Assembly (NCBI RefSeq): GCF_013364195.1 | Contig: NZ_CP054918.1 | Location: forward strand, 7,491,001-7,555,000 | DNA: 64,000 bases | Direction of reading: 5' to 3' | From: Streptomyces sp. NA04227 | GTDB lineage: Bacteria; Actinomycetota; Actinomycetes; Streptomycetales; Streptomycetaceae | Shown: positions 1-64,000 of the stretch, piece after piece | Layout of the letters: each line of letters opens with the position of its first letter | Numbering within the stretch: position 1 is the stretch's first letter | Notes under the pieces: generated by a model | The model's input: the letters and a program-made list of their open reading frames with translations, nothing else | Told to the model about the DNA's origin: nothing | Database searches by the model: none | Translations under genes and position numbers: made by a program

Positions 1-4
1 CCGC

Positions 5-2899
5 TCAGCGCAGCGCGCGCAAGTGCGCGCCCACCACCTCGGCGCGTTCCCGGGAGCCGAGCCGCCGATAGGTCGACAGGGAGCGGTGGAAGTAGCGCCG
101 TGCGGTGGTCTCCCGGCCGGTGGCGTGGTGCAACTCGCCGAGCAGACAGGCGACTTGTGCCTCGGCGGGGCGGTCGCCGAGCTGCTGTTGCACCGCCAGC
201 GCACCGGCGAGCAGCGCGGAGGCGCGGCCCGCGTTGCCCTGGCGCCAGTACAACTCGCCGATGCTTTGTTGTACGTACGCCGCGCAGTGGGTGTCCGCGA
301 GTTCGTCGAAGATGCCCAGTGCCAGTTCCAACTCGACCTGCGCCAGGGCCGGTTGGTCGCACAGCTGGTGCAATGCCGCGATGCGGCGGCGTACTTGCGC
401 CTCGCGGTGCCGGTCGCCGACCTCGCGCGCCAGACGCAGGGCGTCGTCCAGCCAGGGCCGTGCGGAGAGCGGGTCCTGGCGTTTCAGCCACACCGAGGCG
501 ATCGCGTTGCAGGCCACCGCCTCGCCATGCCGGTCACCTGCCGCACCGAACAGGTGCAGCGCCTCGGTGAACAGCCGTAGTGCGGCGTCGAGTTCGTCGC
601 GTACGCGGTACACCGATCCGGCGCCCACCGTCGCCGTCGCCTCGCCGGAAGGATGGCCGAGCGAGGCGAAGACCGCGCGCGAACGGTCGAAGGAGGCGAG
701 TGCCTTGGTGTACCGGTCCTGGTAGAAGTGCAGCTGCCCCAGGTTGCGCAGCAGCGCGGCCGCCCGGACGTCGGCCGGTGACTCCATGGCGTCCACGACG
801 AGTTGATGGGTGCGCAGCCAGTCGTCGTACGCGAAACGCAGGTCGAAGAACCCGGCGAGCTCGATGGCGAGATCGGCGGCGCGGGAGACCAGACCGAGCC
901 GTAGCGCGGACTCGACGCCGCCCACGAGGATCCGGCGTTCGCTCTCGAACCACTCCAGGGGTGCGGCACGCACGCGGGGCGCGACGGCGGCGGCGGGGCC
1001 GGACGGCGTCTCGGGCCGGCCGAGTATGCCGAGAAAGTGCGTGGGCATCGCCGAATTCGCCGTCCGGGCAAGGGAGATGAGCGAATCGGTCACCCTCAGA
1101 CGGCGCCGCAGCCGGACACCGGAGTCCTCCCGGTCGGCGAGTTCGCGGGCGCAGCAGCGCAGCAGGTCGTGCATCCGGTAGCGCTGGAGCCCCAGCCGGT
1201 CGGCGCCGACGGTCTCGACCAGGTGTTCGTCGAGCAGGGTCTCCAGCACGCCGGCCGCGTCGTCGGCGAGGCCTGCCGCGGCGGCGACCAGCCAGCCGGG
1301 CACCGTCTCCTCGGTGAGATCTCCGAAGGCGCGGAAGGCCGTCGCCGCGGGTCCGGGCAGATACCGGTAGCTCAGCTCGGCGCCCGCCCGTACCTCCATG
1401 TCGCCGGTCCGGAGCTGGTCGAGACGGCCGCGTTCGTCGTCCAGGCAGTCGGCGAGGGTGCCGATGCTCCAGCCGGGGCGGTTCGCGAGCCGTGACCCGG
1501 CGATCCGCACGGCGAGCGGCAGCGAACCGCAGCCGTCGAGCACCCGGTCGGCGTCCGTGCTCTCCGCGCGCAGCCGCTCGGACCCGACGATCGCGCCGAG
1601 GAGCGCCCGGGCGTCCTCGCGTGTCATGAGGACGAGCGGGCAGTGGTGCGCGGGCAGGCCCGGCATCCGGCGGCGCGAGCTGACCAGGACCGCCGAACCG
1701 CCGGTGCCCGGCAGCAGCGGGCGCACCTGCGCGCTGCTGGCGGCGTCGTCCAGGACCAGGAGGAAGCGCCGCTGTGCGAGACGGGAGCGGAACAGCGCGG
1801 CGCGTTCCGCGGTCTCGGCCGGTACGGCACTGTCGTGCACGCCGAGACCGCGCAGCAGCTCCGCCAGGACAGCGGCCGGGTCGCGCGGCCGCCCGCTCAT
1901 CCCGCCGAGGTCGACGAAGAGTTGCCCGTCGGGGAAGTGGTGGCGCATCCGGTGGGCCGCGTGGACCGCCAAGGTCGACTTTCCCGCCCCCGGCGGACCG
2001 GTGAGCACCACGACCACCGGCTGTCCTCCGGCCTTGGAGAGCAGTCCTTCCAGTGCCGCGAGTTCCTCGCGGCGGCCGGTGAAGTCCGGTATGTCGATGG
2101 GGAGTTGGCTCACGGGCGCCGGAGGGGCGGGGCGGCGCAGCCCGAGGCGTCCGTACTCGTTGATCTCCTCGCCGAGGGCGCGCAGCGAGGCGCCCGGCTC
2201 GATGCCGAGTTCGGCCGCCAGGAGCTCCGCCGCGCGCGCGTACGCCGACCTGGCCTCGGCCGTGCGGCCCGCGCCGTGCAGGGCTCGGATCAGCATCTGC
2301 CACAGGTCCTCGCGCAGTGGATCCTCGCCGAGCCGGGTGCGCAGCTCGGTGATCAGCGGCGCGTAGTCGCCGAGGCCGAGACGCACTTCGAGGCACTCGT
2401 CGGCGGCGCTCGCGCGCCGTTCCTCGAGGTGGGCGACCGCCGGATCCCACACCACGCTGGACGGCACGTCCTGCAGCACACCGCCGCGCCACAGCGCGAG
2501 CGCCGACTCGTAACCGCTCAGGGCAGCGGCGGCGTCGCCCTCGTCGCGCGCGACGCGTGCCCGGTGCAGCCGCCGCTCGAAGAGGAGGAGGTCGCACGCC
2601 TCGGGCGGCAGGTCGAGCGTGTAGCCCGAGGGCTGGGTGCCGAGTCCGTCGGTGGCGATCCCGGCGGCGGACAGCGTGCGGCGCAGGGCGTGTACGTAGG
2701 TGCGGACATTGGCGACGGCGGACCGGGGCGCGCCGCCCGGCCACAGGACCTCGGTCAGCACATCGACGGAGACGAAGCGCCCCGGCTGGAGCAACAGAGT
2801 GGCCAGCAGGGCGCGGGGCTTGGGGCCGCCCACCCGGACCGGGCCCTGTGCTCCGCGTACCTGGAGCGGTCCGAGCACCCCGAAGGTCGGATCCCCCAT
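5..2899 (-). CDS. AfsR/SARP-type regulator with NB-ARC and TPR domains
   Basis: This is a 964-residue cytoplasmic transcriptional regulator of the AfsR kind. Residues 1 to about 250 form the SARP module, a winged-helix DNA-binding domain (FGVLGPLQV) followed by a bacterial transcriptional activation domain. Residues about 270-600 form an NB-ARC/STAND ATPase with Walker A GPPGAGKST near residue 303 and a Walker-B-like FLLVLDDA. Residues about 690-964 are TPR-like repeats. The start is the ATG at 2899, preceded by GGAGG seven bases upstream, and the gene is complete. Members of this family switch on secondary metabolism or stress genes, but no biosynthetic cluster lies beside it here, so its target is unknown. 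Confidence 0.9.
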   Translation of the reverse strand: MGDPTFGVLGPLQVRGAQGPVRVGGPKPRALLATLLLQPGRFVSVDVLTEVLWPGGAPRSAVANVRTYVHALRRTLSAAGIATDGLGTQPSGYTLDLPPEACDLLLFERRLHRARVARDEGDAAAALSGYESALALWRGGVLQDVPSSVVWDPAVAHLEERRASAADECLEVRLGLGDYAPLITELRTRLGEDPLREDLWQMLIRALHGAGRTAEARSAYARAAELLAAELGIEPGASLRALGEEINEYGRLGLRRPAPPAPVSQLPIDIPDFTGRREELAALEGLLSKAGGQPVVVVLTGPPGAGKSTLAVHAAHRMRHHFPDGQLFVDLGGMSGRPRDPAAVLAELLRGLGVHDSAVPAETAERAALFRSRLAQRRFLLVLDDAASSAQVRPLLPGTGGSAVLVSSRRRMPGLPAHHCPLVLMTREDARALLGAIVGSERLRAESTDADRVLDGCGSLPLAVRIAGSRLANRPGWSIGTLADCLDDERGRLDQLRTGDMEVRAGAELSYRYLPGPAATAFRAFGDLTEETVPGWLVAAAAGLADDAAGVLETLLDEHLVETVGADRLGLQRYRMHDLLRCCARELADREDSGVRLRRRLRVTDSLISLARTANSAMPTHFLGILGRPETPSGPAAAVAPRVRAAPLEWFESERRILVGGVESALRLGLVSRAADLAIELAGFFDLRFAYDDWLRTHQLVVDAMESPADVRAAALLRNLGQLHFYQDRYTKALASFDRSRAVFASLGHPSGEATATVGAGSVYRVRDELDAALRLFTEALHLFGAAGDRHGEAVACNAIASVWLKRQDPLSARPWLDDALRLAREVGDRHREAQVRRRIAALHQLCDQPALAQVELELALGIFDELADTHCAAYVQQSIGELYWRQGNAGRASALLAGALAVQQQLGDRPAEAQVACLLGELHHATGRETTARRYFHRSLSTYRRLGSRERAEVVGAHLRALR

Positions 2900-3120
2900 C
2901 CGTGTGCCTCCGCACGAGTCCGTGGCTGCGGCTCAGGCTACTGGCAGGCGAAGACGCCGGACAGGAGTTCACCCCTGCCTCGGCTGCCTCGTTGTGATCC
3001 CGTGATCGCCAACTGGCGCAAGCCGTAGCAAAGTTGCTGCCAGGAGCGGCACGGCGCGGAGCAGCACAGCACGGAGCGGTCACAGCACCGAGCGGCAAGG
3101 CGGCGCCGGGTGGCAAAGCA

Positions 3121-3162
3121 CCGGGCGGCGCGGCAGCCTGCTTCGGCTGCCGCACCGCCCGG
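3121..3162 (-). terminator. Hairpin terminator of the M28 peptidase gene
   Basis: Two nested stems lie just beyond the stop codon of the leftward peptidase gene. CCGGGCGG (3121-3128) pairs with CCGCCCGG (3155-3162), and CGGCAGCC (3131-3138) pairs with GGCTGCCG (3145-3152), separated by a two-base internal bulge. It is a strong intrinsic-type hairpin without a clear U tract, as is common in Streptomyces. Confidence 0.7.
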
Positions 3163-3186
3163 TCTTCCGTGGGGGCGCGTGCGGGA

Positions 3187-4938
3187 TCAGCCCCCGGTCC
3201 TCACCTCCACGTCGTCCAGGACGAAGCTGGTCTGGAGGCTGGAGTCCTCGGTGGCGGAGAAGGTCAGGGTGACCTGCTTGCCCGCGTAGCCGTCGAGGGC
3301 GAGGGTGCGCTGCTGGTATCCGCTCGCCGCGTCCTTGTTGGACAGGGTCGCGAGAGTGGTGGTGCCGGCCTTGACCGTGAAGCGGTCGTAGACGGTGTTC
3401 TCGGTCTCGGCGGTGTCGATGTGCAGCCAGTACGTCAGGCTCGCCCGGTCACAGCCCGCCGGAACGGTCACCGTCTGGCTGAGGGTGTCGCTCTCGCTGC
3501 GTCCGTAGCCGCCGAGCCAGGCGAAGCGGGTGCCGCCGTGCGCCGCCTGACCATTGTGCGCGCCGATGGTGCCGGTGTCGCCGCTCCAGGGCGAAGTGCC
3601 GCTCTCGAAGCCGCCGTTGGACATCAGCTGGGCGGCCTGGCAGCTGCCCGAGCCCTTGACGGTGAGGGTGTACGTGGCGGTGCGGGTGACCGTTCCGGTG
3701 GCGGTGAAGGTCAGGGGGTAGGTGCCGGGGGCCACCGAGGAGCCCACCGTGATGGTGGCCGTGGACGACTGGCCCGAGGTCACCGTGGAGGGGCTGAAGG
3801 AGACACCGACCCCGGAAGGCGCGCCGGAGGCGGAAAGCTGCACGCTCTGTGCCGAGCCCTTGGTGGTCGTGGTGCTCACCGTGGAGGTCAGCGAGGTGCC
3901 GGGGTCGGCGCTGCCGCTGGTGGGGCTCGCCGCGACGGAGAAGTCGTCGGCGGGCGTCTCGGCGGAGGCGGCGAGGGACCACAGGGTGTGGGCGATGCCG
4001 TCGGCACTGCGGTCCAGGCCGGTGACGTTGACGTTGTTGATGTCGTCGCAGCGCGAGTGGTAGCAGCCGTCGTAGGCCGCGCCCGCCGTGCCGCCCCACT
4101 TGCTCGCCTGCGCGGAGGTCTTGCGGGCGCTGGCGCCCATCGCGTAGCCCGAGGTGGGGATGGAGTACTGCTCGAAGGAGTAGTCGTCGGAGCGGCCCGC
4201 GCCCTCGGTGTTCTCCTCCGGCTGGAGGTTCAGGGAGTCCCAGTACGCCTTCATCGGCTGGGCGGCGGTGGAGTTGATGTGGTTGATGAAGTAGCCGCCG
4301 TTGGGCGAGGCGATCATGTCGAAGTTGTAGTACGCCTTGATCGCCGAGCGCTGGGCGGAGGTCAGCGAACGCACGTAGAAGTCGGAGCCGTTGAGTCCCT
4401 GCTCCTCGTCGGTCCACCAGCCGAAGCGGACCCGGTTGGTCATGTTCGGGTTCTGTGCGGCGAGCGTCAGCGCGGTCTCCAGGAGGGCCGCGCTGCCGGA
4501 GGCGTTGTCGTTGATGCCGGGTCCGGACGAGACGCCGTCCAGGTGGGCGCCGAACATGTACACCTTGGCGGCGTCGCCCTTGGGCCACTCGGCGATCAGG
4601 TTGGGCCCGGCGCCACTGGTGCAGCCCGAGGTGCAGGGCTGCTCGGTCACCGTGTACCCGGCGGCCTGCAGCTTGCCCTTCACATAGGCGACGGAGTCGC
4701 GGTAGCCCTGGCCGGTGGAACGGCGGTTGCCGCCGTTGCGGGCGGCGATGTCGCTGAACTCGGTGAGGTGCGCGCGCACCTTCGTGATGTCGATGTCCGG
4801 CGCCGCGGAGGCGAGTTGGCCGGCGGCGGCGGCCTTGCCGCTCTGGTCGGTGGCCGTCGCGGAGGCGGCCGGCAGGGTGGCCAGGCCGAGCGTCACGGCC
4901 AGCGAGAGGCCGGCGAGGCTGAGTCTTCGTAGCACCAT
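3187..4938 (-). CDS. Secreted M28 zinc aminopeptidase with C-terminal beta domains
   Basis: A 583-residue exported aminopeptidase related to the Streptomyces griseus aminopeptidase. The ATG at 4938 follows AAGGAG closely, and the N terminus is a Sec signal peptide ([16 protein letters not shown], cleavage near ASA). The catalytic domain carries the M28 zinc-site motifs: [17 protein letters not shown], the Glu pair in DEEQG, an Asp in NFDMIA and a His in YHSRCDD. About 270 further residues follow, made of an Ig-like region rich in Ser and Thr and a jelly-roll region (NGGFESG to VLDDVEV) like those in secreted Streptomyces peptidases. It probably releases N-terminal amino acids from peptides outside the cell. 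It is monocistronic, ending in the hairpin at 3121-3162. Confidence 0.92.
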
Positions 4939-5263
4939 GGCTCCTTGTGGGGTTGAGAGGTGCCGGTTCCGCTGCCTGAGCGGTACCGAGGCGTACGCGG
5001 TGCGGTGCACGCGCGCACGGCCTCCCCCGTGTGCGGGCGGGGGTGTGCCGGGCCGGGCGGGCGTACGGAGATGCTGGCCGGGACAGGCCGCGGCCGTGGC
5101 CCCGAGTGCGGATCGGGACCGTCGGTGTGGCATGCCCATGCTTGTGCTCCGGGACATTCACACCCCGCGCCCGCGCGCGTCAACGGCTTGTCGGCGTCCA
5201 CGAAGAGCGGTCAAAAAGCGGCAAGTTGTGTCCGGTAATCGGGTACGGGTTGCCGTCAGGCGC
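4939..5263. other. Upstream region of the M28 peptidase gene
   Basis: This 325-base gap precedes the leftward peptidase gene. On the minus strand it holds a TTGACG hexamer (complement near 5181-5186) that could be a -35 element, but I see no convincing -10. No further gene is supported. Confidence 0.4.
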
Positions 5264-6199
5264 TCATGCCCCGGTGCGGCCGTCCACGGACTCCCGGATC
5301 AGGTCGGCGTGACCGTTGTGACGGGCGTACTCCTCGATGAGGTGGCACAGGATCCAGCGCAGGCTCGCCCTGCTGCCGTCGGGCCGTGCGCGCAGGGCGA
5401 GGCGTTCGGGGCCGCTCTCGGCGAGGGCCTCCGCGACCAGGCGGCGCGAGCGTGTCACCGAATCGCGCCACAGTGTGCGCAGTTGCCGTGGGCTGTCCCC
5501 GGCGGCCGAGTTCCAGTCCCAGTCGGGGTCGGCCGCCCAGTCCACGGTGTCCCAGGGCGGGTGCGGATCGCGGCCGTGCAGCCAGTGGGAGCACCACCGG
5601 TCCTCCACGCAGGCGAGGTGCTTGAGCATGCCGCCGAGGGTGAGCGAGGAGGTGGCGACCGTCGCCCGCAGCCCCGCTTCGTCGAGTCCCTCGCACTTCC
5701 ATGCCAGCGTCGCCCGCTGGTGGTCGAGGAAGCCGAGCAGGGTGGCGGTCTCGTCGGCCGCGAGCGGCGGCTCGGGCCTGCCGTGCTCGTCCAGGTGCCG
5801 CACGGCCGGTGTGTCCGGGCGTGAGGGCGGGCGGGCCGGAGCGGGGACCACGGCGGTGAGCGGGCGCGGTGCAGAGCCCGCGGCCCGCAACCGGGCCTCG
5901 GCCGCGCCGAGTTCGCCGCCGGTGCCGAGCACCGTGTCGAGCCGGGCCACCAGCGGCGCGGGCAGTTCGCGCAGGCCGCTCTCCCATTTGCTGATCAGGC
6001 TGTGGTGGTAGCCGAGCCGCAGGCCCAGCTGGGACTGGGTGAGTCCGGCCCGGCGCCGCAGATGCCGCAGCAGCCGTCCGAATTCCGCCCAGCCCGAGAG
6101 GGTCCTCGGCGCGGCGCGCATCATGCCCGCTCCGCGTTCCCCGCCGGGTTCCGGGCCTGACGTCGTCCCCTGGGGCATGGCGGCATCGCTGACAGGCAT
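5264..6199 (-). CDS. XRE-type HTH protein fused to a DUF664/DinB-like domain
   Basis: A 311-residue protein. The ATG at 6199 is preceded by GAGGAG at five bases, so longer in-frame starts are not needed. Residues about 35-90 are an XRE helix-turn-helix (LRRRAGLTQSQLGLRLGYHHSLISKWESG). Residues about 150-310 are a DUF664 domain of the DinB/mycothiol-transferase-like fold, with the His-containing motifs LKHLACVE and HLIEEYARHNGHADLIRE that normally bind a divalent metal. The C-terminal domain is usually a stand-alone actinobacterial protein of uncertain, thiol-linked function. The fusion suggests a regulator with an enzymatic or metal-sensing module, but no target or substrate can be named. Confidence 0.8.
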   Translation of the reverse strand: MPVSDAAMPQGTTSGPEPGGERGAGMMRAAPRTLSGWAEFGRLLRHLRRRAGLTQSQLGLRLGYHHSLISKWESGLRELPAPLVARLDTVLGTGGELGAAEARLRAAGSAPRPLTAVVPAPARPPSRPDTPAVRHLDEHGRPEPPLAADETATLLGFLDHQRATLAWKCEGLDEAGLRATVATSSLTLGGMLKHLACVEDRWCSHWLHGRDPHPPWDTVDWAADPDWDWNSAAGDSPRQLRTLWRDSVTRSRRLVAEALAESGPERLALRARPDGSRASLRWILCHLIEEYARHNGHADLIRESVDGRTGA

Positions 6200-6416
6200 G
6201 ACCACTCCTCGCGCTCCCGGTACGCCTACCGATGACCTCGGAACTCCGGGCCGAACTCGGCCCGGGGCAGCTGGCCCCAATCAGCTGTGCACAAGTTAGA
6301 GGATCTGTCGCCTGTCGTACATACGGTGTGACGATTGTGTACGGATGAGGGGGTAAGCGCCGGTGGCGCCGGGCCTCACCTGCGAGGCGTCTTCCGGTAC
6401 TTGGCATGCTGTGCCG

Positions 6417-6935
6417 ATGCGCATACCACGACAGGCGGCACGTGTCGCCGTACTCGATCCCGCCGGGGCCGTCTTCATGTTCCGCTACGACAACGAAGAG
6501 GTCGGTGTGCACTGGGCGATGCCCGGCGGCGGCATGGAGCCGGGGGAGGAGCCCGCCGCGGCGGCCCGGCGTGAACTGCGTGAGGAGACCGGCTGGCTGG
6601 ACGTCGAACCCGGCGAGCTGCTGTGTCTGTGGGAGCACGACTTCACCCGTGCCGGTGTGCCGGTGCGCCAGCACGAGCACATCTACCTGGCCCGTACCGA
6701 ACGTCGCGACCTGGAGGGCGATGTGGCCGCCGCCCACGCCGAGGACCGGATCCAGCGCGGGCGTTGGTGGGAGCCCGGGGAACTGGCCGCGCCGACCGAG
6801 GCGCTCTGGCCGCCGCAACTGCCCGAAATCCTCGCGGAGTTGGCGCGCACCGGGCGGCCCACCGGAGTGGACCTCGGCTTTGTGGCCGAGGCCGGGCCAC
6901 AGCCCCGCCCCGTATGGCCCCCCGGCCCCGTATGA
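6417..6935 (+). CDS. NUDIX hydrolase
   Basis: A 172-residue cytoplasmic NUDIX pyrophosphohydrolase. The full Nudix box spans residues 38-60 (GGGMEPGEEP...RRELREETGW), with the metal-binding REXXEE intact. I chose the ATG at 6417 because translation from there matches the family's usual N terminus; an in-frame GTG lies 54 bases upstream. Substrate specificity (nucleoside diphosphate derivatives in general) cannot be read from the sequence. The last codons and the TGA lie within a degenerate tandem repeat (6908-6976). The gene converges on the flippase-like gene. Confidence 0.88.
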   Translation: MRIPRQAARVAVLDPAGAVFMFRYDNEEVGVHWAMPGGGMEPGEEPAAAARRELREETGWLDVEPGELLCLWEHDFTRAGVPVRQHEHIYLARTERRDLEGDVAAAHAEDRIQRGRWWEPGELAAPTEALWPPQLPEILAELARTGRPTGVDLGFVAEAGPQPRPVWPPGPV

Positions 6936-6976
6936 CCCCCGGCCCCGTATGACCTCCGGTCTCAGATGACCTTCAG
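6908..6976. repeat. 17-18 bp degenerate tandem repeat across convergent gene ends
   Basis: Four units start near 6908, 6926, 6943 and 6960 and share CCCCGTATG-type cores, with the fourth degenerate (TCTCAGATG). The repeat contains the NUDIX stop codon (6933-6935) and reaches past the stop of the convergent gene at 6962. Confidence 0.75.
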
Positions 6977-7936
6977 CCGCACCAGCGCCCCGAGCACCAG
7001 CGCCCCCGGCAACAGGGGCACCCACACGGTGATGATGCGAAAGCCCAGGACGACCGCGGTCGCCACGGCCGCCGGGGAACCGGCGGCCACCAGGGCCACC
7101 ACCAGGGCCGCCTCCACCGAGCCGATGCCGCCCGGGGTCGGGACCAGCGCCACCGCGCAGGTCGCCGCGAGATAGGCGAGAGCCATGTGCATGACGGGGA
7201 TGTCGAGTCCGAGGGCGAGGCCCACCGCCACGAGACCGGCCGCCTGGAGGGCCGGGAAGGCGAACGAACCGCCCCACAGCGCGAGTACGCGGGCCGGGCG
7301 CGTGTGGACGAGCTTCGCCTCGCCGAACGCCGTACGCAGGAAGGACAGTGCCGGGGCGCGGACGCGGCGTACGAGGAGGAACACCAGCGTGGCCGCCACG
7401 GTGAGCGCGCCGAGCGTGATGAGCAGCGGGGCGATGGCGTGCTCGGGCACCAGGGTGCCGAGCCGCAGGGCGTCGGGGAAGGCGAGGAGCAGGACGACAA
7501 GGAGGCCGACGCGGGCGATCGACTCCGCGAGGAGATAGAGGGCGAGCGCCGCCGTGGAGCGGGCGACCGGAATGCCGTGGACGGTCATGAAGCGCAGGTT
7601 GACCGCGCTCGCGCCGAGGCCCGTGGGCAGCAGATGGTTCGCGGTGCCCGAGGCGAACTGGGTCACGAGCAGGCGCATCGGCGGAAGGGGTTCGGCCACC
7701 GCGCCCTGCCGCGAGAAGGCCGCCGCCACCCAGGCCAGGCAGGTGGCGGCACCGGCCGCGGCGACCCAGGGCCATTCGGCCGAGCCGAGTTCGCGAAAGC
7801 CCTCGGCGAGCACCCGCCAGTGGCGCGCGGCGAAGATCCCGACAAGCACGAGCGGAAGCAGACACAGGATCTGCCTCAGGGGGAGACGCCGGACCAGGCG
7901 CAGGGCAGGCCCCTGGGGAGCGCGTTCTTCCGTCAC
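6962..7936 (-). CDS. Lysylphosphatidylglycerol synthase TM-region/UPF0104 flippase-like protein
   Basis: A 324-residue polytopic membrane protein with about eight hydrophobic helices. It has the family motif near the C terminus (PTPGGIGSVEAALVVAL) that marks the UPF0104/LPG-synthase transmembrane domain. In MprF that domain flips aminoacylated lipids. Stand-alone members in actinobacteria are thought to be lipid or lipid-linked sugar translocases, but this one's cargo is unknown. The start is a GTG at 7936 with only a weak ribosome-binding site. It lies back to back with the SoxR-type promoter of the exporter gene, with no sign of shared control. Confidence 0.8.
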   Translation of the reverse strand: MTEERAPQGPALRLVRRLPLRQILCLLPLVLVGIFAARHWRVLAEGFRELGSAEWPWVAAAGAATCLAWVAAAFSRQGAVAEPLPPMRLLVTQFASGTANHLLPTGLGASAVNLRFMTVHGIPVARSTAALALYLLAESIARVGLLVVLLLAFPDALRLGTLVPEHAIAPLLITLGALTVAATLVFLLVRRVRAPALSFLRTAFGEAKLVHTRPARVLALWGGSFAFPALQAAGLVAVGLALGLDIPVMHMALAYLAATCAVALVPTPGGIGSVEAALVVALVAAGSPAAVATAVVLGFRIITVWVPLLPGALVLGALVRLKVI

Positions 7937-8120
7937 ATCGCCAGAGGTTCTCGGTGCCGCACCAACGAAGGGTTGCCGGGACGGGTCCAGGGGCTGACGC
8001 GCTGGTCAATGACCTGCCAGGGGGCCGGGGAGCGGCGGGCGCGCGGTGACGGCCGAGGGCGCGTGGGACGCGTGGGGCGCGGGCTTCGCGCGCGGGCGCG
8101 GACCCTGATTTCGGCGGCGC

Positions 8121-8151
8121 TTGACCTGAATCAACGTTGAGGTTCTAGGTT
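8121..8151 (+). promoter_or_regulatory. SoxR-type (MerR family) promoter with operator between -35 and -10
   Basis: TTGACC (8121-8126) and TAGGTT (8146-8151) are separated by 19 bp, the over-long spacing typical of MerR-family promoters. The spacer contains CCTGAATCAACGTTGAGG (8125-8142), which matches the SoxR box CCTCAA-N6-TTGAGG at 11 of 12 arm positions. Only seven bases separate the -10 from the ATG at 8159, so the mRNA is probably leaderless. No soxR gene lies in the window, so the regulator must be elsewhere. Confidence 0.85.
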
Positions 8152-8158
8152 TCCCTGC

Positions 8159-10081
8159 ATGAGCATGGAAACCACCGCGTGGGCGCAGATGTACAACGCC
8201 ATGAACGCCAAGTCGCAGCGCCATCCCTTCTCCCGAGCCACCCTCGGGCGGATCCTCGACTTCGCCAAGCCACACCGCAGACGCCTCACCCAGTACCTCC
8301 TGACGAGCGTGCTCACCGCGCTGCTCGCGGTGGCCACCCCCGTCCTCGCGGGACTGGTCGTGGACGCCATCGTCTCCGGGGACGAGTCCGGGGTGGTCGT
8401 GCGCCTCGCGCTCCTGATCGCCGGGATCGCCCTCGCGGAGGCGGCGCTCGGCCTGGTCAGCCGCTGGCTCTCCGCCAACCTCGGCGAAAGCCTGATCCTG
8501 GATCTGCGTACAGCGGTCTTCGACCATGTGCAGCGGATGCCGGTCGCCTTCTTCACCCGCACCCGCACCGGGGCGCTGGTGAGCCGCCTCAACAACGATG
8601 TGATCGGCGCCCAGCGGGCGTTCAGCAACACCCTGTCCGGGGTGGTCGCGAACCTCGTCACCCTGGTGTTCACCCTCGCCGTCATGCTCACGCTGTCCTG
8701 GCAGATCACCCTGCTCTCGCTCGTGCTGCTGCCGGTGTTCGTGGTGCCGGCGCGCCGGATGGGCGCCCGGATGGCCACCCTTCAGCGCGAGGCGGCCGAC
8801 CTCAACGCGGTGATGGGGACCCGGATGACCGAACGCTTCTCCGCTCCGGGCGCGACCCTGGTCAAGCTGTTCGGGCGCCCCGGTGAGGAGTCCGCGGAGT
8901 TCGCCGCCCGCGCCCGCCGCGTACGCGACATCGGGGTGCGCACGGCCATGGCGCAGTCCGCGTTCATCACCATGCTCACCCTGGTCTCGGCCCTCGCCCT
9001 CGCACTGGTCTACGGGCTCGGCGGCTACTACTCGCTCGAAGGCAGCCTGGAAGCGGGCGCCGTGGTCTCGCTCGCGCTGCTGCTCACCCGGCTCTACGCC
9101 CCGCTGACCGCGCTCGCCGGTGCCCGGGTCGAGGTCATGAGCGCCCTGGTCAGCTTCGAGCGGGTCTTCGAGGTGCTCGACCTGCGGCCGCTCATCGAGG
9201 AGAAGGAGGACGCGCGGCCGGTGCCCGAGGGGCCGGTCTCGGTCGAGTTCGACAAAGTCCGCTTCGCCTACCCGGCCGCCGACAAGGTCTCCCTCGCCTC
9301 CCTCGAAGAGGTCGCCTCGCTCGACAACCGGGGCGGTGCCGAGGTGCTGCACTCCGTCTCCTTCCGCGCCGAGCCCGGCCAGACCATCGCCCTGGTCGGC
9401 TCCTCGGGGGCGGGCAAGTCCACCATCGCGCAACTGCTGCCGCGGCTGTACGACGCCGACGAGGGCGCGGTCCGTATCGGCGGCGTCGACGTACGCGACC
9501 TCTCCGCCGCCTCGCTGCGCGGCACCCTAGGCATGGTCACCCAGGACGGCCATCTCTTCCACGACACCGTCCGCGCCAACCTGCTGCTCGCACAGCCCGG
9601 CGCCGACGAGGAGCAGCTCTGGGACGTGCTGCGGCGGGCCCGCCTCGAAGCCCTGGTCCGTTCCCTGCCCGACGGCCTCGACACGGTGGTCGGCGAGCGC
9701 GGCTACCGGCTCTCCGGCGGCGAGCGCCAGCGCATGACCATCGCCCGGCTGCTGCTCGCCGAGCAGCGGGTGGTGATCCTGGACGAGGCGACGGCCCACC
9801 TCGACAACACCTCGGAGGCCGCGGTGCAGGAGGCCCTCGCCGAGGCGCTCGAAGGCCGCACCGCCGTGGTCATCGCCCACCGCCTGTCGACCGTACGGTC
9901 CGCCGACCAAATCCTCGTGATCGAGGCGGGCGAGATCGCCGAGCAGGGCACGCACGAGGAACTCCTCGCGGCGGGCGGGCGCTACGCCGAGTTGTACCGG
10001 ACCCAGTTCCGCGGCGAGGGCAGGGGAGAGGGCGACGGGGAAGCGGTCGCCACGGACGGGCCCGCCGCCGTCACGGTGTAA
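8159..10081 (+). CDS. ABC exporter, fused permease-ATPase, predicted SoxR target
   Basis: A 640-residue half-transporter. Residues about 35-330 are a six-helix ABC exporter membrane domain. Residues about 360-610 are the ATPase, with Walker A GSSGAGKST near 415, signature LSGGERQR near 518, Walker B VVILDEAT near 538 and an H-loop AHRLST. It would act as a homodimer in the membrane and export a small molecule. The SoxR-type promoter directly upstream suggests induction by redox-active compounds such as quinones or phenazines. In Streptomyces coelicolor one of the few SoxR-controlled genes also encodes an ABC transporter, and this may be its counterpart (inference). The residues between the membrane and ATPase domains include a Ser/Ala-rich insert (KVSLASLEEVASLDNRGGAE). 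Confidence 0.92.
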   Translation: MSMETTAWAQMYNAMNAKSQRHPFSRATLGRILDFAKPHRRRLTQYLLTSVLTALLAVATPVLAGLVVDAIVSGDESGVVVRLALLIAGIALAEAALGLVSRWLSANLGESLILDLRTAVFDHVQRMPVAFFTRTRTGALVSRLNNDVIGAQRAFSNTLSGVVANLVTLVFTLAVMLTLSWQITLLSLVLLPVFVVPARRMGARMATLQREAADLNAVMGTRMTERFSAPGATLVKLFGRPGEESAEFAARARRVRDIGVRTAMAQSAFITMLTLVSALALALVYGLGGYYSLEGSLEAGAVVSLALLLTRLYAPLTALAGARVEVMSALVSFERVFEVLDLRPLIEEKEDARPVPEGPVSVEFDKVRFAYPAADKVSLASLEEVASLDNRGGAEVLHSVSFRAEPGQTIALVGSSGAGKSTIAQLLPRLYDADEGAVRIGGVDVRDLSAASLRGTLGMVTQDGHLFHDTVRANLLLAQPGADEEQLWDVLRRARLEALVRSLPDGLDTVVGERGYRLSGGERQRMTIARLLLAEQRVVILDEATAHLDNTSEAAVQEALAEALEGRTAVVIAHRLSTVRSADQILVIEAGEIAEQGTHEELLAAGGRYAELYRTQFRGEGRGEGDGEAVATDGPAAVTV

Positions 10082-10087
10082 GGGGGG

Positions 10088-10104
10088 CGGGCCCCGGAGG
10101 CCCG
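10088..10104 (+). terminator. Short hairpin after the ABC exporter gene
   Basis: CGGGCC and GGCCCG form a six-base stem with a five-base loop a few bases after the stop codon. It is short, so its strength as a terminator is uncertain. Confidence 0.4.
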
Positions 10105-10133
10105 AGGGGGAAACAGGTTCCGGCAGTTCACGG

Positions 10134-10189
10134 CGGACGTCTCGCAGCGGACGTCCCAGAGCGGACGCCTCAGAGCAGACGTTCCAGGA
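10134..10189. repeat. Four 14-bp tandem units across the 3' end of the Lrp gene
   Basis: The units are CGGACGTCTCGCAG, CGGACGTCCCAGAG, CGGACGCCTCAGAG and CAGACGTTCCAGGA. The third contains the TGA stop (complement 10170-10172) of the leftward regulator. The 14-bp period is not a multiple of three, so the repeat is not a protein repeat. Confidence 0.8.
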
Positions 10190-10652
10190 GCTGCCGGGAC
10201 CGCAGTGGGATCGGCGAGGACAGCACGATGGACGAGGACACCCGCTCCACACCGGGAACCGTCACGATCTCGTCGATCACCCTTTGCAGATCGGAGTTGG
10301 AACGGGCGGCGATCCGGATGAAGAGGTCCGCGTCGCCCGTGGTGGCGTGGGCCTCGCAGACCTCCGCGATGGCGTCGAGGGCCTCGATCACCGGCGGCCG
10401 GTTGCCCTGGCTGATCTGTACGACCGCGAAGGCGATCACCGTGTAGCCGATCGCGGGCAGCGACATCGCGGGCGGGAAACCCTCCACGACGCCCCGGGCG
10501 AACAGTTTGTCCAGCCGGGCCTGTGCGGTGCCGCGCGCGATGCCCAGGCGGCGCGCGATCTCCAGGACGCTGATGCGGTCCTCCTTGGCCATCAGGAGCA
10601 GCAGACGGGCGTCGAGAGAATCCAGGCCTTCGGGGTTTGACCGGTCGGACAC
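10170..10652 (-). CDS. Lrp/AsnC-family regulator, divergent from hpd
   Basis: A 160-residue regulator. The GTG at 10652 is preceded by AGGAGG. Residues about 8-60 are the AsnC-type helix-turn-helix (DARLLLLMAKEDRISVLEIARRLGIARGTAQARLDKL), and residues about 75-150 are a RAM/ligand-binding domain. It is divergent from hpd with a shared 156-base promoter region, an arrangement that is conserved in Streptomyces. It therefore very likely controls tyrosine catabolism in response to an amino acid or keto acid. Confidence 0.9.
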   Translation of the reverse strand: MSDRSNPEGLDSLDARLLLLMAKEDRISVLEIARRLGIARGTAQARLDKLFARGVVEGFPPAMSLPAIGYTVIAFAVVQISQGNRPPVIEALDAIAEVCEAHATTGDADLFIRIAARSNSDLQRVIDEIVTVPGVERVSSSIVLSSPIPLRSRQLLERLL

Positions 10653-10808
10653 CGTTTCCTCCTGGGCAAGTTGCGCGCATTGGGCGACGATCGCGGCCTC
10701 GGACTGGGCAGACTGTCCAGCCCAAACAGAAAGTCTTGCACACCTTTTCCTGCTGCACGACCCTTGGCTCACTACACGTGACCATGTGACGTGGCCTAGG
10801 AGGGCTAG

Positions 10809-12014
<1,206 letters not shown>

Positions 12015-12048
12015 GGACACTGCGGCAGCCTCTTCAGGCGCCGGATGA

Positions 12049-12090
12049 CGGCGGGGCCCCTTCACCGAACTCGGTGGAGGGGCCCCGCCG
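12049..12090 (+). terminator. Strong hairpin terminator of hpd
   Basis: A 20-base stem with a two-base loop: CGGCGGGGCCCCTTCACCGA pairs with the segment 12071-12090, with one G-U-like mismatch. It starts 34 bases after the hpd stop codon. Confidence 0.85.
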
Positions 12091-12173
12091 TTGTGCTCCG
12101 GTGCGGAGCCCCTTCCCTCCGGTTTCCGCTACGACGGTTTTCGGCCGCCGGAGGTCCAGAATCCGGACATCTC

Positions 12174-12203
12174 TTGGTGCCCCGCCCCGGCTGAGGTAGA
12201 ACT
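12174..12203 (+). promoter_or_regulatory. Candidate promoter of the leader peptide transcript
   Basis: TTGGTG (12174-12179) and TAGAAC (12197-12202) are 17 bp apart, and the -10 lies eight bases before the leader ATG at 12211. This predicts a leaderless transcript for the leader peptide. Confidence 0.6.
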
Positions 12204-12210
12204 GGGCCCC

Positions 12211-12282
12211 ATGAATCACGAGCCCTTGGTGCGACGCCTGGTCATCGACCTGTGCCGCCGCCCGGCTGCGTGTTGTTGTTGA
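12211..12282 (+). CDS. Cys-rich attenuation leader peptide (23 aa)
   Basis: A 23-codon ORF reading MNHEPLVRRLVIDLCRRPAA followed by CCC and a stop. It matches the actinobacterial leader-peptide family found before sulfur-assimilation and sulfonate-uptake genes, in which a run of Cys codons stalls ribosomes when charged Cys-tRNA is scarce. The LVxRxLVIDLCR segment is characteristic of the Streptomyces members. It lies 370 bases ahead of a sulfonate-type ABC importer on the same strand. The start is set by the ATG directly after a -10 hexamer, with no ribosome-binding site. Confidence 0.85.
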   Translation: MNHEPLVRRLVIDLCRRPAACCC

Positions 12283-12288
12283 TCCCCT

Positions 12289-12334
12289 GACGGCGGTCCC
12301 GGCACGGCGCGTTGCGCCTGCCCGCGCCGCCGTC
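12289..12334 (+). promoter_or_regulatory. Candidate attenuator hairpin after the leader peptide
   Basis: GACGGCGG (12289-12296) can pair with CCGCCGTC (12327-12334). The loop holds a further GCGC-GTT-GCGC stem that would compete with it. It begins seven bases after the leader stop codon, the right place for a structure controlled by ribosome stalling on the Cys codons. Confidence 0.55.
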
Positions 12335-12651
12335 GCCGAGCGGGTGCTGATCGGGTACTGATCGCGCGCTCCGAACACCTCCCGAGAAGCCTCATCCGGA
12401 CGCGTTCGTCCGCGTAAGCATCGACGGTTTTCGCTTTCGGCGTGCGGTTTTCGACGTGCGGTTCTCGGCGTTCCGGTGTGCTCATGAGCCGCCTGTTCAG
12501 GTCCGCCCCTCGCGGGCTCGGCAGCGTAAAGCGTCTCGGCCCCGTCTCGGCACCCCTCCGCTCGGCATCTCTGGCCTCCCGGCCTGTCGGCTCCGTCCGT
12601 CCCGGGCCGAAGTCAACTGCTCATCCTCCGGCGCCCTTTGGAGGCCGCCCC
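12335..12651 (+). other. Long leader region before the sulfonate-type importer
   Basis: These 317 bases after the attenuator hold no convincing gene. CGTGCGGTTTTCG (12441-12453) and CGTGCGGTTCTCG (12455-12467) form an imperfect direct repeat. In-frame upstream starts of the permease (GTG 12442, ATG 12484) would add low-complexity residues with no membrane or family match. Confidence 0.5.
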
Positions 12652-13527
12652 GTGTCCGTCACCCCACAGCTCTCGAAGGCTCCTCCCGCCGAGGTGCCCG
12701 GTTCGCCGCCGGCCGCGCGTCGTGCGCGGGCCGGGGACGGCTGGGCGCGCGTACGACGCGCCGCTCTGCCGCTCGGCTCGCTCCTGCTGTTCCTCGTGTG
12801 CTGGCAACTTCTCGCGGCCAGCGGCGCCTGGAGCGAGACCCTGGTGCCGCCGCCGGTCCGGGTGTGGGACGCCTTCATCGAGGTGTCCAGCACGCACGAC
12901 GGCGTGAAGGGCTACAACGGCACGTATCTCGTCGAGCACTTGGGCATCAGCCTGCGGCGCATCGCGCTCGGGGCCGGTGCGGGGATCGTTGTCGGTGTGC
13001 TGCTCGGCCTGGTCATGGGCACGGTCGGCTGGGTGCGGTCGCTGTTCGAGCCCTGGATCACCTTCCTGCGGACACTGCCGCCGCTGGCGTACTTCTCGCT
13101 GCTGATCATCTGGCTGGGCATCAACGAGGAGCCGAAGATCACGCTCTTGGCCGTGGCCGCCTTCCCGCCGGTGGCCGTCTCCACCACGACGGCCGTCGCC
13201 GCCGTACCGAAGAGCCTCATCGAGGCGGCCAAGGCGCTGGGCGCCTCGCGCTGGGACGTGGTCAGGGACGTCGTCGTGCCGTCCGCGCTGCCCGAGACCT
13301 TCACCGGCGTACGGCTGGCCGTCGGGGTGGCCTATTCCTCCCTGGTCGCCGCCGAGTTGGTCAACGGACTGCCCGGCATCGGCGGCATGGTCAAGGACGC
13401 CGCCAACTACAACAACACCCCGGTCGTGCTCGTCGGCATCATCGCCATCGGAGTCTCCGGCCTGCTCATCGATGGCTTGTTGCTACGGCTCGAACGCGCC
13501 GTCGTCCCCTGGCGCGGCCACACGTAG
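12652..13527 (+). CDS. Sulfonate/taurine-type ABC transporter permease (SsuC-like)
   Basis: A 291-residue inner-membrane permease with about six helices and the BPD_transp_1 EAA loop (EAAKALGASRWDVVRDVVVPSALPETFTG). It resembles SsuC/TauC/NrtB permeases. The start is GTG 12652, with GGAGG seven bases upstream. It is the first gene of a permease, binding-protein, ATPase set. The Cys leader upstream points to sulfonate import for sulfur nutrition rather than nitrate. No desulfonating monooxygenase is adjacent. Confidence 0.88.
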   Translation: MSVTPQLSKAPPAEVPGSPPAARRARAGDGWARVRRAALPLGSLLLFLVCWQLLAASGAWSETLVPPPVRVWDAFIEVSSTHDGVKGYNGTYLVEHLGISLRRIALGAGAGIVVGVLLGLVMGTVGWVRSLFEPWITFLRTLPPLAYFSLLIIWLGINEEPKITLLAVAAFPPVAVSTTTAVAAVPKSLIEAAKALGASRWDVVRDVVVPSALPETFTGVRLAVGVAYSSLVAAELVNGLPGIGGMVKDAANYNNTPVVLVGIIAIGVSGLLIDGLLLRLERAVVPWRGHT

Positions 13528-13596
13528 TCGACCGGATTTCGAGGCCTCACCCCGCCGTCGTCGCACTCAACCACCCCCAACAGAAACGGTTCCACC

Positions 13597-14673
13597 ATGT
13601 CTCCCACGATCCCCAGACTCCCGGTCGGCTCGGCGGCCCGCGGGCCCGCCCGTCGTACGGTGCTCGCCGGTGCGCTCGCCGCGGCCTCGGCGGCCCTCGC
13701 GGGATGCACCTCGGACACTCAGGGGTCGTCCGGCGGTGACAAGCGGCTGCGTATCGGCTACTTCGCCTTCCCCAGCGGGGACCTGCTCCTGAAGCGGCAG
13801 AAGCTGCTGGCCAAGGCGCTGCCGAAGCACCGGATCGACTGGATCAAGTTCGACTCCGGGGCCGCCGTCAACCAGGCCTTCCTGGGCAAGTCCCTGGACA
13901 TCGCGGCGCTCGGCTCCAGCCCGTTCGTACGTGGGCTCGCCGGGCCTTCGCCGATCCCGTACAAGGTCGCCTTCGTGCTCGATGTGGCCGGTGAGAACGA
14001 GGCACTGGTGGCCCGTAGGTCCACCGGCATCTCCGAGGTCGCGGGCCTCAAGGGCAGGACGATCGCCACGCCGTTCGCGTCCACCTCGCACTACAGCCTG
14101 CTCGCGGCGCTGGACGAGGCGGGGCTGAAGGCGTCCGACGTCAAGCTCGTCGATCTGCAGCCGCAGGCGATCCTCGCCGCCTGGCAGCGGGGCGACATCG
14201 ACGCCGCGTACGTCTGGCTGCCGACCCTGGACGAGCTGCGCACGTCCGGTACCCAGCTCATCAGCAGCAAGGAGATCGGCGCCTCGGGCAAGCCGACCCT
14301 GGACCTCGCGGTGGTCTCGGACGAGCTGGTGACCGAGCATCCGGACGTGGTCGACACCTGGCGCAAGGCGGAGGCCGACGCGCTGCGCAGGATCAAGTCC
14401 GACCGCGCGGGCTCCGTCAAGAGCATCGCGGCCGAACTCGGCATCAGCGAGCGGGCGGCCGGGGCGCAGCTCGCGCAGGGAGTCTTCCTCACCCCGGAGG
14501 AGGTCGCCTCCGCCGACTGGCTGGGCACCGACGGCAAGCCGGGCAAGCTGGTCACCTACCTCACCCGTACCGGCGACTTCCTCGCGGACCAGAAGCAGAT
14601 ACCGAGCGCGCCCTCCGAGGCGGACATCCGCAAGGCGCTGTACCTCAAGGGGCTGCCCGATGGCCTCAAGTGA
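13597..14673 (+). CDS. Sulfonate-type ABC transporter substrate-binding lipoprotein (SsuA-like)
   Basis: A 358-residue binding protein with a twin-arginine signal (RR at 19-20) and a lipobox ending at C37 (LAGC), so it is probably a lipid-anchored, Tat-exported protein. The mature part matches the SsuA/TauA/NMT1 fold: IGYFAFPSGD at its start, ALGSSPFVRG, and an IATPFASTSHYSLL ligand-loop motif. It would deliver an alkanesulfonate or taurine to the permease. The stop codon lies 14 bases inside the next gene if that gene starts at 14660. Confidence 0.88.
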   Translation: MSPTIPRLPVGSAARGPARRTVLAGALAAASAALAGCTSDTQGSSGGDKRLRIGYFAFPSGDLLLKRQKLLAKALPKHRIDWIKFDSGAAVNQAFLGKSLDIAALGSSPFVRGLAGPSPIPYKVAFVLDVAGENEALVARRSTGISEVAGLKGRTIATPFASTSHYSLLAALDEAGLKASDVKLVDLQPQAILAAWQRGDIDAAYVWLPTLDELRTSGTQLISSKEIGASGKPTLDLAVVSDELVTEHPDVVDTWRKAEADALRRIKSDRAGSVKSIAAELGISERAAGAQLAQGVFLTPEEVASADWLGTDGKPGKLVTYLTRTGDFLADQKQIPSAPSEADIRKALYLKGLPDGLK

Positions 14674-15490
14674 CGTCGGTGGCAAGGAGGTTGGGGAGCG
14701 CGCCGTGGCAGCGACCGACCAGACCGGATCGGTCCGGCTCGACCACGTGCTGCACCGGTACGGGCGCGGCAGCCGGACGGTGACCGCGGTCGGGCCGGTC
14801 GACCTGACCGTGCCCGCCGGTGAGTTCCTCGTCCTCGTGGGGGCCTCGGGCTGCGGGAAGAGCACGTTGCTGCGGCTGATCGCCGGGTTCGAGCAGCCCA
14901 CCCAGGGCGCCGTGCGGGTGTCCGGCGGTGAGCCGCGCCCCGGTGCGACGGCCGGGGTGGTGTTCCAGACGCCGCGGCTCTTCCCGTGGCGCACGGTGCG
15001 GGGCAACATCGATCTGGCCCTGCGGTACGCGGGCGTCGACCGTGCCCAATGGCCCGTGCGCCGGGCCGAGTTGCTGGCCCGGGTCGGCCTGGAAGGCACC
15101 GAGGACCGGCGCACCTGGGAGATCTCGGGCGGCCAGCGGCAGCGTGTCGCGATCGCCCGTGCGCTGGCCGCCGAGAACCCGCTGCTCCTGCTCGACGAGC
15201 CGTTCGCGGCCCTGGACGCACTGACCCGCGAACGACTTCAGGAGGACGTGCGCCGGGTGACCGCGCAGACCGGGCGGACCACCGTGTTCGTGACCCACTC
15301 GGCGGAGGAGGCGGTGTTCCTCGGTACCCGCATCGTGGTGCTTACCAAGGGACCCGGCACCGTCGCCCTGGACCTGCCGGTCCCGCTGCCCCGCGGCGAG
15401 GTCGACGGCGACGAGCTGCGCGAGTCCGCCGAGTTCGCTGAACTGCGCGCGCGGGTCGCCCATGCGGTGAAGGCGGCCGCGGGGGCGTGA
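14660..15490 (+). CDS. Sulfonate-type ABC transporter ATPase (SsuB-like)
   Basis: A 276-residue ATPase with Walker A GASGCGKST, Q-loop VFQTPRLFPW, signature ISGGQRQRVAIARAL, Walker B LLLLDEPFAALD and H-loop VTHSAEEA. These match the nitrate/sulfonate importer ATPases. The ATG at 14660 overlaps the binding-protein gene by 14 bases. A GTG at 14705 with GGGGAG six bases upstream is an equally good start and would shorten the protein by 15 residues. Confidence 0.9.
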   Translation: MASSDVGGKEVGERAVAATDQTGSVRLDHVLHRYGRGSRTVTAVGPVDLTVPAGEFLVLVGASGCGKSTLLRLIAGFEQPTQGAVRVSGGEPRPGATAGVVFQTPRLFPWRTVRGNIDLALRYAGVDRAQWPVRRAELLARVGLEGTEDRRTWEISGGQRQRVAIARALAAENPLLLLDEPFAALDALTRERLQEDVRRVTAQTGRTTVFVTHSAEEAVFLGTRIVVLTKGPGTVALDLPVPLPRGEVDGDELRESAEFAELRARVAHAVKAAAGA

Positions 15491-15494
15491 TCTG

Positions 15495-15528
15495 CTCGGG
15501 CCCGAGTCGTGGAGTGCTCGGGCCCGAG
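15495..15528. terminator. Pair of 12-bp palindromes between convergent genes
   Basis: CTCGGGCCCGAG occurs twice (15495-15506 and 15517-15528), each self-complementary and able to pair with the other. It fills the 57-base gap between the ATPase and phosphoesterase stop codons, so it probably acts as a two-way terminator. Confidence 0.6.
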
Positions 15529-15547
15529 CGGCGGGTGGCCGCGTCCC

Positions 15548-16774
15548 CTACGACGCGGCCACCGGCGCCCCCTGCACCGCCGTGCCGCCCACCGGTGCGG
15601 TGGTACGGATGCGGTGCGCCAACCGGGCCTTCCGCGTTGCCAGATCGACGGTGTACGCCTCCAGCGTCATCGCGGCGCCGGTGACCTTGAGCACCATGAA
15701 GCCCCGGTCGCTGAAGTTCTGCCAGGCGGCGGGGTGGCCGAAGTGGGCTTTGCCGTCACCGGACTTGGCGGCCGCGCCGCACACGATGGGCCGGGTGCCG
15801 CTGGTGCGGACGGTGGGCTCCAGGATCTGCAGGGTGTGGTCGTGCCCGGACATGATCATGTCGGCCCGGCCGCAGACCACCTCCTCGTACAGCTCCTTGA
15901 GGTGCACCCCGCTGGTGTAGTGGCCGATCGTGAACCCGTCGTACGAACCGGCGCTGCCGTGCTTTCCGTTGTTCAGGTACGGGTGGTGGCTCAGCACGAT
16001 CTTCCAGCGCGCCCGGGACCGTGACAGGCTCGCGTCCAGCCACTCCCGCTGCTCGCGCATGTACTGCCCGTCCCACTGGTAGTACGGGTCGAGCTGCATG
16101 ACGTAGGAGGCGACCGGGTTGGAGTCGAGGGCGAAGAACTCCACCAGCGGCGACTCCTCGGGTCCCAGGGCCACGTTGTAGTAGCGGCTGGGCATGTACC
16201 AGCGCGGTGAGGTCCTGGCGTAGGCCACCTCGCGGTCGCCGCGGGACGGGTCGCCGCCGCTGCCGGGGATGAGGCCGGAGCAGTCGTGGTTGCCGAGCAC
16301 CATCAGCCACGGGATGTCGATGCCGGTGTTGGGCGTCTCGAACTTCTCGCCGAACTCGGAGTCGTCGTCGGACTCGGGCCCGTTCTCGTAGATGTTGTCG
16401 CCAAGACCGAGCGCGAGACCGATCTCCTGTTCCCGGCAGATCTCCTTCGCGGCAGCGGCCACGGCGTACTGCTCCTCGGCTCCCGTACCGGCGTCGCCCG
16501 TCACCAGAACCGCGAACTCCCCGGCCGAGTTGGGGCCGCTGGGCAGCGGGAACTTCCCAGCCGAGCCGGTACGCGCGAGGGCCGCCCCCGCAGGGGGCGT
16601 GGCCGCCTGTGCGGCGTGCGGAAGCAGCGTCAGGGCGGCGGCCCCGGCCACGGCCCCACCGAGGAGCGAGCGCCGCCCGACCCGACGGGGCGCGGGCCGC
16701 CCGGCAGCCTCCCCGGTGTTCTGCCACTGCTGTTCGGTCAGGTCTGCGCTCGGTGGTATCAGCTCGTCACACAT
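15548..16774 (-). CDS. Tat-secreted calcineurin-like metallophosphoesterase
   Basis: A 408-residue exported phosphatase. The ATG at 16774 gives an N-terminal region with RRVGRRSLLGGAVAGAAALTL, a Tat signal ending near AAQAA. The metal-binding motifs of the calcineurin-like fold are all present in order: VTGDAG, GLGDNIYENG, VLGNHD, SHHPYLNNGKHG and SGHDHTLQ. The closest known architecture is the tartrate-resistant/purple acid phosphatase group. It would release phosphate from organic phosphates outside the cell. There is a 302-base promoter region upstream. Confidence 0.9.
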   Translation of the reverse strand: MCDELIPPSADLTEQQWQNTGEAAGRPAPRRVGRRSLLGGAVAGAAALTLLPHAAQAATPPAGAALARTGSAGKFPLPSGPNSAGEFAVLVTGDAGTGAEEQYAVAAAAKEICREQEIGLALGLGDNIYENGPESDDDSEFGEKFETPNTGIDIPWLMVLGNHDCSGLIPGSGGDPSRGDREVAYARTSPRWYMPSRYYNVALGPEESPLVEFFALDSNPVASYVMQLDPYYQWDGQYMREQREWLDASLSRSRARWKIVLSHHPYLNNGKHGSAGSYDGFTIGHYTSGVHLKELYEEVVCGRADMIMSGHDHTLQILEPTVRTSGTRPIVCGAAAKSGDGKAHFGHPAAWQNFSDRGFMVLKVTGAAMTLEAYTVDLATRKARLAHRIRTTAPVGGTAVQGAPVAAS

Positions 16775-17076
16775 GGCACCCGTGCGTCTTTCTCTGCGGA
16801 GTCCGAAGTCCGTTGGTGGGTAACGGAGTTGGGGAGAAGGGAGGGGGGTCGGGGGTCGCGGAGGCGAACCGGGTTCGCGGCACGGGGTGCGGCGGCACCG
16901 GCGAGTCCGGAATAAGTGAACACTATTCATGTTCTGGCGGCGAGACCTGGGCCTGGTTCTCGCATGGACGAGCGTCGGGATTGTGCGAGTTCGCCCTGAT
17001 CACTCCCGGTCGTGGGCTGCCCGGTCACCGACTCAGCCGAGTGTCGGTGCTTCCGGCCGTCTCGCCCTCGTGCCCG
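16775..17076. other. Upstream region of the phosphoesterase gene
   Basis: A 302-base gap. It includes an unusually AT-rich stretch near 16908-16935 (AATAAGTGAACACTATTCAT) that could hold the promoter. On the minus strand it reads GTTCACTTATT, one half-site resembling a PHO-box repeat, but no second unit 11 bases away is convincing. Confidence 0.4.
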
Positions 17077-18039
17077 TCACGGCATGCGGACGCGCAGAAT
17101 GCGCCCCGACGCCTCGGTGACGAAGAGTTCCCGCTGCGGGTCGTGGCTGCCGAAGCCGAGCGGGGCGCGGGCACTTGTCGGACCGTGCAGTCCCGCCACT
17201 ACGACACAGGCGGCACCGGTCCCGCGGTCGACGCGGATGATCTGGCCGGTTACGAAGGCGACCGCGTAGAGATGGTCACCGACCACGGTCAGATCGTCGA
17301 GGCCCTTGAAGTCGAGCGGGGAGCCGCTGAGGTCCGCGAGCCGCCGGTGGGCGCCCGGGTCGTCGAGAGGCACCGCCTCGACCGGTGACCGGGGATGGAC
17401 CGTGGACGTCGTGTACAGCGTGCCGTCCGCGACCGCGAGCCCGTTCGTACCGAAGACATCGGCGGCGGCCGTCCACCGCTCGTCCCGCGAACCGTCCGGC
17501 CGCAGCTTCAGGACGGTCGGCGCGAACTCCCGGCCCAGGTAGAAGTTTCCGGCCCCGTCGATGGCCAGGCCGTTGATGCCGAGCAGCCCGTCGACCACCT
17601 TCTCGGGCGCGCGCTCGGGGTGGCGCGGGTCGAACCGCATGATGCCCGAGCCGTTCGGCACCGGGATCTGGCCGTAGTTCACGTACATCGCGCCGTCCGG
17701 ACCGCGCCGGATACCGGCCGGGGACGGAACGTCGACGGCGGCGTACCGGGTGCCGTCGGGCCGGTACCCCTCCACCCCGCGCGCCGCGTGCGAGACCCAC
17801 AGCGTCCCCCGGCCGTCGAACTCCAGGTTCTCCCGCCAGTCGAGGACCGGCACCCCGCCCTCCTTGAACACCGTCACCTCGGGCTTCGCGCCCGGGCAGG
17901 TGTCCGTCACGGGCGCGGCGGCCCTGGCCGGGCTCGCCACGGCGGTGGCCGGGCCGAGGATCGCGGTGGCCGTCGCGACCGCCACGGCGGTCACCGAGGC
18001 GGCGAGCCCACGTACGAGAGGGGCAGGGATCGAGATCAC
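17077..18039 (-). CDS. Secreted SMP-30/NHL-like beta-propeller protein
   Basis: A 320-residue exported protein. The GTG at 18039 is preceded by AGGAG and starts a Sec signal peptide (LVRGLAASVTAVAVATATAILGPATAVASPARA). The mature protein has repeated blades (NLEFDGRGTLWVSH, GPDGAMYVNYG, GLAIDGAGNFYLGREF, NGLAVADGTLYTTS, DDLTVVGDHLYAVAF) typical of SMP-30/gluconolactonase-like six-bladed propellers. Catalysis is not assured, since many secreted relatives are uncharacterised. It is monocistronic. Three GTTCGCCT-type repeats sit 115-140 bases upstream of the start. Confidence 0.75.
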   Translation of the reverse strand: MISIPAPLVRGLAASVTAVAVATATAILGPATAVASPARAAAPVTDTCPGAKPEVTVFKEGGVPVLDWRENLEFDGRGTLWVSHAARGVEGYRPDGTRYAAVDVPSPAGIRRGPDGAMYVNYGQIPVPNGSGIMRFDPRHPERAPEKVVDGLLGINGLAIDGAGNFYLGREFAPTVLKLRPDGSRDERWTAAADVFGTNGLAVADGTLYTTSTVHPRSPVEAVPLDDPGAHRRLADLSGSPLDFKGLDDLTVVGDHLYAVAFVTGQIIRVDRGTGAACVVVAGLHGPTSARAPLGFGSHDPQRELFVTEASGRILRVRMP

Positions 18040-18153
18040 GGCTGTGGCTCCTGGCTGTTGACCGGTGCGGGGCTTCCCGTTGGCAAGCAAACGCCAGGGG
18101 CGGCGCCCGGTGATAGGGCCTCGGCTCCAACTCCCGTACGGCGTCCTGTACTT

Positions 18154-18177
18154 GGCGAACAGGCGAACAGGCGAACA
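18154..18177. repeat. Three tandem GGCGAACA units upstream of the propeller gene
   Basis: Three uninterrupted 8-bp units (GGCGAACA; minus strand TGTTCGCC), 115-138 bases upstream of the leftward start at 18039. Position and regularity suggest a possible regulator-binding array. Confidence 0.6.
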
Positions 18178-18289
18178 CAACGGCGGGAGTGCGCACTGAT
18201 CAGCACCTGCGTTGGCCGTCACGGTGCGCTGCCTCTCGCGTGAGAGCACCTTGACGTGTGCGCCTCGCGCGCGGCTTTCCACGAGCGTT

Positions 18290-18634
18290 TCCCCCTCGCC
18301 GCACGATGTCGCACTTGAACGGGCGTGGGGCGGCAGGATCGCGCCCACAGCCTCCTGGCTGCCGGTCGCCGGAGAGGCCACCGGGAAGGTCTTCCACGCC
18401 GTCGGCCGCAACGGACACGGCCTCGCCCAGGCGCCCTACCTGGGCACTTTGCTCGCCGACCGGCTCGCCGGGGACCGGTTCCGCGCCGCCCTCGGGTCCG
18501 TAGGGCGCGAGCGGCCCCGGTTCGCGCCGTCGCCGGTGTGCAACGCCCCGGCGCTGAGGGCCATCCGGGCGGTCGACCGGCTGTCGGATCGTTTCGGTTC
18601 GAGTGCGGGTTGGCGCGAGGGACGTCCGCTCTGA
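18290..18634 (+). pseudogene. C-terminal remnant of a DAO-family FAD amino-acid oxidoreductase
   Basis: About 115 codons read like the C-terminal end of a D-amino-acid-dehydrogenase or FAD-dependent oxidoreductase (DAO family): RAWGGRIAPTASWLPV, VFHAVGRNGHGLAQAPYLGT and LLADRLAG, which normally form the last part of the FAD-binding fold. The N-terminal 300 or so residues, including the GxGxxG dinucleotide site, are absent. Upstream in this frame is unrelated sequence with no start signal. It is therefore a deletion remnant rather than a gene. Confidence 0.75.
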
Positions 18635-18781
18635 TGTGCTGCCCCCGCGCCCCTTTGAGGGCGGTGGCTGTCGAGCGTTCACCTCGGTGTGGCGACATCG
18701 CCGTGGATCATGACGCACACGTCGTGGGACCATCCGGAGCCGCTGTCGCCGCAGCGGGGAAGGTGCTTTCTTCATGCGTGA

Positions 18782-20251
<1,470 letters not shown>

Positions 20252-20294
20252 TACCTGCCGCGCGGCGTCCTCGCCCCGCGTACGAGGAGTACTG

Positions 20295-20324
20295 CCGCCC
20301 GGGGCACCGCTGTGCCCCGGGCGG
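20295..20324 (+). terminator. Hairpin terminator of gdhA
   Basis: CCGCCCGGGGCAC (20295-20307) and GTGCCCCGGGCGG (20312-20324) form a perfect 13-base stem with a four-base loop, 44 bases after the stop codon. Confidence 0.85.
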
Positions 20325-20358
20325 TCCTGCAACTCCCTTGCCCACACGCCGAGTTGGA

Positions 20359-20404
<46 letters not shown>

Positions 20405-20420
20405 CCGAGCCCGCCGACGG

Positions 20421-22733
20421 TCAGCCGGGCAGCCCCCAGCGCGCGGCACCGGCCTGCGGCTCGACCGGCCCGACCGTCAGCTCGGGGCGGTCTCCCCGGG
20501 CCGTGATGACGGCGACGCCCCCCTTGGCCAGGGTGATCGTGAGGGTGCCCTCGCCCGTCACCTCGTAGCGGAGCGGTCGCCCCGCCTCGTCGCGCACGTC
20601 GACCTCGCCCGCGATGCCGTGCCGTACGACGCACGGCTCCCCGGCCTCACTGCGTATGCGGATCCACCGGGTGACGCCCTTCTCGCGGGCGGCGCTCACG
20701 AGGAAGGCGCCCTGGGTACGGAAGTTGTGGACGCTGATGTCGCCCCAGGCGTCCGGCACGGCCGGGAAGAGGTGCAGCGTCCCGGCCCAGGACTGGCAGA
20801 TCATGTCGTGGATGCTCTGCGCCGCCGAGAGCGGCGTCTCGATGACCGGACCCGACTCCCGGTACATCGTGTTGGGCCTGATGTACTTCGCCAGCAGGTC
20901 GCCGAGGTACTTGTGCGCGTCCTCGCCGCGGGCCCGCAGCGCCGAGATCGAAGCGGCACCGGTGTACGTATAGCCCTGGAGCGCGCCGGTGAAGCTGAGC
21001 CAGTGCGCCAGTGAGGTGTCGATCAGCGTCCGCTCGGCGTCGGTGCGTCCGGTGATCTCGTAGAGCGGGTAGACCGCCAGGAGATGCGAGTAGTGGCGGT
21101 GGGACTTCGCGAACGGGATGTCCGCGCCGATCATGAACCCGTTCTCGTCGGTGGGATAGGCGGCGCGCTTGGCGAGGACCTCGCGCCAGCGCGGTGTCGC
21201 CTCGTCCTCGATGCCCAGGATCCGAACCGTGTCGAGGAGCGTGCGGCAGCCCCAGGTCAGGAGCATCAGGTCGTAGTTGCAGTCACGGGTGACGCCGCCG
21301 TACTCGGGCGAGTACGTGGCGGGCAGGTGCAGCTTGCCGTCGGGCCCGGCCTCCAGGAAGTGGAGGTAGTAGTTGACGGCCTTGCGCAGCAGCGGGTGCA
21401 GGACGTCGCGCAGGATCTGCCGGTCCATGGTGTGCCGGTAGGACAGCCAGACGTTGTGCAACGCCCAGACCAGATTGCCGATTTCGGGCGTGGGAGTGCT
21501 CTGGCCCGGGATGCCGATGGCGTCCCCGGCCGCCATCTTCGCGTCGGTGGTGCGGGGAAGGGCGAGCGAGTCGGCCCGGTAGCGCTCGGGCATCTGCCGG
21601 GCCATGGTGTCGCGGAATTCGCCGAGGGAGCGTGTCACGGCGTCGAGTTCCAGGTGGTTCGCGCCGTGGATCAGCCAGTACTCGAGCTGCACATTGAGGT
21701 TCCACCAGGTCGCGGGCCAGGGCGTCGGTTCCAGCCACGGGCCGCAGGTGGCCATCACGGGGGCGTCGCGACGGGCGGCACAGCCGAGCTTGTAGAGCTG
21801 AATCCAGTAGAAGCGCTGGAGCCGGGTGTCGGGGAAGGAGAGGAAGCTCTTGCGGTAGTACGTGTGCCACCAGTCCCGGTGGCCCCGCGCGAGCTGGTCG
21901 TACGTCCGCGCCGAGAAGTCGCGGACCGTCGCGAGGGCGGTGTCGCGGGCGGTGGTTTGGGGGAAGGAGTGCGCGACGGTGGCGTAGAGGGTGCGGGTGT
22001 CGTTCCGGGAGGTCTCGTGCCAGGCGGTCACGTACTGCCCGCCCGCGTGCAGGGGCTGGACGGCGGCGTCGATGCCGCCGCTCTTCTCGGCCTGTGCCGG
22101 GGGGTTGCCCTCGTAGCCCGCCGGGCGCGGGTTGAACTTCGCGCGGGGGCTGATGGATTCGGCCGGGTGGAAGGTCCAGCGGAAGTCGCGTTCCCCTTCG
22201 CTCGGCCGGATCTCGACGCACAGCACACCGCTCTTGCCGACGATCTGCGCGCGCAGGTGCAGGGTCCCCGCGGTGGTGGTGAGGGTGCCGGTCAGTTCGG
22301 CGTCGTGCAGTCGAAGGCGCCAGTCGAGAGCGGTGATCGTGCCGACCGGTTCGAGCGTGAAGTGGCCCACCGGGAGTCGCCCCAGGCCGAACAGGGTGCC
22401 GAACTCGGGGCGGTGGTCCTGCACTTCGGAGTGCTGGACGGTGAACCGGACCGCCGTGGTCTCGGCGCCCGGCTCGGCGTACACCCCGGTGCCGAGGAAG
22501 CCGTTGCCGAGGAAGGGACCCTCGTCCCAGCTCTTCGGCATCTTCTGCCAGACGAGGTCCGCGTCGTCGAGGACGGTGCGCCAGGCGTCCGGCGGGGCAA
22601 CGAGGGCGGCGGAGGCTTCGGCGGCGGCATCCGCCGCGGCCGCGCCGGCGGGCGACGGCGCACCGCTCACGAGCGCCGTCGCGCCCACCACGGATCCCGC
22701 GGCGAGTACGGATCTTCTGGACGGGTGGGACAC
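20421..22733 (-). CDS. Tat-secreted GH95-like glycoside hydrolase
   Basis: A 770-residue exported enzyme. The GTG at 22733 follows GAGGAG at eight bases, and the N terminus is a Tat signal (RRSVLAAGSVVGATALVSG). The middle has an (alpha/alpha)6 barrel with family-95-like motifs (WDEGPFLGNGFLGTGVY, PATWWNLNVQLEYW, KSHRHYSHLLAVYPLYEIT, ALQGYTYTGAASISALRARG), and a beta-sandwich lies at each end. GH95 enzymes are mostly alpha-L-fucosidases or alpha-L-galactosidases. Here the match is to the fold rather than to a proven specificity. It is transcribed in the same direction as, and downstream of, the GH36 and regulator genes. Confidence 0.8.
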   Translation of the reverse strand: MSHPSRRSVLAAGSVVGATALVSGAPSPAGAAAADAAAEASAALVAPPDAWRTVLDDADLVWQKMPKSWDEGPFLGNGFLGTGVYAEPGAETTAVRFTVQHSEVQDHRPEFGTLFGLGRLPVGHFTLEPVGTITALDWRLRLHDAELTGTLTTTAGTLHLRAQIVGKSGVLCVEIRPSEGERDFRWTFHPAESISPRAKFNPRPAGYEGNPPAQAEKSGGIDAAVQPLHAGGQYVTAWHETSRNDTRTLYATVAHSFPQTTARDTALATVRDFSARTYDQLARGHRDWWHTYYRKSFLSFPDTRLQRFYWIQLYKLGCAARRDAPVMATCGPWLEPTPWPATWWNLNVQLEYWLIHGANHLELDAVTRSLGEFRDTMARQMPERYRADSLALPRTTDAKMAAGDAIGIPGQSTPTPEIGNLVWALHNVWLSYRHTMDRQILRDVLHPLLRKAVNYYLHFLEAGPDGKLHLPATYSPEYGGVTRDCNYDLMLLTWGCRTLLDTVRILGIEDEATPRWREVLAKRAAYPTDENGFMIGADIPFAKSHRHYSHLLAVYPLYEITGRTDAERTLIDTSLAHWLSFTGALQGYTYTGAASISALRARGEDAHKYLGDLLAKYIRPNTMYRESGPVIETPLSAAQSIHDMICQSWAGTLHLFPAVPDAWGDISVHNFRTQGAFLVSAAREKGVTRWIRIRSEAGEPCVVRHGIAGEVDVRDEAGRPLRYEVTGEGTLTITLAKGGVAVITARGDRPELTVGPVEPQAGAARWGLPG

Positions 22734-22821
22734 GATGTCGACTCCTCGGGCCTGATGGTGCGCGCATCATCGGGTCAATCAAGACCTGAAACGTAGAGTC
22801 GGCCCCTGGATGGCGTCAATG

Positions 22822-22840
22822 CATCGGTAGAGATCCGATG
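22822..22840. promoter_or_regulatory. Palindrome upstream of the GH95-like gene
   Basis: CATCGG and CCGATG are separated by seven bases, about 90 bases upstream of the start at 22733 and directly after the adjacent regulator gene. It is a reasonable operator candidate for that regulator, though unproven. Confidence 0.4.
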
Positions 22841-22871
22841 AAAGAGGAGTCGTTGAGGTTGCCGCGGAGAG

Positions 22872-23861
22872 TCAGAGCCAGCCCCGCTGCCGTGCGTGAA
22901 GGGCCATCTGGAAGCGGGTCCGGCTGCCCAGCCGTGCCATCAGGACCTCCATCCGGCGGAAGAGGGTACGGCGGCTGATGCCGAGTTCGCGGGCGATGTC
23001 GTCGTCGGCGACCCCGTTCGCGAGCAGGGACAGCAGACGGCGGTCGGCGGGGATGAGCCGTTGCGTCGTCGCGGCGGCTTCCTGGAGAGGCAGAGCGTTC
23101 TCCCAGGTCTGCTCGAACAGGGCGACCAGCGCCGAGAACAGGCCGCACGGACGCACGATCAACGCGGTGCGGTGGGCCTCGGTGTCCTTGAACGTCAGCG
23201 AGACCATGGCGAGGGAGCCGTCCACGATCATCAGCTTCACCGGGAGTTCCGCGACGCTGCGGGCCTGTTCCCCGGCGGCGATCACCGGTTCGATGTTGGC
23301 GGCCAGATTGCCGGGGGCCTCCAGAGAGGCGCGCGAGTAGACGACGCGATGGACGACACCGCGGCCGAGTGTCTCCAGCGCCTCCTGAGTGCCCTCGGAG
23401 TGCGGATAGGGAAAGTACGGCGGGGTGTCGAACTGCCGGATCTCCCGGCGGGCGCTGCGCCAGACCTGGCGGCTGCGTAGGCCCACGTCGTCTCCCGTGA
23501 CCACCTCGACCAGTTCGTTCCCGGCCTCCGCGAGACGCTCTCGCCTGAAGGCGGCGAAGGCACCCGCGACGGCGATGCCCGACTCGTCGATCTCGGCCGT
23601 ACGGTGCCGGGTGAGGATCTGCACGCCCGTGTCCGGCGAGGTGGGGGCGACGGTCTCCTCCTCGCCCACCGGGCTGCCGGCGAACCCCTTCTCGACCAAC
23701 TCGTCGTAGGCGGCCGTCAGTTGTTCCCCCAGGAGCCCGGCCCGCGCCCCGACCTCGCCCAGCGCCATGGGTGCGTGCGCGAGCAGTGCCGCATACAGGC
23801 GCGCCGCGTCGGCACCGACGCCCAGGGTGCGCAGCGCCTCGGAGATCTTCGCATCTGCCAT
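22872..23861 (-). CDS. TrmB-like/LuxR-type hybrid transcriptional regulator
   Basis: A 329-residue regulator. The ATG at 23861 begins a TrmB-like winged helix (ISEALRTLGVGADAARLYAALLAH...GLLGEQLTAAYDELVEKG). A central ligand or effector region follows, and residues about 270-325 are a LuxR-type helix-turn-helix (LLANGVADDDIARELGISRRTLFRRMEVLMARLG). This two-HTH layout is common in Streptomyces but poorly studied. It lies between GH36 and GH95-like genes on the same strand, 64 bases after the GH36 stop, so sugar-linked control is likely. The ribosome-binding site is weak. Confidence 0.82.
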   Translation of the reverse strand: MADAKISEALRTLGVGADAARLYAALLAHAPMALGEVGARAGLLGEQLTAAYDELVEKGFAGSPVGEEETVAPTSPDTGVQILTRHRTAEIDESGIAVAGAFAAFRRERLAEAGNELVEVVTGDDVGLRSRQVWRSARREIRQFDTPPYFPYPHSEGTQEALETLGRGVVHRVVYSRASLEAPGNLAANIEPVIAAGEQARSVAELPVKLMIVDGSLAMVSLTFKDTEAHRTALIVRPCGLFSALVALFEQTWENALPLQEAAATTQRLIPADRRLLSLLANGVADDDIARELGISRRTLFRRMEVLMARLGSRTRFQMALHARQRGWL

Positions 23862-23925
23862 GGCGCCGAAGGATAGCGAGCGGGCGCCGCCGGACAGCGG
23901 CGACGACGCCCGCGGGCCGGGAACG

Positions 23926-26091
23926 TCAGAGAGCGGTGACATGAACCAGTACGGACTGCTCGGGGTGCGTCACCGGCACCTGGAGTCCGATCCGGGTCAG
24001 GGCGGCTCCCGGTATGCGTACGCCCTCGTCCCGCCACCAGGCGGGAGGCCGCAGACCGGCCGGGGGCGTGTCGACGTACAGCGGGCGCACCAGGTAGTGG
24101 CGGTCCGGGTCGAGGCCGGTGAGCCGGGCGTGCGGGGGCGCCGCCTGCTCGATCCAGGCGAGCGAGGCGATCTCGTACAGCGCCTGAGAACCGTCCTCGG
24201 CGACGACCCCGTGGGTCCACACACCGGCACAGGGGTCGGGTCCTCGCCATACCCGCCCGGTGGTGAGCAGCCGTCGGTGGGTCTTGTACAGGGCGATCCA
24301 CCGGGCGAGTTCGGCGCGCTCCTCCTCGGTGGCCGCTCCGAGGTCCCACTCCACGCCGAAGTGGCCGAAGAGGGCGGTCGCGGCGCGGAAGGACAGGTCG
24401 TGGGTACGGCCGGTGGTGTGCGAGCGCGGCGAGGCGATGTGGGAGCCCATCAGCTCGGGAGGCAGGAGCTGGCCGGTCCAGCGCAGCATGCGCTGCCGCT
24501 CCAGCGGATCGCTGACGTCGGAGACCCAGACCCGGTCGGTGAACTCCAGAATGCCGAGATCGATACGGCCGCCGCCCGCGGCGCACGACTCGATCTCCAG
24601 GCCGGGGTGGGCGCGCTTCAACTCGGCGAGCAACCGGTAGACGGCCAGCGTCTGTTCGTGTTCCCCCGGGGCGCCGCCGCGCGGCCGGATGCCCGCCTCC
24701 ACGTGGTCGCGGTTGTGGTCCCACTTCAGACAGTCGATCGGGTACGCGTCGAGGATCGCGTTGAGCTGGGTGAGGATCGCCTCGTAGCACTCGGGGATCG
24801 ACAGGTTGAGTACGTGCTGATGGCGCTGCTCGACGGGCAGTCGCTCCCTGGCCGCCATGATCCACTCCGGGTGGTTGCGCGCCAGGTCGGAGTCGAGGTT
24901 GACCATCTCCGGTTCCACCCACAGGCCGAACTGCATCCCGTGCTCGCGCACCGCGTCCACCAAGGGGTGCAGACCGTCCGGCCAGACGTCCTCGGCGACG
25001 GCCCAGTCGCCAAGGCCCGCCCGGGAGTTGCGGCGGGCGCCGAACCAGCCGTCGTCCAGGACCAGGCGTTCCACTCCCACTTCGGCGGCGAGGCGGGCCA
25101 GTTCGACCAGCCGGGCGGGATCGTGGTCGAAGTAGACGGCCTCCCACAGGTTCAGGGTGACCGGCCGCTCGGGTCCGACATGGTGCGGGCGGGCCCGCAG
25201 GAAGTCGTGGAACCGGTGGGCGACCCGGTCGAGCCCGTCGCCGTAGGCCGCGTACACCCACGGGGTCCCGTACTCGTCCCCGGTGTCGAGACCGATCTCG
25301 CCCGGCAGCAGCAACTCGCCGCCGCCGAGCAGCCGGATGCCGGTGCTGTCGTGTTCGGCGACATGACGGTGGTTGCCGCTCCAGGCGACATGGACGGCCC
25401 AGCTCTCACCGCGGCCGAAGTCGCTGCCCGGCTCGGTGGCGTGCAGGACGTACGCGGAGTCGAGCCCGCTGCGCCCGCGGCGGTTCTCGCGCAGATGCGT
25501 GCCCACCCCGAACTCCCGTCGCTGGGCGAGGCGTTCCATGCCCCAGCGTCCGGCGAAGTCGAGGAGTTCGGACGCCTGGTGGGGGACCGGCAGATAGAGG
25601 GTCAGCTCCTGGAGGTCGAACCGGTCGCCCTCGTTGACGAGCCGGGCACGCATCCGCACCAGGCCCGAGCCGAGCATCTCGACGGTCAGGATCAGCCGCA
25701 GTCGCGCGGCGCTGTCGACCGCGCCGATGCTCACACGGGCCGCACCCGTCTCCGCGTAGCCGGACAGCGGACGGCCGTCGACGGTGACGCTGTCCACGGT
25801 GAACGCGGGGGACCAGTCACGCCCGTCGCGGGAGCCGATCAGACCCGGGCGCCCCATCCAGCCGGTCCATGGTTCGGGCAGCACCGAAGTGGGCCCGGCG
25901 TCCAGTTCGCCCGACCAACTGCCGAGCCGGGTGGTGGCCCGGCAGACGTCCTCGGCCGCCGCGGCGTCCAATGTGCCGAGGTCGGCGCCCCAGTGTCGGA
26001 TCATCGGCAGCCGCTCGGCGGGGAACTCGATCAGCAGTGAGCAGCCGGAGGCGCGCAGATGCAGCCTCGGCGGCACGACGGACTCGGACAC
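23926..26091 (-). CDS. GH36 alpha-galactosidase, cytoplasmic
   Basis: A 721-residue enzyme without a signal peptide. The GTG at 26091 follows GAGGAG at five bases. It has the GH36 layout: an N-terminal beta-sandwich, a central TIM barrel and a C-terminal beta domain. The nucleophile is D458 in KWDHNRDH and the likely acid/base is D525 in WVSDVSDPLERQ, and VLDDGWFGAR lies ahead of them in the barrel. It would release galactose from alpha-galactosides inside the cell. A divergent sugar ABC importer (26356-29741) shares its upstream region and is the obvious supplier of substrate. Confidence 0.93.
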   Translation of the reverse strand: MSESVVPPRLHLRASGCSLLIEFPAERLPMIRHWGADLGTLDAAAAEDVCRATTRLGSWSGELDAGPTSVLPEPWTGWMGRPGLIGSRDGRDWSPAFTVDSVTVDGRPLSGYAETGAARVSIGAVDSAARLRLILTVEMLGSGLVRMRARLVNEGDRFDLQELTLYLPVPHQASELLDFAGRWGMERLAQRREFGVGTHLRENRRGRSGLDSAYVLHATEPGSDFGRGESWAVHVAWSGNHRHVAEHDSTGIRLLGGGELLLPGEIGLDTGDEYGTPWVYAAYGDGLDRVAHRFHDFLRARPHHVGPERPVTLNLWEAVYFDHDPARLVELARLAAEVGVERLVLDDGWFGARRNSRAGLGDWAVAEDVWPDGLHPLVDAVREHGMQFGLWVEPEMVNLDSDLARNHPEWIMAARERLPVEQRHQHVLNLSIPECYEAILTQLNAILDAYPIDCLKWDHNRDHVEAGIRPRGGAPGEHEQTLAVYRLLAELKRAHPGLEIESCAAGGGRIDLGILEFTDRVWVSDVSDPLERQRMLRWTGQLLPPELMGSHIASPRSHTTGRTHDLSFRAATALFGHFGVEWDLGAATEEERAELARWIALYKTHRRLLTTGRVWRGPDPCAGVWTHGVVAEDGSQALYEIASLAWIEQAAPPHARLTGLDPDRHYLVRPLYVDTPPAGLRPPAWWRDEGVRIPGAALTRIGLQVPVTHPEQSVLVHVTAL

Positions 26092-26355
26092 ATGAACTCC
26101 TCGATGGGATACAGCAAGCAAAAACGAACATAAATCAACAGGCACTGTCTCATGTGGTCGCCGGAATTCGGTGCAGGGTTCAGCCATGGCGCAGATCGGA
26201 CAAAAAGTCGTGTGAGCTGGGATTTATCCACGACACTCGCAGGCCTGCCCGGCGTAAAAGATCTTGATGTAGAGTCCTTGACTGGCGGGATCCGGTCGCA
26301 CCAGCATGCCCCACGTGTTCACTTCTGTTTGATTGCGTCGAAGGTGGTGGTGGGG
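26092..26355. promoter_or_regulatory. Divergent promoter region of the galactosidase and sugar importer
   Basis: A 264-base region that must hold promoters in both directions. AATCAACAG (about 26131-26139) and CTGTTTGATT (about 26325-26334) are near-inverted copies, one beside each gene, and could be binding sites for a shared repressor. It is more AT-rich than its surroundings. Confidence 0.45.
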
Positions 26356-27297
26356 ATGGATGAGCGGTCGACAGCGGTCGGCTCCTCGGTGATGGTTCCC
26401 GGAAACGTCAACGGGCGGCGCCGGGGCAGACGTCGGCGCGAACTCGGCTCGGCGATGGTCTTCGTCGGGCCCGCGCTCTTCGGGTTCCTGGTCTTCTTCG
26501 TCTGGCCCGCACTGCGCGGGATCTGGTACAGCCTCACCGAATGGGATCTGCTCGGCGACGCCTCGTTCGTGGGCCTCGACAACTACCGGGCACTGCTCGA
26601 GGACGAGGTCTTCTGGCGTTCGCTGGGGATCACCGCCGAATACGTGGCGATCAACATCGGACTGCAGACGGTGCTTGCCCTGGCCGTCGCGGTACTGCTG
26701 CACCGGCTGACCTCGTCCACGGTGATCCGCGGCATCGTGCTGCTGCCCTACCTCATCCCGAACGTGGTGGTGGCGCTGATGTTCCTGTGGATCCTGGACT
26801 TTAGGCTCGGCTTCGGAAACCAGGTCCTGGACTGGGCCGGGGCCGACCGCATCCCCTTCCTCGGCAGCGAGACCTGGGCCATTCCGACCATCGCCGGGAT
26901 CAACGTCTGGCGCCATCTCGGCTACACGGCCCTGCTGGTCTTCGCCGGACTGCAGACCATCCCCAAGGACGTCTACGAGGCCGCGGCCATCGACGGCGCC
27001 GGTGAGCTGAGGGTCTTCACCCGGATCACCCTGCCCCTGCTGCGCCCGGTGCTGGCCATGGTCCTGGTGATGACGGTGATCGGCTCGTTCCAGATCTTCG
27101 ACACGGTCGCCGTGACGACCGAGGGCGGCCCGGCCGACTCCACCAAGGTCATCTACTTCTACATCTTCGAGAAGACCTTCACGCAGTTCGAGTACGGCTA
27201 CGCCTCGGCGATGTCCGTGGTCCTGATGGCCCTGCTCGCCGTGATCACCCTCATCCAACTCCGGCTCATGCGAGCCGGCGAGTCGGACCTGGCATAG
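26356..27297 (+). CDS. Sugar ABC transporter permease, MalF/UgpA type
   Basis: A 313-residue membrane protein with six helices and the EAA loop (YEAAAIDGAGELRVFTRITLPLLRP). The cytoplasmic N terminus is Arg-rich. The ATG at 26356 sits after AAGGTGG; in-frame GTGs a few codons upstream are alternatives. It is the first gene of a permease-permease-binding-protein operon with no ATPase gene, so it probably uses a shared MsiK-type ATPase, as is usual in Streptomyces. Confidence 0.92.
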   Translation: MDERSTAVGSSVMVPGNVNGRRRGRRRRELGSAMVFVGPALFGFLVFFVWPALRGIWYSLTEWDLLGDASFVGLDNYRALLEDEVFWRSLGITAEYVAINIGLQTVLALAVAVLLHRLTSSTVIRGIVLLPYLIPNVVVALMFLWILDFRLGFGNQVLDWAGADRIPFLGSETWAIPTIAGINVWRHLGYTALLVFAGLQTIPKDVYEAAAIDGAGELRVFTRITLPLLRPVLAMVLVMTVIGSFQIFDTVAVTTEGGPADSTKVIYFYIFEKTFTQFEYGYASAMSVVLMALLAVITLIQLRLMRAGESDLA

Positions 27298-27315
27298 AGA
27301 GGCCGGTGCATCGTC

Positions 27316-28317
27316 ATGTCCCGTACCGAAGCGGCCGATTCCGTGCCCGCACCCGAACTCGCGCCCAACGCGGGGGAGTTGGACGAGGAAATCGTCCCGT
27401 CGAGTCCCGTGCGAAGAAGCGGCCCCGCCGCCCGGCGACCACGCCTGCCCTCACCCGGCCGGGCGGTGGCCTGGCTGGCTCTCGGCCTCGTCCTGCTCCT
27501 CACCCTGGTGCCGTTCTACCTGGTGCTGCGCACCGGCCTGTCCAACTCCCGGGCGCTGCCCTCGCACGCGGACTCGCTGCTGCCCGCCGAGTTCACCTGG
27601 GGCGCCTTCGAGCGGGTGCTCGGCCTCGCCGACCCGGAGGAGGCCCGCGCGCAGGGCGGCTCCGGCGCCTCCCTGTACTTCTGGGTGTACCTGCGCAACT
27701 CGGTGATCGTGGCCACCCTCGTCACCGTCGGCCAGGTGGCCTTCTCGACCATGGCCGCGTACGCCTTCGCGCGACTGCGCTGGCCCGGCCGTGACCTGGT
27801 CTTCTTCCTGTTCCTGACGGCCATGATGATCCCGCCGATCTTCACGATGCTGCCCAACTTCGTCCTCATCAAGGAACTCGGGCTGCTCAACACCTTCGCC
27901 GGGATCGTGGCGCCGCACTTCTTCATGACCCCGTTCGCGGTCTTCTTCATGCGGCAGTTCTTCCTGGGCATCAGTCACGAGATCGAAGAGGCGGCACGGA
28001 TCGACGGCGCGGGCCACTTCCGGATCTTCACGCGGATCATCCTCCCGATGAGCTCCGCCTCGCTGGCGACACTCGCCCTGCTGACGTATCTCCAGTCCTG
28101 GAACGAGTACTTGTGGCCGTACCTGGTCGGCCAGGACGAGAACGTCCGGGTGCTGACCGTCGCGCTCAGCGTGTTCCGTCAGCAGACCCCGGCGGGCAGC
28201 CCCGACTGGGCGGGCCTGATGGCCGCCACCACACTCGCGGCGCTCCCGATGGTCCTGCTGCTGCTCGTCTTCGGGCGACGCGTCATCAACTCCATCCAGT
28301 TCTCCGGTCTCAAGTGA
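27316..28317 (+). CDS. Sugar ABC transporter permease, MalG type
   Basis: A 333-residue membrane protein with a long N-terminal cytoplasmic tail (about 50 residues), six helices and the EAA loop (EEAARIDGAGHFRIFTRIILPM). It starts 18 bases after the MalF-type gene and forms the second half of the channel. Confidence 0.93.
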   Translation: MSRTEAADSVPAPELAPNAGELDEEIVPSSPVRRSGPAARRPRLPSPGRAVAWLALGLVLLLTLVPFYLVLRTGLSNSRALPSHADSLLPAEFTWGAFERVLGLADPEEARAQGGSGASLYFWVYLRNSVIVATLVTVGQVAFSTMAAYAFARLRWPGRDLVFFLFLTAMMIPPIFTMLPNFVLIKELGLLNTFAGIVAPHFFMTPFAVFFMRQFFLGISHEIEEAARIDGAGHFRIFTRIILPMSSASLATLALLTYLQSWNEYLWPYLVGQDENVRVLTVALSVFRQQTPAGSPDWAGLMAATTLAALPMVLLLLVFGRRVINSIQFSGLK

Positions 28318-28394
28318 CCGGCTCCCGCTCGCTCCGCGCCGTCCGGCATCCCCAACCGGGCGCCCCGGGGCGGTTCTCGAAGGAGAGCCCCCGT

Positions 28395-29741
28395 ATGAAA
28401 CTCACCCGCGTTCTGCTGTGCGGCGCGGCACTGCTGCCGCTCACGCTGAGCGGCTGCGCGCCGTCCGGCCTCGGCTCGTCCGCCCCCGGCCAACTGCGCT
28501 ACGCGCTCTGGGACACCAACCAACTGCCCGCCTACCAGGAGTGCGCCAAGGTCTTCGAGAAGGACCACCCCGGTATCCGCATCAAGTTCGAACAGAAGGG
28601 ATACAGCGACTACTGGTCGTCGCTGACCATGGGGTTCGTCGCCGAGACCGCCCCGGACGTCTTCGTGAACCATCTGAGCAAGTACGGCGAGTACATCACC
28701 AACGGCCAGATGGAGCCGCTGGACGAGCGCATCGCACGGGACAAGGTGGACACCGGCGCCTATGTGCCCGGCCTCGCCGAACTGTGGGTGGGCCCCGACA
28801 AGAAGCGCTACGGCCTGCCCAAGGACTGGGACACGGTCGCGCTCTTCTACAACGAGGACCTCACGCGCGAGGCGGGCATCGACGCGGCCGAACTCGCCTC
28901 ACTGGACTGGAATCCCCGGGACGGCGGCAGCTTCGAGAAGGTCCTGGCCCGGCTGAGCGTGGACCGGAACGGCGTCCACGGCGACGAGCCGGGCTTTGAC
29001 CGCGAGCACGTGCGCACCTACGGCTTCGGCTTCGGCGACAACGGCGGACAGGACCAGGGCCAGGTGCTGTGGTCCTGGCTCGCCGCCGCCAACGGCTGGA
29101 CGTTCACCGACAAGAACCCCTGGGGCAGCCGCTACCGCTACGACGACCCGCGTTTCGTCGAGGCCCTGTCCTGGCTGCGCGGGCTCATAGCCAAGGGGTA
29201 CGCGCCGCCGCTCGCGGAGGCGGACTCCGGCGTGGAGGCCTCCGACCAGTTCGGCGCCGGGAACTACGCCATGGTCGCCGACGGGGACTGGGGCATCGCC
29301 ACGTACCAGGGCCTCAAGGGGGTGAAGGCCGGACTCGCCCCGCTCCCCGAGGGTCCCACGGGCAAGCGCGCGAGCATGTTCAACGGCCTGGCCGACTCCA
29401 TCTGGTCCGGCAGCGAGAAGAAGGAGGAGGCCTGGCAGTGGGTGAAGTTCCTGTCCGGTGAGCGGTGCCAGAACATCGTCGCCCGGCACGGCGTCGTCTT
29501 CCCGGCGCGGCCCGAGGCGACCCGCATCGCCAAGGACGCGTTCCGGGACAAGGGCGTGGACGTCACCCCGTTCACCACCCACGTCGAAAAGGGAACCACC
29601 TTCGAGATGCCGGTCACGGACCGTGCCGGGGACATCCTGGCCCTGCTCGACCCCGCCCTGGACCGGGTGCTGTCCGGGAAATCCGCGCCGGGACCGGAGA
29701 TGGGGAAGCTCAATCGTGAGGTGAACCGGCTCCTGGAGTAG
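28395..29741 (+). CDS. Sugar ABC transporter substrate-binding lipoprotein
   Basis: A 448-residue family-1 solute-binding protein. The ATG at 28395 follows AGGAG, and the lipobox ends at C21 (TLSGC). The mature protein starts QLRYALWDTNQLPAYQECAKVFEKDHPGI, typical of sugar-binding proteins. It follows the two permeases and is divergent from the GH36 alpha-galactosidase, so an alpha-galactoside is the best guess for the ligand. Confidence 0.92.
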   Translation: MKLTRVLLCGAALLPLTLSGCAPSGLGSSAPGQLRYALWDTNQLPAYQECAKVFEKDHPGIRIKFEQKGYSDYWSSLTMGFVAETAPDVFVNHLSKYGEYITNGQMEPLDERIARDKVDTGAYVPGLAELWVGPDKKRYGLPKDWDTVALFYNEDLTREAGIDAAELASLDWNPRDGGSFEKVLARLSVDRNGVHGDEPGFDREHVRTYGFGFGDNGGQDQGQVLWSWLAAANGWTFTDKNPWGSRYRYDDPRFVEALSWLRGLIAKGYAPPLAEADSGVEASDQFGAGNYAMVADGDWGIATYQGLKGVKAGLAPLPEGPTGKRASMFNGLADSIWSGSEKKEEAWQWVKFLSGERCQNIVARHGVVFPARPEATRIAKDAFRDKGVDVTPFTTHVEKGTTFEMPVTDRAGDILALLDPALDRVLSGKSAPGPEMGKLNREVNRLLE

Positions 29742-29803
29742 CCGCCCGAACGCCCGCGGCGCGGTGCGCGCGGTGACCACGTACGACATTCGCGGGAGCA
29801 GCG

Positions 29804-29825
29804 AATTCCCGAACGGCGCCGAATT
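29804..29825. promoter_or_regulatory. Inverted repeat upstream of phnA
   Basis: AATTC (29804-29808) and GAATT (29821-29825) flank a 12-base spacer, about 170 bases upstream of the phnA start. Size and symmetry fit a LysR-type site, and a LysR gene closes this cluster. The 253-base gap also has GTTCACG and ATTCACG 15 bases apart, which does not fit the 11-base PHO-box period. Confidence 0.35.
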
Positions 29826-29994
29826 GGCAATATCGCCCGTTCACGACCTCTGGATTCACGGCGGTGGCCCCGGTATAAACCCGGGCCCGGGGCTATCCGC
29901 GCCATAACCGAATCGGGGGTTCCTCACCGAAGGCGCCGGCAGCAGTCTCTTGTCCCACGGATGTCAGGCACGTGAAAAGCACCAAGGAGTCTCA

Positions 29995-31347
29995 GTGACA
30001 TCAGGGACGTTCACCGTCAACGGCAAGACCTATGTCAAGCCGAGCTGTCCTGTCGTCGTCATCTGCATCGACGGAAGCGAGCCGGACTACCACCTCGAAG
30101 CGATGGCAGCCGGACGGATGCCCTGGCTCAGCAAGGTCCTGGCCGGTGAGGGCAGCTCATGGCCCGCGCACTGCGCCATGCCCGCGCTCACCAACCCGAA
30201 CAACGTGTCCATCGCGACCGGCCACCCGCCCGCGGTGCACGGCATCAGCGGCAACTACCTCTTCGACACCGAACTCGGTGAAGAGGTGCTGATGAACGAC
30301 AAGCGCTTCCTGCGCGTCCCCACGGTCTTCGCGGCGGCCAACGAGGCCGGTCTGGACGTGGTCGTGGTGACCGCCAAGGACAAGCTGCGCAGGCTGCTCG
30401 GCGCCGGGCTCGTCGAGGAGGGACCCGCCCTGGACGGTTCCGGCGAGTTCGTCGCGCCGTCCCGGCGGGGCATCTGCTTCTCGGCGGAGAAGGCCGACCT
30501 GGCGACGGTCGCGGACAACGGCATCGACGATGTGCTCGCCCTCGTCGGCAAGCCGCTGCCCAGCGTGTACTCGGCCGACCTCAGCGAGTTCGCGCTCGCC
30601 GCGGGCGTACGGATCATGGAGACGCGCGGCGCGGACCTGATGTACCTGTCGCTGACCGACTACATCCAGCACAAGAACGCGCCGGGCACCGAGGCCGCCA
30701 ACGATCTCTACGAGAAGATCGACCACTACGCGGGCCGGCTCGCGGAGCTCGGCGCGATCGTCGTGCTCACGGCGGACCACGGAATGAGCGCCAAGACCGA
30801 CGACGCGGGCCGCGCGCGGGTCGTCTACGTCGAGGAGGAGGTCCGCCGGATCCTCGGCATCGCCCCCGACGCCGAGGCGGGCGACCTCCGGGTGATCCTC
30901 CCGATCACCGACCCGTACACCGTGCACCACGGCGCCCTCGGCTCCTTCGCGAGCGTGCACCTGCCCGAGGGCGTCGACGCCGCGGCCGTCATCGAGGCCC
31001 TGCGCACCGTCGACGGGGTGCAGGAGGTCCACGACCGCGAGACCGCCGCCGAGCGCTACGCCCTCCCCGCGGACCGCATCGGCGATGTCGTCATCCTCGC
31101 GGAGGCCGGGACCGCGCTGGGCCGCTTCGCCGCCTGGCACGACCTCAGCGGTCTCGACGCTCCGCTGCGCTCCCACGGAGCCCTCGGCGAACTGCGGATC
31201 CCGTTCCTGATCAACCGGAGGCTCCCCGCTCCCGAGCCGCTCGACAAGCCCTTCGGCGACCAGGCCCTGGTCCACAACTACGACGCCTTCTGGGTGGCCA
31301 CCACCTTGGTCGCACAGCAGGAGAGCGGAACCGCTCACGCGCTCTGA
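29995..31347 (+). CDS. phnA: Phosphonoacetate hydrolase
   Basis: A 450-residue cytoplasmic enzyme of the alkaline phosphatase superfamily that cleaves phosphonoacetate to acetate and phosphate. The GTG at 29995 follows AAGGAG at five bases. The N terminus VNGKTYVKPSCPVVVICIDG is distinctive for PhnA. Metal and catalytic residues are visible: D26 in CIDGSEPDY, the likely nucleophile T66 in PALTNPNN, SLTDYIQHK, LTADHGMS and a late His in VHHGALGSFA. Length and motifs match the Pseudomonas and Sinorhizobium enzymes. It heads a four-gene rightward cluster with a transporter, an alcohol dehydrogenase and an aldehyde dehydrogenase. Confidence 0.93.
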   Translation: MTSGTFTVNGKTYVKPSCPVVVICIDGSEPDYHLEAMAAGRMPWLSKVLAGEGSSWPAHCAMPALTNPNNVSIATGHPPAVHGISGNYLFDTELGEEVLMNDKRFLRVPTVFAAANEAGLDVVVVTAKDKLRRLLGAGLVEEGPALDGSGEFVAPSRRGICFSAEKADLATVADNGIDDVLALVGKPLPSVYSADLSEFALAAGVRIMETRGADLMYLSLTDYIQHKNAPGTEAANDLYEKIDHYAGRLAELGAIVVLTADHGMSAKTDDAGRARVVYVEEEVRRILGIAPDAEAGDLRVILPITDPYTVHHGALGSFASVHLPEGVDAAAVIEALRTVDGVQEVHDRETAAERYALPADRIGDVVILAEAGTALGRFAAWHDLSGLDAPLRSHGALGELRIPFLINRRLPAPEPLDKPFGDQALVHNYDAFWVATTLVAQQESGTAHAL

Positions 31348-31464
31348 CACAGCGGGGCCGTCCCTTCCCGCCCCACGAGGGACGGCCACCGCTCCGGCGG
31401 TCGCCACCGCCTTCCCCCCGCCGTCTCCCCGCGGCGGAAACGGCACCCCAGATCGGTCGGAATC

Positions 31465-32766
31465 ATGTCCAGCACAGAGAAGTTGACGTCCGGGAACCGC
31501 ACCCCGGAACCTCTGCGGCAAGACCAGTACAACCGGCTCAAGTGGCGCATGCTGCTCGCGGCCATGTTCTGCTACTTCTTCTTCTACACGGGCCGCCAGA
31601 CCTTCGGTTTCGCCATCCCCGGTATCGAGGAGGACCTCGGCCTGAGCAAGGCCACCCTCGGCGCGATCAGCGGCATCCTGCTCTGGTCCTACGCCGCCGG
31701 ACAGATGATCAACGGCAACCTCGCCGACAAGTGGGGCGGGCGGCGCATGATGGCCGCCGGTGCCGTACTGTCCACGCTGCTCAACTGGGCCACCAGCTTC
31801 GCCGTCGGAGCACGCTCGCTCGGCGTGCTCTGGGGCGCGAACGGATACGCGCAGTCCCTGGGCTGGCCCTCCGGCGGCCGCGTGATCTCCAACTGGTGGT
31901 CACCGAGCGAGCGGGGCAAGAGCTTCGGCTTCTACACCTTCGCCGCGGGCATGGCCTCCGTACTCGCCTACGTCACCTCCACCGTCATGGTGGACACACT
32001 CGACCTCGACTGGCAGTGGATCTTCCGGCTGCCGGTGCTGCTCATGCTGGTGGGCGGGCTCGTCTTCTTCCTCGTGGCCAGGGACAGCCCCCGCCAGGCG
32101 GGCGTCACCCCGCCCCGGGCCGTCCAGGAGGAGGACGACACCGACGGCACGGACCAGGCGCCCGGCGAGACGTCCCTCCAGCGATACAAGGCCGTACTGC
32201 GCAAACCCGGGATCTGGTCCGCCGGAATCGCGATCGGCTTCCAGAACACCGCCCGCTACGGCCTGTTGATCTGGGTCCCGGTCTATTTCCTCGGCGAGGA
32301 CTGGAAGGACGGCGGCAGTTCCATCAGCCCGCTGTGGATCTCCGTCGCCCTGCCGGTGGGCATGGCGGTCGGCGCGCTGGTCAACGGCCAGATATCGGAC
32401 CGCCTGTTCGGCGCCCGACGGGACCGTCCGATCATCCTGTTCATGGTGCTCGGCGCGGTGATGGCGCTGACGATGTACAAGGCACCGCTGGGCACGACGA
32501 GCGGCATCGTCGTTCTCTTCCTCACCGGGTTCTTCGTCTACGGGCCCCAGTCCTCGTTCTGGGCCCTGTGCCCCGACATCGCGGGCAAGCGGATGGCCGG
32601 TACGGCCACCGGGGCCGTCAACTGCTTCGCCTATCTCTTCGCCGGAGCCGCCGAGCCGATGATCGGCCACCTCATGGACAGCACCGGCAACACCAGCCTG
32701 ATCTTCCCGCTCGTGGCCGTGGCCTGCGGATGCAGCGCCCTGGTCGCTCTGACGATCCGGCGTTAG
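31465..32766 (+). CDS. OPA-family MFS transporter, GlpT-like
   Basis: A 433-residue twelve-helix transporter with the organophosphate:phosphate antiporter signature (CYFFFYTGRQTFGFAIPGIEEDLGLSKATLG). Pseudomonas phosphonoacetate operons also pair the hydrolase with a GlpT-like protein (PhnB). By that precedent this one imports a small phosphonate, possibly phosphonoacetate or a precursor, in exchange for phosphate. The charged central loop (about residues 210-230) is typical of two six-helix halves. Confidence 0.88.
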   Translation: MSSTEKLTSGNRTPEPLRQDQYNRLKWRMLLAAMFCYFFFYTGRQTFGFAIPGIEEDLGLSKATLGAISGILLWSYAAGQMINGNLADKWGGRRMMAAGAVLSTLLNWATSFAVGARSLGVLWGANGYAQSLGWPSGGRVISNWWSPSERGKSFGFYTFAAGMASVLAYVTSTVMVDTLDLDWQWIFRLPVLLMLVGGLVFFLVARDSPRQAGVTPPRAVQEEDDTDGTDQAPGETSLQRYKAVLRKPGIWSAGIAIGFQNTARYGLLIWVPVYFLGEDWKDGGSSISPLWISVALPVGMAVGALVNGQISDRLFGARRDRPIILFMVLGAVMALTMYKAPLGTTSGIVVLFLTGFFVYGPQSSFWALCPDIAGKRMAGTATGAVNCFAYLFAGAAEPMIGHLMDSTGNTSLIFPLVAVACGCSALVALTIRR

Positions 32767-32783
32767 CCGGGAGGGACACGCAC

Positions 32784-33884
32784 ATGACCCAACTCAGCAG
32801 CCCGGCCCGCGATGTGAGGATCCCCCAGGACCCTGCCGCCGCCGTCTGGTCGGGCACGCGAAGCGGCTTCACCGTACGGGCCGAACCCCTTCCGCGACTG
32901 CGGGACGGCGAAGTCCTCGTACAGGTCGAACTGGCCACCCTCTGCGGCAGCGACCTGCACACCATCGCCGGGGACCGGCCCACCCCGGTGCCCACCGTCC
33001 TCGGGCACGAGGCGGTCGGGTACGTGAGCGCGGTCGGCGGCACCGTGCACACGGCCGACGGCCGGCCGGTGACCGAGGGACAGCGGGTCACCTGGACCAT
33101 CGGCACCTCCTGCGGCACCTGCCGCCGCTGCCTGCGCGGTGTGCCGCAGAAGTGCCTGGCCGTGCGCAAGTACGGGCACGAGGCGCTCACCGACGCATGG
33201 CGGTACAACGGCGGGCTCGCCACCCACTGTCACCTGGTCCCGGGGACCGGCCTGGTGCCGGTGCCCGCCACGATCCCCGCCGCCGTCGCCGCCCCGGCGA
33301 ACTGCGCCACCGCCACCGTGGTGTGCGCGGCCCGGCGCACCGAGCTGGGCGCGGGGGACACGGTGGTCGTCACCGGCTGCGGGATGCTCGGCCTGACCGC
33401 CGTGGCCTACGCCCGCGACCGGGGCGCCGCGCACGTCATCGCCTGTGACGTCGACGCGGGCCGCCGCGACCTGGCCCTCAAGTTCGGTGCGGACGTGGCC
33501 TGTTCACCCGGCGCGCTCGAAACCGCGGTCAGGGACCTCGGCGCCGACGTGGTGCTCGAACTGTCCGGCAACCACCGGGCCGTCCAGTCCGCCCTGGACC
33601 TGGTCGGACTCGACGGGCGCGTGGCGCTCGTCGGTTCGGTGTCACCCGGGCCGAAGGTGAGCTTCGAGCCGAACGCCTTCGTGCGCAATCTGAGCCGCGT
33701 GGTGGGAAGCCACAACTACGCCGTACAGGACCTCGCCGAAGCGGTGGACTTCCTCGGCCGTACGGAGCGGCAGGACCTGTTCGCCGCACTGGTGCCCGCG
33801 TCCTTCCCGCTCGCGGAGATCGACGCGGCCGTGGCCGCGGCCCGTACCGGCGGCGCGCCGCGCATCGCGGTCCACATGGACTGA
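32784..33884 (+). CDS. Phosphonate-associated zinc alcohol dehydrogenase
   Basis: A 366-residue medium-chain dehydrogenase. Catalytic zinc ligands are C54 (CGSDLH) and H75/E76 (GHE). The structural zinc site is C110, C113, C116 and C124, and the NAD site is VVVTGCGMLGLTAVAY. It resembles a clade of zinc alcohol dehydrogenases repeatedly found beside phosphonate-degradation genes. In this setting I infer oxidation of 2-hydroxyethylphosphonate to phosphonoacetaldehyde. It starts 18 bases after the transporter gene, with GGGAGGG upstream. Confidence 0.85.
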   Translation: MTQLSSPARDVRIPQDPAAAVWSGTRSGFTVRAEPLPRLRDGEVLVQVELATLCGSDLHTIAGDRPTPVPTVLGHEAVGYVSAVGGTVHTADGRPVTEGQRVTWTIGTSCGTCRRCLRGVPQKCLAVRKYGHEALTDAWRYNGGLATHCHLVPGTGLVPVPATIPAAVAAPANCATATVVCAARRTELGAGDTVVVTGCGMLGLTAVAYARDRGAAHVIACDVDAGRRDLALKFGADVACSPGALETAVRDLGADVVLELSGNHRAVQSALDLVGLDGRVALVGSVSPGPKVSFEPNAFVRNLSRVVGSHNYAVQDLAEAVDFLGRTERQDLFAALVPASFPLAEIDAAVAAARTGGAPRIAVHMD

Positions 33885-34000
33885 CAACCGCCCCCCTCGC
33901 CCTTGCCCTCATCGCCATCCGCCCCCACCGACCTCGACATCGCCCGAACCCGCTGCCGCGCAGCCCTTGTTGGGCCGCCTCACCTCATACGGAGTCACGC

Positions 34001-35455
34001 ATGGCGCAGCCGAGCGCAGACCATCTGCTCAACCACATCGACGGCCGGTGGCTGCCGTCCGGGACCGGACGGGTACGGCCGAACCTCAACCCGGCGGACA
34101 CGGACGACGTCGTGGGCGAGTTCACCGAGTCCGGCGCCGAGGACACCGCCGCCGCCGTCACCGCGGCGACCGGGGCGCTCAAGGACTGGGACGCCCTCGG
34201 CCCCATCGCACGCGCCAAGGTGCTCACCGGCGCCGCGGCCCTGATCGGCGAGCGCCGCGAGGAGTTCGCCGAGGCGATCACCCGCGAGCAGGGCAAACGG
34301 CTGGCCGAGGGCAGGGGCGAGGTCGCGCGCTCGCTGGCGATCCTGGACTTCACCGTCGGCGAGGCCCGGCGCATCAACGGCGTCACCACACCGGCCGAGG
34401 AACCGCGCACCCTGGCCATGACCTTCCGCCGCCCGCTCGGCGTCGTCGGCCTGATCACCCCCTGGAACTTCCCCGTCGCGATCCCGATGTGGAAGGTCGC
34501 ACCCGCCCTGGTCGCGGGCTGTACCGCGGTACTCAAGCCCTCGCCGCTGACCCCGTGGACCTCGGCCCTCCTCGTCCAGGCCTTCGCCGACGCCGGACTG
34601 CCCCCGGGCGTACTGAACCTGGTGCAGGGCGACCGCGAGCCTGGCGAGGCGCTCGTCACCGATCCCCGCGTGGCGGGCCTGTCCTTCACCGGCTCCCTCC
34701 CGGTCGGGCAGGCCATCAACCGCTCCGGCGCCGGGAGGCTGCTGCGCACCCAGCTCGAACTCGGCGGCAAGAACGCCCTGATCGTCCTCGCCGACGCGGA
34801 CCTCGACGCCGCCGTGGACGCCATCGTGCACGGGGCGTTCGGACAGAGCGGACAGCGGTGCAGCGCCACCAGCCGGGTCATCGTGGACCGCGCCGTACGC
34901 GAACAGCTCCTCGACCGCCTCGTACCGCGGGTCGCCGCCATGCGGATCGGGCGCGGGGACCAGGACTGGGCGGACATCGGCCCGGTGGTGAACGAGGAGA
35001 GGATGCGGGCCTGCCTGGCGGCGGTGCGTGGGGCCGTCGCCTCCGGCGCGAAGGTCGCCTGCGGCGGCGGGCGCGCCGAACGCGACACCCCCGGGTACTT
35101 CGTCGAACCCACCGTCCTCACCGACGTCGCCTGGGACAGCGAGATCGCCCAGGAGGAGGTCTTCGGGCCGGTGCTCTCGGTCATCGACTGCGAGGGCTAC
35201 GAGGACGCGATGCGCATCTCCAACTCGGTGAAGTACGGGATGTCCGGCACCATCTTCACCAGGGACTCGGCACTGATGTTCCAGGCCCTGCAGGACTTCC
35301 AGGCAGGCATGCTGCACGTCAACCGGCCCGGCGTGGGCGCGTACTCCCATCTGCCGCACATGGGTGCCAAGGCCTCGCAGCTCGGCGCGCCCGAATGCTC
35401 GCCCGACGTCTGGGACTTCTACACCGACCTGAGGTCGGCGTGCATCAAGTACTGA
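34001..35455 (+). CDS. Aldehyde dehydrogenase, probable phosphonoacetaldehyde dehydrogenase
   Basis: A 484-residue NAD(P)-dependent aldehyde dehydrogenase with catalytic C287 (SGQRCSATSR) and E253 (LELGGKNA) and the Rossmann motif FTGSLPVG. It is near the PhnY/ketoglutarate-semialdehyde dehydrogenase branch. In Sinorhizobium the PhnY enzyme makes phosphonoacetate for PhnA, and gene order here supports the same role. The ATG at 34001 has GGAG nine bases upstream. It ends ten bases from the stop of the convergent LysR gene. Confidence 0.85.
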   Translation: MAQPSADHLLNHIDGRWLPSGTGRVRPNLNPADTDDVVGEFTESGAEDTAAAVTAATGALKDWDALGPIARAKVLTGAAALIGERREEFAEAITREQGKRLAEGRGEVARSLAILDFTVGEARRINGVTTPAEEPRTLAMTFRRPLGVVGLITPWNFPVAIPMWKVAPALVAGCTAVLKPSPLTPWTSALLVQAFADAGLPPGVLNLVQGDREPGEALVTDPRVAGLSFTGSLPVGQAINRSGAGRLLRTQLELGGKNALIVLADADLDAAVDAIVHGAFGQSGQRCSATSRVIVDRAVREQLLDRLVPRVAAMRIGRGDQDWADIGPVVNEERMRACLAAVRGAVASGAKVACGGGRAERDTPGYFVEPTVLTDVAWDSEIAQEEVFGPVLSVIDCEGYEDAMRISNSVKYGMSGTIFTRDSALMFQALQDFQAGMLHVNRPGVGAYSHLPHMGAKASQLGAPECSPDVWDFYTDLRSACIKY

Positions 35456-35465
35456 GCACCAGCAC

Positions 35466-36359
35466 TCAGACCGGCCACTCGGCGATGTCGCGCACCAGGG
35501 TCATGAACGCCGCCTCGGGCGGGGTGAGGATCCGGTCGGTCCGCCGTACGAGCGAGACGGACCGGGTCGGTGGCGCCGGGAGAACGGTCAGGGTGGCCAG
35601 CAGACCGGACTCGGTCTCCTGCCGGACCACGTGCTCGGACACCACTGCCGCGCCGAGCCCTTGGCAGACCGCCTGCTTGAGCGTGTCGGGGCCCCACATG
35701 TCCCATCGTTCGGCTTCCTCCAGACCCCAGGTGGCAAGGGCTCTCTCCTGTAGTGCGCGGGTGGCCGAGCCCGCCTCGCGCATCAGGAAGCGCTGCCCGG
35801 TCAGGTCCGCCGGGGTCAGCGGGCGGCCGACGAGCGGTGAGTCCGGCGCGGCCACCAGCACCATCGCCTCCTCGAACATCCGCTGGGAGGTGAGCTGTTC
35901 GTCGCGCGGAGCGCCCACGCACAGCCCGAGCGCGACCTCGCCGCGCAGCAGCCAGGACTCGACCGTCTCCTCGTTGCCCACCCGGATCTCGCAGGTCACC
36001 TTCGGGGCCCAGGCCGAGAACTCGGAAAGGAGCCGGGGCAGCAGGTAGGTGCCGAGCGTCGTCGTACCGGCCAGCACAAGGCGACCGCCGCTCAGACCGC
36101 GGAAACCGGCGACGGTCCGGTCCAGTTCGTCCAGGATCCGGAAGATACGCCGCGCGTGTTCGACGACGACCTCACCGGCCGGGGTGGGCCGGGCGCCGTG
36201 CCGGGTGCGGTGGACCAGCGGCACACCGAAGGAGTTCTCCAGGTTCCGGATGTGGTTGGACACCGAGGGCTGACTGGTGAACAGCGATTTCGCGGCGCCC
36301 GAGAAACCCTTCGACTCCACCACTTTCACCAGTACCTGCAACTGGTTGAGGGTCACCAT
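35466..36359 (-). CDS. LysR-family regulator of the phosphonate cluster
   Basis: A 297-residue LysR regulator. Residues 1-60 are the winged helix (TLNQLQVLVKVVESKGFSGAAKSLFTSQPSVSNHIRNLE), followed by a substrate-binding domain. The ATG at 36359 gives the usual N terminus; a GTG three codons earlier with GGAG at six bases is a possible start. Pseudomonas phosphonoacetate operons are likewise run by a LysR protein (PhnR). It is divergent from the secreted phosphodiesterase and convergent with the aldehyde dehydrogenase, so it may control both sides. Confidence 0.87.
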   Translation of the reverse strand: MVTLNQLQVLVKVVESKGFSGAAKSLFTSQPSVSNHIRNLENSFGVPLVHRTRHGARPTPAGEVVVEHARRIFRILDELDRTVAGFRGLSGGRLVLAGTTTLGTYLLPRLLSEFSAWAPKVTCEIRVGNEETVESWLLRGEVALGLCVGAPRDEQLTSQRMFEEAMVLVAAPDSPLVGRPLTPADLTGQRFLMREAGSATRALQERALATWGLEEAERWDMWGPDTLKQAVCQGLGAAVVSEHVVRQETESGLLATLTVLPAPPTRSVSLVRRTDRILTPPEAAFMTLVRDIAEWPV

Positions 36360-36506
36360 CCCGCGCACCTTTCACTCCGGGCCCCGCACGTTCCGGGACC
36401 CGGAGCGCACTCACCCACACCAATCCGTCCCGCGGCACACGGAGCGCGCCGACCGGCGCGGCCGTACTGCCGCGAGCATCAACCAACCATTTCCGGAGGA
36501 ACCACG

Positions 36507-38036
36507 ATGTCAACCGACGGCGTGTCCCGCCGAACCGTGCTCGCCGCGAGTGCCGCGACGGCGGCCCTCGCCGCCACCGGCCTCGCGACCGCCCGGGAGG
36601 CCGCGGCCGCCCCCACCCTTCCCGACGGCACCAGCGACGACAAGATCCTGATCGTCGGCATGGACGGACTCCGCCACGACCGGATCGAGGCGGCGAACGC
36701 GCCGAACCTCAAGGCGATGATGAGCAACGGCACCTACGCCAGATCCCTGCTGTACGCCAACCCGATGGCGCCGACCGTCTCCGGCGCGGGCTGGTCGACG
36801 GTCTCGACGGGCGTCTGGCCGGACAAGCACGGCGTGAAGGACAACAACTTCACGGGCGCCCGGTTCGACGAGTACCCGGGCCTGATGGCGCGTCTGGCCG
36901 AGGTCGCACCGCGCCTGTCCACGTACGCGGCCGTCGACTGGCCGCCGCTGGACACCTACGGTGCGATCACCGCGGGCGCGGACGCCAAACTGGTACTGCC
37001 GCAGCACGACATCCCCAACGACCAGAAGATCGCCGACGAGGCGGCGTCGATCCTCCGGAACCAGAACCCGGACGTCCTCTTCGTCTACTTCGGCTACACC
37101 GACCAGGTCGGCCACGAGAGCGGGACGGGCGAGCGCTATCTGGACGCGATCGCCGGACAGGACGTGCATCTCGGCAGGCTCAGAGCGGCCATCGAGGCCA
37201 GGCCCACGTACGCCTCGGAGCGCTGGACGATCCTGGTCACCACGGACCACGGTCATGTCGACGCGGGCGGGCACGGCGGCAGCTCGATCGAGGAGCGGCG
37301 CACCTTCATCCTCGCCGAGGGACCCGGGATCGAAGCGGGCGGGCGTCCCCTCGACACCCGTCTCGTGGACGTGGTGCCCACGGTGTTCAAGCAGTTGAAG
37401 CTGCCCGTCGACCCCGCCTGGGGCCTGGACGGCAAGCCGATCCAGGAGCGCACCGACGACCGCTTCGACACGCTCCAGGGCAAGCTCGGCACCCGGGTCG
37501 ACGAGACAGGCATCCCCGCCGACATCCTCGGTTTCACCCACACCGCGCCGTCCGGCTGGTCCGTCGACAACAAGTCCATGGGCACCGGCGGCGTCACCGA
37601 ATGGCGCGGCTGGACCTTCACCACCGACGACTTCTGGTCGCGAACCCAGCGCGACCAGTGGCGTGAACTGAACGTCCGCGCCCGCGGCGTCTTCGCCGTC
37701 GCCGACTCCGACGAGTGGTCCGACAAGACCTTCTCCGGCCCCTTCGACTCGACCCTCGTATCGCCGACGTACGGGATCTCCGGCAAGAGCGAGCTCACCC
37801 TCAAGTTCATCACCCACTACCGCCAGGTGGAACAGCAGACGGCGAAGGTGCTCGTGGCCTTCAATGCCAAAACCCCGCAGGTGATCAAGAGTTACACCGC
37901 CGACGTCATCTCGCAGCAGCAGTCCCTCGACATAGCCGTCCCGGACGGCGCGACCTCGGTGCACTTTCGCTTCCACTACACAGGAGACAACGACTTCTTC
38001 TGGGTGGTCGACCGGTTCCAGCTCTACGCCTCCTGA
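36507..38036 (+). CDS. Tat-secreted type I phosphodiesterase (alkaline phosphatase superfamily)
   Basis: A 509-residue exported hydrolase. The ATG at 36507 follows GGAGGA, and the Tat signal is SRRTVLAASAATAALAATG. Residues about 45-310 form a nucleotide pyrophosphatase/phosphodiesterase domain with metal residues in VGMDGLRHD, YFGYTDQVGHESG and TTDHGHVDAGGHGG, and the nucleophile region GWSTVSTGVWPDKHGV. Residues about 330-509 are a beta-rich domain of unknown role. It could cleave phospho- or phosphonate esters outside the cell. Being divergent from the LysR gene of the phosphonate cluster, release of phosphonates from a polymer is an attractive but unproven role. Confidence 0.87.
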   Translation: MSTDGVSRRTVLAASAATAALAATGLATAREAAAAPTLPDGTSDDKILIVGMDGLRHDRIEAANAPNLKAMMSNGTYARSLLYANPMAPTVSGAGWSTVSTGVWPDKHGVKDNNFTGARFDEYPGLMARLAEVAPRLSTYAAVDWPPLDTYGAITAGADAKLVLPQHDIPNDQKIADEAASILRNQNPDVLFVYFGYTDQVGHESGTGERYLDAIAGQDVHLGRLRAAIEARPTYASERWTILVTTDHGHVDAGGHGGSSIEERRTFILAEGPGIEAGGRPLDTRLVDVVPTVFKQLKLPVDPAWGLDGKPIQERTDDRFDTLQGKLGTRVDETGIPADILGFTHTAPSGWSVDNKSMGTGGVTEWRGWTFTTDDFWSRTQRDQWRELNVRARGVFAVADSDEWSDKTFSGPFDSTLVSPTYGISGKSELTLKFITHYRQVEQQTAKVLVAFNAKTPQVIKSYTADVISQQQSLDIAVPDGATSVHFRFHYTGDNDFFWVVDRFQLYAS

Positions 38037-38059
38037 GACGGTACGAATCGCCCGTACGT

Positions 38060-38098
38060 GGCCGCGCCCACCGAGCCCCGGAGCCGGTGGGCGTGGCC
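38060..38098 (+). terminator. Hairpin terminator of the phosphodiesterase gene
   Basis: GGCCGCGCCCACCG (38060-38073) pairs with CGGTGGGCGTGGCC (38085-38098), with one G-U pair, 24 bases after the stop codon. Confidence 0.75.
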
Positions 38099-38520
38099 GT
38101 GTGCCGTAGTCCGAATTCCGGTGTTCAGGGGCGGGAATTGACGCTGCCGGGCATTCCTACCCGCCGTGCCGACTTCCCGGTGCACAAAATCGCCATGACG
38201 GATTCCGGTCACCGTCGCGCGGTGCGAATGCCCAGCGCTCGGCGCTGAACAGGGCTGCCGTACAAGGAAATTCCTTCCGCGGGGTTGACGGAGGGCAACG
38301 AGCCGCAGAAGTATGACGCCGCACCTCAAGTGATTGGTTTTGTTGGAAAGTTCGGCGTAAAGCAACACATCCTGAGGTCTCTTGTGCTGTTCGGGTCTCC
38401 GGGCTGCACCAAGTGACCGCCGTGCGCGCGCCGTTGGCCGACGGCGCAGCGCTGTTTCGGGCCAGACGAACCGATCCCTCCCACCCCGTTCCGCACCGCA
38501 GGTGAAAGGAAGGCGTCCGC
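38099..38520. other. Upstream region of the secreted zinc peptidase gene
   Basis: A 422-base gap without a supported gene. Around 38320-38400 it is notably AT-rich for this genome (GATTGGTTTTGTTGGAAAG), which may mark the peptidase promoter. Reading frames here lack family matches or good start signals. Confidence 0.45.
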
Positions 38521-40260
38521 ATGCGCTTTCGTTCTCTGGCCCTGAGCGTCACAGCGGCGCTGGCGCTGGTCGCCCAGGCGGCGCCCGGCTCCGCCGTGCC
38601 AAGCCCAACAGCTCTGGCGGACAAGGCAGTTGGAGGCGCCGAATCTCCCGCCGCCCCGGCCGCGCCCGAGGCCCCCGACTGCAAGCCGGTCAAGGCCGCT
38701 GTGGAACACCGCACGGACAACTCCGCGAGCTGCCTCGCCCTCGACGTGAAGCTCGACCGACTGCCGAAGCTCGGTGCTCAGGCCGACCTCGTGGTCGAGG
38801 TGAGCACGAGCGCGGACAAGGCCGACGTCGATCTCGACCTCCAACTCCCGGCCACTCTCAAGTGGGTTGAGGCGCCGCACGGGCTGGAGGCGAAGACGAA
38901 GCCGTCCAAGCGGCCCGTCGACCGGGGCGGCATCCGCAGCGCCGAAGGCCGCCAGGAGGTGACCGGCGCCGAACCCCTGCGCCTGACCGGCAGGATCGAG
39001 GCCGTGGGCACCGGACCCGTGGAGATCCGCGCCACGGCGAACACCCCGAGCGGCGCCCACTCCGCGACCGACAACAACTACTTCACCGTCGGCAAGGAGT
39101 CCTCCAAGCCCGGCATCGCCGTCGACAAGGCCAACGAGGTGGCGCCGACCGCCTCTCCGGCCACCCGCGCCAACCTCGCCTGGAAGCACCGGCCGGTGGC
39201 CGCCGGGGGCGCGGCCGAGGGCCCCGGCAAGGGTGAGGCCTGTGTGACGGGCACCTGGAACTACGTCGAGCACACCGGCTACACCCGCGTCGGGGCCAAC
39301 GCCGAGGTACGGGTCTACGACGAGGACGCGGACGGCGACGAGCTGCTCGCCTCCGGGGTCACCGGCGAACTCGGCGACTACCGGCTGTGTTTCGCCAACA
39401 AGGACGACGAGGGCACCGGCCAGGACGTGAAGGTCCGGTTCGCCACCGAGAACCCGCAGTGGGTGATCCGGTCCAAGACGACCAAGGCGGCCTACGAGTT
39501 CACCACGGCCACCAAGAAGGGCCTGAAGAACGGCGCCACCGCCGACTTCGGTGACGTACAGCCCGCCGCGGCCGAACTCATGCGCGGCGTCCAGGCCTTC
39601 GACACGATAAACAGCGCCTGGGACTTCCAGGCCAAGGGCGAGTGCTGGGACACCGAGGACGGCACCTGCCGCCGCGCGGTCGTCAACTGGGAGCCGGACT
39701 CGACCAGTTGCTGCTGGTACGACCTCCAGGAGGACGCCGCCTACATCTCGGCGGCCACCCCGGACCTGCCGGTCGTCGTCCTGCACGAGTTCGGGCACGG
39801 GCTGATGGACGACGTGTACGAGAACGCCTTCCCCAACTCCCCGAACTGCTCGCCGCACTCCCTGCACCGCGCGAGTTCGCCCGGCTGCGCCTGGACCGAG
39901 GGCTGGCCCACCTACTACGCGGCCACGGTCCTTGAGGACCCCACCTTCCGCTGGGAGACCGGCGCGACCCTCGACCTGGAGAACGCCACCTGGGGGACGA
40001 GTTTCCCCGGCCGCGTCTGGGAGGACGGCGACACCGTCGAGGGCCGGATCGCCGGGTCGCTGATCGACCTCGTCGACGCCAGCCGCCACGAGAAGGACGA
40101 CACCTGCTCCGAGGACCCGATGGGCCCGTTGTGGGACACCTTCGTGCACCACGTCTCCGGCACCTTCGAGGAGTTCTGGCAGCACCGCACCGCCGATGGC
40201 CATGACGTCGGCACGAGCGCCCTCACCTGCCTCTACTACAACACCGTCGACTACCGCTGA
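38521..40260 (+). CDS. Secreted HEXXH zinc metallopeptidase, unclassified
   Basis: A 579-residue exported protein. The ATG at 38521 follows AAAGGAAGG, and a Sec signal peptide ends near GSAVPS. A Pro/Ala-rich linker and a cell-surface-type beta domain (about 60-200) precede a transthyretin-like beta segment (about 240-345). The catalytic region follows: HEFGH at 422-426 and a candidate third zinc ligand E460 in WTEGWPTYYA, 34 residues later, which is a gluzincin-like pattern. Several Cys in this region (CWDTEDGTC, TSCCWY, NCSPH) may form disulfides. I cannot place it in a named peptidase family, and the substrate is unknown. Confidence 0.75.
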   Translation: MRFRSLALSVTAALALVAQAAPGSAVPSPTALADKAVGGAESPAAPAAPEAPDCKPVKAAVEHRTDNSASCLALDVKLDRLPKLGAQADLVVEVSTSADKADVDLDLQLPATLKWVEAPHGLEAKTKPSKRPVDRGGIRSAEGRQEVTGAEPLRLTGRIEAVGTGPVEIRATANTPSGAHSATDNNYFTVGKESSKPGIAVDKANEVAPTASPATRANLAWKHRPVAAGGAAEGPGKGEACVTGTWNYVEHTGYTRVGANAEVRVYDEDADGDELLASGVTGELGDYRLCFANKDDEGTGQDVKVRFATENPQWVIRSKTTKAAYEFTTATKKGLKNGATADFGDVQPAAAELMRGVQAFDTINSAWDFQAKGECWDTEDGTCRRAVVNWEPDSTSCCWYDLQEDAAYISAATPDLPVVVLHEFGHGLMDDVYENAFPNSPNCSPHSLHRASSPGCAWTEGWPTYYAATVLEDPTFRWETGATLDLENATWGTSFPGRVWEDGDTVEGRIAGSLIDLVDASRHEKDDTCSEDPMGPLWDTFVHHVSGTFEEFWQHRTADGHDVGTSALTCLYYNTVDYR

Positions 40261-40404
40261 CGCGGCCTCGGTCGGTGAAGTCGCCCACCGACGCCGGGAG
40301 TTGGCCACCGGTGGGGACTGGTTCCACCTCGACGTTCCACCAGGCGGGCCCGCTCGGCCGCCGAACGCAACCGAAGTCAGCTACCACAGAGGAGAAGTCC
40401 GCAC

Positions 40405-42465
40405 ATGGCTCACCTTCCCCCGCTGAGAGTCAGGTTCGGTCCACACCGGCGCGGCGCGGTCGCCGCCGCCGTCGCGGGCGTACTGTGCGCGAGCGCGCTC
40501 GCCTCCCCGGCATTCGCCGCGCCGGCCCCGCAGCGCGACGCCGCTGAGGCTCCGGCCGCTCAAGCACCCGCGGACGACGACCACTTGGCGCTCACCCCGC
40601 CGATGGGCTTCAACAACTGGAACTCCACCCACTGCCGCGCCGAGTTCAACGAGCAGATGGTCAAAGGCATGGCCGACCTCTTCATCGAGAAGGGGCTCAA
40701 GGACGCGGGCTACAAGTACATCAATCTCGACGACTGCTGGGCGCTGCCCGAGCGGAACGCCGAGGGCAAGCTGGTCCCCGATCCCAAGCGATTCCCCAAC
40801 GGAATCAAGGCAGTTGCGGACTACGTCCACTCCAAGGGACTGAAGTTCGGCATCTACACCAGCGCGGGTACGAAGACCTGTAGCGACATCGGCTTCCCGG
40901 GCGGCCTCGGCCACGAGTACAGCGACGCCCAGCAGTTCGCGGACTGGGGCGTCGACTACCTCAAGTACGACAACTGCAACAACGAGGGTGTGGACGCCAA
41001 GCAGCGCTACACCACCATGCGGGACGCGCTGAAGGCCACCGGCCGTCCGATGGTGTTCAGCATCTGCGAGTGGGGCCAGAACAAGCCCTGGGAGTGGGCG
41101 AAGGGGGTGGGCCAACTCTGGCGCACCACCGGGGACATCAGTGACAACTGGGGTTCCATGCTGTCGATCATGAAGAAGAACCTGCCGCTCGACGAGTACG
41201 CGGGCCCCGGCGCCTGGAACGACCCGGACATGCTCGAAGTCGGCAACGGCGGTATGACGGACACCGAGTACCGCACCCACTTCTCCATGTGGTCCGTGAT
41301 GGCCGCGCCGCTGCTCATCGGCTCGGACCTGCGCAAGGCCCCGCAGTCGGCCTTCGACATCCTGTCCAACAAGGAGGTCATCGCGGTCGACCAGGACAAG
41401 CTCGGCAAGCAGGGCAAGGTGCTCAGCTCCGAGAACGGTCGCTGGGTGGTCGCCAAGGAAATGTCCGACGGCAGCCGCGTCGTGGCCCTGTTCAACGAGA
41501 GCGACCAGTCGCAGTACCTCTCCACCACCGCCGAGAAGGCCGGTCTGCCCGAGGCGGACGGCTACCGGGTCCGTGACCTGTGGAAGCACAAGGACACCCA
41601 CACCTCGGGCACCATCGCGGCGACCGTTCCCGCGCACGGCACCGTCCTGGTCCGCGTGAGCCCCGAGGCCGACTGGGCCTCGCTGCCCCCGTCGGTCGAC
41701 TCCGGCGTGGCCGGCAACACGGTCACCGAGCCGGGCAGCGCGGTGCGCGTCACCTCCACGACGCACAACTTCGGTGGCGTTCCCGTGCGTTCGGTCTCCA
41801 CCAGGCTGACCGGCCCCAAGGGCTGGACCATCAAGTCCGAGTCCCGGCCCGGTACGTCCGAGCTGCCCGGCGGCGAGAAGCTGGCCACCGACTGGCGGGT
41901 CACGGCCCCCGAGGCGACCGAGCCCGGCACGTACGAGCTCAAGCTGACGACCACGTACCGCACCGTCGCCGGTGACCGCGTCACGGCGACCTCGCCGGTC
42001 TCGGTACGCCTGGCGCGGGCGCCCAAGGACGGGCAGTCGTACCTGAGCGACCTGGCGCCGCTCGGCTCGGTCAACGGTTGGGGCCCGGTCGAGAAGGACC
42101 GCAGCAACGGCGAGACCGCGGCCGGTGACGGCCGCACGCTCACCATCGGCGGCAAGACCTGGGAGAAGGGCCTCGGCGCACACGCGGACAGTTCGGTCGA
42201 GTACTACACGGCGGGCCGCTGTGACCGGGTGACGGCACAGGTCGGCCTCGACGACGAGACGGGCGACAAGGGCACGGTGACCTTCGAGGTCCGCGCCGAC
42301 GGCAAGACCGTCGCACGTACCGGCGTACTCACCAACGCGCAGGCGGCACAGGAGATCACCGCCGACGTGGCCGGAGCCCGCACCGTCACCCTCGTCGCCA
42401 CCGACGGCGGCGACGGCAACGACTCCGACCACGCGGACTGGGCCGACCTGAAGATCAACTGCTGA
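40405..42465 (+). CDS. Secreted GH27 alpha-galactosidase with NPCBM domain
   Basis: A 686-residue exported enzyme. The signal peptide (RRGAVAAAVAGVLCASALASPAFA) is followed by a GH27 barrel starting LALTPPMGFNNWNS. The nucleophile is D189 in YLKYDNCNN, and the acid/base is probably D244 in RTTGDISDNW. A C-terminal beta domain and WNDPDML are also present. Residues about 430-540 are an NEW3-like domain, and residues about 550-686 an NPCBM carbohydrate-binding module (SVNGWGPVEKDRSNGE, GKTWEKGLGAHADS). It would remove terminal alpha-galactose from polysaccharides outside the cell, complementing the cytoplasmic GH36 enzyme. Confidence 0.95.
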   Translation: MAHLPPLRVRFGPHRRGAVAAAVAGVLCASALASPAFAAPAPQRDAAEAPAAQAPADDDHLALTPPMGFNNWNSTHCRAEFNEQMVKGMADLFIEKGLKDAGYKYINLDDCWALPERNAEGKLVPDPKRFPNGIKAVADYVHSKGLKFGIYTSAGTKTCSDIGFPGGLGHEYSDAQQFADWGVDYLKYDNCNNEGVDAKQRYTTMRDALKATGRPMVFSICEWGQNKPWEWAKGVGQLWRTTGDISDNWGSMLSIMKKNLPLDEYAGPGAWNDPDMLEVGNGGMTDTEYRTHFSMWSVMAAPLLIGSDLRKAPQSAFDILSNKEVIAVDQDKLGKQGKVLSSENGRWVVAKEMSDGSRVVALFNESDQSQYLSTTAEKAGLPEADGYRVRDLWKHKDTHTSGTIAATVPAHGTVLVRVSPEADWASLPPSVDSGVAGNTVTEPGSAVRVTSTTHNFGGVPVRSVSTRLTGPKGWTIKSESRPGTSELPGGEKLATDWRVTAPEATEPGTYELKLTTTYRTVAGDRVTATSPVSVRLARAPKDGQSYLSDLAPLGSVNGWGPVEKDRSNGETAAGDGRTLTIGGKTWEKGLGAHADSSVEYYTAGRCDRVTAQVGLDDETGDKGTVTFEVRADGKTVARTGVLTNAQAAQEITADVAGARTVTLVATDGGDGNDSDHADWADLKINC

Positions 42466-42568
42466 GACAGGTCCCGTACCGACCGCTGGGACAGGGTCGG
42501 GGGTGCCCCGCGCCCGAGGTGACCGGCCGGGCCCGACCGCCGAGTCCTACCCGGGCCGAGCACCACCA

Positions 42569-42620
42569 CCGCCTCGCGGTCGACCGCTGAGAGTCGACCA
42601 CCTCGACCGCCTCGCGGTCG
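42569..42620. repeat. 14-bp direct repeat downstream of the GH27 gene
   Basis: CCGCCTCGCGGTCG occurs at 42569-42582 and 42607-42620, in the gap before the GH27 terminator. Confidence 0.7.
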
Positions 42621-42634
42621 GCCGCGAGACCGGC

Positions 42635-42671
42635 CCGGGCCGGAACGGGAACTCCTCCCGTTCCGGCCCGG
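42635..42671 (+). terminator. Hairpin terminator after the GH27 gene
   Basis: CCGGGCCGGAACGGGA (42635-42650) pairs perfectly with 42656-42671 around a five-base loop, and is followed by CTTT. It separates the galactosidase from the membrane-protein gene. Confidence 0.85.
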
Positions 42672-42729
42672 TCAGTCTTTCGGCCCCGCCCCGGCTGCGA
42701 CCCGGGGCGGCCGAGGCGAGGTTGGGCGC

Positions 42730-43806
42730 ATGGCACAGCGCTCGGACGACGGCGGCGGGCGTCCGGGCGTCGAGACGCGTGACGGGTCCGCGCGCACGCC
42801 CGGCGGGCGGTGGGCGGCCGTCGCGTTGTGCGTCCTCGTCTTGCAGATCGCCTTTGTCGCCTCGTGCGTCGGGGCACTGCGGAACCGGGACGCGCACCGC
42901 ATCCCGCTCGCCGTCACCGTGCCCAGCACCCGCGTCGGCGACGACGCCTTCTACCGGCTGGCCCTGCTCCCCGGCGAACCGGTGGACCCACGGCGGGTGG
43001 CGAGCGAGGCGGCGGCCCGGCGCCAGATCCTGGACCGGGACGTGGACGGCGCACTGATCCTGGACCCCGACGGCACAGCCGACGTGCTGCTCGTCGCCGG
43101 AGGCGCGGGCCCAGAACTGGCCAGGGAACTCGCCGCGTACGTCAGGGCCGCCGAGCGCACCCAGGGCCGGACCGTGCGCGTACGGGACATCGTCCCCGGC
43201 GCACCCGGCGACCCTCGGTCGCTGGCCTCCTTCTCGCTCGTCGTCGGATGGTGCGGCGGAGGCCTTTTGCTGGGCGCGCTCTCGGCGCCCGCCCGGGGGC
43301 GCTCGGGCCGTTTCCGCGGCCCGCTCGCCCGACTCGCCGGTCTCGCCCTGTACGCCCTGGTCGCGGGGCTGCTCGGGGCGCTGGTCGCCGGGCCCGTCCT
43401 GGACGCCCTGCCGGGCAGTGTCTGGGCCCTGTGGGGCCTCGGCTCGCTGCTCGTCCTGGCCGCCGCGGCCGGCGCACTCGCCCTGCGGGAAGCGGCGGGG
43501 GAGGCGGGGATCGCCGTGGCCGTACTGCTGATCGTGGTCCTCGGACTGCCGAGCGCAGGGGGGATGTTCCCGCACCCGCTGCTCCCGGGTTTCTGGCGCA
43601 CGGTCGGTCCGCTGCTGCCACCCGGTGCCGGACTCGAAGGCGTGCGCTCCGTCGTCTACTTCGACGGCAACGGGGCCGGGGGAACACTGCGGGTACTCGG
43701 CGCCTGGGTGGTGTGCGGCGCGGCGCTGACGCTGTTCTGTGCGGCTCTGCGCGGCTCGCCACGGCCGCATGCGCGGGCCGGGGACTCCGGCTCGGAGAGC
43801 CCGTAG
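42730..43806 (+). CDS. Six-helix membrane protein resembling ABC-2/YhgE-Pip permeases
   Basis: A 358-residue integral membrane protein. One helix near residues 28-48 is followed by an extracytoplasmic domain of about 120 residues with alpha/beta character (LAVTVPSTRVGDDAFYRLALLP), then five helices from about residue 160 on. This layout is that of ABC-2-type or DUF3533/YhgE-Pip proteins, which are often exporter subunits or phage-receptor-like proteins. No ATPase gene is beside it, so its function is unknown. The stop codon lies within a 7-bp repeat. Confidence 0.65.
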   Translation: MAQRSDDGGGRPGVETRDGSARTPGGRWAAVALCVLVLQIAFVASCVGALRNRDAHRIPLAVTVPSTRVGDDAFYRLALLPGEPVDPRRVASEAAARRQILDRDVDGALILDPDGTADVLLVAGGAGPELARELAAYVRAAERTQGRTVRVRDIVPGAPGDPRSLASFSLVVGWCGGGLLLGALSAPARGRSGRFRGPLARLAGLALYALVAGLLGALVAGPVLDALPGSVWALWGLGSLLVLAAAAGALALREAAGEAGIAVAVLLIVVLGLPSAGGMFPHPLLPGFWRTVGPLLPPGAGLEGVRSVVYFDGNGAGGTLRVLGAWVVCGAALTLFCAALRGSPRPHARAGDSGSESP

Positions 43807-43839
43807 CCCGTATCCCGCAGCCGTGCCCGTAGCCCGGAG
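43800..43839. repeat. 7-bp degenerate tandem repeat across a stop codon
   Basis: Units CCCGTAG, CCCGTAT, CCCGCAG, a 5-base partial, CCCGTAG and CCCGGAG. The first contains the TAG stop (43804-43806) of the membrane-protein gene, at a convergent junction. Confidence 0.7.
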
Positions 43840-43877
43840 CGCTCACCCTCGAACCGTCCCCCGGCCCGACATCCCCA

Positions 43878-46607
43878 CTACCAGCCCTCGTCCGACCACT
43901 GTTCCAACAACGCCTCGCCGTCCATCTCCTCCTCGGGCGGTGGTGTCCGCAGGGACTGTTCGGCCCAGATGACCTTGCCGCGCGGGGTGTAGCGGGTGCC
44001 CCAGCGCTGGGCGATCCGGGCGATGATGAACAGGCCCCGCCCGCCCTCGTCGGTCGTGGCGGCCCGGCGCAGATGCGGTGCGGTGCTGCTGGCGTCGGCC
44101 ACCTCGCAGATCAGGGTGTCCTCGTGGTGCAGCAGGCGGAACCGGATCGGGGGAGCTCCGTAGCGGATGGCGTTGGTGACCAGTTCGCTGACGATGAGTT
44201 CGGTGGTGAAGGCGATCGCTCCCAGTCCCCACGATTCGAGTACGCGCGCGGCCTCGGCACGGATGCCGGAGACGGCGTTCGGGTCGTCCGGCACCTCGCG
44301 GGACGCGACGCGGCGGGGGTCGAGGAGGTGGGTCCGTGCGACGAGCAGGGCGACGTCGTCGGTGGGTCGTTCGCCCAGCATCGCGTCGAGGACCGCGCGG
44401 CAGATGTCGTGCGGGGCGCGGCCGGGGTGGGCGAGCGTGCGGCGCAACAGGTCGAGGCCCTCGCCGAGGTCCCGGTCGCGGCGCTCGATCAGGCCGTCGG
44501 TGAACAGGACCAGGCTGCTGCCCTCGGGTAGATCGAGTTCGGTGGTCTCCATGGGCAGCCCTTCGCTCACGCCCAGCGGTGGCGCGACCGGCACCTCGGG
44601 GTAGCTCACGCTGCCGTCGGGAAGTACGAGCGCCGGGCCGGGGTGCCCCGCCCTGGCCAGGGTGCAGCGTCCGCCCACCGGGTCGTAGACCGCGTACAGA
44701 CACGTCGCTCCGGAGACGCCGACCCCGGTGCCGCTCTCCTCGTCGAGCCGGGTGACGAGGTCGTCGAGGTGGGCGAGAAGCTCGTCGGGGGAGAGGTCCA
44801 GGGCGGAGAAGTTGTGCACGGCCGTGCGCAGGCGGCCCATGGTGGCCGCCGCGTGCAGACCGTGTCCGACGACGTCGCCGACCACCAGTGCGACCCTGGC
44901 GCCGGGCAGCGGGATGACGTCGTACCAGTCGCCGCCCACCCCCGGCTGGGCGGGCAGATAGCGGTGGGCGACCTCCAGGGCGGAGTGCTCGGGCAGGACG
45001 CGCGGGAGCAGGCTGCGTTGCAGCGTGACCGCCGTCGCGTGCTCCTGGGTGTAGCGGCGCGCGTTGTCGATGGCCACGCCCGCCCGTGCCGCCAGCTCCT
45101 CGGCGAAGGACAGGTCCTCCGCGTCGAACGGCTCCATGTCCTTGCGCCAGAAGTCGACGCTGCCGAGGACCACCCCGCGCGCCTGGAGCGGCGCCGAGAT
45201 CAGCGAGTGGATGCCGTAGTGCAGCACTCTGCGGGTGCGTTCCGGATCCTGGGCGCGCCAGCTCCCGGAGGCGGACAGGTCCGCCGCGAGGACGGCCCTG
45301 CCCTCGGCGACCCCGCGCGCCGACGGGCTGGTCGGCGGGAAGTGCAGCAACTCGCCGACGGGGGACAGCGGGTGGTCCGCGCGCACCCCGGTGGCGGCGG
45401 CGCGCCGCATCTCGGTGCTCCCGCCCGGCGGCTCCTCGCCGCGCAGTACGGGTTCGAAGAGCTCGACGGTGACGAACTCGGCGAACTGCGGTACCGCGAC
45501 ACCCGCCAGTTCCTCGGCGGTCCGCTTGACGTCGAGTGTGGTGCCGATGCGGGTTCCGGCGTCGTAGAGCAACTGCAGACGTGAGCGGGCGGTCTCGGCC
45601 CTTCCGGCCAGTTCGCGCAGTTCGGTGGTGTCCCGCAGGGTGGCGACGCTGCCCGTCGGGACCCCGCGGCGCTCGACGGTGCGCAGGTTTACCGCGAGCA
45701 GCCGGTCCCCCGAGGCGTGCACCTCGTCGCTGCTGGACCGGCCGGAGACCAGGAGTTCGGTGATCTCGGGCGCCAGGCCCAGCTCGCTCACCGGACGCTG
45801 TTCGGCGTCCGGCGGCAGGTTCAGGAGCCGGTGCCCCTCGTCGTTGGCCAGGGTCAGTACGCCCCGGTCGTCGATGATGAGCACGCCCTCGCGCACCGAG
45901 TGCAGTACGGCGTCGTGGTGTTCGTACATGCGCGTCATCTCCGCGGGTGCGAGCCCCCGCGTCTGGCGGCGCAGCCGTCGGCTCACCACGGCCGAGCCCG
46001 CGGCGGCCAGCAGGAGTGCTCCGCCCGCGATGCCGAAGAGCGCCGCCGACTGGTGCGCGACCTGGTCGTTGACGCTCTTCACGTAGATGCCGACCGAGAT
46101 CAGCCCGACGACCTTCCGCTCCTCGTCGAAGACGGCGACCGTGGTGTCGACCGCCCGACCGAGCGCACTGTCGAAGGTCTCCTGGAAGGGCTTGCCCGAC
46201 AGCGCGGGTTCGAAGGAACCCGTCACATGACCGCCGATGCGGCTCGGGTCCGGATGCGACCAGCGGATGCCCTTCGGGTCGAAGGTCACGACGTAGCCGA
46301 CGCGCGCGTCCTTGCGGATCTTCTCCGAGCTGGGCTGGAGCACCCGGCTCGGGTCCTCGGAGCGCATGGCGTCGACGGTTCCCGGCGCGTCGCGAAACGC
46401 CGTCGCGACGCCGAGCGACCGGTCGCGCGCCTCGTCCACCGCCTGGTGCCGGGACTGTACGACGAGCAGCAGCACGGTCGCGGCGATCAGCACCAGCGCC
46501 ACGACGACCTGCAACAGCAGCACCTGCCCCGCGACGCTCCGCGGGACCAGTCCCGGCAGGCGGCGCCGGACGGACCCCGGCCGTGAGGAGTACCCGGATT
46601 CGACCAT
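43878..46607 (-). CDS. Membrane sensor PP2C/SpoIIE phosphatase with PAS, GAF and ATPase domains
   Basis: A 909-residue signalling protein. In order: a helix at about 28-50, an extracytoplasmic single-Cache sensor (about 55-180, FDPKGIRWSHPDPSRIGGH), a second helix (about 190-210), a PAS domain (about 225-330), a GAF domain (about 345-520), a SpoIIE-type PP2C phosphatase (about 545-745, GDWYDVIPLPG, VGDVVGHGLHAA, LVLFTDGLIERR, DDVALLVAR), and a C-terminal anti-sigma-like ATPase (ELIVSELVTNAIRYG, GGRGLFII). Such proteins dephosphorylate anti-anti-sigma factors while carrying a kinase-like ATPase. The start is ATG 46607. Its partner sigma system is not nearby, but a separate small ATPase of the same fold lies at 55006. 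Confidence 0.9.
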   Translation of the reverse strand: MVESGYSSRPGSVRRRLPGLVPRSVAGQVLLLQVVVALVLIAATVLLLVVQSRHQAVDEARDRSLGVATAFRDAPGTVDAMRSEDPSRVLQPSSEKIRKDARVGYVVTFDPKGIRWSHPDPSRIGGHVTGSFEPALSGKPFQETFDSALGRAVDTTVAVFDEERKVVGLISVGIYVKSVNDQVAHQSAALFGIAGGALLLAAAGSAVVSRRLRRQTRGLAPAEMTRMYEHHDAVLHSVREGVLIIDDRGVLTLANDEGHRLLNLPPDAEQRPVSELGLAPEITELLVSGRSSSDEVHASGDRLLAVNLRTVERRGVPTGSVATLRDTTELRELAGRAETARSRLQLLYDAGTRIGTTLDVKRTAEELAGVAVPQFAEFVTVELFEPVLRGEEPPGGSTEMRRAAATGVRADHPLSPVGELLHFPPTSPSARGVAEGRAVLAADLSASGSWRAQDPERTRRVLHYGIHSLISAPLQARGVVLGSVDFWRKDMEPFDAEDLSFAEELAARAGVAIDNARRYTQEHATAVTLQRSLLPRVLPEHSALEVAHRYLPAQPGVGGDWYDVIPLPGARVALVVGDVVGHGLHAAATMGRLRTAVHNFSALDLSPDELLAHLDDLVTRLDEESGTGVGVSGATCLYAVYDPVGGRCTLARAGHPGPALVLPDGSVSYPEVPVAPPLGVSEGLPMETTELDLPEGSSLVLFTDGLIERRDRDLGEGLDLLRRTLAHPGRAPHDICRAVLDAMLGERPTDDVALLVARTHLLDPRRVASREVPDDPNAVSGIRAEAARVLESWGLGAIAFTTELIVSELVTNAIRYGAPPIRFRLLHHEDTLICEVADASSTAPHLRRAATTDEGGRGLFIIARIAQRWGTRYTPRGKVIWAEQSLRTPPPEEEMDGEALLEQWSDEGW

Positions 46608-46736
46608 TCGGTCAGCTTCGTACAGGTCGTGCGGCGGGCCGGGGAGACCCGGCCGAGGTGGGAGGGCGCGTCACGCGACGGAGGGCACGCACGGATTCGA
46701 GCGGGTGTGCGCAGGCCCGTGAGAGCTGGAGGGGAT

Positions 46737-46748
46737 ATCGCATACGAT
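46737..46748. promoter_or_regulatory. GntR operator A overlapping the -10 of the first GntR gene
   Basis: ATCGCATACGAT differs at one base from the palindrome ATCGTATACGAT. Its TACGAT (46743-46748) also serves as a -10 hexamer six bases before the GTG at 46755, so binding would block RNA polymerase directly and imply autoregulation. Confidence 0.65.
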
Positions 46749-46754
46749 GTAAGA

Positions 46755-47423
46755 GTGACGGAGACGAATTGGGCCGCGCGGTTGCCCGCGGTCAAGAGCA
46801 AGGCGGACCTCGTGCACGCCAGTCTGCGCGAGGCCATCGCCGCCGGTGACCTGCGCCCGGGTGAGCGCGTCAACATGGATGAGCTGGCCCGGAGGTTCGG
46901 GGTGAGCAAGATCCCGGTGCGCGAGGCGGTCAAGCGTCTGGAGTCCGAGGGGCTTGTGGTGTCCCGGGTGCACTCGGGCGTGGTCGTGGCCGGTATCGAG
47001 AGGACCGAGATGCGCGGCGTCTTCCTGGCCAGGAAGGAGATCGACGCGCTGGTCGCCGGGCTGGCGGCCGAGCGCGCCGACGGCCCGCTGGTCGAGGCGC
47101 TCGACCAGGTGCAGGAATCCATGCGGGCCGCTCTGGGTGCGGGCGAGGTCGACGAACTCCAGCGCCTCAACTCGGAGTTCCACCGGCTGCTCGCCGAGGC
47201 CAGCGGCTACCGGATACTGGCCGACCTCACCGAGCAACTGCTCCTGACCATTCGCCGGTACCGGGTCACCACTCCCAAGAACGCCCGTAACTGGCTCGCG
47301 GTGCTTGAGGAGCACCATGCGGTCATCGAGGCGCTGCGGGTGCGCGACCCGGAGCGGGCGGCGGCCGCGGCGCGTGAACACACCGCCTCGCAGGCCGGGT
47401 TGGAGATCGCGGACCCGGTCTGA
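46755..47423 (+). CDS. GntR/FadR-family regulator 1 of the sugar-acid regulon
   Basis: A 222-residue regulator with an N-terminal winged helix (about 15-75, NMDELARRFGVSKIPVREAVKRLESEGLV) and an all-helical FCD effector domain (about 90-215). The GTG at 46755 is probably leaderless. Its N terminus VTETNWAARLPAVKSKADLV aligns residue for residue with the second GntR protein at 55785, which fixes both starts and shows a paralogous pair of identical length. It precedes the aldolase-kinase-lactonase operon. FCD regulators normally respond to small carboxylates or sugar acids. Confidence 0.9.
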   Translation: MTETNWAARLPAVKSKADLVHASLREAIAAGDLRPGERVNMDELARRFGVSKIPVREAVKRLESEGLVVSRVHSGVVVAGIERTEMRGVFLARKEIDALVAGLAAERADGPLVEALDQVQESMRAALGAGEVDELQRLNSEFHRLLAEASGYRILADLTEQLLLTIRRYRVTTPKNARNWLAVLEEHHAVIEALRVRDPERAAAAAREHTASQAGLEIADPV

Positions 47424-47521
47424 GGGGTGGGCTGATCCGGCTGTCGATCCGGTGGGTCGGGCCGCCGTACGGCCATCGGCGCTGTTGGTCCAGGTTCCTC
47501 GCGGCGGTTGGCTGCGAAGAT

Positions 47522-47542
47522 GAAGGTATACGATCTACTAAA
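47522..47542. promoter_or_regulatory. GntR operator B upstream of the aldolase operon
   Basis: A 21-base segment centred on AAGGTATACGAT is identical to the one at 57383-57403. It lies 30 bases before the aldolase start and matches the 12-bp palindrome core at 10 of 12 positions. It includes a possible -10, TACGAT (47529-47534). Confidence 0.75.
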
Positions 47543-47571
47543 CGTGTACCCCCGTCCCCCAGGAGTCCGCC

Positions 47572-48207
47572 ATGCCCCCTGCCGACCTGCTCTCCGCGCT
47601 GGAAGATCAGCGCCTGCTCGCGATCGTCCGGGGCAAGGACCCCGCCGCCGCCCTCGACACCGTGCTCTCCCTGTTCCGGTACGGCGTGGGGATCGTGGAG
47701 GTGTCCCTGACCGGGGCCGACGCGCTGGGAGTCATAGCGCAGGCCAGGTCGGCACTCGGCCCCGAGGCGCTGCTCGGCGCCGGGACCGTCCTGACCGCAC
47801 AGCAGGCGCGTGACGCGGCGGCGGCCGGTGCCTGTTTCGGTGTGACCCCGGCGGTGACGGAAGCGGTGGGCGCCTGCCGTGATCTCGGCCTGCCCGTCCT
47901 GGCGGGAGCGGTGACCCCCACGGAGGCGGTCGCCGCGATGAACCAGGGCGCCAGTGCGGTCAAGCTCTTCCCCGCGACCCTGGGCGGCCCCGCCTATCTG
48001 CGCGCCCTGCGTGATCCGCTCCCCGACGTTCCGTTCGTCCCCGTGGGCGGCGTCGACGCGGCGGCGGTCCGCGCCTACCTCGCCGCCGGGGCCCTGGCCG
48101 TAGGAGTGGGCTCCCCGCTGGTGGGCGGTGCCGCCGACGGCCGGGATCAGGGCGAACTCGCCCTGCGCGCCGAGCAGTTCCGCGCCGCGACGCTGGGAGA
48201 GTGGTGA
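47572..48207 (+). CDS. KDPG/KDPGal-type aldolase
   Basis: A 211-residue class I aldolase that splits a 2-keto-3-deoxy-6-phospho sugar acid into pyruvate and glyceraldehyde 3-phosphate. The Schiff-base Lys is K131 in AVKLFPAT, with the family Glu in VEVSLTG and the phosphate loop in PVGGVDAAAV. The ATG at 47572 follows AGGAG. It forms an operon with the kinase and lactonase. D-galactonate or D-gluconate lineage cannot be separated from sequence alone. Confidence 0.93.
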   Translation: MPPADLLSALEDQRLLAIVRGKDPAAALDTVLSLFRYGVGIVEVSLTGADALGVIAQARSALGPEALLGAGTVLTAQQARDAAAAGACFGVTPAVTEAVGACRDLGLPVLAGAVTPTEAVAAMNQGASAVKLFPATLGGPAYLRALRDPLPDVPFVPVGGVDAAAVRAYLAAGALAVGVGSPLVGGAADGRDQGELALRAEQFRAATLGEW

Positions 48208-48209
48208 GC

Positions 48210-49199
48210 ATGTCGACCGAGGCACCGCACGCGCGGACCGACGCGGTGAGCACCCCGACGGACGTACTGACCTTCGGCGAGACCATGGCCGCGCTGCGCG
48301 CCACTGGCCCCCTGCGACTCGGCGGCACGCTCGGCCTGTCCGTCGCCGGAGCCGAGTCGAACGTCGCCATCGGTCTGGCCCGGCTCGGACACCGGGTCCG
48401 CTGGGCAGGCCTGACCGGCGCGGACGAGTTCGGCCACCTGGTGCTGCGCACCCTGCGCGCCGAAGGGGTCGATGTCTCCCGGGCTGCCACGGGCAGGGGC
48501 CCGACCGGTCTTCTCGTCTTCGAGCCGCGCGTCGCGGACCTGACGCGCGTCCACTACTACCGCTCCCGCTCGGCCGCCACGGACCTCGGCCCGGACCACG
48601 TACGGGCCGCTTTGGCCGACGGCGCGAGGATCGTCCACGTCACCGGGGTGACCGCGGCCCTGGGCGAGGTCCCACGGCTCGCGGTCGTGACGGCGGTACG
48701 CGAGGCCCGGCGGACCGGGGCCCTCGTCTGCCTGGACGTCAATCAGCGGGACAAACTCTGGTCGCGCGCGGAAGCGGCCGCCTGCTTGCGCCCCCTCGCC
48801 GACGGCCTCGCTCTCGTGGTGGCCTCCGACGACGAGCTGGAACTCGTGGCGCCGGAAGGGGCGCGCACCGAGCGGGACCAGGTGACGGCACTCCTCGATC
48901 TCGGTGTACGCGAAGTCGTCGTCAAGCGCGGTGCCTCGGGGGCCGAGGTCTTCTCCGCCGCCGGACGGGAGTCGCGGCCCGCGGTGCCGGTGCCCGTGCG
49001 GGACACGGTCGGCGCCGGTGACGCCTTCGTGGCCGGATACCTCTCCGCGCTGCTCGACGGAGCGGACCCGGCCGGACGCCTCGAACGGGCCGTCACCACC
49101 GGCGCGTTCGCGGTGGCCTGCGAGGGCGACTGGGAAGGGCTGCCCCGCCGGGACGAACTGTCCCTGCTGAGCGCCGCACCGGGAAGCGCACTGCGGTGA
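48210..49199 (+). CDS. PfkB-family 2-keto-3-deoxy sugar acid kinase
   Basis: A 329-residue PfkB kinase with the N-terminal sugar-binding GGTLGLSVAGAESNVAIGLARLG and the C-terminal DTVGAGDAFVAGY anion hole and catalytic Asp. It resembles KdgK. It would phosphorylate the keto-deoxy acid that the aldolase then splits. I use the ATG at 48210; the GTG at 48204 overlaps the aldolase stop as GTGA but its GGGAG is only four bases away. Confidence 0.9.
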   Translation: MSTEAPHARTDAVSTPTDVLTFGETMAALRATGPLRLGGTLGLSVAGAESNVAIGLARLGHRVRWAGLTGADEFGHLVLRTLRAEGVDVSRAATGRGPTGLLVFEPRVADLTRVHYYRSRSAATDLGPDHVRAALADGARIVHVTGVTAALGEVPRLAVVTAVREARRTGALVCLDVNQRDKLWSRAEAAACLRPLADGLALVVASDDELELVAPEGARTERDQVTALLDLGVREVVVKRGASGAEVFSAAGRESRPAVPVPVRDTVGAGDAFVAGYLSALLDGADPAGRLERAVTTGAFAVACEGDWEGLPRRDELSLLSAAPGSALR

Positions 49200-50140
49200 G
49201 TACGGGCAGCACCGCCTTCGAGGAGGACCGGCGCGGCGAGGACGTCGAGCCGTGGCAGGTGTGGGCCCCGGACCGCTACCGGCTGGCCGAGGGGCTGCGC
49301 GCACACGACGGCGCGATGCACTTCGTGGACCTCCTCGCGGGACGCCTGTGGCGCTGTGCGCGACGGCCCGGGGAGCCGCCCGCGCTCCTGCTCGACCTCG
49401 GGATCCCGCTCGGCGCGGCCGCCCCGGTCCGCGGCTGCGCGGACGAGTGGATCGTCGCGGCGGGCGACGGTATCGCGCTCGCCGGGCCGAGGGGCGAACC
49501 GTACTGGCTGGCCCGCCCGGAGGCGGACGCACCGGTGCCGATGCGGATGAACGACGCCGTCTGCGACCCGCTCGGCCGCTTCTGGGCCACCAGCATGTCC
49601 GCCGATGGCAGGGGTGCGGCCGGTTCGCTCTACCGGGTGGGGTACGACGGTGCGGTCCAGCGCATGCTGATGGGCCTCACCGTGCCCAACGGTCCGGCGT
49701 TCTCCCCGGACGGCAGGGTCATGTACCTGGCCGACAGCGCCGAGCGGACCATCCTGCGCTTCGGCGTGGACCCGGTCGCCGGGACCCTGCGCGGCGGGTC
49801 GCTGTTCGCCTGCCTCGCGCCGCACGAGGGCCGCCCCGACGGCATGACCGTGGACGACCTCGGCAGACTCTGGGTCGCGCTGTGGGGTGCCGGTCAGGTG
49901 CGCTGCTACGCCCCGGACGGCTCGGTGGCCGGTTCCCTGTCCCTCCCCACGCCGCACACCAGCAGCGTGGCCTTCGCCGACGGCCGGATCTGGGTGAGCA
50001 CGGCCACCCATCGCCTGGCCGACCCCGACCCGCTCGCGGGCGCCGTCCTCGCCCGCGAGACCCGCGTCACCGCGCCCGCGGCCGCCTGCTTCGGCGCCCC
50101 GTCGGTCCCCTCGTCCGCGCCGGGTCCACGCGCTGCGTAA
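49196..50140 (+). CDS. SMP-30/gluconolactonase-family sugar lactonase
   Basis: A 314-residue cytoplasmic propeller enzyme. The metal-site pattern is that of SMP-30: an early Glu in LAEGLRAHDG, Asn in MRMNDAVCDPLGRFWATSM, and Asn and Asp in VPNGPAFSPDGRVMYLADS. It would open a sugar lactone to the acid. The GTG at 49196 overlaps the kinase stop (GTGA), so the two are translationally coupled. The last 25 residues are Ala/Ser/Pro-rich. Confidence 0.9.
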   Translation: MSTGSTAFEEDRRGEDVEPWQVWAPDRYRLAEGLRAHDGAMHFVDLLAGRLWRCARRPGEPPALLLDLGIPLGAAAPVRGCADEWIVAAGDGIALAGPRGEPYWLARPEADAPVPMRMNDAVCDPLGRFWATSMSADGRGAAGSLYRVGYDGAVQRMLMGLTVPNGPAFSPDGRVMYLADSAERTILRFGVDPVAGTLRGGSLFACLAPHEGRPDGMTVDDLGRLWVALWGAGQVRCYAPDGSVAGSLSLPTPHTSSVAFADGRIWVSTATHRLADPDPLAGAVLARETRVTAPAAACFGAPSVPSSAPGPRAA

Positions 50141-50200
50141 GCGGCGCGGAACCCTTCGTATTGGTTGCCGGAAATCCGCCACACCCTCTGGTTCTGATTT

Positions 50201-50217
50201 CGTATATCGCATACTGT
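50201..50217. promoter_or_regulatory. GntR operator D upstream of the MHS transporter
   Basis: ATCGCATACTGT (50206-50217) matches the operator core at 9 of 12 positions, and GTATATCGCATAC has a second GTATA half. It sits 54 bases before the transporter start. Confidence 0.55.
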
Positions 50218-50270
50218 GATCTGCGTCCCCCCGCAGTTCCCGCTCTTCCCGAAAAGGTGGTGACATCCTC

Positions 50271-51605
50271 ATGAGCACCGTCGTAGTAGCCGATGGCGGC
50301 ACAGTGGAACCACACAGCAAGAAGAAGGCCGATCGGCGCACGATGGTCGCGAGCACCGTCGGCACCGTCATGGAGTGGTACGACTTCAACCTCTACGGTC
50401 TGGCGTCGGCGCTGATCTTCGGCCCGCTGTTCTTCGGGTCCTCCTCGACCGGCGGCACCCTGGCCTCGTTCGCGACGTTCGCCGTCGGCTTCGCGGCCCG
50501 CCCCATCGGTGGCATGCTCTTCGGCCACCTCGGCGACCGGATAGGCCGCAAGTACGTCCTGCTGATCACCATGATGGGCATGGGCGTCACCACCACACTG
50601 ATCGGTGTCCTGCCCACCCACGCCATGGTGGGCATCTGGGCCCCGTTGCTGCTCATCCTCCTGCGGGTCTGTCAGGGCATCGCCGTCGGCGGCGAGTTCG
50701 CCGGTGCGACCCTGCTGACCGTCGAGAATGCGCCACCGGGCAAACGCGGCCTGTACGGCGCGATCCCGGCGATGGGCACCGGCGCCGGATTCGTCCTGGC
50801 CAGCGCCGTGTTCGGCCTGGTGTCCATGCTGCCCGACGACTCCTTCGAGTCCTGGGGCTGGCGCATCCCCTTCCTCCTGAGCGCCTTCCTCGTGCTGTTC
50901 GGCCTGTGGGTCAGGAAGGGAATCGAGGAGACGCCCGTCTTCGCCGAGATCGAGCACACCGGCGAGCGCGAGCGGTACCCGCTGGTCACGACCGTCCGCA
51001 AGCAGCCGGGCGCCGTCCTGCGCGTCCTCGGCATCACCGTCTCCGGGTTCGTCTGGGGCTATCTGATCCAGGCCTTCGCCCTCTCGTACGCCACCAAGGA
51101 ACTGGACGTCGAGAAGTCCACGATGCTCTGGGCCATTGCCCTTGCCTCCGCGCTGGAGATCGCCGCCATCCCCTTCTGGGGCTGGCTGAGCGACCGCATC
51201 GGCCGCCGTCTGATGGTGAGCGCGGGCCTGCTGTGCACCGTGGTCTACGTCTTCCCCTTCTTCAGGCTTCTGGAGACGGGGGACACCGGGCTGATCTTCC
51301 TGGCCATGGTCGTCGCCATCCCGATCTGCAAGGACATGGTCTTCGGCCCGCAGGCGGCCCTGGTCGCCGAACTCTTCGACGCCCGTGTCCGCTACAGCGG
51401 CGTGAGCGTGGGCCGCGAGTTCGGCGGCGCGATCTTCGGCGGCACCGCGCCCTTCATCGGCACCGCGCTGCAGTCCTCCAGCGGCTCCATCGCACCGGTC
51501 GCCTTCTACGTGATAGCGGGCTGCGTCGTCACCGGTATCGCCGTCTTCGCCGGTCGCGAGACGGCCAAGGACGAGACCGCCTACGCCCAGCCACAGCCCA
51601 GTTGA
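50271..51605 (+). CDS. MHS-family MFS transporter, probable sugar-acid importer
   Basis: A 444-residue twelve-helix proton symporter with the metabolite:H+ symporter signature (STVGTVMEWYDFNLYG, GHLGDRIGRKYVL, RVCQGIAVGGEFAGA). MHS members carry organic and sugar acids. Lying between a lactonase and a sugar-acid dehydratase, and behind a copy of the GntR operator, it probably imports the acid itself, giving the pathway a second entry after the lactonase step. Confidence 0.88.
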   Translation: MSTVVVADGGTVEPHSKKKADRRTMVASTVGTVMEWYDFNLYGLASALIFGPLFFGSSSTGGTLASFATFAVGFAARPIGGMLFGHLGDRIGRKYVLLITMMGMGVTTTLIGVLPTHAMVGIWAPLLLILLRVCQGIAVGGEFAGATLLTVENAPPGKRGLYGAIPAMGTGAGFVLASAVFGLVSMLPDDSFESWGWRIPFLLSAFLVLFGLWVRKGIEETPVFAEIEHTGERERYPLVTTVRKQPGAVLRVLGITVSGFVWGYLIQAFALSYATKELDVEKSTMLWAIALASALEIAAIPFWGWLSDRIGRRLMVSAGLLCTVVYVFPFFRLLETGDTGLIFLAMVVAIPICKDMVFGPQAALVAELFDARVRYSGVSVGREFGGAIFGGTAPFIGTALQSSSGSIAPVAFYVIAGCVVTGIAVFAGRETAKDETAYAQPQPS

Positions 51606-51663
51606 CCGGTCTGCGCACCGCATCAGACGTCCCGGTCCGCAGCCAACCGAGTGGAGAACCCAC

Positions 51664-52839
51664 GTGAGTACCGCCCCCCTTCCCATCACCAAGATCGAGG
51701 CCCTGGCCCTCTCCGCGAGCTTCGACGATCTCTACGACTCGCCCGAGGACGTGCCCGACTGGCTGCGCTACCCCGCCTCCAGCCACCTCGTCCTGCCCCG
51801 CAAGGGCCAGTACGCCACCCTGATCAAGGTCCATGCCGAGGACGGCAGTGTCGGCATCGGCGAGTGCTACGGACTGCCCTCGCCGGAGGTCACCGCCACC
51901 GTCGTGTCCACCGTCCTGGCCCCGCTGCTCGTCGGACAGGACGCCCTCGCCACCACGGCGGTGTGGGAACGCCTGTACCGGGGACAGGCGGCGGGCGGAC
52001 ACAACCGCGGCTTCTACCTCGAAGCCATGGCAGGCATCGACCTCGCGCTGTGGGACCTGCGCGGCAAGGCGGCGGGCGTACCGGTCCACCGCCTGCTCGG
52101 CGGACCGCTGCGGGAGCGCATCGACTGCTACGCCAGTCCGGTCGCCCTGCACGCCGACCCCGAGGACTCGGCCCGGCAGGCCCGGGGCTTCGTCGACGAC
52201 GGCTTCCGGGCCCTGAAGGTGAAGATCGGCCGCGGCGAGCGCACCGACCGTGCGCACCTGGCCGCCGTACGGGCGGAGGTCGGTGAGGACATCGAGATCC
52301 TCACCGACGTCAACTGCGCCTACGACCTGGACGAGGCGACCCGGGTCGGCGCCGTCCTGAGGGACCTCGGCATCTCCTGGTACGAGGAGCCGCTCCAGGT
52401 CGACGATCTGCGCAACCTGGCAGAACTGCGCCGCAGGACCGGCCTGACCACCGTCAACGGCGAGACCCACTTCACCCGCTTCGACCTCCGGGACTCGCTG
52501 CTGCTCGGGGCCATCGACGTCTTCATGCCCAACGTGGCCCGCTGCGGCGGCATCACCGAGGCCACCCGTATCGCGGCACTCGCCTCGGCCTTCCACGTCG
52601 ACATCGCCCCGCACGGCGTGGGTTCCGGCGTCAGCCTCGCCGCGGCGCTCCACCTGTGCGCCGCCACCCCGAACCTGCGCACCTACGAGTACAACCGGCT
52701 GCCCAACCCGATCCGCGAGCACATCCTCGTGCGGCCGCCGGAGTTCCGCGACGGCGCCCTGACCGTGCCCACCGGCCCCGGTCTCGGCATCGAGATCGAC
52801 GAAGCGGTGGTCGACCGCTACACGGTCGCCCGCTACTGA
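51664..52839 (+). CDS. Enolase-superfamily sugar-acid dehydratase (MR subgroup) with altered dyad
   Basis: A 391-residue mandelate-racemase-type enzyme. Catalytic bases are K185 and K187 (LKVKIG) and H317 (APHGVGSG). Metal ligands are D215 (TDVN), E241 (YEEPL) and E267 (NGETH). The Asp that normally pairs with the His (MPD..GG in mandelate racemase) is N290 here (MPNVARCGG). The neighbours point to sugar-acid dehydration to a 2-keto-3-deoxy acid, but the missing dyad Asp leaves epimerase or cycloisomerase chemistry open. The GTG at 51664 follows GGAG. It is 58 bases after the transporter gene, so probably co-transcribed. Confidence 0.85.
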   Translation: MSTAPLPITKIEALALSASFDDLYDSPEDVPDWLRYPASSHLVLPRKGQYATLIKVHAEDGSVGIGECYGLPSPEVTATVVSTVLAPLLVGQDALATTAVWERLYRGQAAGGHNRGFYLEAMAGIDLALWDLRGKAAGVPVHRLLGGPLRERIDCYASPVALHADPEDSARQARGFVDDGFRALKVKIGRGERTDRAHLAAVRAEVGEDIEILTDVNCAYDLDEATRVGAVLRDLGISWYEEPLQVDDLRNLAELRRRTGLTTVNGETHFTRFDLRDSLLLGAIDVFMPNVARCGGITEATRIAALASAFHVDIAPHGVGSGVSLAAALHLCAATPNLRTYEYNRLPNPIREHILVRPPEFRDGALTVPTGPGLGIEIDEAVVDRYTVARY

Positions 52840-52872
52840 CCCGGTACCTCGCGTACCTCGGTCCTCCCAGCC

Positions 52873-52950
52873 GTGCGGGCGGGCGCTGCCCCCGACTACC
52901 CGCCCGCACAAGGCTCCCGGCGCCGTGTTGGAACCCCGGCGCCGGGAGCC
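52873..52950. terminator. Two hairpins between the dehydratase and ligase-like genes
   Basis: GTGCGGGCGGG/CCCGCCCGCAC (52873-52883 with 52899-52909) is followed by GGCTCCCGGCGCCG/CGGCGCCGGGAGCC (52912-52925 with 52937-52950). Both are perfect stems and should terminate the rightward operon. Confidence 0.8.
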
Positions 52951-53010
52951 GGTTTCGACCGAGCTCCGGGTTCGCGACCGACCCCGGCCGCACGGTCGGC
53001 AGTGAGACCG

Positions 53011-53047
53011 CGTCGGGCGGCCCGCGTGAGGGTGGGGCCGCCCGACG
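53011..53047 (-). terminator. Hairpin terminator of the AMP-ligase-like gene
   Basis: CGTCGGGCGGCCC (53011-53023) pairs with GGGCCGCCCGACG (53035-53047), 42 bases beyond the stop of the leftward gene. Confidence 0.75.
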
Positions 53048-53089
53048 CTTTCGCGTGCGTGTCGCCGGGACTCGGGCCTCGTACCGGAC

Positions 53090-54943
53090 TCAGGCCTCGT
53101 ACAGGGCCGCGATCTCCTTGGCGAAGTGTTCTCGTACGACGTCGCGGCGGATCGTGCCCGCCGGGGTGAGGAACGTGGAGTCGCGGTGGAAGGCCGTGGG
53201 CAGGATGCGGAAGGCCCGGATCGTCGCGTCCGGCGGGCACAGCGGTCCGGCCGCTTTGACCGCACCGGCGATCTGGTCCTGTACCCGGGAGTCCTCGGCG
53301 TAGCGCTCGGCTGTGACGCCGCGCAGACCGGACAGTGCGAGCCAGTCCGTAACGGCATCCGCGTCCAGCGTGATCAGTGCCGTCGGCCGCGGCATGCCGT
53401 GCCCCACCACCACACAGTGGGCGACCAACGGGTGCGCACGTACCCGCTCCTCGATCGGTCGCGGTGCCAGCAGGCGTCCGTCGCGCAGGGCGAACACGTC
53501 CGCCGCGCGGCCGGTGACGGTCAGATGCCCGTCGGGGTCGAGGACGCCCAGGTCGCCGGTGTTCAGCCAACCCCCGGACAGCGCCTGGCGGGTGCGCGGG
53601 AGGTCGCCGTGGTAGCCGGTGAAGGTCTGCGGACCACGCACCCAGATCCGGCCGTGTTCGTCGACGTGCACGGTGGTGCCCGGCACCGGGCGACCGGCGG
53701 TAGCGGAGTGCGGATGCTCCGGGGGAGCGAGGGTGACGGGCCCGGCGAACTCGGTGAGTCCGTAACCGGTGTGCAAGGGCACTCCGGCGCCGGTGAAGAA
53801 GGACACGAGCCGTGGCTGGGGGCCCGCGCCGAGGGCTATCGCCCGCTCCAGACGGCCGCCGAACCGCTCGCGGACACCGGCGTAGAAGGCCCGGTCGAAG
53901 AGCTGGTGCTGAACCCGCAGCGCTCTGCCCGGTCCGGGCCCCTCGCCGCGCGCACGGCGCTGGCAGGCCTCGGCGTACTTCACGGCGATGTCGACCGCCA
54001 TCCCGAAGGCGCCGGTCCGGCCGGACAGATGGGCCTCGCGGCGGACGGCGGCGAAGGAGTGCTCGAAGCGGGTGGCGGGGGCCAGCAGGAAGGAGGGCCG
54101 CAGCGTGGTGAGGCCGGATCGGTCGGCCTCGTGGCCGGCCTCGCCACCCGAGGGCAGGTGAGCCAGGGGCAGGCCGTGCCGCAGGGCGGCGATCCGCAGC
54201 AGCCGTGCGGTGGCCTGTTCCGGCGGCGCGGCCAGGGCGACGCACGGCTGCCCGGAGTGCTCCCCTGAGCGCTCCCCGGCCGCCGGCGGCCAGCAGCTCG
54301 CGGCCAGGGCGTCGGCACCGGCCGCGAGCGCACCGTGCGTCAGTACGCACGCCTTCGGCGGCCCCGTGGTCCCCGCGGTGTGCACGATGCTCGCGATCGA
54401 GTCGGGGACCAGGGCCCTGCGGTGGCGCTCCACGGGCTCCTCGTCCAACTCGGTTCCCGACCGGCACAGTCGGTCGAGTGCGCCGGTGTCCAGCTGCCAC
54501 AGGTGCCGCAGTCCGGTCCGGCCGCCGCACAGCGGTCCCACGGTCAGTGCCTGGATCTCGTTCTGGAGGAAACAGGCCACGGCACCGGTCCCCTCGATGA
54601 TCCGGTGTGCCTGCCAGGCGGGCGCGGCCGCGGGGACCGGTACCGGCACGGCGCCCAGGCACCACAGCGCGAGGTCGACGAGCAGGCACGCGTACCCGTC
54701 GTCGGACATCACCGCGACCCGGTCGCCGAAGCGGATGCCGTGCGCGAGCATGCCCCGGGCCAACGCGCTCACCTGGTCACGCAGTTCCCGCGCGCGGACC
54801 TCCCTCGGGCCCGCGTCTCCGGCCCGCCCGCCGGTGAGGGCGACCACGCGGTACGGATCGCGGAGGGCGGCGTCGAAAAGCGCGTCGGCCAGACCTCCCA
54901 TCGCGGGCCGGCCGGACCGTGACGGGGTAGTGAACTCGCGCAT
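53090..54943 (-). CDS. AMP-binding enzyme, long-chain acyl-CoA synthetase-like, altered motifs
   Basis: A 617-residue ANL-superfamily protein. The ATG at 54943 follows AAGGAG. The nucleotide-binding loop HTAGTTGPPKACVLTH, the LHTGYGLTEFAG motif and the LNTGDLGVLDPDG motif place it near long-chain acyl-CoA synthetases. Two lysines usual in the family seem missing: GRAADVF replaces the usual GRxKD, and the C-terminal FLTPAGTIRRDVV lacks the Lys of the PTxKxxR segment. It may thus adenylate poorly or act differently. It is downstream of the small ATPase on the same strand, with 62 bases between. Its link to the surrounding sugar-acid genes is unclear. Confidence 0.8.
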   Translation of the reverse strand: MREFTTPSRSGRPAMGGLADALFDAALRDPYRVVALTGGRAGDAGPREVRARELRDQVSALARGMLAHGIRFGDRVAVMSDDGYACLLVDLALWCLGAVPVPVPAAAPAWQAHRIIEGTGAVACFLQNEIQALTVGPLCGGRTGLRHLWQLDTGALDRLCRSGTELDEEPVERHRRALVPDSIASIVHTAGTTGPPKACVLTHGALAAGADALAASCWPPAAGERSGEHSGQPCVALAAPPEQATARLLRIAALRHGLPLAHLPSGGEAGHEADRSGLTTLRPSFLLAPATRFEHSFAAVRREAHLSGRTGAFGMAVDIAVKYAEACQRRARGEGPGPGRALRVQHQLFDRAFYAGVRERFGGRLERAIALGAGPQPRLVSFFTGAGVPLHTGYGLTEFAGPVTLAPPEHPHSATAGRPVPGTTVHVDEHGRIWVRGPQTFTGYHGDLPRTRQALSGGWLNTGDLGVLDPDGHLTVTGRAADVFALRDGRLLAPRPIEERVRAHPLVAHCVVVGHGMPRPTALITLDADAVTDWLALSGLRGVTAERYAEDSRVQDQIAGAVKAAGPLCPPDATIRAFRILPTAFHRDSTFLTPAGTIRRDVVREHFAKEIAALYEA

Positions 54944-55005
54944 GCGCGCTGCTCCTTGTGGAATTTGTGGAGTTTGTGAGGTGCGTCGGGTGGGCGGGCG
55001 GCGGA

Positions 55006-55464
55006 TCAGGCGACGCTCAGGTGTGCCCACACCTCGTGGCCGCCGGGCACCGGCCCGGCGCCCCAGTCGCTGCTGAGTTCGGCCACGAGCAGCAGGCCCC
55101 GGCCACCGCACCGGTCCGCCGGGTCGCAGTGGCGCCAGGACCGGGCCACCTGCTGCGGATCGAAGCCGTTCCCGGCGTCCGTGACGCCGAGACGCAGAAC
55201 GGTCCCGGCTGTGGCGTCGCGGGTGAGCGCGAGCGTCACCCGCGGGCTGCCCAGACCGTGGCGTACGGCATTCGACGCGAGCTCACTGGCGATCAGGAGC
55301 AGATCCTCGCGCTGCCCCTCGAGCCGCCAGCCGGACAGCTGTGCGCGGACCCAGCGGCGAAGGGCCGCCGCGGCCTTGTGGTCGGCGGGCAGCCGGCAGG
55401 AGCGGGTCTCACGGGGGACGGGACGCCGCAGGGGGTCCCCGGTCGAGGTGAGAGTGGCGGCCAT
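55006..55464 (-). CDS. Anti-sigma-factor-type ATP-binding protein (RsbW-like)
   Basis: A 152-residue GHKL ATPase-fold protein with N-box LLLIASELASNAVRHG, G1 VTDAGNGFDP and G2 GGRGLLLVAELSSDWG. The ATG at 55464 follows AGGAGG at five bases. Streptomyces has many such small proteins, which bind sigma factors or anti-anti-sigma factors as serine kinases, usually without known partners. It is divergent from the second GntR gene, and GntR operator C lies between them. Confidence 0.87.
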   Translation of the reverse strand: MAATLTSTGDPLRRPVPRETRSCRLPADHKAAAALRRWVRAQLSGWRLEGQREDLLLIASELASNAVRHGLGSPRVTLALTRDATAGTVLRLGVTDAGNGFDPQQVARSWRHCDPADRCGGRGLLLVAELSSDWGAGPVPGGHEVWAHLSVA

Positions 55465-55620
55465 GGCAGCCTCCTGCGCGCCGGCACGGGAAGGGAACCG
55501 CGGGCGGTGTCCGTGCCACGGGCCCCTTGGACAGGGGAGGCCGGGCGAGAACCCGGCCCGGGACAGGGACGGGCCACCGGAACCGAAGGCCACGTCCGGG
55601 GAGCGAAAAGCTCTTAAAAA

Positions 55621-55640
55621 GAAGGTATACGGTATACGGA
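55621..55640. promoter_or_regulatory. GntR operator C, doubled, between the ATPase and GntR2 genes
   Basis: GGTATACGGTATACGG gives two overlapping GTATAC cores; the flanking GAAG is shared with sites at 47522 and 57383. It lies 157 bases from the leftward ATPase start and 145 bases before the GntR2 start, so it could serve either. Confidence 0.65.
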
Positions 55641-55765
55641 ATCCGGTCAAGGTCTCCCGAGTGGCTGAATCGGGTCGCCTTTGGTCGGATATCCGCTTCC
55701 CTGCTCCTGCCGGGAGCATGCGGTCCCGACGGGTTCTCCCGGCTCGGCGCCTCCGGAAACGCCCA

Positions 55766-55777
55766 GGTGCATACGAT
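55766..55777. promoter_or_regulatory. GntR operator overlapping the -10 of the second GntR gene
   Basis: GGTGCATACGAT matches the operator core at 8-9 of 12 positions. TACGAT (55772-55777) lies seven bases before the ATG at 55785, the same layout as at 46737-46748, which suggests a leaderless, autoregulated gene. Confidence 0.55.
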
Positions 55778-55784
55778 GGCGGTC

Positions 55785-56453
55785 ATGGGAGACAAGAGCT
55801 GGGCCCGGCCCCTGCCCGCGGTGAAGAGCAAGGCGGACCTTGTATACGACCACCTGCGGGGAGCCATCGCCGACGGGCACCTGCATCCGGGTGAGCGCCT
55901 CAACATGGACGAGCTGGCCCGCACGCTCGGGGTCAGCAAGATTCCCATCCGTGAGGCGGTCAAGCGCCTGGAGTCCGACGGCCTGCTCACCTCGCGGGTC
56001 CACTCCGGCGTGGTCGTCTCCGGTGTCGACAAGGCGGAGATGCGTGGCGTCTTCCTCGCGCGCGGTGCCATCGAGGGCCTCGTCGCGCGGCTGGCCGCGG
56101 AGCAGGCCGACGACAAGCTGATCGACTCCCTGGCCAAGGCGCAGCAGCTCATGCGCGAGGCGCTGGCCGAGGGTGCCATCGACAAGCTTCAACAGCACAA
56201 CTCGGAGTTCCACGGGCTCCTCGCCGGGGCGACGGGCTACCGCATCCTCGCCGAGCTCACCGAGCAACTCCTGTTCACCGTACGGCGCTACCGCATGACC
56301 ACCCCCGACGACGTACGCAACTGGGGCCAGGTGATCGAGGAGCACGAGACGATCCTCGCCGCCCTGCGCGAGAAGGACCCCGCAGCGGCGGAAGCCGCCG
56401 CACAGGCGCACACCGCCTCGCAGGCCGGGCACGAGATCGACGAGCAGAAGTAG
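55785..56453 (+). CDS. GntR/FadR-family regulator 2, paralogue of regulator 1
   Basis: A 222-residue FCD-type GntR regulator, the same length as the one at 46755 and similar throughout (PAVKSKADLVYDHLRGAIAD, NMDELARTLGVSKIPIREAV, RVHSGVVVSGV, ITELTEQLL-like FCD helices). The ATG at 55785 aligns with the start of its paralogue; an ATG at 55776 is possible. The two regulators bracket the regulon and probably share or split control of the same operators. The 3' end, including the TAG, lies in a 14-bp tandem repeat. Confidence 0.9.
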   Translation: MGDKSWARPLPAVKSKADLVYDHLRGAIADGHLHPGERLNMDELARTLGVSKIPIREAVKRLESDGLLTSRVHSGVVVSGVDKAEMRGVFLARGAIEGLVARLAAEQADDKLIDSLAKAQQLMREALAEGAIDKLQQHNSEFHGLLAGATGYRILAELTEQLLFTVRRYRMTTPDDVRNWGQVIEEHETILAALREKDPAAAEAAAQAHTASQAGHEIDEQK

Positions 56454-56495
56454 ACGGGCGGGAGCAGGCGAGCAGAAGTAGGCGAGCAGGAGTAG
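56440..56495. repeat. Four 14-bp tandem units across the GntR2 stop codon
   Basis: Units ACGAGCAGAAGTAG, ACGGGCGGGAGCAG, GCGAGCAGAAGTAG and GCGAGCAGGAGTAG. The first holds the TAG stop of the regulator, and the array ends four bases before the convergent SDR stop. Confidence 0.85.
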
Positions 56496-56499
56496 GGGT

Positions 56500-57279
56500 T
56501 CAGGCCTCGCGGTCCCGCAGCGGCGGCAGTCCCATGCGCTCGCGGTGGCCGTCCCGCAGCAGGCTCGCCGGGCTCACCACCGAGGCGCCGCCGTCCAGGA
56601 CCAGTTCGCTGCCGGTGAGCAGGGCCGCTTCCGGGGTGGCCGCGTAGGCGGCCGCGGCGGCGATGTCCTCCGCGGTGCCGAGCAGGCGCAACGGGTTGCT
56701 CTGGCGCAGCCGGTCCAGTTCCTCCTCGCCCTCGAGGCGCGATTCCGTGGCCGGTGTCCGAATCCAGCCCGGTGACAGTGTCACGAAGTGGATCCCGTAC
56801 GGCCCGTAGTCCACGGCGAGTTGGCGGGTGAGCCCGGCCAGCGCGCCCTTGGAAGCGGCGTAGGCGGGCAGCCCGGGCGCGGCGGTCCGGTGCAGGACCG
56901 AGCCGATGGTCACCACGGCACCGGAACCCGCCGCCATCATGGCGGGCAGCACCTCGCGCACGCAGAGGAAGACCGAGGTGAGGTTGATCCGCAGGACCTC
57001 CTCCCACTCCTCCTCGCCGGTCAGGTGCAGCGGGGCGCCACGAGTCACTCCGGCGCAGGCGACCAGAACGTCGACGCCGCCGTGGCGCTCCTGGACCTCG
57101 CCCACCGTGCGTGCCACGTCCTGCGCCGAGGTCACGTCCGTGCGGTGCCAGTCCACCCCAGGGAGTTGGGGATCCGCCAGATCGGCCCCGGCGACATGGA
57201 ACCCGTCGGCGGCGAACCGGCCGGCGACGGCGCGGCCGATGCCGCCCGCGGCTCCGGTGACCAGTGCGGTGCGGGACAT
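56500..57279 (-). CDS. SDR-family sugar dehydrogenase
   Basis: A 259-residue classical short-chain dehydrogenase with TGAAGGIG (residues 9-16), an ACAG motif, N99, S127, Y140 and K144 of the catalytic tetrad. The ATG at 57279 follows a weak GGCAGG. A copy of the GntR operator lies 104 bases upstream, so it belongs to the sugar-acid regulon. It is the best candidate for the first step, sugar to lactone. The final 25 residues (ASLLRDGHRERMGLPPL) extend beyond the usual C terminus. Confidence 0.88.
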   Translation of the reverse strand: MSRTALVTGAAGGIGRAVAGRFAADGFHVAGADLADPQLPGVDWHRTDVTSAQDVARTVGEVQERHGGVDVLVACAGVTRGAPLHLTGEEEWEEVLRINLTSVFLCVREVLPAMMAAGSGAVVTIGSVLHRTAAPGLPAYAASKGALAGLTRQLAVDYGPYGIHFVTLSPGWIRTPATESRLEGEEELDRLRQSNPLRLLGTAEDIAAAAAYAATPEAALLTGSELVLDGGASVVSPASLLRDGHRERMGLPPLRDREA

Positions 57280-57382
57280 GAGGTGTGCCTGCCTTTGGTG
57301 GAAAGGGGGGTGGGTGGGCTGCGGGCGCGGGGAGCCTTGAGGGTTTGAGGGTTTGAGTGCGCGAAGAGCGGGATCGAGGATT

Positions 57383-57403
57383 GAAGGTATACGATCTACT
57401 AAA
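57383..57403. promoter_or_regulatory. GntR operator E upstream of the SDR gene
   Basis: Identical over 21 bases to the segment at 47522-47542 ahead of the aldolase operon, 10 kb away. Such identity in non-coding DNA strongly suggests a common regulator. Confidence 0.75.
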
Positions 57404-57506
57404 TCTCGGCAAGGTTCAGCGGGCCGGTGGTGCTCGGTCGTCGAGTGGGGCGGCGAGGGCACCCGCTTCCGGAACAACGTACGGCGCGGTGTCGGTGAGT
57501 TCTCGA

Positions 57507-57543
57507 CAAGGACCCGGGCGCTTCCGGGCAAGGACCCGGGCGC
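57507..57543. repeat. 15-bp direct repeat just beyond the FGE stop codon
   Basis: CAAGGACCCGGGCGC at 57507-57521 and again at 57529-57543, a 22-base period, ending three bases from the stop of the leftward gene. The CCCGGG cores can also pair. Confidence 0.7.
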
Positions 57544-57546
57544 CGT

Positions 57547-58524
57547 TCACCCCGAGGCGCAGCGAAACCCGATGTTCCCCGCACTGCTCTGGGGCGTGTT
57601 GGAGCTGCGGGCGTCTACGCGGTAGCGGAAGCAGTAGCTCTCGTGGCAGAGGTAGGAGCCGCCGCGCATGACCTTGCGTCCGGTGGGCGGGGGACCGAGG
57701 GGGTTGATGCGCGGCCCGGTGGCGTGCCAGCTCGGGTGGAACCAGTCCGCGCACCACTCCCACACGTTGCCGCACATGTTGTGGAGGCCGTAGCCGTTGG
57801 GCTCGTAGGCGTCGGCGGGGGCGGTGCCCAGATGGCCGTCGGCGCCCATGTTGTGCGTGGGGAACTCGCCCTGCCAGACGTTCATCCGGTGCTCGCCGCC
57901 GGGTTCGCGTTCGTCGCCCCAGGGGTAGCGGGCACCCTCCAGTCCGCCGCGGGCCGCGTACTCCCACTCGGCCTCGGTGGGGAGCCGTTTCCCGGCCCAG
58001 CGCGCGTAGGCCTCTGCGTCGTACCAGGTCACATGCACGACCGGGTGATCCATCCGTGCGATGACGTCCGAGCCGGGGCCTTCGGGGCGACGCCAGTCGG
58101 CGCCCGGGACCTCCAGCCACCAGGGCGTGGCCGCCACGGCCCGGGCCGCCGGGTCGGGCGGCCCGGGCAGCAGACCGCTGAACACGTAGGAGGCGCCGTA
58201 CCGTTCGGCCTCGGTCACCCAGCCTGTCTCCTCGGCGAAGACCGCGAAGTCGGCGTTGGTCACCGTGGTGGCGTCGAGGGCGAAGGCGTCGAGACGGACC
58301 CGGCGGGCCGGACCTTCGCCGTCCGCCGGGTACCCGTCCTCGCGGTCCGTGCCCATCCGGAAGAGGCCGCCCTCCAGCTGTACGGTCCGGCGGGGCGGCG
58401 GCTCCGTGGCCGGCGGAGAGGGTGGAGACGCGGCGGCAGGGTTCGGGGCGGGATTCGAGGCACGCGGCGGCCGTACGGTCGGATGCGCGCGGCTCGCCGC
58501 GCAGCAGGCCGGAACATCGGTCAT
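57547..58524 (-). CDS. Formylglycine-generating enzyme (sulfatase activator)
   Basis: A 325-residue enzyme that oxidises the active-site Cys of sulfatases to formylglycine. It resembles the Streptomyces coelicolor FGE closely, including GGLFRMG..EDGYPADGE, HPVVHVTWYDAEAYARWAGKRLPTEAEWEYAARGG-type blocks, GNVWEWCADW and the catalytic pair C293 and C298 in SYLCHESYC. The N terminus (about 45 residues) is Pro/Ala-rich. The ATG at 58524 overlaps the upstream oxidoreductase stop (ATGA). It is the last gene of the operon headed by the sulfatase, so the activator is made with its client. Confidence 0.95.
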   Translation of the reverse strand: MTDVPACCAASRAHPTVRPPRASNPAPNPAAASPPSPPATEPPPRRTVQLEGGLFRMGTDREDGYPADGEGPARRVRLDAFALDATTVTNADFAVFAEETGWVTEAERYGASYVFSGLLPGPPDPAARAVAATPWWLEVPGADWRRPEGPGSDVIARMDHPVVHVTWYDAEAYARWAGKRLPTEAEWEYAARGGLEGARYPWGDEREPGGEHRMNVWQGEFPTHNMGADGHLGTAPADAYEPNGYGLHNMCGNVWEWCADWFHPSWHATGPRINPLGPPPTGRKVMRGGSYLCHESYCFRYRVDARSSNTPQSSAGNIGFRCASG

Positions 58525-59483
58525 CGCAGGGGCCGTTCGGGCTTGCCGCTGAGCAGGCTGCGGTGAGCCGCTTCGACGATGGCGACGGTTTCGAGCACCT
58601 GAGCCTCCGGAACCGTCGGCACTCCCCGTCGACAGGAGTCCACCAGCGCGGTGAGCAGCCCGGTGAGCATCGGCGGGCCCGCTTCGATGCCGAACTCCGT
58701 GGATACGGCGCCGCGTTGGACGCGCCCGGTGGTGAAGGGCGACCACTCGGCGGGACCGCTCAGGGTGGCGATCCGGCCGTCGGACCAGTGCAGAGTGGTA
58801 CTCAGGTCCTCCCGCACGCCGACCGTCGCGCAGCCGGGGCCCAGAGCGGCCACCACCAGGTCGACCAGATGGACCCCGTACCAGGCGAGTCCGGGGTGTC
58901 CGGGCTGGGTGGGCAGGGGGCCGCCCACGTCGATACGGGTCACGGGGCCGTCACCGTCGAGCGCGCCCAGAAACTCGGGCGTGAACCGCTTCGGTGATCC
59001 GGCGAGCGGCAGGCAGCCGTGCTCGCGTGCCGTACGCAGCATGGCGTGCGCCTCGCCGGTGGTGAGCGCGAAGCGGGTGTCCACGTAGACCGGTTTGCCG
59101 AACGGGGCGAGACGCTTGAACAGCGCGGGGTGGGTACGTGCGTCGCAGGCGGTGACGAGCAGGGCGTCGCAGGCCTCGGCGACGTCCTCCGGGCTGTCGT
59201 GGAAGGCGACGCCCAGGCGGTGCACCTCCTCGGCGAGGGAATCCATGCGGTCGCGGCTCGGCGGGAGGTCGGCGGAGACCTCGCCCCGCCAGGCCGCGGT
59301 CACCGTGCCGCCGGACACCTCCGCGTGCCTGCCGTCGCCGAACAGCCGGGTGAACGTGGGCGCGTGGGAGGAGTCGACCCCGATGAGGCCGAAACGGACG
59401 GGCGGTTGAGTCGATTGAGCTCCTTGAGCCGGTTCAATCGGTTCAATCGGCTGAGTCGGTCGAGTCGAGTGGTCGGTGTTCAT
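58521..59483 (-). CDS. Gfo/Idh/MocA-type oxidoreductase
   Basis: A 320-residue NAD(P)-dependent dehydrogenase-like protein. A Pro/Gln-rich N-terminal stretch (TRPTQPIEPIEPAQGAQS) precedes a Rossmann fold (FGLIGVDSSHAPTFTRLFG). A GKPVYVDTRFAL segment stands where the family's EKP motif lies. The dinucleotide loop is GVDSSH rather than GxGxxG, so cofactor use is not certain. The ATG at 59483 overlaps the permease stop (ATGA). In this operon it probably acts on the imported, desulfated sugar. Confidence 0.82.
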   Translation of the reverse strand: MNTDHSTRPTQPIEPIEPAQGAQSTQPPVRFGLIGVDSSHAPTFTRLFGDGRHAEVSGGTVTAAWRGEVSADLPPSRDRMDSLAEEVHRLGVAFHDSPEDVAEACDALLVTACDARTHPALFKRLAPFGKPVYVDTRFALTTGEAHAMLRTAREHGCLPLAGSPKRFTPEFLGALDGDGPVTRIDVGGPLPTQPGHPGLAWYGVHLVDLVVAALGPGCATVGVREDLSTTLHWSDGRIATLSGPAEWSPFTTGRVQRGAVSTEFGIEAGPPMLTGLLTALVDSCRRGVPTVPEAQVLETVAIVEAAHRSLLSGKPERPLR

Positions 59484-60334
59484 CCCTTGACCCCGCTCGA
59501 CGTGATGCTCGCGACGATGTGCCGCTGGAGCAGGACGAACACCACGAGGCACGGCACGAAGCTGACCAGGGCGGCGGCCATGATGTTCGCCGTCGACACC
59601 GTTTCGGTGTTGAGGGTGGCGAGGCCGACGGTCAGGGTGCGGGCCTCGTCGGTCTGGCCCACGATCAGTGGCCACAGCAGGTCGTTCCAGTGCCACAGGA
59701 AGACGAAGATGGCCAGGGTGGCGAGTACCGGGCGGATGAGCGGGAGCACGATGCGGGTGAAGGTGCGCCACTCGCCCGCCCCGTCGATACGGGCGGCGTC
59801 GAAGATCTCGTCCGGGAGTTCGCGGACGAACTGCCTGATGAGGAACACCGCTTGGGCGTTGGCCAGGGTCGGCACGATCAGGCCCCACAGGGTGTTCACG
59901 CCGTTCATGCGCGAGATGAGGATGAAGGTCGGGATCAGGGTGGCCTGCATCGGCACCATGAGGGTGGCGACGATCGACCACAGCAGGACGTTGCGGCCGG
60001 GGAAGCGCTTGCGGGCCAGCGCGTAGGCAGCCATGGACGCCGTGAGCAGGATGACGACCACCGAGACGGCGGAGTAGACGAAGGAGTTGAACAGCCACTG
60101 CGGGAACTCGCCCACGTCGAAGATGCGTACGACGTTGTCGAAGGTGAGCGAGTCGGGCAGGGCGTGCGGCAGGGTGGGCGCGTTGGCTGGGGACAGCGCG
60201 AGCACGACGACGGCGAGCAGGGGCGCCAGGGTGAACAGGGAGATCGCGCCGAGGATCAGCAACAGCGCGAGCTGGCGCCGCTGTTGACGGCTGCGGCGCC
60301 GCCGGGCCGGTGCCGCTTGCGGATGAAGGGTCAC
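59480..60334 (-). CDS. Sugar ABC transporter permease, MalG type
   Basis: A 284-residue permease with six helices and the EAA loop (FDAARIDGAGEWRTFTRIVLPLIRP). The GTG at 60334 overlaps the previous stop as GTGA and is preceded by AAGGA. It belongs to the sulfatase operon. Confidence 0.92.
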   Translation of the reverse strand: MTLHPQAAPARRRRSRQQRRQLALLLILGAISLFTLAPLLAVVVLALSPANAPTLPHALPDSLTFDNVVRIFDVGEFPQWLFNSFVYSAVSVVVILLTASMAAYALARKRFPGRNVLLWSIVATLMVPMQATLIPTFILISRMNGVNTLWGLIVPTLANAQAVFLIRQFVRELPDEIFDAARIDGAGEWRTFTRIVLPLIRPVLATLAIFVFLWHWNDLLWPLIVGQTDEARTLTVGLATLNTETVSTANIMAAALVSFVPCLVVFVLLQRHIVASITSSGVKG

Positions 60335-61242
60335 GAGGCGTCCTTTCCTTCGACGAGCCGCCGCTGGACGAGGGAGAGCACGAGCACGACGGCGAACAGG
60401 ACCACACCGATCGCGGCCGCGTAGCCGAAGTCGAAGAACTTGAAGCCCTCGTCGTAGAGGAAGTAGATGAGGCTGTAGCTGGCCCGGTTGGGGCCGCCGC
60501 CGGTCATCACGTAGATGGTGTCGAACACCTGGAAGCCGATGATCGTCTCGATGACCAGGACGAAGAAGAGCACCGGCTTCAGCAGCGGCAGGGTCACATG
60601 CCAGAAGGCCTGAAGGCCGTTGGCGCCGTCGATGCGGGCGGCCTCGTGCACCTCGGCGGGCTGGGCCTTCAGTCCGGCGAGGAAGATGAGCATCGAGTAG
60701 CCGAAGCCCTTCCACACCGAGACCATGGCCAGGCAGGCCAGGACCGTGAGTTGGTCACCGGAGAGGAAGGCGACGGGGTCGGCGCCGATCCCGTCCAGGG
60801 CGGCGTTGAGCGGGCCGTCGGTGTCGAAGATCCACGACCAGACGATGCCCGCCATCACGAAGGAACTGAGATAGGGCACGAACAGCAGGGCCCGGAACGT
60901 CCCGGTGAAGCGCACGAGTTTGTCCAGGAGCAGCGCCCCGACGAGGGAGACGACGATGATCAGCGGCACGAAGAGCAGCACATAGCTGACGGTGACGCCG
61001 AGGCTCTCCCAGAAGTGCGGGTCGTCGAAGAGCCTTGTGTAGTTGTCGGTGCCCAGGAAGGTGTAATCACCGTTCAGGCGGTAGCGGGTCAGGCTCATGG
61101 CGCCCGCGCCCGCGATGGGCAGGAACTTGAAGAGCCCGAAGATGACGAGCGTGGGCAGGACGAACAGGAGGCCTGTCAGCGCCTCGCGGCGACGCTGCGA
61201 CCTGCGCCCCGCGACTGCGGGAGGCGAGCTGTGCACGGACAT
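60331..61242 (-). CDS. Sugar ABC transporter permease, MalF type
   Basis: A 303-residue six-helix permease with the EAA loop (HEAARIDGANGLQAFWHVTLPLLKP). The ATG at 61242 has a poor ribosome-binding site and is 53 bases after the binding-protein stop. As with the other sugar importer here, no ATPase gene is present. Confidence 0.92.
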   Translation of the reverse strand: MSVHSSPPAVAGRRSQRRREALTGLLFVLPTLVIFGLFKFLPIAGAGAMSLTRYRLNGDYTFLGTDNYTRLFDDPHFWESLGVTVSYVLLFVPLIIVVSLVGALLLDKLVRFTGTFRALLFVPYLSSFVMAGIVWSWIFDTDGPLNAALDGIGADPVAFLSGDQLTVLACLAMVSVWKGFGYSMLIFLAGLKAQPAEVHEAARIDGANGLQAFWHVTLPLLKPVLFFVLVIETIIGFQVFDTIYVMTGGGPNRASYSLIYFLYDEGFKFFDFGYAAAIGVVLFAVVLVLSLVQRRLVEGKDAS

Positions 61243-61295
61243 GAGGGACCAATCGGCGAGGGATTCGGTGAACGGGAACCCGCGGTCGCGCCGGC

Positions 61296-62546
61296 TCAGG
61301 CGCGGGACAGCAGGTCACGGGCCTCCTCGGCCGCCTTCTCCAGCGCCTCCCGGGCGGACATCTCGCCGCCGAGAGCGGCCTGGATGTACGGGGCGAGCAC
61401 ACCCATCACCTGCCGGGCGTTCGGCGAGGGCTCGCCGGGGTGGGCGTACTCCAGGGCCGACTCGAGCGCCTTGAAGTCGGGCCCGGTGCCCGGAACGCCC
61501 GCGTCGGTACGGGCCGGGAAGTTGCCCGCCGCCTTGTTCAGGGAGGCCTGCGACGTGGCCGAGGTCAGGTACGACAGCGCGGTGTGGGCCGCCTTCCGGT
61601 TCCCCTCGCTGTTGAGGGAGGTCAGAGCGAGCAGCCCCGGATTCCCGTACGTGGCACGGGACTTGCCCTCAAGTGGTCGGCCGAGGACGACCTTGTCCTT
61701 GCCGAGGGCGGCGCGCATCTGCGTGAGTTCGGGCAGTGAGGTGATGGCGCGCATGGCGACCCTGCCCTTGGCGAGTGGGGAGCCTTCCACGGCGGGACCG
61801 TCGGTCGCCGCGTCGGAGGGAAGCCCGCCCTTCCTCTTCAGCGAGACGAGGAAGTCCAGGGCCGAGACACCGGCGGGCGAGTCGAAGGCCACGTCCTTGC
61901 CGTTGTCGGTGAAGACCTTGCCGCCCGCCTGCCACAGCAGCGGGTAGAAGGACATGTTCAGGGTCTGCTCGGGGCTGCCCGCGTAGTCCATGACCGCGAT
62001 GCCGCGCTTGGCGAGGACGGGGGCGGCGGCCAGGACGTCGTCCCAGGTGGTGGGGAGTTCGAGGCCCGCCTCGGCGAAGATCTCGGTGTTGTACGCGGTG
62101 GTGTTGACGTTCTGGAAGAGCGGGACACCGTAGAGCTTGCCGTCGAAGGTCGCGGCGTCCAGGGTGCCCGGGTAGAAGGCCTTGCGGTCCTTGGCCACCG
62201 CTTCGTCGACCGGCAGCAGCCCGTCCACGTTCTTGTACGTGGCGGCCTGGTCGGGGGTGATCAGGACGAGGTCGGGCCCCGAACCGGCCGCCAGCGCGGC
62301 GGAGATCTGCGGGTCCCGCTTGTCGAAGGTCTGGAGCTCGATGTTGAGGTCGATGTCCGGGTGGGCCTTCTCGAACGCCGCCTCCGTCTTCGCCCAGTAC
62401 TTCTTGCTCGCCGAAGCGTCCTTGATGACGGGGTACATCCACAGGGTGACGTCCGCCCGGCCGTCGTCGTCTCCCGTCGAGCATGCGGTGAACGCCAGCA
62501 TGGCGGTGGCGGCGAGGGCGGCGAGCCGCAGGGGTCGAGTGCTCAT
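61296..62546 (-). CDS. Sugar ABC transporter substrate-binding lipoprotein
   Basis: A 416-residue family-1 solute-binding lipoprotein with a lipobox ending at C22 (AFTAC) and the mature start VTLWMYPVIKDASASKKYW. The ATG at 62546 overlaps the sulfatase stop (ATGA), so the two are translationally coupled. Its ligand is likely a sulfated or desulfated saccharide, judging by neighbours only. Confidence 0.92.
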   Translation of the reverse strand: MSTRPLRLAALAATAMLAFTACSTGDDDGRADVTLWMYPVIKDASASKKYWAKTEAAFEKAHPDIDLNIELQTFDKRDPQISAALAAGSGPDLVLITPDQAATYKNVDGLLPVDEAVAKDRKAFYPGTLDAATFDGKLYGVPLFQNVNTTAYNTEIFAEAGLELPTTWDDVLAAAPVLAKRGIAVMDYAGSPEQTLNMSFYPLLWQAGGKVFTDNGKDVAFDSPAGVSALDFLVSLKRKGGLPSDAATDGPAVEGSPLAKGRVAMRAITSLPELTQMRAALGKDKVVLGRPLEGKSRATYGNPGLLALTSLNSEGNRKAAHTALSYLTSATSQASLNKAAGNFPARTDAGVPGTGPDFKALESALEYAHPGEPSPNARQVMGVLAPYIQAALGGEMSAREALEKAAEEARDLLSRA

Positions 62547-63979
62547 GCTGTTTCTCTCTCTCGGGGTGTGGGTGGCGGACAGGGCCCGGCCGGGGCGGGG
62601 GACGCGGACGGGACGAACGGCGGGGGAGTGGCGGCGGCCGCGCCGCGCAGGGCGTCGAGGGCGAGCCGGTGGCGTGGCGCGAGGGGCTGGGGTTCCAGCA
62701 GCGGGTCGCCCGTCTCGTCCATCCAGCCGAGCAGGGCGTCCGCGAGTTCGGCGACCACCTCGGCGTACGCCGGATCGGCGGCCAGATTGCGGCCTTCGTG
62801 GGGGTCGCCGAGCAGGTCGTAGAGCTCGAAGGGGGCACTGCTCTCGATCGTGGGGCCGCGCATGTCCACCGGCGTGCTGCGATGGGTCCACGACTGGGTG
62901 GAGTCCATGACCCGGGGCGCGTTGGCGAAGTTGACGATCAGCTTGTGGGTGGCCGAGCGCACCGACCGCTTGGGGTCGTAGTACGTGTGGTAGGTCAGCT
63001 GGCCGAAGCAGTGCGTACGGGCCGCACCCTCGCCCTCGACCACGGGCACCAGACTGGTACCGGCGATCTCCGGCGGCAGTGGCCGTCCCAGGAGTGCGAG
63101 CAGCGTCGGCAGGACGTCGACATGGCTGACCATCGGCGTGATCCGGCGTCCGGTCCAGGCCTCCCGGCCGGGGACGCGCATCATCAGGGCGACCCCCAGC
63201 CCGGCGTCGTAGAGCGTGCACTTGGCGCGCGGCAGGGCGAGACCGTGGTCGGTGGTGAAGACGACGACGGTCTCCTCGCGCAGGCCGAGGGCGTCCAGGC
63301 GGTCCAGTACCCGGCCGACACCCTCGTCCATGTGCCGTACGGCGCCCTGGAGTTCGGCGATCTCCTCGCGCGCGCCCGCGTCGTCGCGCAGATACGCGGG
63401 GACGGTGTGCCCGAGGGAGTCGTCGGCGCGTACGCCCTCGGACAGGAAGCCCATGACGCCGTGCGGGTCCCGGGTGGAGGGGGAGCGGTGCGGCTCGTGG
63501 AAGCCGACCTGGAGGTAGAACGGCTCGGTGCGCCGGGCGGCACTCTCGAGCGCGCCGGTGGCCCGCTCGACGACGGTGTCCCGGTCGCCGCCGCTGCGTA
63601 CCCGGTCGAAGCCGAGGCGTGCGGCCACCTGTTCGTCCGGCAGTACGCGTGACTCGTGGTGTACGCCGATCAGTTCGGTGTGGTACCCGGCCGACTTGAG
63701 GCGGTGGGCGAGGTGGCCGCTCGGGTCGTTCAGGTCCCAGGCGAAGGGTTCGTGGGTCAGGCCGAGTACGCCGTTGGTCTGCGGATAGGTCCCGGTGAAC
63801 AGCGAGGCACGGGCCGGGCTGCAGTGCGGGGCACTGGCGAAGGCGCTCTCGAAGAGCGTGGCCTCGGCGGCGAGGGCGTCGAGGTGAGGTGTCGCCACGG
63901 TGGGCACGCCGTACGTACCGAGGAAGCGGCCGAGGTCGTGGCAGTGCAGCAGCAAAACGTTGCGGGGGGCGGAGGTCAT
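62543..63979 (-). CDS. Formylglycine-dependent type I sulfatase
   Basis: A 478-residue sulfatase of the alkaline phosphatase superfamily with the CxPxR signature PHCSPARASLFTG, where C53 becomes formylglycine. Other active-site motifs are TTDHG and AKCTLYDAG. The first metal motif reads HCHDLG, so one of the usual two Asp (DDxG) is His14; this variant occurs in some actinobacterial sulfatases. I see no signal peptide, so it is probably cytoplasmic and acts on imported sulfated sugars. The ATG at 63979 is close to the window edge; an upstream gene of the operon could lie outside. Confidence 0.93.
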   Translation of the reverse strand: MTSAPRNVLLLHCHDLGRFLGTYGVPTVATPHLDALAAEATLFESAFASAPHCSPARASLFTGTYPQTNGVLGLTHEPFAWDLNDPSGHLAHRLKSAGYHTELIGVHHESRVLPDEQVAARLGFDRVRSGGDRDTVVERATGALESAARRTEPFYLQVGFHEPHRSPSTRDPHGVMGFLSEGVRADDSLGHTVPAYLRDDAGAREEIAELQGAVRHMDEGVGRVLDRLDALGLREETVVVFTTDHGLALPRAKCTLYDAGLGVALMMRVPGREAWTGRRITPMVSHVDVLPTLLALLGRPLPPEIAGTSLVPVVEGEGAARTHCFGQLTYHTYYDPKRSVRSATHKLIVNFANAPRVMDSTQSWTHRSTPVDMRGPTIESSAPFELYDLLGDPHEGRNLAADPAYAEVVAELADALLGWMDETGDPLLEPQPLAPRHRLALDALRGAAAATPPPFVPSASPAPAGPCPPPTPRERETA

Positions 63980-64000
63980 CGTGTGCTCACCCCATCCGTT

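Follow-up and report, generated by a model that had tools for sequence, protein, structure and literature searches.

Among the described systems closest to the locus analysed here is the PhnWAY pathway of Sinorhizobium meliloti (phnW-phnA-phnY), in which phosphonoacetaldehyde (PAA) is converted to phosphonoacetate and then to acetate and phosphate, and which has a LysR-type gene nearby. A preliminary description of the present DNA took the known route to start with PhnW, which is right for one entry and not as the only one, PbfA, PbfC and PbfD being reported to form PAA as well (PMC12366243, PMC10590968). PbfC and PbfD are described as FAD enzymes with N-methyl-AEP or AEP (2-aminoethylphosphonate) as substrate, the tested PbfD members make PAA, and the hydrolytic pathways fed by the two illustrate how a dedicated oxidoreductase can channel another phosphonate into PAA; the two are reported not to have oxidised 2-hydroxyethylphosphonate (HEP) (PMC10590968). 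The phnA region of Pseudomonas fluorescens 23F is reported to comprise PhnA, putative transporters and a LysR regulator required for induction, with no alcohol or aldehyde dehydrogenase named in its description (PMC10574752). HEP itself occurs on the route to several phosphonate natural products; in the form of esters, it and methylphosphonate together supply as much as 20% of the phosphorus of high-molecular-weight organic matter in the sea (PMC9381506). The published HEP catabolism that we found is the C-P lyase route, in which HEP serves as a phosphorus source and ethylene is the product (PMC5649143).

The window, a 64,000-bp stretch of the Streptomyces sp. NA04227 genome (contig NZ_CP054918.1, positions 7,491,001 to 7,555,000), carries the following genes:

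29995..31347, + strand: PhnA, predicted phosphonoacetate hydrolase (TIGR02335), with a GTG start and AAGGAG upstream
31465..32766, + strand: MFS transporter resembling OPA antiporters (PF07690, MFS_1)
32784..33884, + strand: zinc alcohol dehydrogenase (Zn-ADH) of 366 aa (TIGR03366), with its ATG at 32784
34001..35455, + strand: aldehyde dehydrogenase (ALDH; PF00171)
35466..36368, - strand: LysR-type regulator (PF00126 and PF03466)
36507..38036, + strand: secreted-looking phosphodiesterase/nucleotide-pyrophosphatase-like protein (PF01663) with a Tat-like leader

The first four genes lie in order on one strand, as had been described, and are separated by gaps of 117, 17 and 116 bp. Six further genomes of actinobacteria show this order as well, their individual proteins being 52-84% identical to those of the window, and it is therefore not a product of chance; it is kept in the window's genome and in Kribbella, Agromyces, Mycobacterium and Pseudonocardia. 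Unlike PhnWAY, the cluster has an alcohol dehydrogenase in the place of PhnW, an ALDH of another family (31% identity to PhnY) and an MFS transporter, where several phnW clusters carry an ABC transporter for AEP; it differs from the PbfC- and PbfD-fed pathways in using a Zn-ADH. A sugar ABC transporter with a GH36 gene further upstream (23926-29741) was considered as part of the system and dropped, as it does not lie beside the other cassettes.

The assignment of PhnA to the phosphonoacetate hydrolases was borne out at the level of the family, with 469.2 bits against the curated TIGR02335 cut-off of 407.55. The protein is 49% identical to S. meliloti PhnA over 434 aa, aligns almost end to end with the solved phosphonoacetate hydrolases 3szy and 1ei6, keeps the TNPNN and TADHGM stretches, and is predicted to hydrolyse phosphonoacetate to acetate and phosphate. 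In a draw of 199 genomes of the genus, PhnA exceeded its cut-off in six and TIGR03366 in five, both doing so in two (G000, which is the window's own genome, and G166), while in three of the five genomes with the ADH over cut-off PhnA was below its own. A phylum-wide search of 396 genomes, with at most four PhnA candidates scored in each, returned only the window's genome over cut-off, and no co-occurrence statistic was drawn from it.

The zinc enzyme likewise belongs, as had been claimed, to the phosphonate-associated alcohol dehydrogenases (363.6 bits against the curated TIGR03366 cut-off of 328.1), a family whose name says only 'putative phosphonate catabolism associated alcohol dehydrogenase'. 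Its predicted structure has the expected MDR fold (mean pLDDT 86.0). The zinc-ligand positions and one arginine are invariant in all 34 aligned ADH sequences (Arg69 in the alignment, which is numbered from base 32772, corresponding to Arg65 of the 366-aa protein). A search pattern that left its position free matched 36 ADHs, every one of them with the arginine of CxSDxHTxxGxR; two of the 38 loci gave no match. Such an invariant arginine would be compatible with an anionic substrate and, because PAA is the metabolite common to the cluster types, gene context suggests HEP as the simplest candidate.

The ALDH had been called PhnY-like, a label that we do not retain. The PhnY model TIGR03250, whose cut-off of 635.65 bits is passed by S. 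meliloti PhnY with 853.7, is not among the best 25 of 42 families for this protein, the 25th scoring 263.7 bits, and identity to the PhnY proteins of S. meliloti and Variovorax is 31-32%. The best NCBIfam model is NF042993 (ketoglutaric semialdehyde dehydrogenase), at 460.7 bits and under its cut-off. Identity to the ALDHs of the sibling clusters L051, L076, L079 and L083 reaches 58-72%, and we propose that the enzyme is a PAA dehydrogenase outside the PhnY family, both substrate and direction being putative. Arginines shared with PhnY were dropped as support, such positions being common in aldehyde dehydrogenases. Three genomes with PhnA and ADH (G166, G206 and G210) show no ALDH at E <= 1e-100.

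For the transporter, the resemblance to OPA-type carriers noted earlier stands, although membership does not: TIGR00881 is the best NCBIfam model at 203.3 bits, under its cut-off of 407.75, and MFS_1 is matched. The protein is 61-78% identical to its counterparts in six other cassettes and 51-61% identical to relatives in five plasmid records. The same subfamily occurs in an Ensifer cluster with an iron-dependent ADH (61% identity), in two Caballeronia plasmids that hold LysR-phnA-MFS without further genes of the cassette, and next to an M20 hydrolase in Phyllobacterium; the likeness to the Ensifer protein was dropped as a marker of HEP use on account of the latter two contexts. Its occurrence with PhnA as sole partner makes import of phosphonoacetate itself probable as well, and HEP is a probable further cargo.

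The ADH was followed through 24 loci, among which L038-L053 had been retrieved via the ADH, whose presence there is by construction. Seven hold PhnA, ADH, ALDH and LysR, six of them with the transporter; in one more (L053) the contig ends after ADH-ALDH; and in 12 the ADH is accompanied by a PbfD homologue and a PhnX-like hydrolase, which places the ADH near a proposed PAA-consuming enzyme in 20 of the 24. In the clusters L076-L079 and L083 a PbfD homologue stands in the ADH's place with PhnA and the same ALDH family, and PbfD-type clusters of Streptomyces share both of these with the window. The ADH is unlinked from PhnA-ALDH in L037/L082, and on a Brevibacterium contig (L045 and L083) PbfD, ALDH and PhnA lie together, with an ADH 9 kb further; strict exclusion between ADH and PbfD was withdrawn, as a span of about 17 kb on this contig includes the two.

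The reported absence of PhnW extends to the window's whole genome, where the best score was 62.3 bits against a cut-off of 400.8. That relatives might always carry phnW elsewhere was also looked into, and no PhnW exceeded the cut-off in any of the 24 genomes of the ADH loci, nor in seven further genomes or records. At 2.44 Mb the window's genome has a PbfD homologue, partnered by a PhnX-like one; this genome is one of four among nine cassette genomes (that of L053 counted) with PbfD over cut-off elsewhere; in the other five neither PhnW nor PbfD exceeds its cut-off, the PbfD negatives resting on the part of the first-look candidates that was scored. Synthesis of HEP by the organism itself was rejected, as no PEP mutase in the window's genome exceeds the cut-off (best 59.3 against 319.55 bits).

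A comparable arrangement was found on proteobacterial plasmids. In six of the eight stretches read, an iron ADH (TIGR03405, 'PsrA') accompanies phnA-phnY (four) or phnX (two); PhnW gave no tblastn match in any of the eight. The unannotated record L109 was examined by tblastn only. Like the cassette in the window, these clusters join an alcohol dehydrogenase to PAA-consuming enzymes and a LysR gene without a PhnW match in the stretch, the partners being phnA-phnY, phnX or phnDCE. They differ in that the iron ADH is unrelated to the zinc MDR enzyme and their ALDH is of the PhnY type; the Ensifer cluster, whose iron ADH lies at L103:6001-7107, has the transporter subfamily in common with the cassette.

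The LysR gene and the phosphodiesterase gene beside the cassette were absent from the preliminary description. A relative of the LysR protein adjoins all seven other PhnA/ADH/ALDH cassettes read; it likely controls the cluster, with 36507-38036 perhaps under the same control, and probably senses a phosphonate of the pathway. The phosphodiesterase, which has an SRRTVL leader, diverges from the LysR gene across a 138-bp spacer, and of the 16 copies of its family counted across 12 genomes, 10 have PhnA or PbfD/PhnX-like genes no more than 10 kb away. Speculatively, it might free phosphonates from esters.

We consider it the best reading, with a probability of roughly 0.6, that the cluster encodes a hydrolytic phosphonate pathway independent of PhnW and leading from HEP to acetate and phosphate. 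What was observed is that PhnA and the ADH belong to their families, that the genes lie in this order and do so repeatedly, that PhnW stays below its cut-off, and that similar clusters have other enzymes where this one has the ADH. From these observations we infer the substrates and direction of the ADH and ALDH, the cargo of the transporter and the regulation. The transporter would import phosphonoacetate and probably HEP, the Zn-ADH would oxidise HEP to PAA, the ALDH would oxidise PAA to phosphonoacetate, and PhnA would split the latter into acetate and phosphate, with the LysR protein as the probable sensor. The preliminary description had put forward the same sequence of reactions. We keep it, minus the PhnY label and PhnW as sole entry, because further genomes carry the cassette with no PhnW over cut-off and because similar clusters have another enzyme, either PAA-forming or of the ADH type, in the same position. 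Counting against HEP, the ADH could in 12 of the 24 loci act on acetaldehyde released by the PhnX-like hydrolase. Also against this reading are the PbfD genes elsewhere in four of the nine cassette genomes, the transporter's occurrence in phnA-only clusters and beside the M20 hydrolase, the three PhnA and ADH genomes in which no ALDH reached the E-value given above, the unlinked ADH of L037/L082, the Brevibacterium contig, and the three Streptomyces genomes in which the ADH exceeds its cut-off and PhnA does not.

The alternative that survives best, which we nevertheless regard as unlikely, is that transporter, PhnA and LysR form a phosphonoacetate module, while ADH and ALDH act on a hydroxyphosphonate other than HEP, such as an alkylphosphonate with a longer chain or with two hydroxyl groups. 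The Caballeronia plasmids with LysR-phnA-MFS alone agree with it, as does the report that 23F PhnA degrades 2-phosphonopropionate too, to a lesser extent (PMC10574752); yet the ADH family also accompanies PhnX-like enzymes and the ALDH family PbfD homologues, which makes PAA the common point. It is decidedly unlikely that the ADH works in the opposite direction and reduces PAA, either to produce HEP or to remove surplus PAA. The phpC genes of genomes without pepM have been read as serving AEP -> PAA -> HEP, a proposal made for phpC genes in catabolic operons (PMC9381506), a Vibrio protein related to the iron ADH bears the annotation phosphonoacetaldehyde reductase, and PbfD is present elsewhere in the window's genome. 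Such a reductase would need a source of PAA, however, and PhnW is absent at cut-off, PbfD is below cut-off in five of the nine cassette genomes and PEP mutase is lacking at cut-off in the window's genome; the ADH, moreover, sits between transporter and ALDH in the same gene run as PhnA. Very improbable is a role of ADH and ALDH on a non-phosphonate alcohol (e.g. ethanol/acetaldehyde) in a pathway separate from the neighbouring PhnA, for which the acetaldehyde expected in PhnX-like loci, the best NCBIfam model of the ALDH and two ADH loci among unrelated genes (L037 and L045) could be cited, but the PhnA branch yields no acetaldehyde, the gene order is kept from the window's genome to Pseudonocardia, and an unrelated iron ADH occupies a like place in other phyla.

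The HEP pathway proposed here probably extends the known hydrolytic phosphonate pathways by a new variant. More tentatively, and at somewhat less than even odds, dedicated HEP mineralisation may have had two or more separate origins, PAA-consuming enzymes being supplied by a Zn-ADH in the Actinomycetota and by an iron ADH in the Pseudomonadota; in Streptomyces, secreted phosphodiesterases near such clusters may release HEP, along with related phosphonates, from esters, HEP then going to acetate and phosphate without ethylene. If true, the dehydrogenase route would yield acetate in place of ethylene, could proceed in the absence of C-P lyase, and would assign a function to TIGR03366. For phpC-type genes in genomes that lack pepM, which make up 53% of the phpC genomes reported (PMC9381506), it also offers an alternative interpretation.

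Four genes stand in the predicted order on one strand of the window (+ strand, 29995-35455), with intergenic gaps of 117, 17 and 116 bp, and are followed by a gene for a putative phosphodiesterase.

Genes of the cluster in the window
29995-31347, + strand: phosphonoacetate hydrolase (PhnA); TIGR02335, 469.2 bits (cut-off 407.55)
31465-32766, + strand: transporter of the MFS; OPA-type models nearest, score below their cut-offs
32784-33884, + strand: zinc alcohol dehydrogenase (Zn-ADH); TIGR03366, 363.6 bits (cut-off 328.1)
34001-35455, + strand: aldehyde dehydrogenase (ALDH); PF00171
36507-38036: PF01663 protein with a Tat-like leader, divergent from a LysR gene

The hydrolase and the phosphonate-associated Zn-ADH of the preliminary description are thus confirmed at curated cut-offs, and the solved hydrolases 3szy and 1ei6 align with the window PhnA across almost the full length. 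The title of TIGR03366, 'putative phosphonate catabolism associated alcohol dehydrogenase', indicates that the link of this ADH to phosphonate genes had already been noticed. The transporter keeps its assignment to the MFS, with its OPA type resting on nearest models that it does not pass, and the label PhnY-like (PhnY being phosphonoacetaldehyde dehydrogenase) is given up for the ALDH, which is below the cut-off of each of the best 25 of the 42 NCBIfam families matched, TIGR03250 (PhnY) not being one of these 25. Directly 5' of PhnA (23926-29741) lie a GH36-like gene and a sugar ABC transporter, which were not seen at other cassettes, as we call the PhnA/ADH/ALDH core, usually accompanied by transporter and LysR genes.

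The ADH had been proposed to replace PhnW, the transaminase of 2-aminoethylphosphonate (AEP), in a route from 2-hydroxyethylphosphonate (HEP) via phosphonoacetaldehyde (PAA) and phosphonoacetate to acetate and phosphate. PhnW is indeed absent at its curated cut-off from the genome of the strain (one contig of 7,894,562 bases), where the best match scored 62.3 bits against 400.8, and no PEP mutase exceeded its cut-off there. Neighbourhoods of the ADH clade gave the same picture at that model's sensitivity: PhnW was over the cut-off in none of the 24 genomes carrying the 24 ADH loci described below, and in none of seven more (a Variovorax record, searched as plasmid only, and six genomes of the window's genus that carry PhnA-like genes), so that the case of a phnW always placed elsewhere was not encountered. 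The top sub-threshold score among ADH-bearing genomes, 160.7 bits, belongs to a Pseudonocardia protein with 28% identity to S. meliloti PhnW, and a divergent transaminase may do the job of PhnW in such genomes. The flavoenzymes PbfC and PbfD are another source of PAA: those tested form it from N-methyl-AEP, and PbfD also from AEP, while HEP oxidation failed (PMC10590968). PbfD (TIGR03364) exceeded its cut-off in four of nine cassette genomes (G000, that of the window, G200, G201 and G214) and in a tenth genome searched, G199; no candidate scored exceeded it in G202, G203, G204, G213 and G215 (the genome of locus L053, counted among the nine), of which G204 and G215 are metagenome assemblies and four had only some first-look candidates scored (84 of 111, 131, 195 and 85). 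The PbfD gene of the Streptomyces strain, at 2.44 Mb, adjoins a PhnX-like match and its route therefore seems self-contained, with an exchange of PAA with the window cluster being possible.

The 24 ADH loci were retrieved from GTDB genomes with an ADH alignment (A1, 34 rows), and their partners were identified by tblastn with window and reference proteins. Six contain PhnA, transporter, ADH and ALDH with LysR (L038 and L052, Kribbella; L039, Agromyces fucosus; L040 and L041, Mycobacterium; L051, Pseudonocardia), L042 (Ruania) has the cassette without transporter, and the sequence of L053 stops just past ADH-ALDH. Eight others (L043, L044, L046-L050, L054) combine the ADH with a PhnX-like hydrolase, a GntR regulator, a PbfD homologue, PhnD and PhnE, to which L044 adds a PhnA adjoining the ADH and L048 one about 9 kb off; four (L056-L059) have PhnE, PbfD, a PhnX-like gene and the ADH. 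No such partner adjoins the ADH in L037, L045, L055 and L060, L045 having PhnA 9 kb away. By this tally, for which NCBIfam confirmation was obtained on examples only (TIGR03364 in L046 and L059, PhnE in L047 and L044, TIGR03351 in L046), the ADH lies near a proposed PAA-consuming enzyme in 20 of the 24 loci (L053 via ALDH only). A draw across the phylum, with at most five candidates scored per genome, found the ADH over the cut-off in at least 8 of 396 genomes; among nine further ADHs read from this draw (L067-L075, L067 being a second ADH of the window's genome), a PhnX-like match was near in L068, L070, L071, L072 and L074 and was not found near in L069, L073 and L075.

Partners are not uniformly kept. 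No ALDH at E <= 1e-100 was found in three of nine genomes searched (G166, G206 and the metagenome assembly G210), though PhnA and ADH are present, and Streptomyces CB02261 carries its ADH (L037) apart from LysR-PhnA-ALDH (L082). G166 has a PhnA relative (87%) with a partial transporter match behind it (L080, 8435-10675) and no ALDH match in the stretch, perhaps a decayed cassette.

In the PhnX-like loci the ADH could alternatively act on acetaldehyde. The presumed catalytic-zinc ligands C58, H79 and C178, four presumed structural-zinc cysteines and R69 are invariant in 34 aligned ADHs (residues are counted from base 32772, four codons ahead of the ATG). When 38 loci were scanned with a pattern that leaves the arginine free, all 36 ADHs matched had it, within C[GS]SDxHTxxGxR, L060 and L073 giving no match. 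Its equivalent is the Trp of a GDWP stretch in 1rjw and 1llu and a non-Trp residue in 1vj0, the structure nearest to the predicted model of the ADH, which is an ordinary MDR Zn-ADH. In yeast-type ADHs this Trp lines the substrate pocket; an arginine kept throughout would fit a substrate with negative charge. In the ADH tree (36 rows), five locus labels required 7 changes against a shuffled mean of 22.0, a value as low arising in none of 200 shuffles; cassette ADHs do not form a single clade, as that of Pseudonocardia branches outside a group that unites the others with Rhodococcus-type ADHs (support 92/93, not starred).

The enzyme ahead of the ALDH is of two kinds. Four genomes of the window's genus (L076-L079) and a Brevibacterium (L083) encode PhnA and an ALDH of the same family (58-68% identity to the window ALDH) with a PbfD homologue in place of the ADH. 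The 14 PhnA-ALDH clusters comprise eight with ADH and without PbfD (window, L038-L042, L051, L052; L038-L052 were retrieved by ADH, whose presence there is by design), five with PbfD and without an in-cluster ADH, and one with neither (L082). A seventh same-genus PhnA-like locus (L081, PhnA below cut-off) has LysR and neither ADH nor PbfD. L083 and L045 belong to one Brevibacterium contig, whose ADH lies 9 kb beyond PhnA amid phenylacetate genes, so that ADH and PbfD are positional alternatives and not strictly exclusive; its PhnA and ALDH matches are each split in two pieces. Finding the ADH in some clusters and PbfD in others next to ALDHs of one family suggests that these ALDHs act on PAA, and the PbfD clusters, with PhnA and a non-PhnY ALDH, likely represent a phnW-less route for AEP or N-methyl-AEP in Actinomycetota.

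An unrelated, iron-type ADH was found in nine plasmid records, eight of which were read (about 6 kb on each side). Variovorax plasmid CP063167 (L066) shows the order phnA, iron ADH, phnY; 5' of these genes lie an amidase and a urea-type ABC transporter (1-5810). The Variovorax (526.5 bits) and Ensifer (431.2 bits) enzymes pass TIGR03405 (cut-off 423.7), and that of Vibrio, annotated as phosphonoacetaldehyde reductase, is below it (398.4). This iron ADH ('PsrA') occurs with phnA-phnY (L066, L103, L105, L106), phnX (L104, L107) or phnDCE (L108) in seven of the eight stretches, L108 and L109 having neither phnA-phnY nor phnX nearby. S. meliloti PhnW matched none of the eight (tblastn, E <= 1e-5), and no ADH was seen in the stretches of five phnW-bearing records that were inspected among 116 PhnA plasmid records (L065 by tblastn; L114-L117 from incomplete gene tables). 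Since two unrelated ADHs keep the same kinds of partners, their contexts suggest that both would catalyse the same reaction, HEP <-> PAA, and the iron ADH clusters are likely a parallel HEP route.

The transporter shows 61-78% identity in six cassettes, 51-61% in five plasmid records and 25-30% in PbfD-type clusters (L076, L077, L079, L083; no match in L078). The plasmid copies accompany iron ADH, phnA and phnY (L103, L105), only LysR-phnA-MFS in two Caballeronia records, and an M20-type hydrolase in Phyllobacterium, where the relative (57%) also stands with LysR and no PhnA is annotated in the stretch (L110, 5530-8257). Because this subfamily occurs beyond ADH clusters, phosphonoacetate would most simply be its cargo, with HEP as a possible one. 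LysR genes adjoin all seven other cassettes, and in P. fluorescens 23F induction by phosphonoacetate needs a LysR protein (PMC10574752). A search of 12 genomes gave 16 PF01663 relatives. Ten of them have PhnA or PbfD/PhnX-like genes at a distance of at most 10 kb (window, L087 twice, L092-L097, L038); L098-L102 account for five without such neighbours, and one copy (G214, contig C34) was left out. Beside a cassette proper, the gene was seen only in the window and L038. An enzyme of this kind could release phosphonates from their esters.

A second TIGR03366 ADH of the genome (381429-382334, 414.7 bits) lies outside the window with a PhoD-like protein, PhnD, PhnE and a GntR regulator (about 381-388 kb; L067, 9283-15397). 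The set recurs in L080, where PhnA and the partial transporter follow, in L084 and L086, and in L085 without PhnD/PhnE matches. No PhnA exceeded its cut-off in the genomes of L084-L086 (G019, G070, G179), so the set need not be accompanied by PhnA; our guess is that it may offer another uptake route for the same substrate.

In the literature, HEP oxidised to PAA is considered as something that could feed hydrolytic pathways, and PbfF is excluded from doing so (PMC12366243); C-P lyase is shown to use HEP with release of ethylene (PMC5649143); and 53% of phpC genomes lack pepM, which is interpreted as AEP -> HEP (PMC9381506). Among the open-access papers covered, searches for a catabolic HEP dehydrogenase or by the name of TIGR03366 listed no report of such an enzyme. 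We favour, at a probability of roughly 0.6, a cluster that would funnel HEP and phosphonoacetate into PhnA as a variant of known hydrolytic pathways. That HEP mineralisation arose at least twice (Zn-ADH, iron ADH), with secreted phosphodiesterases near the clusters of the window's genus freeing HEP, is a tentative proposal somewhat short of even odds. Both estimates were lowered slightly (the first from 0.62) because the Brevibacterium contig holds ADH and PbfD and G210 is a third genome without a close ALDH. PhnA with transporter and LysR was already known; what would be new is the entry through an ADH, together with its iron-ADH counterpart.
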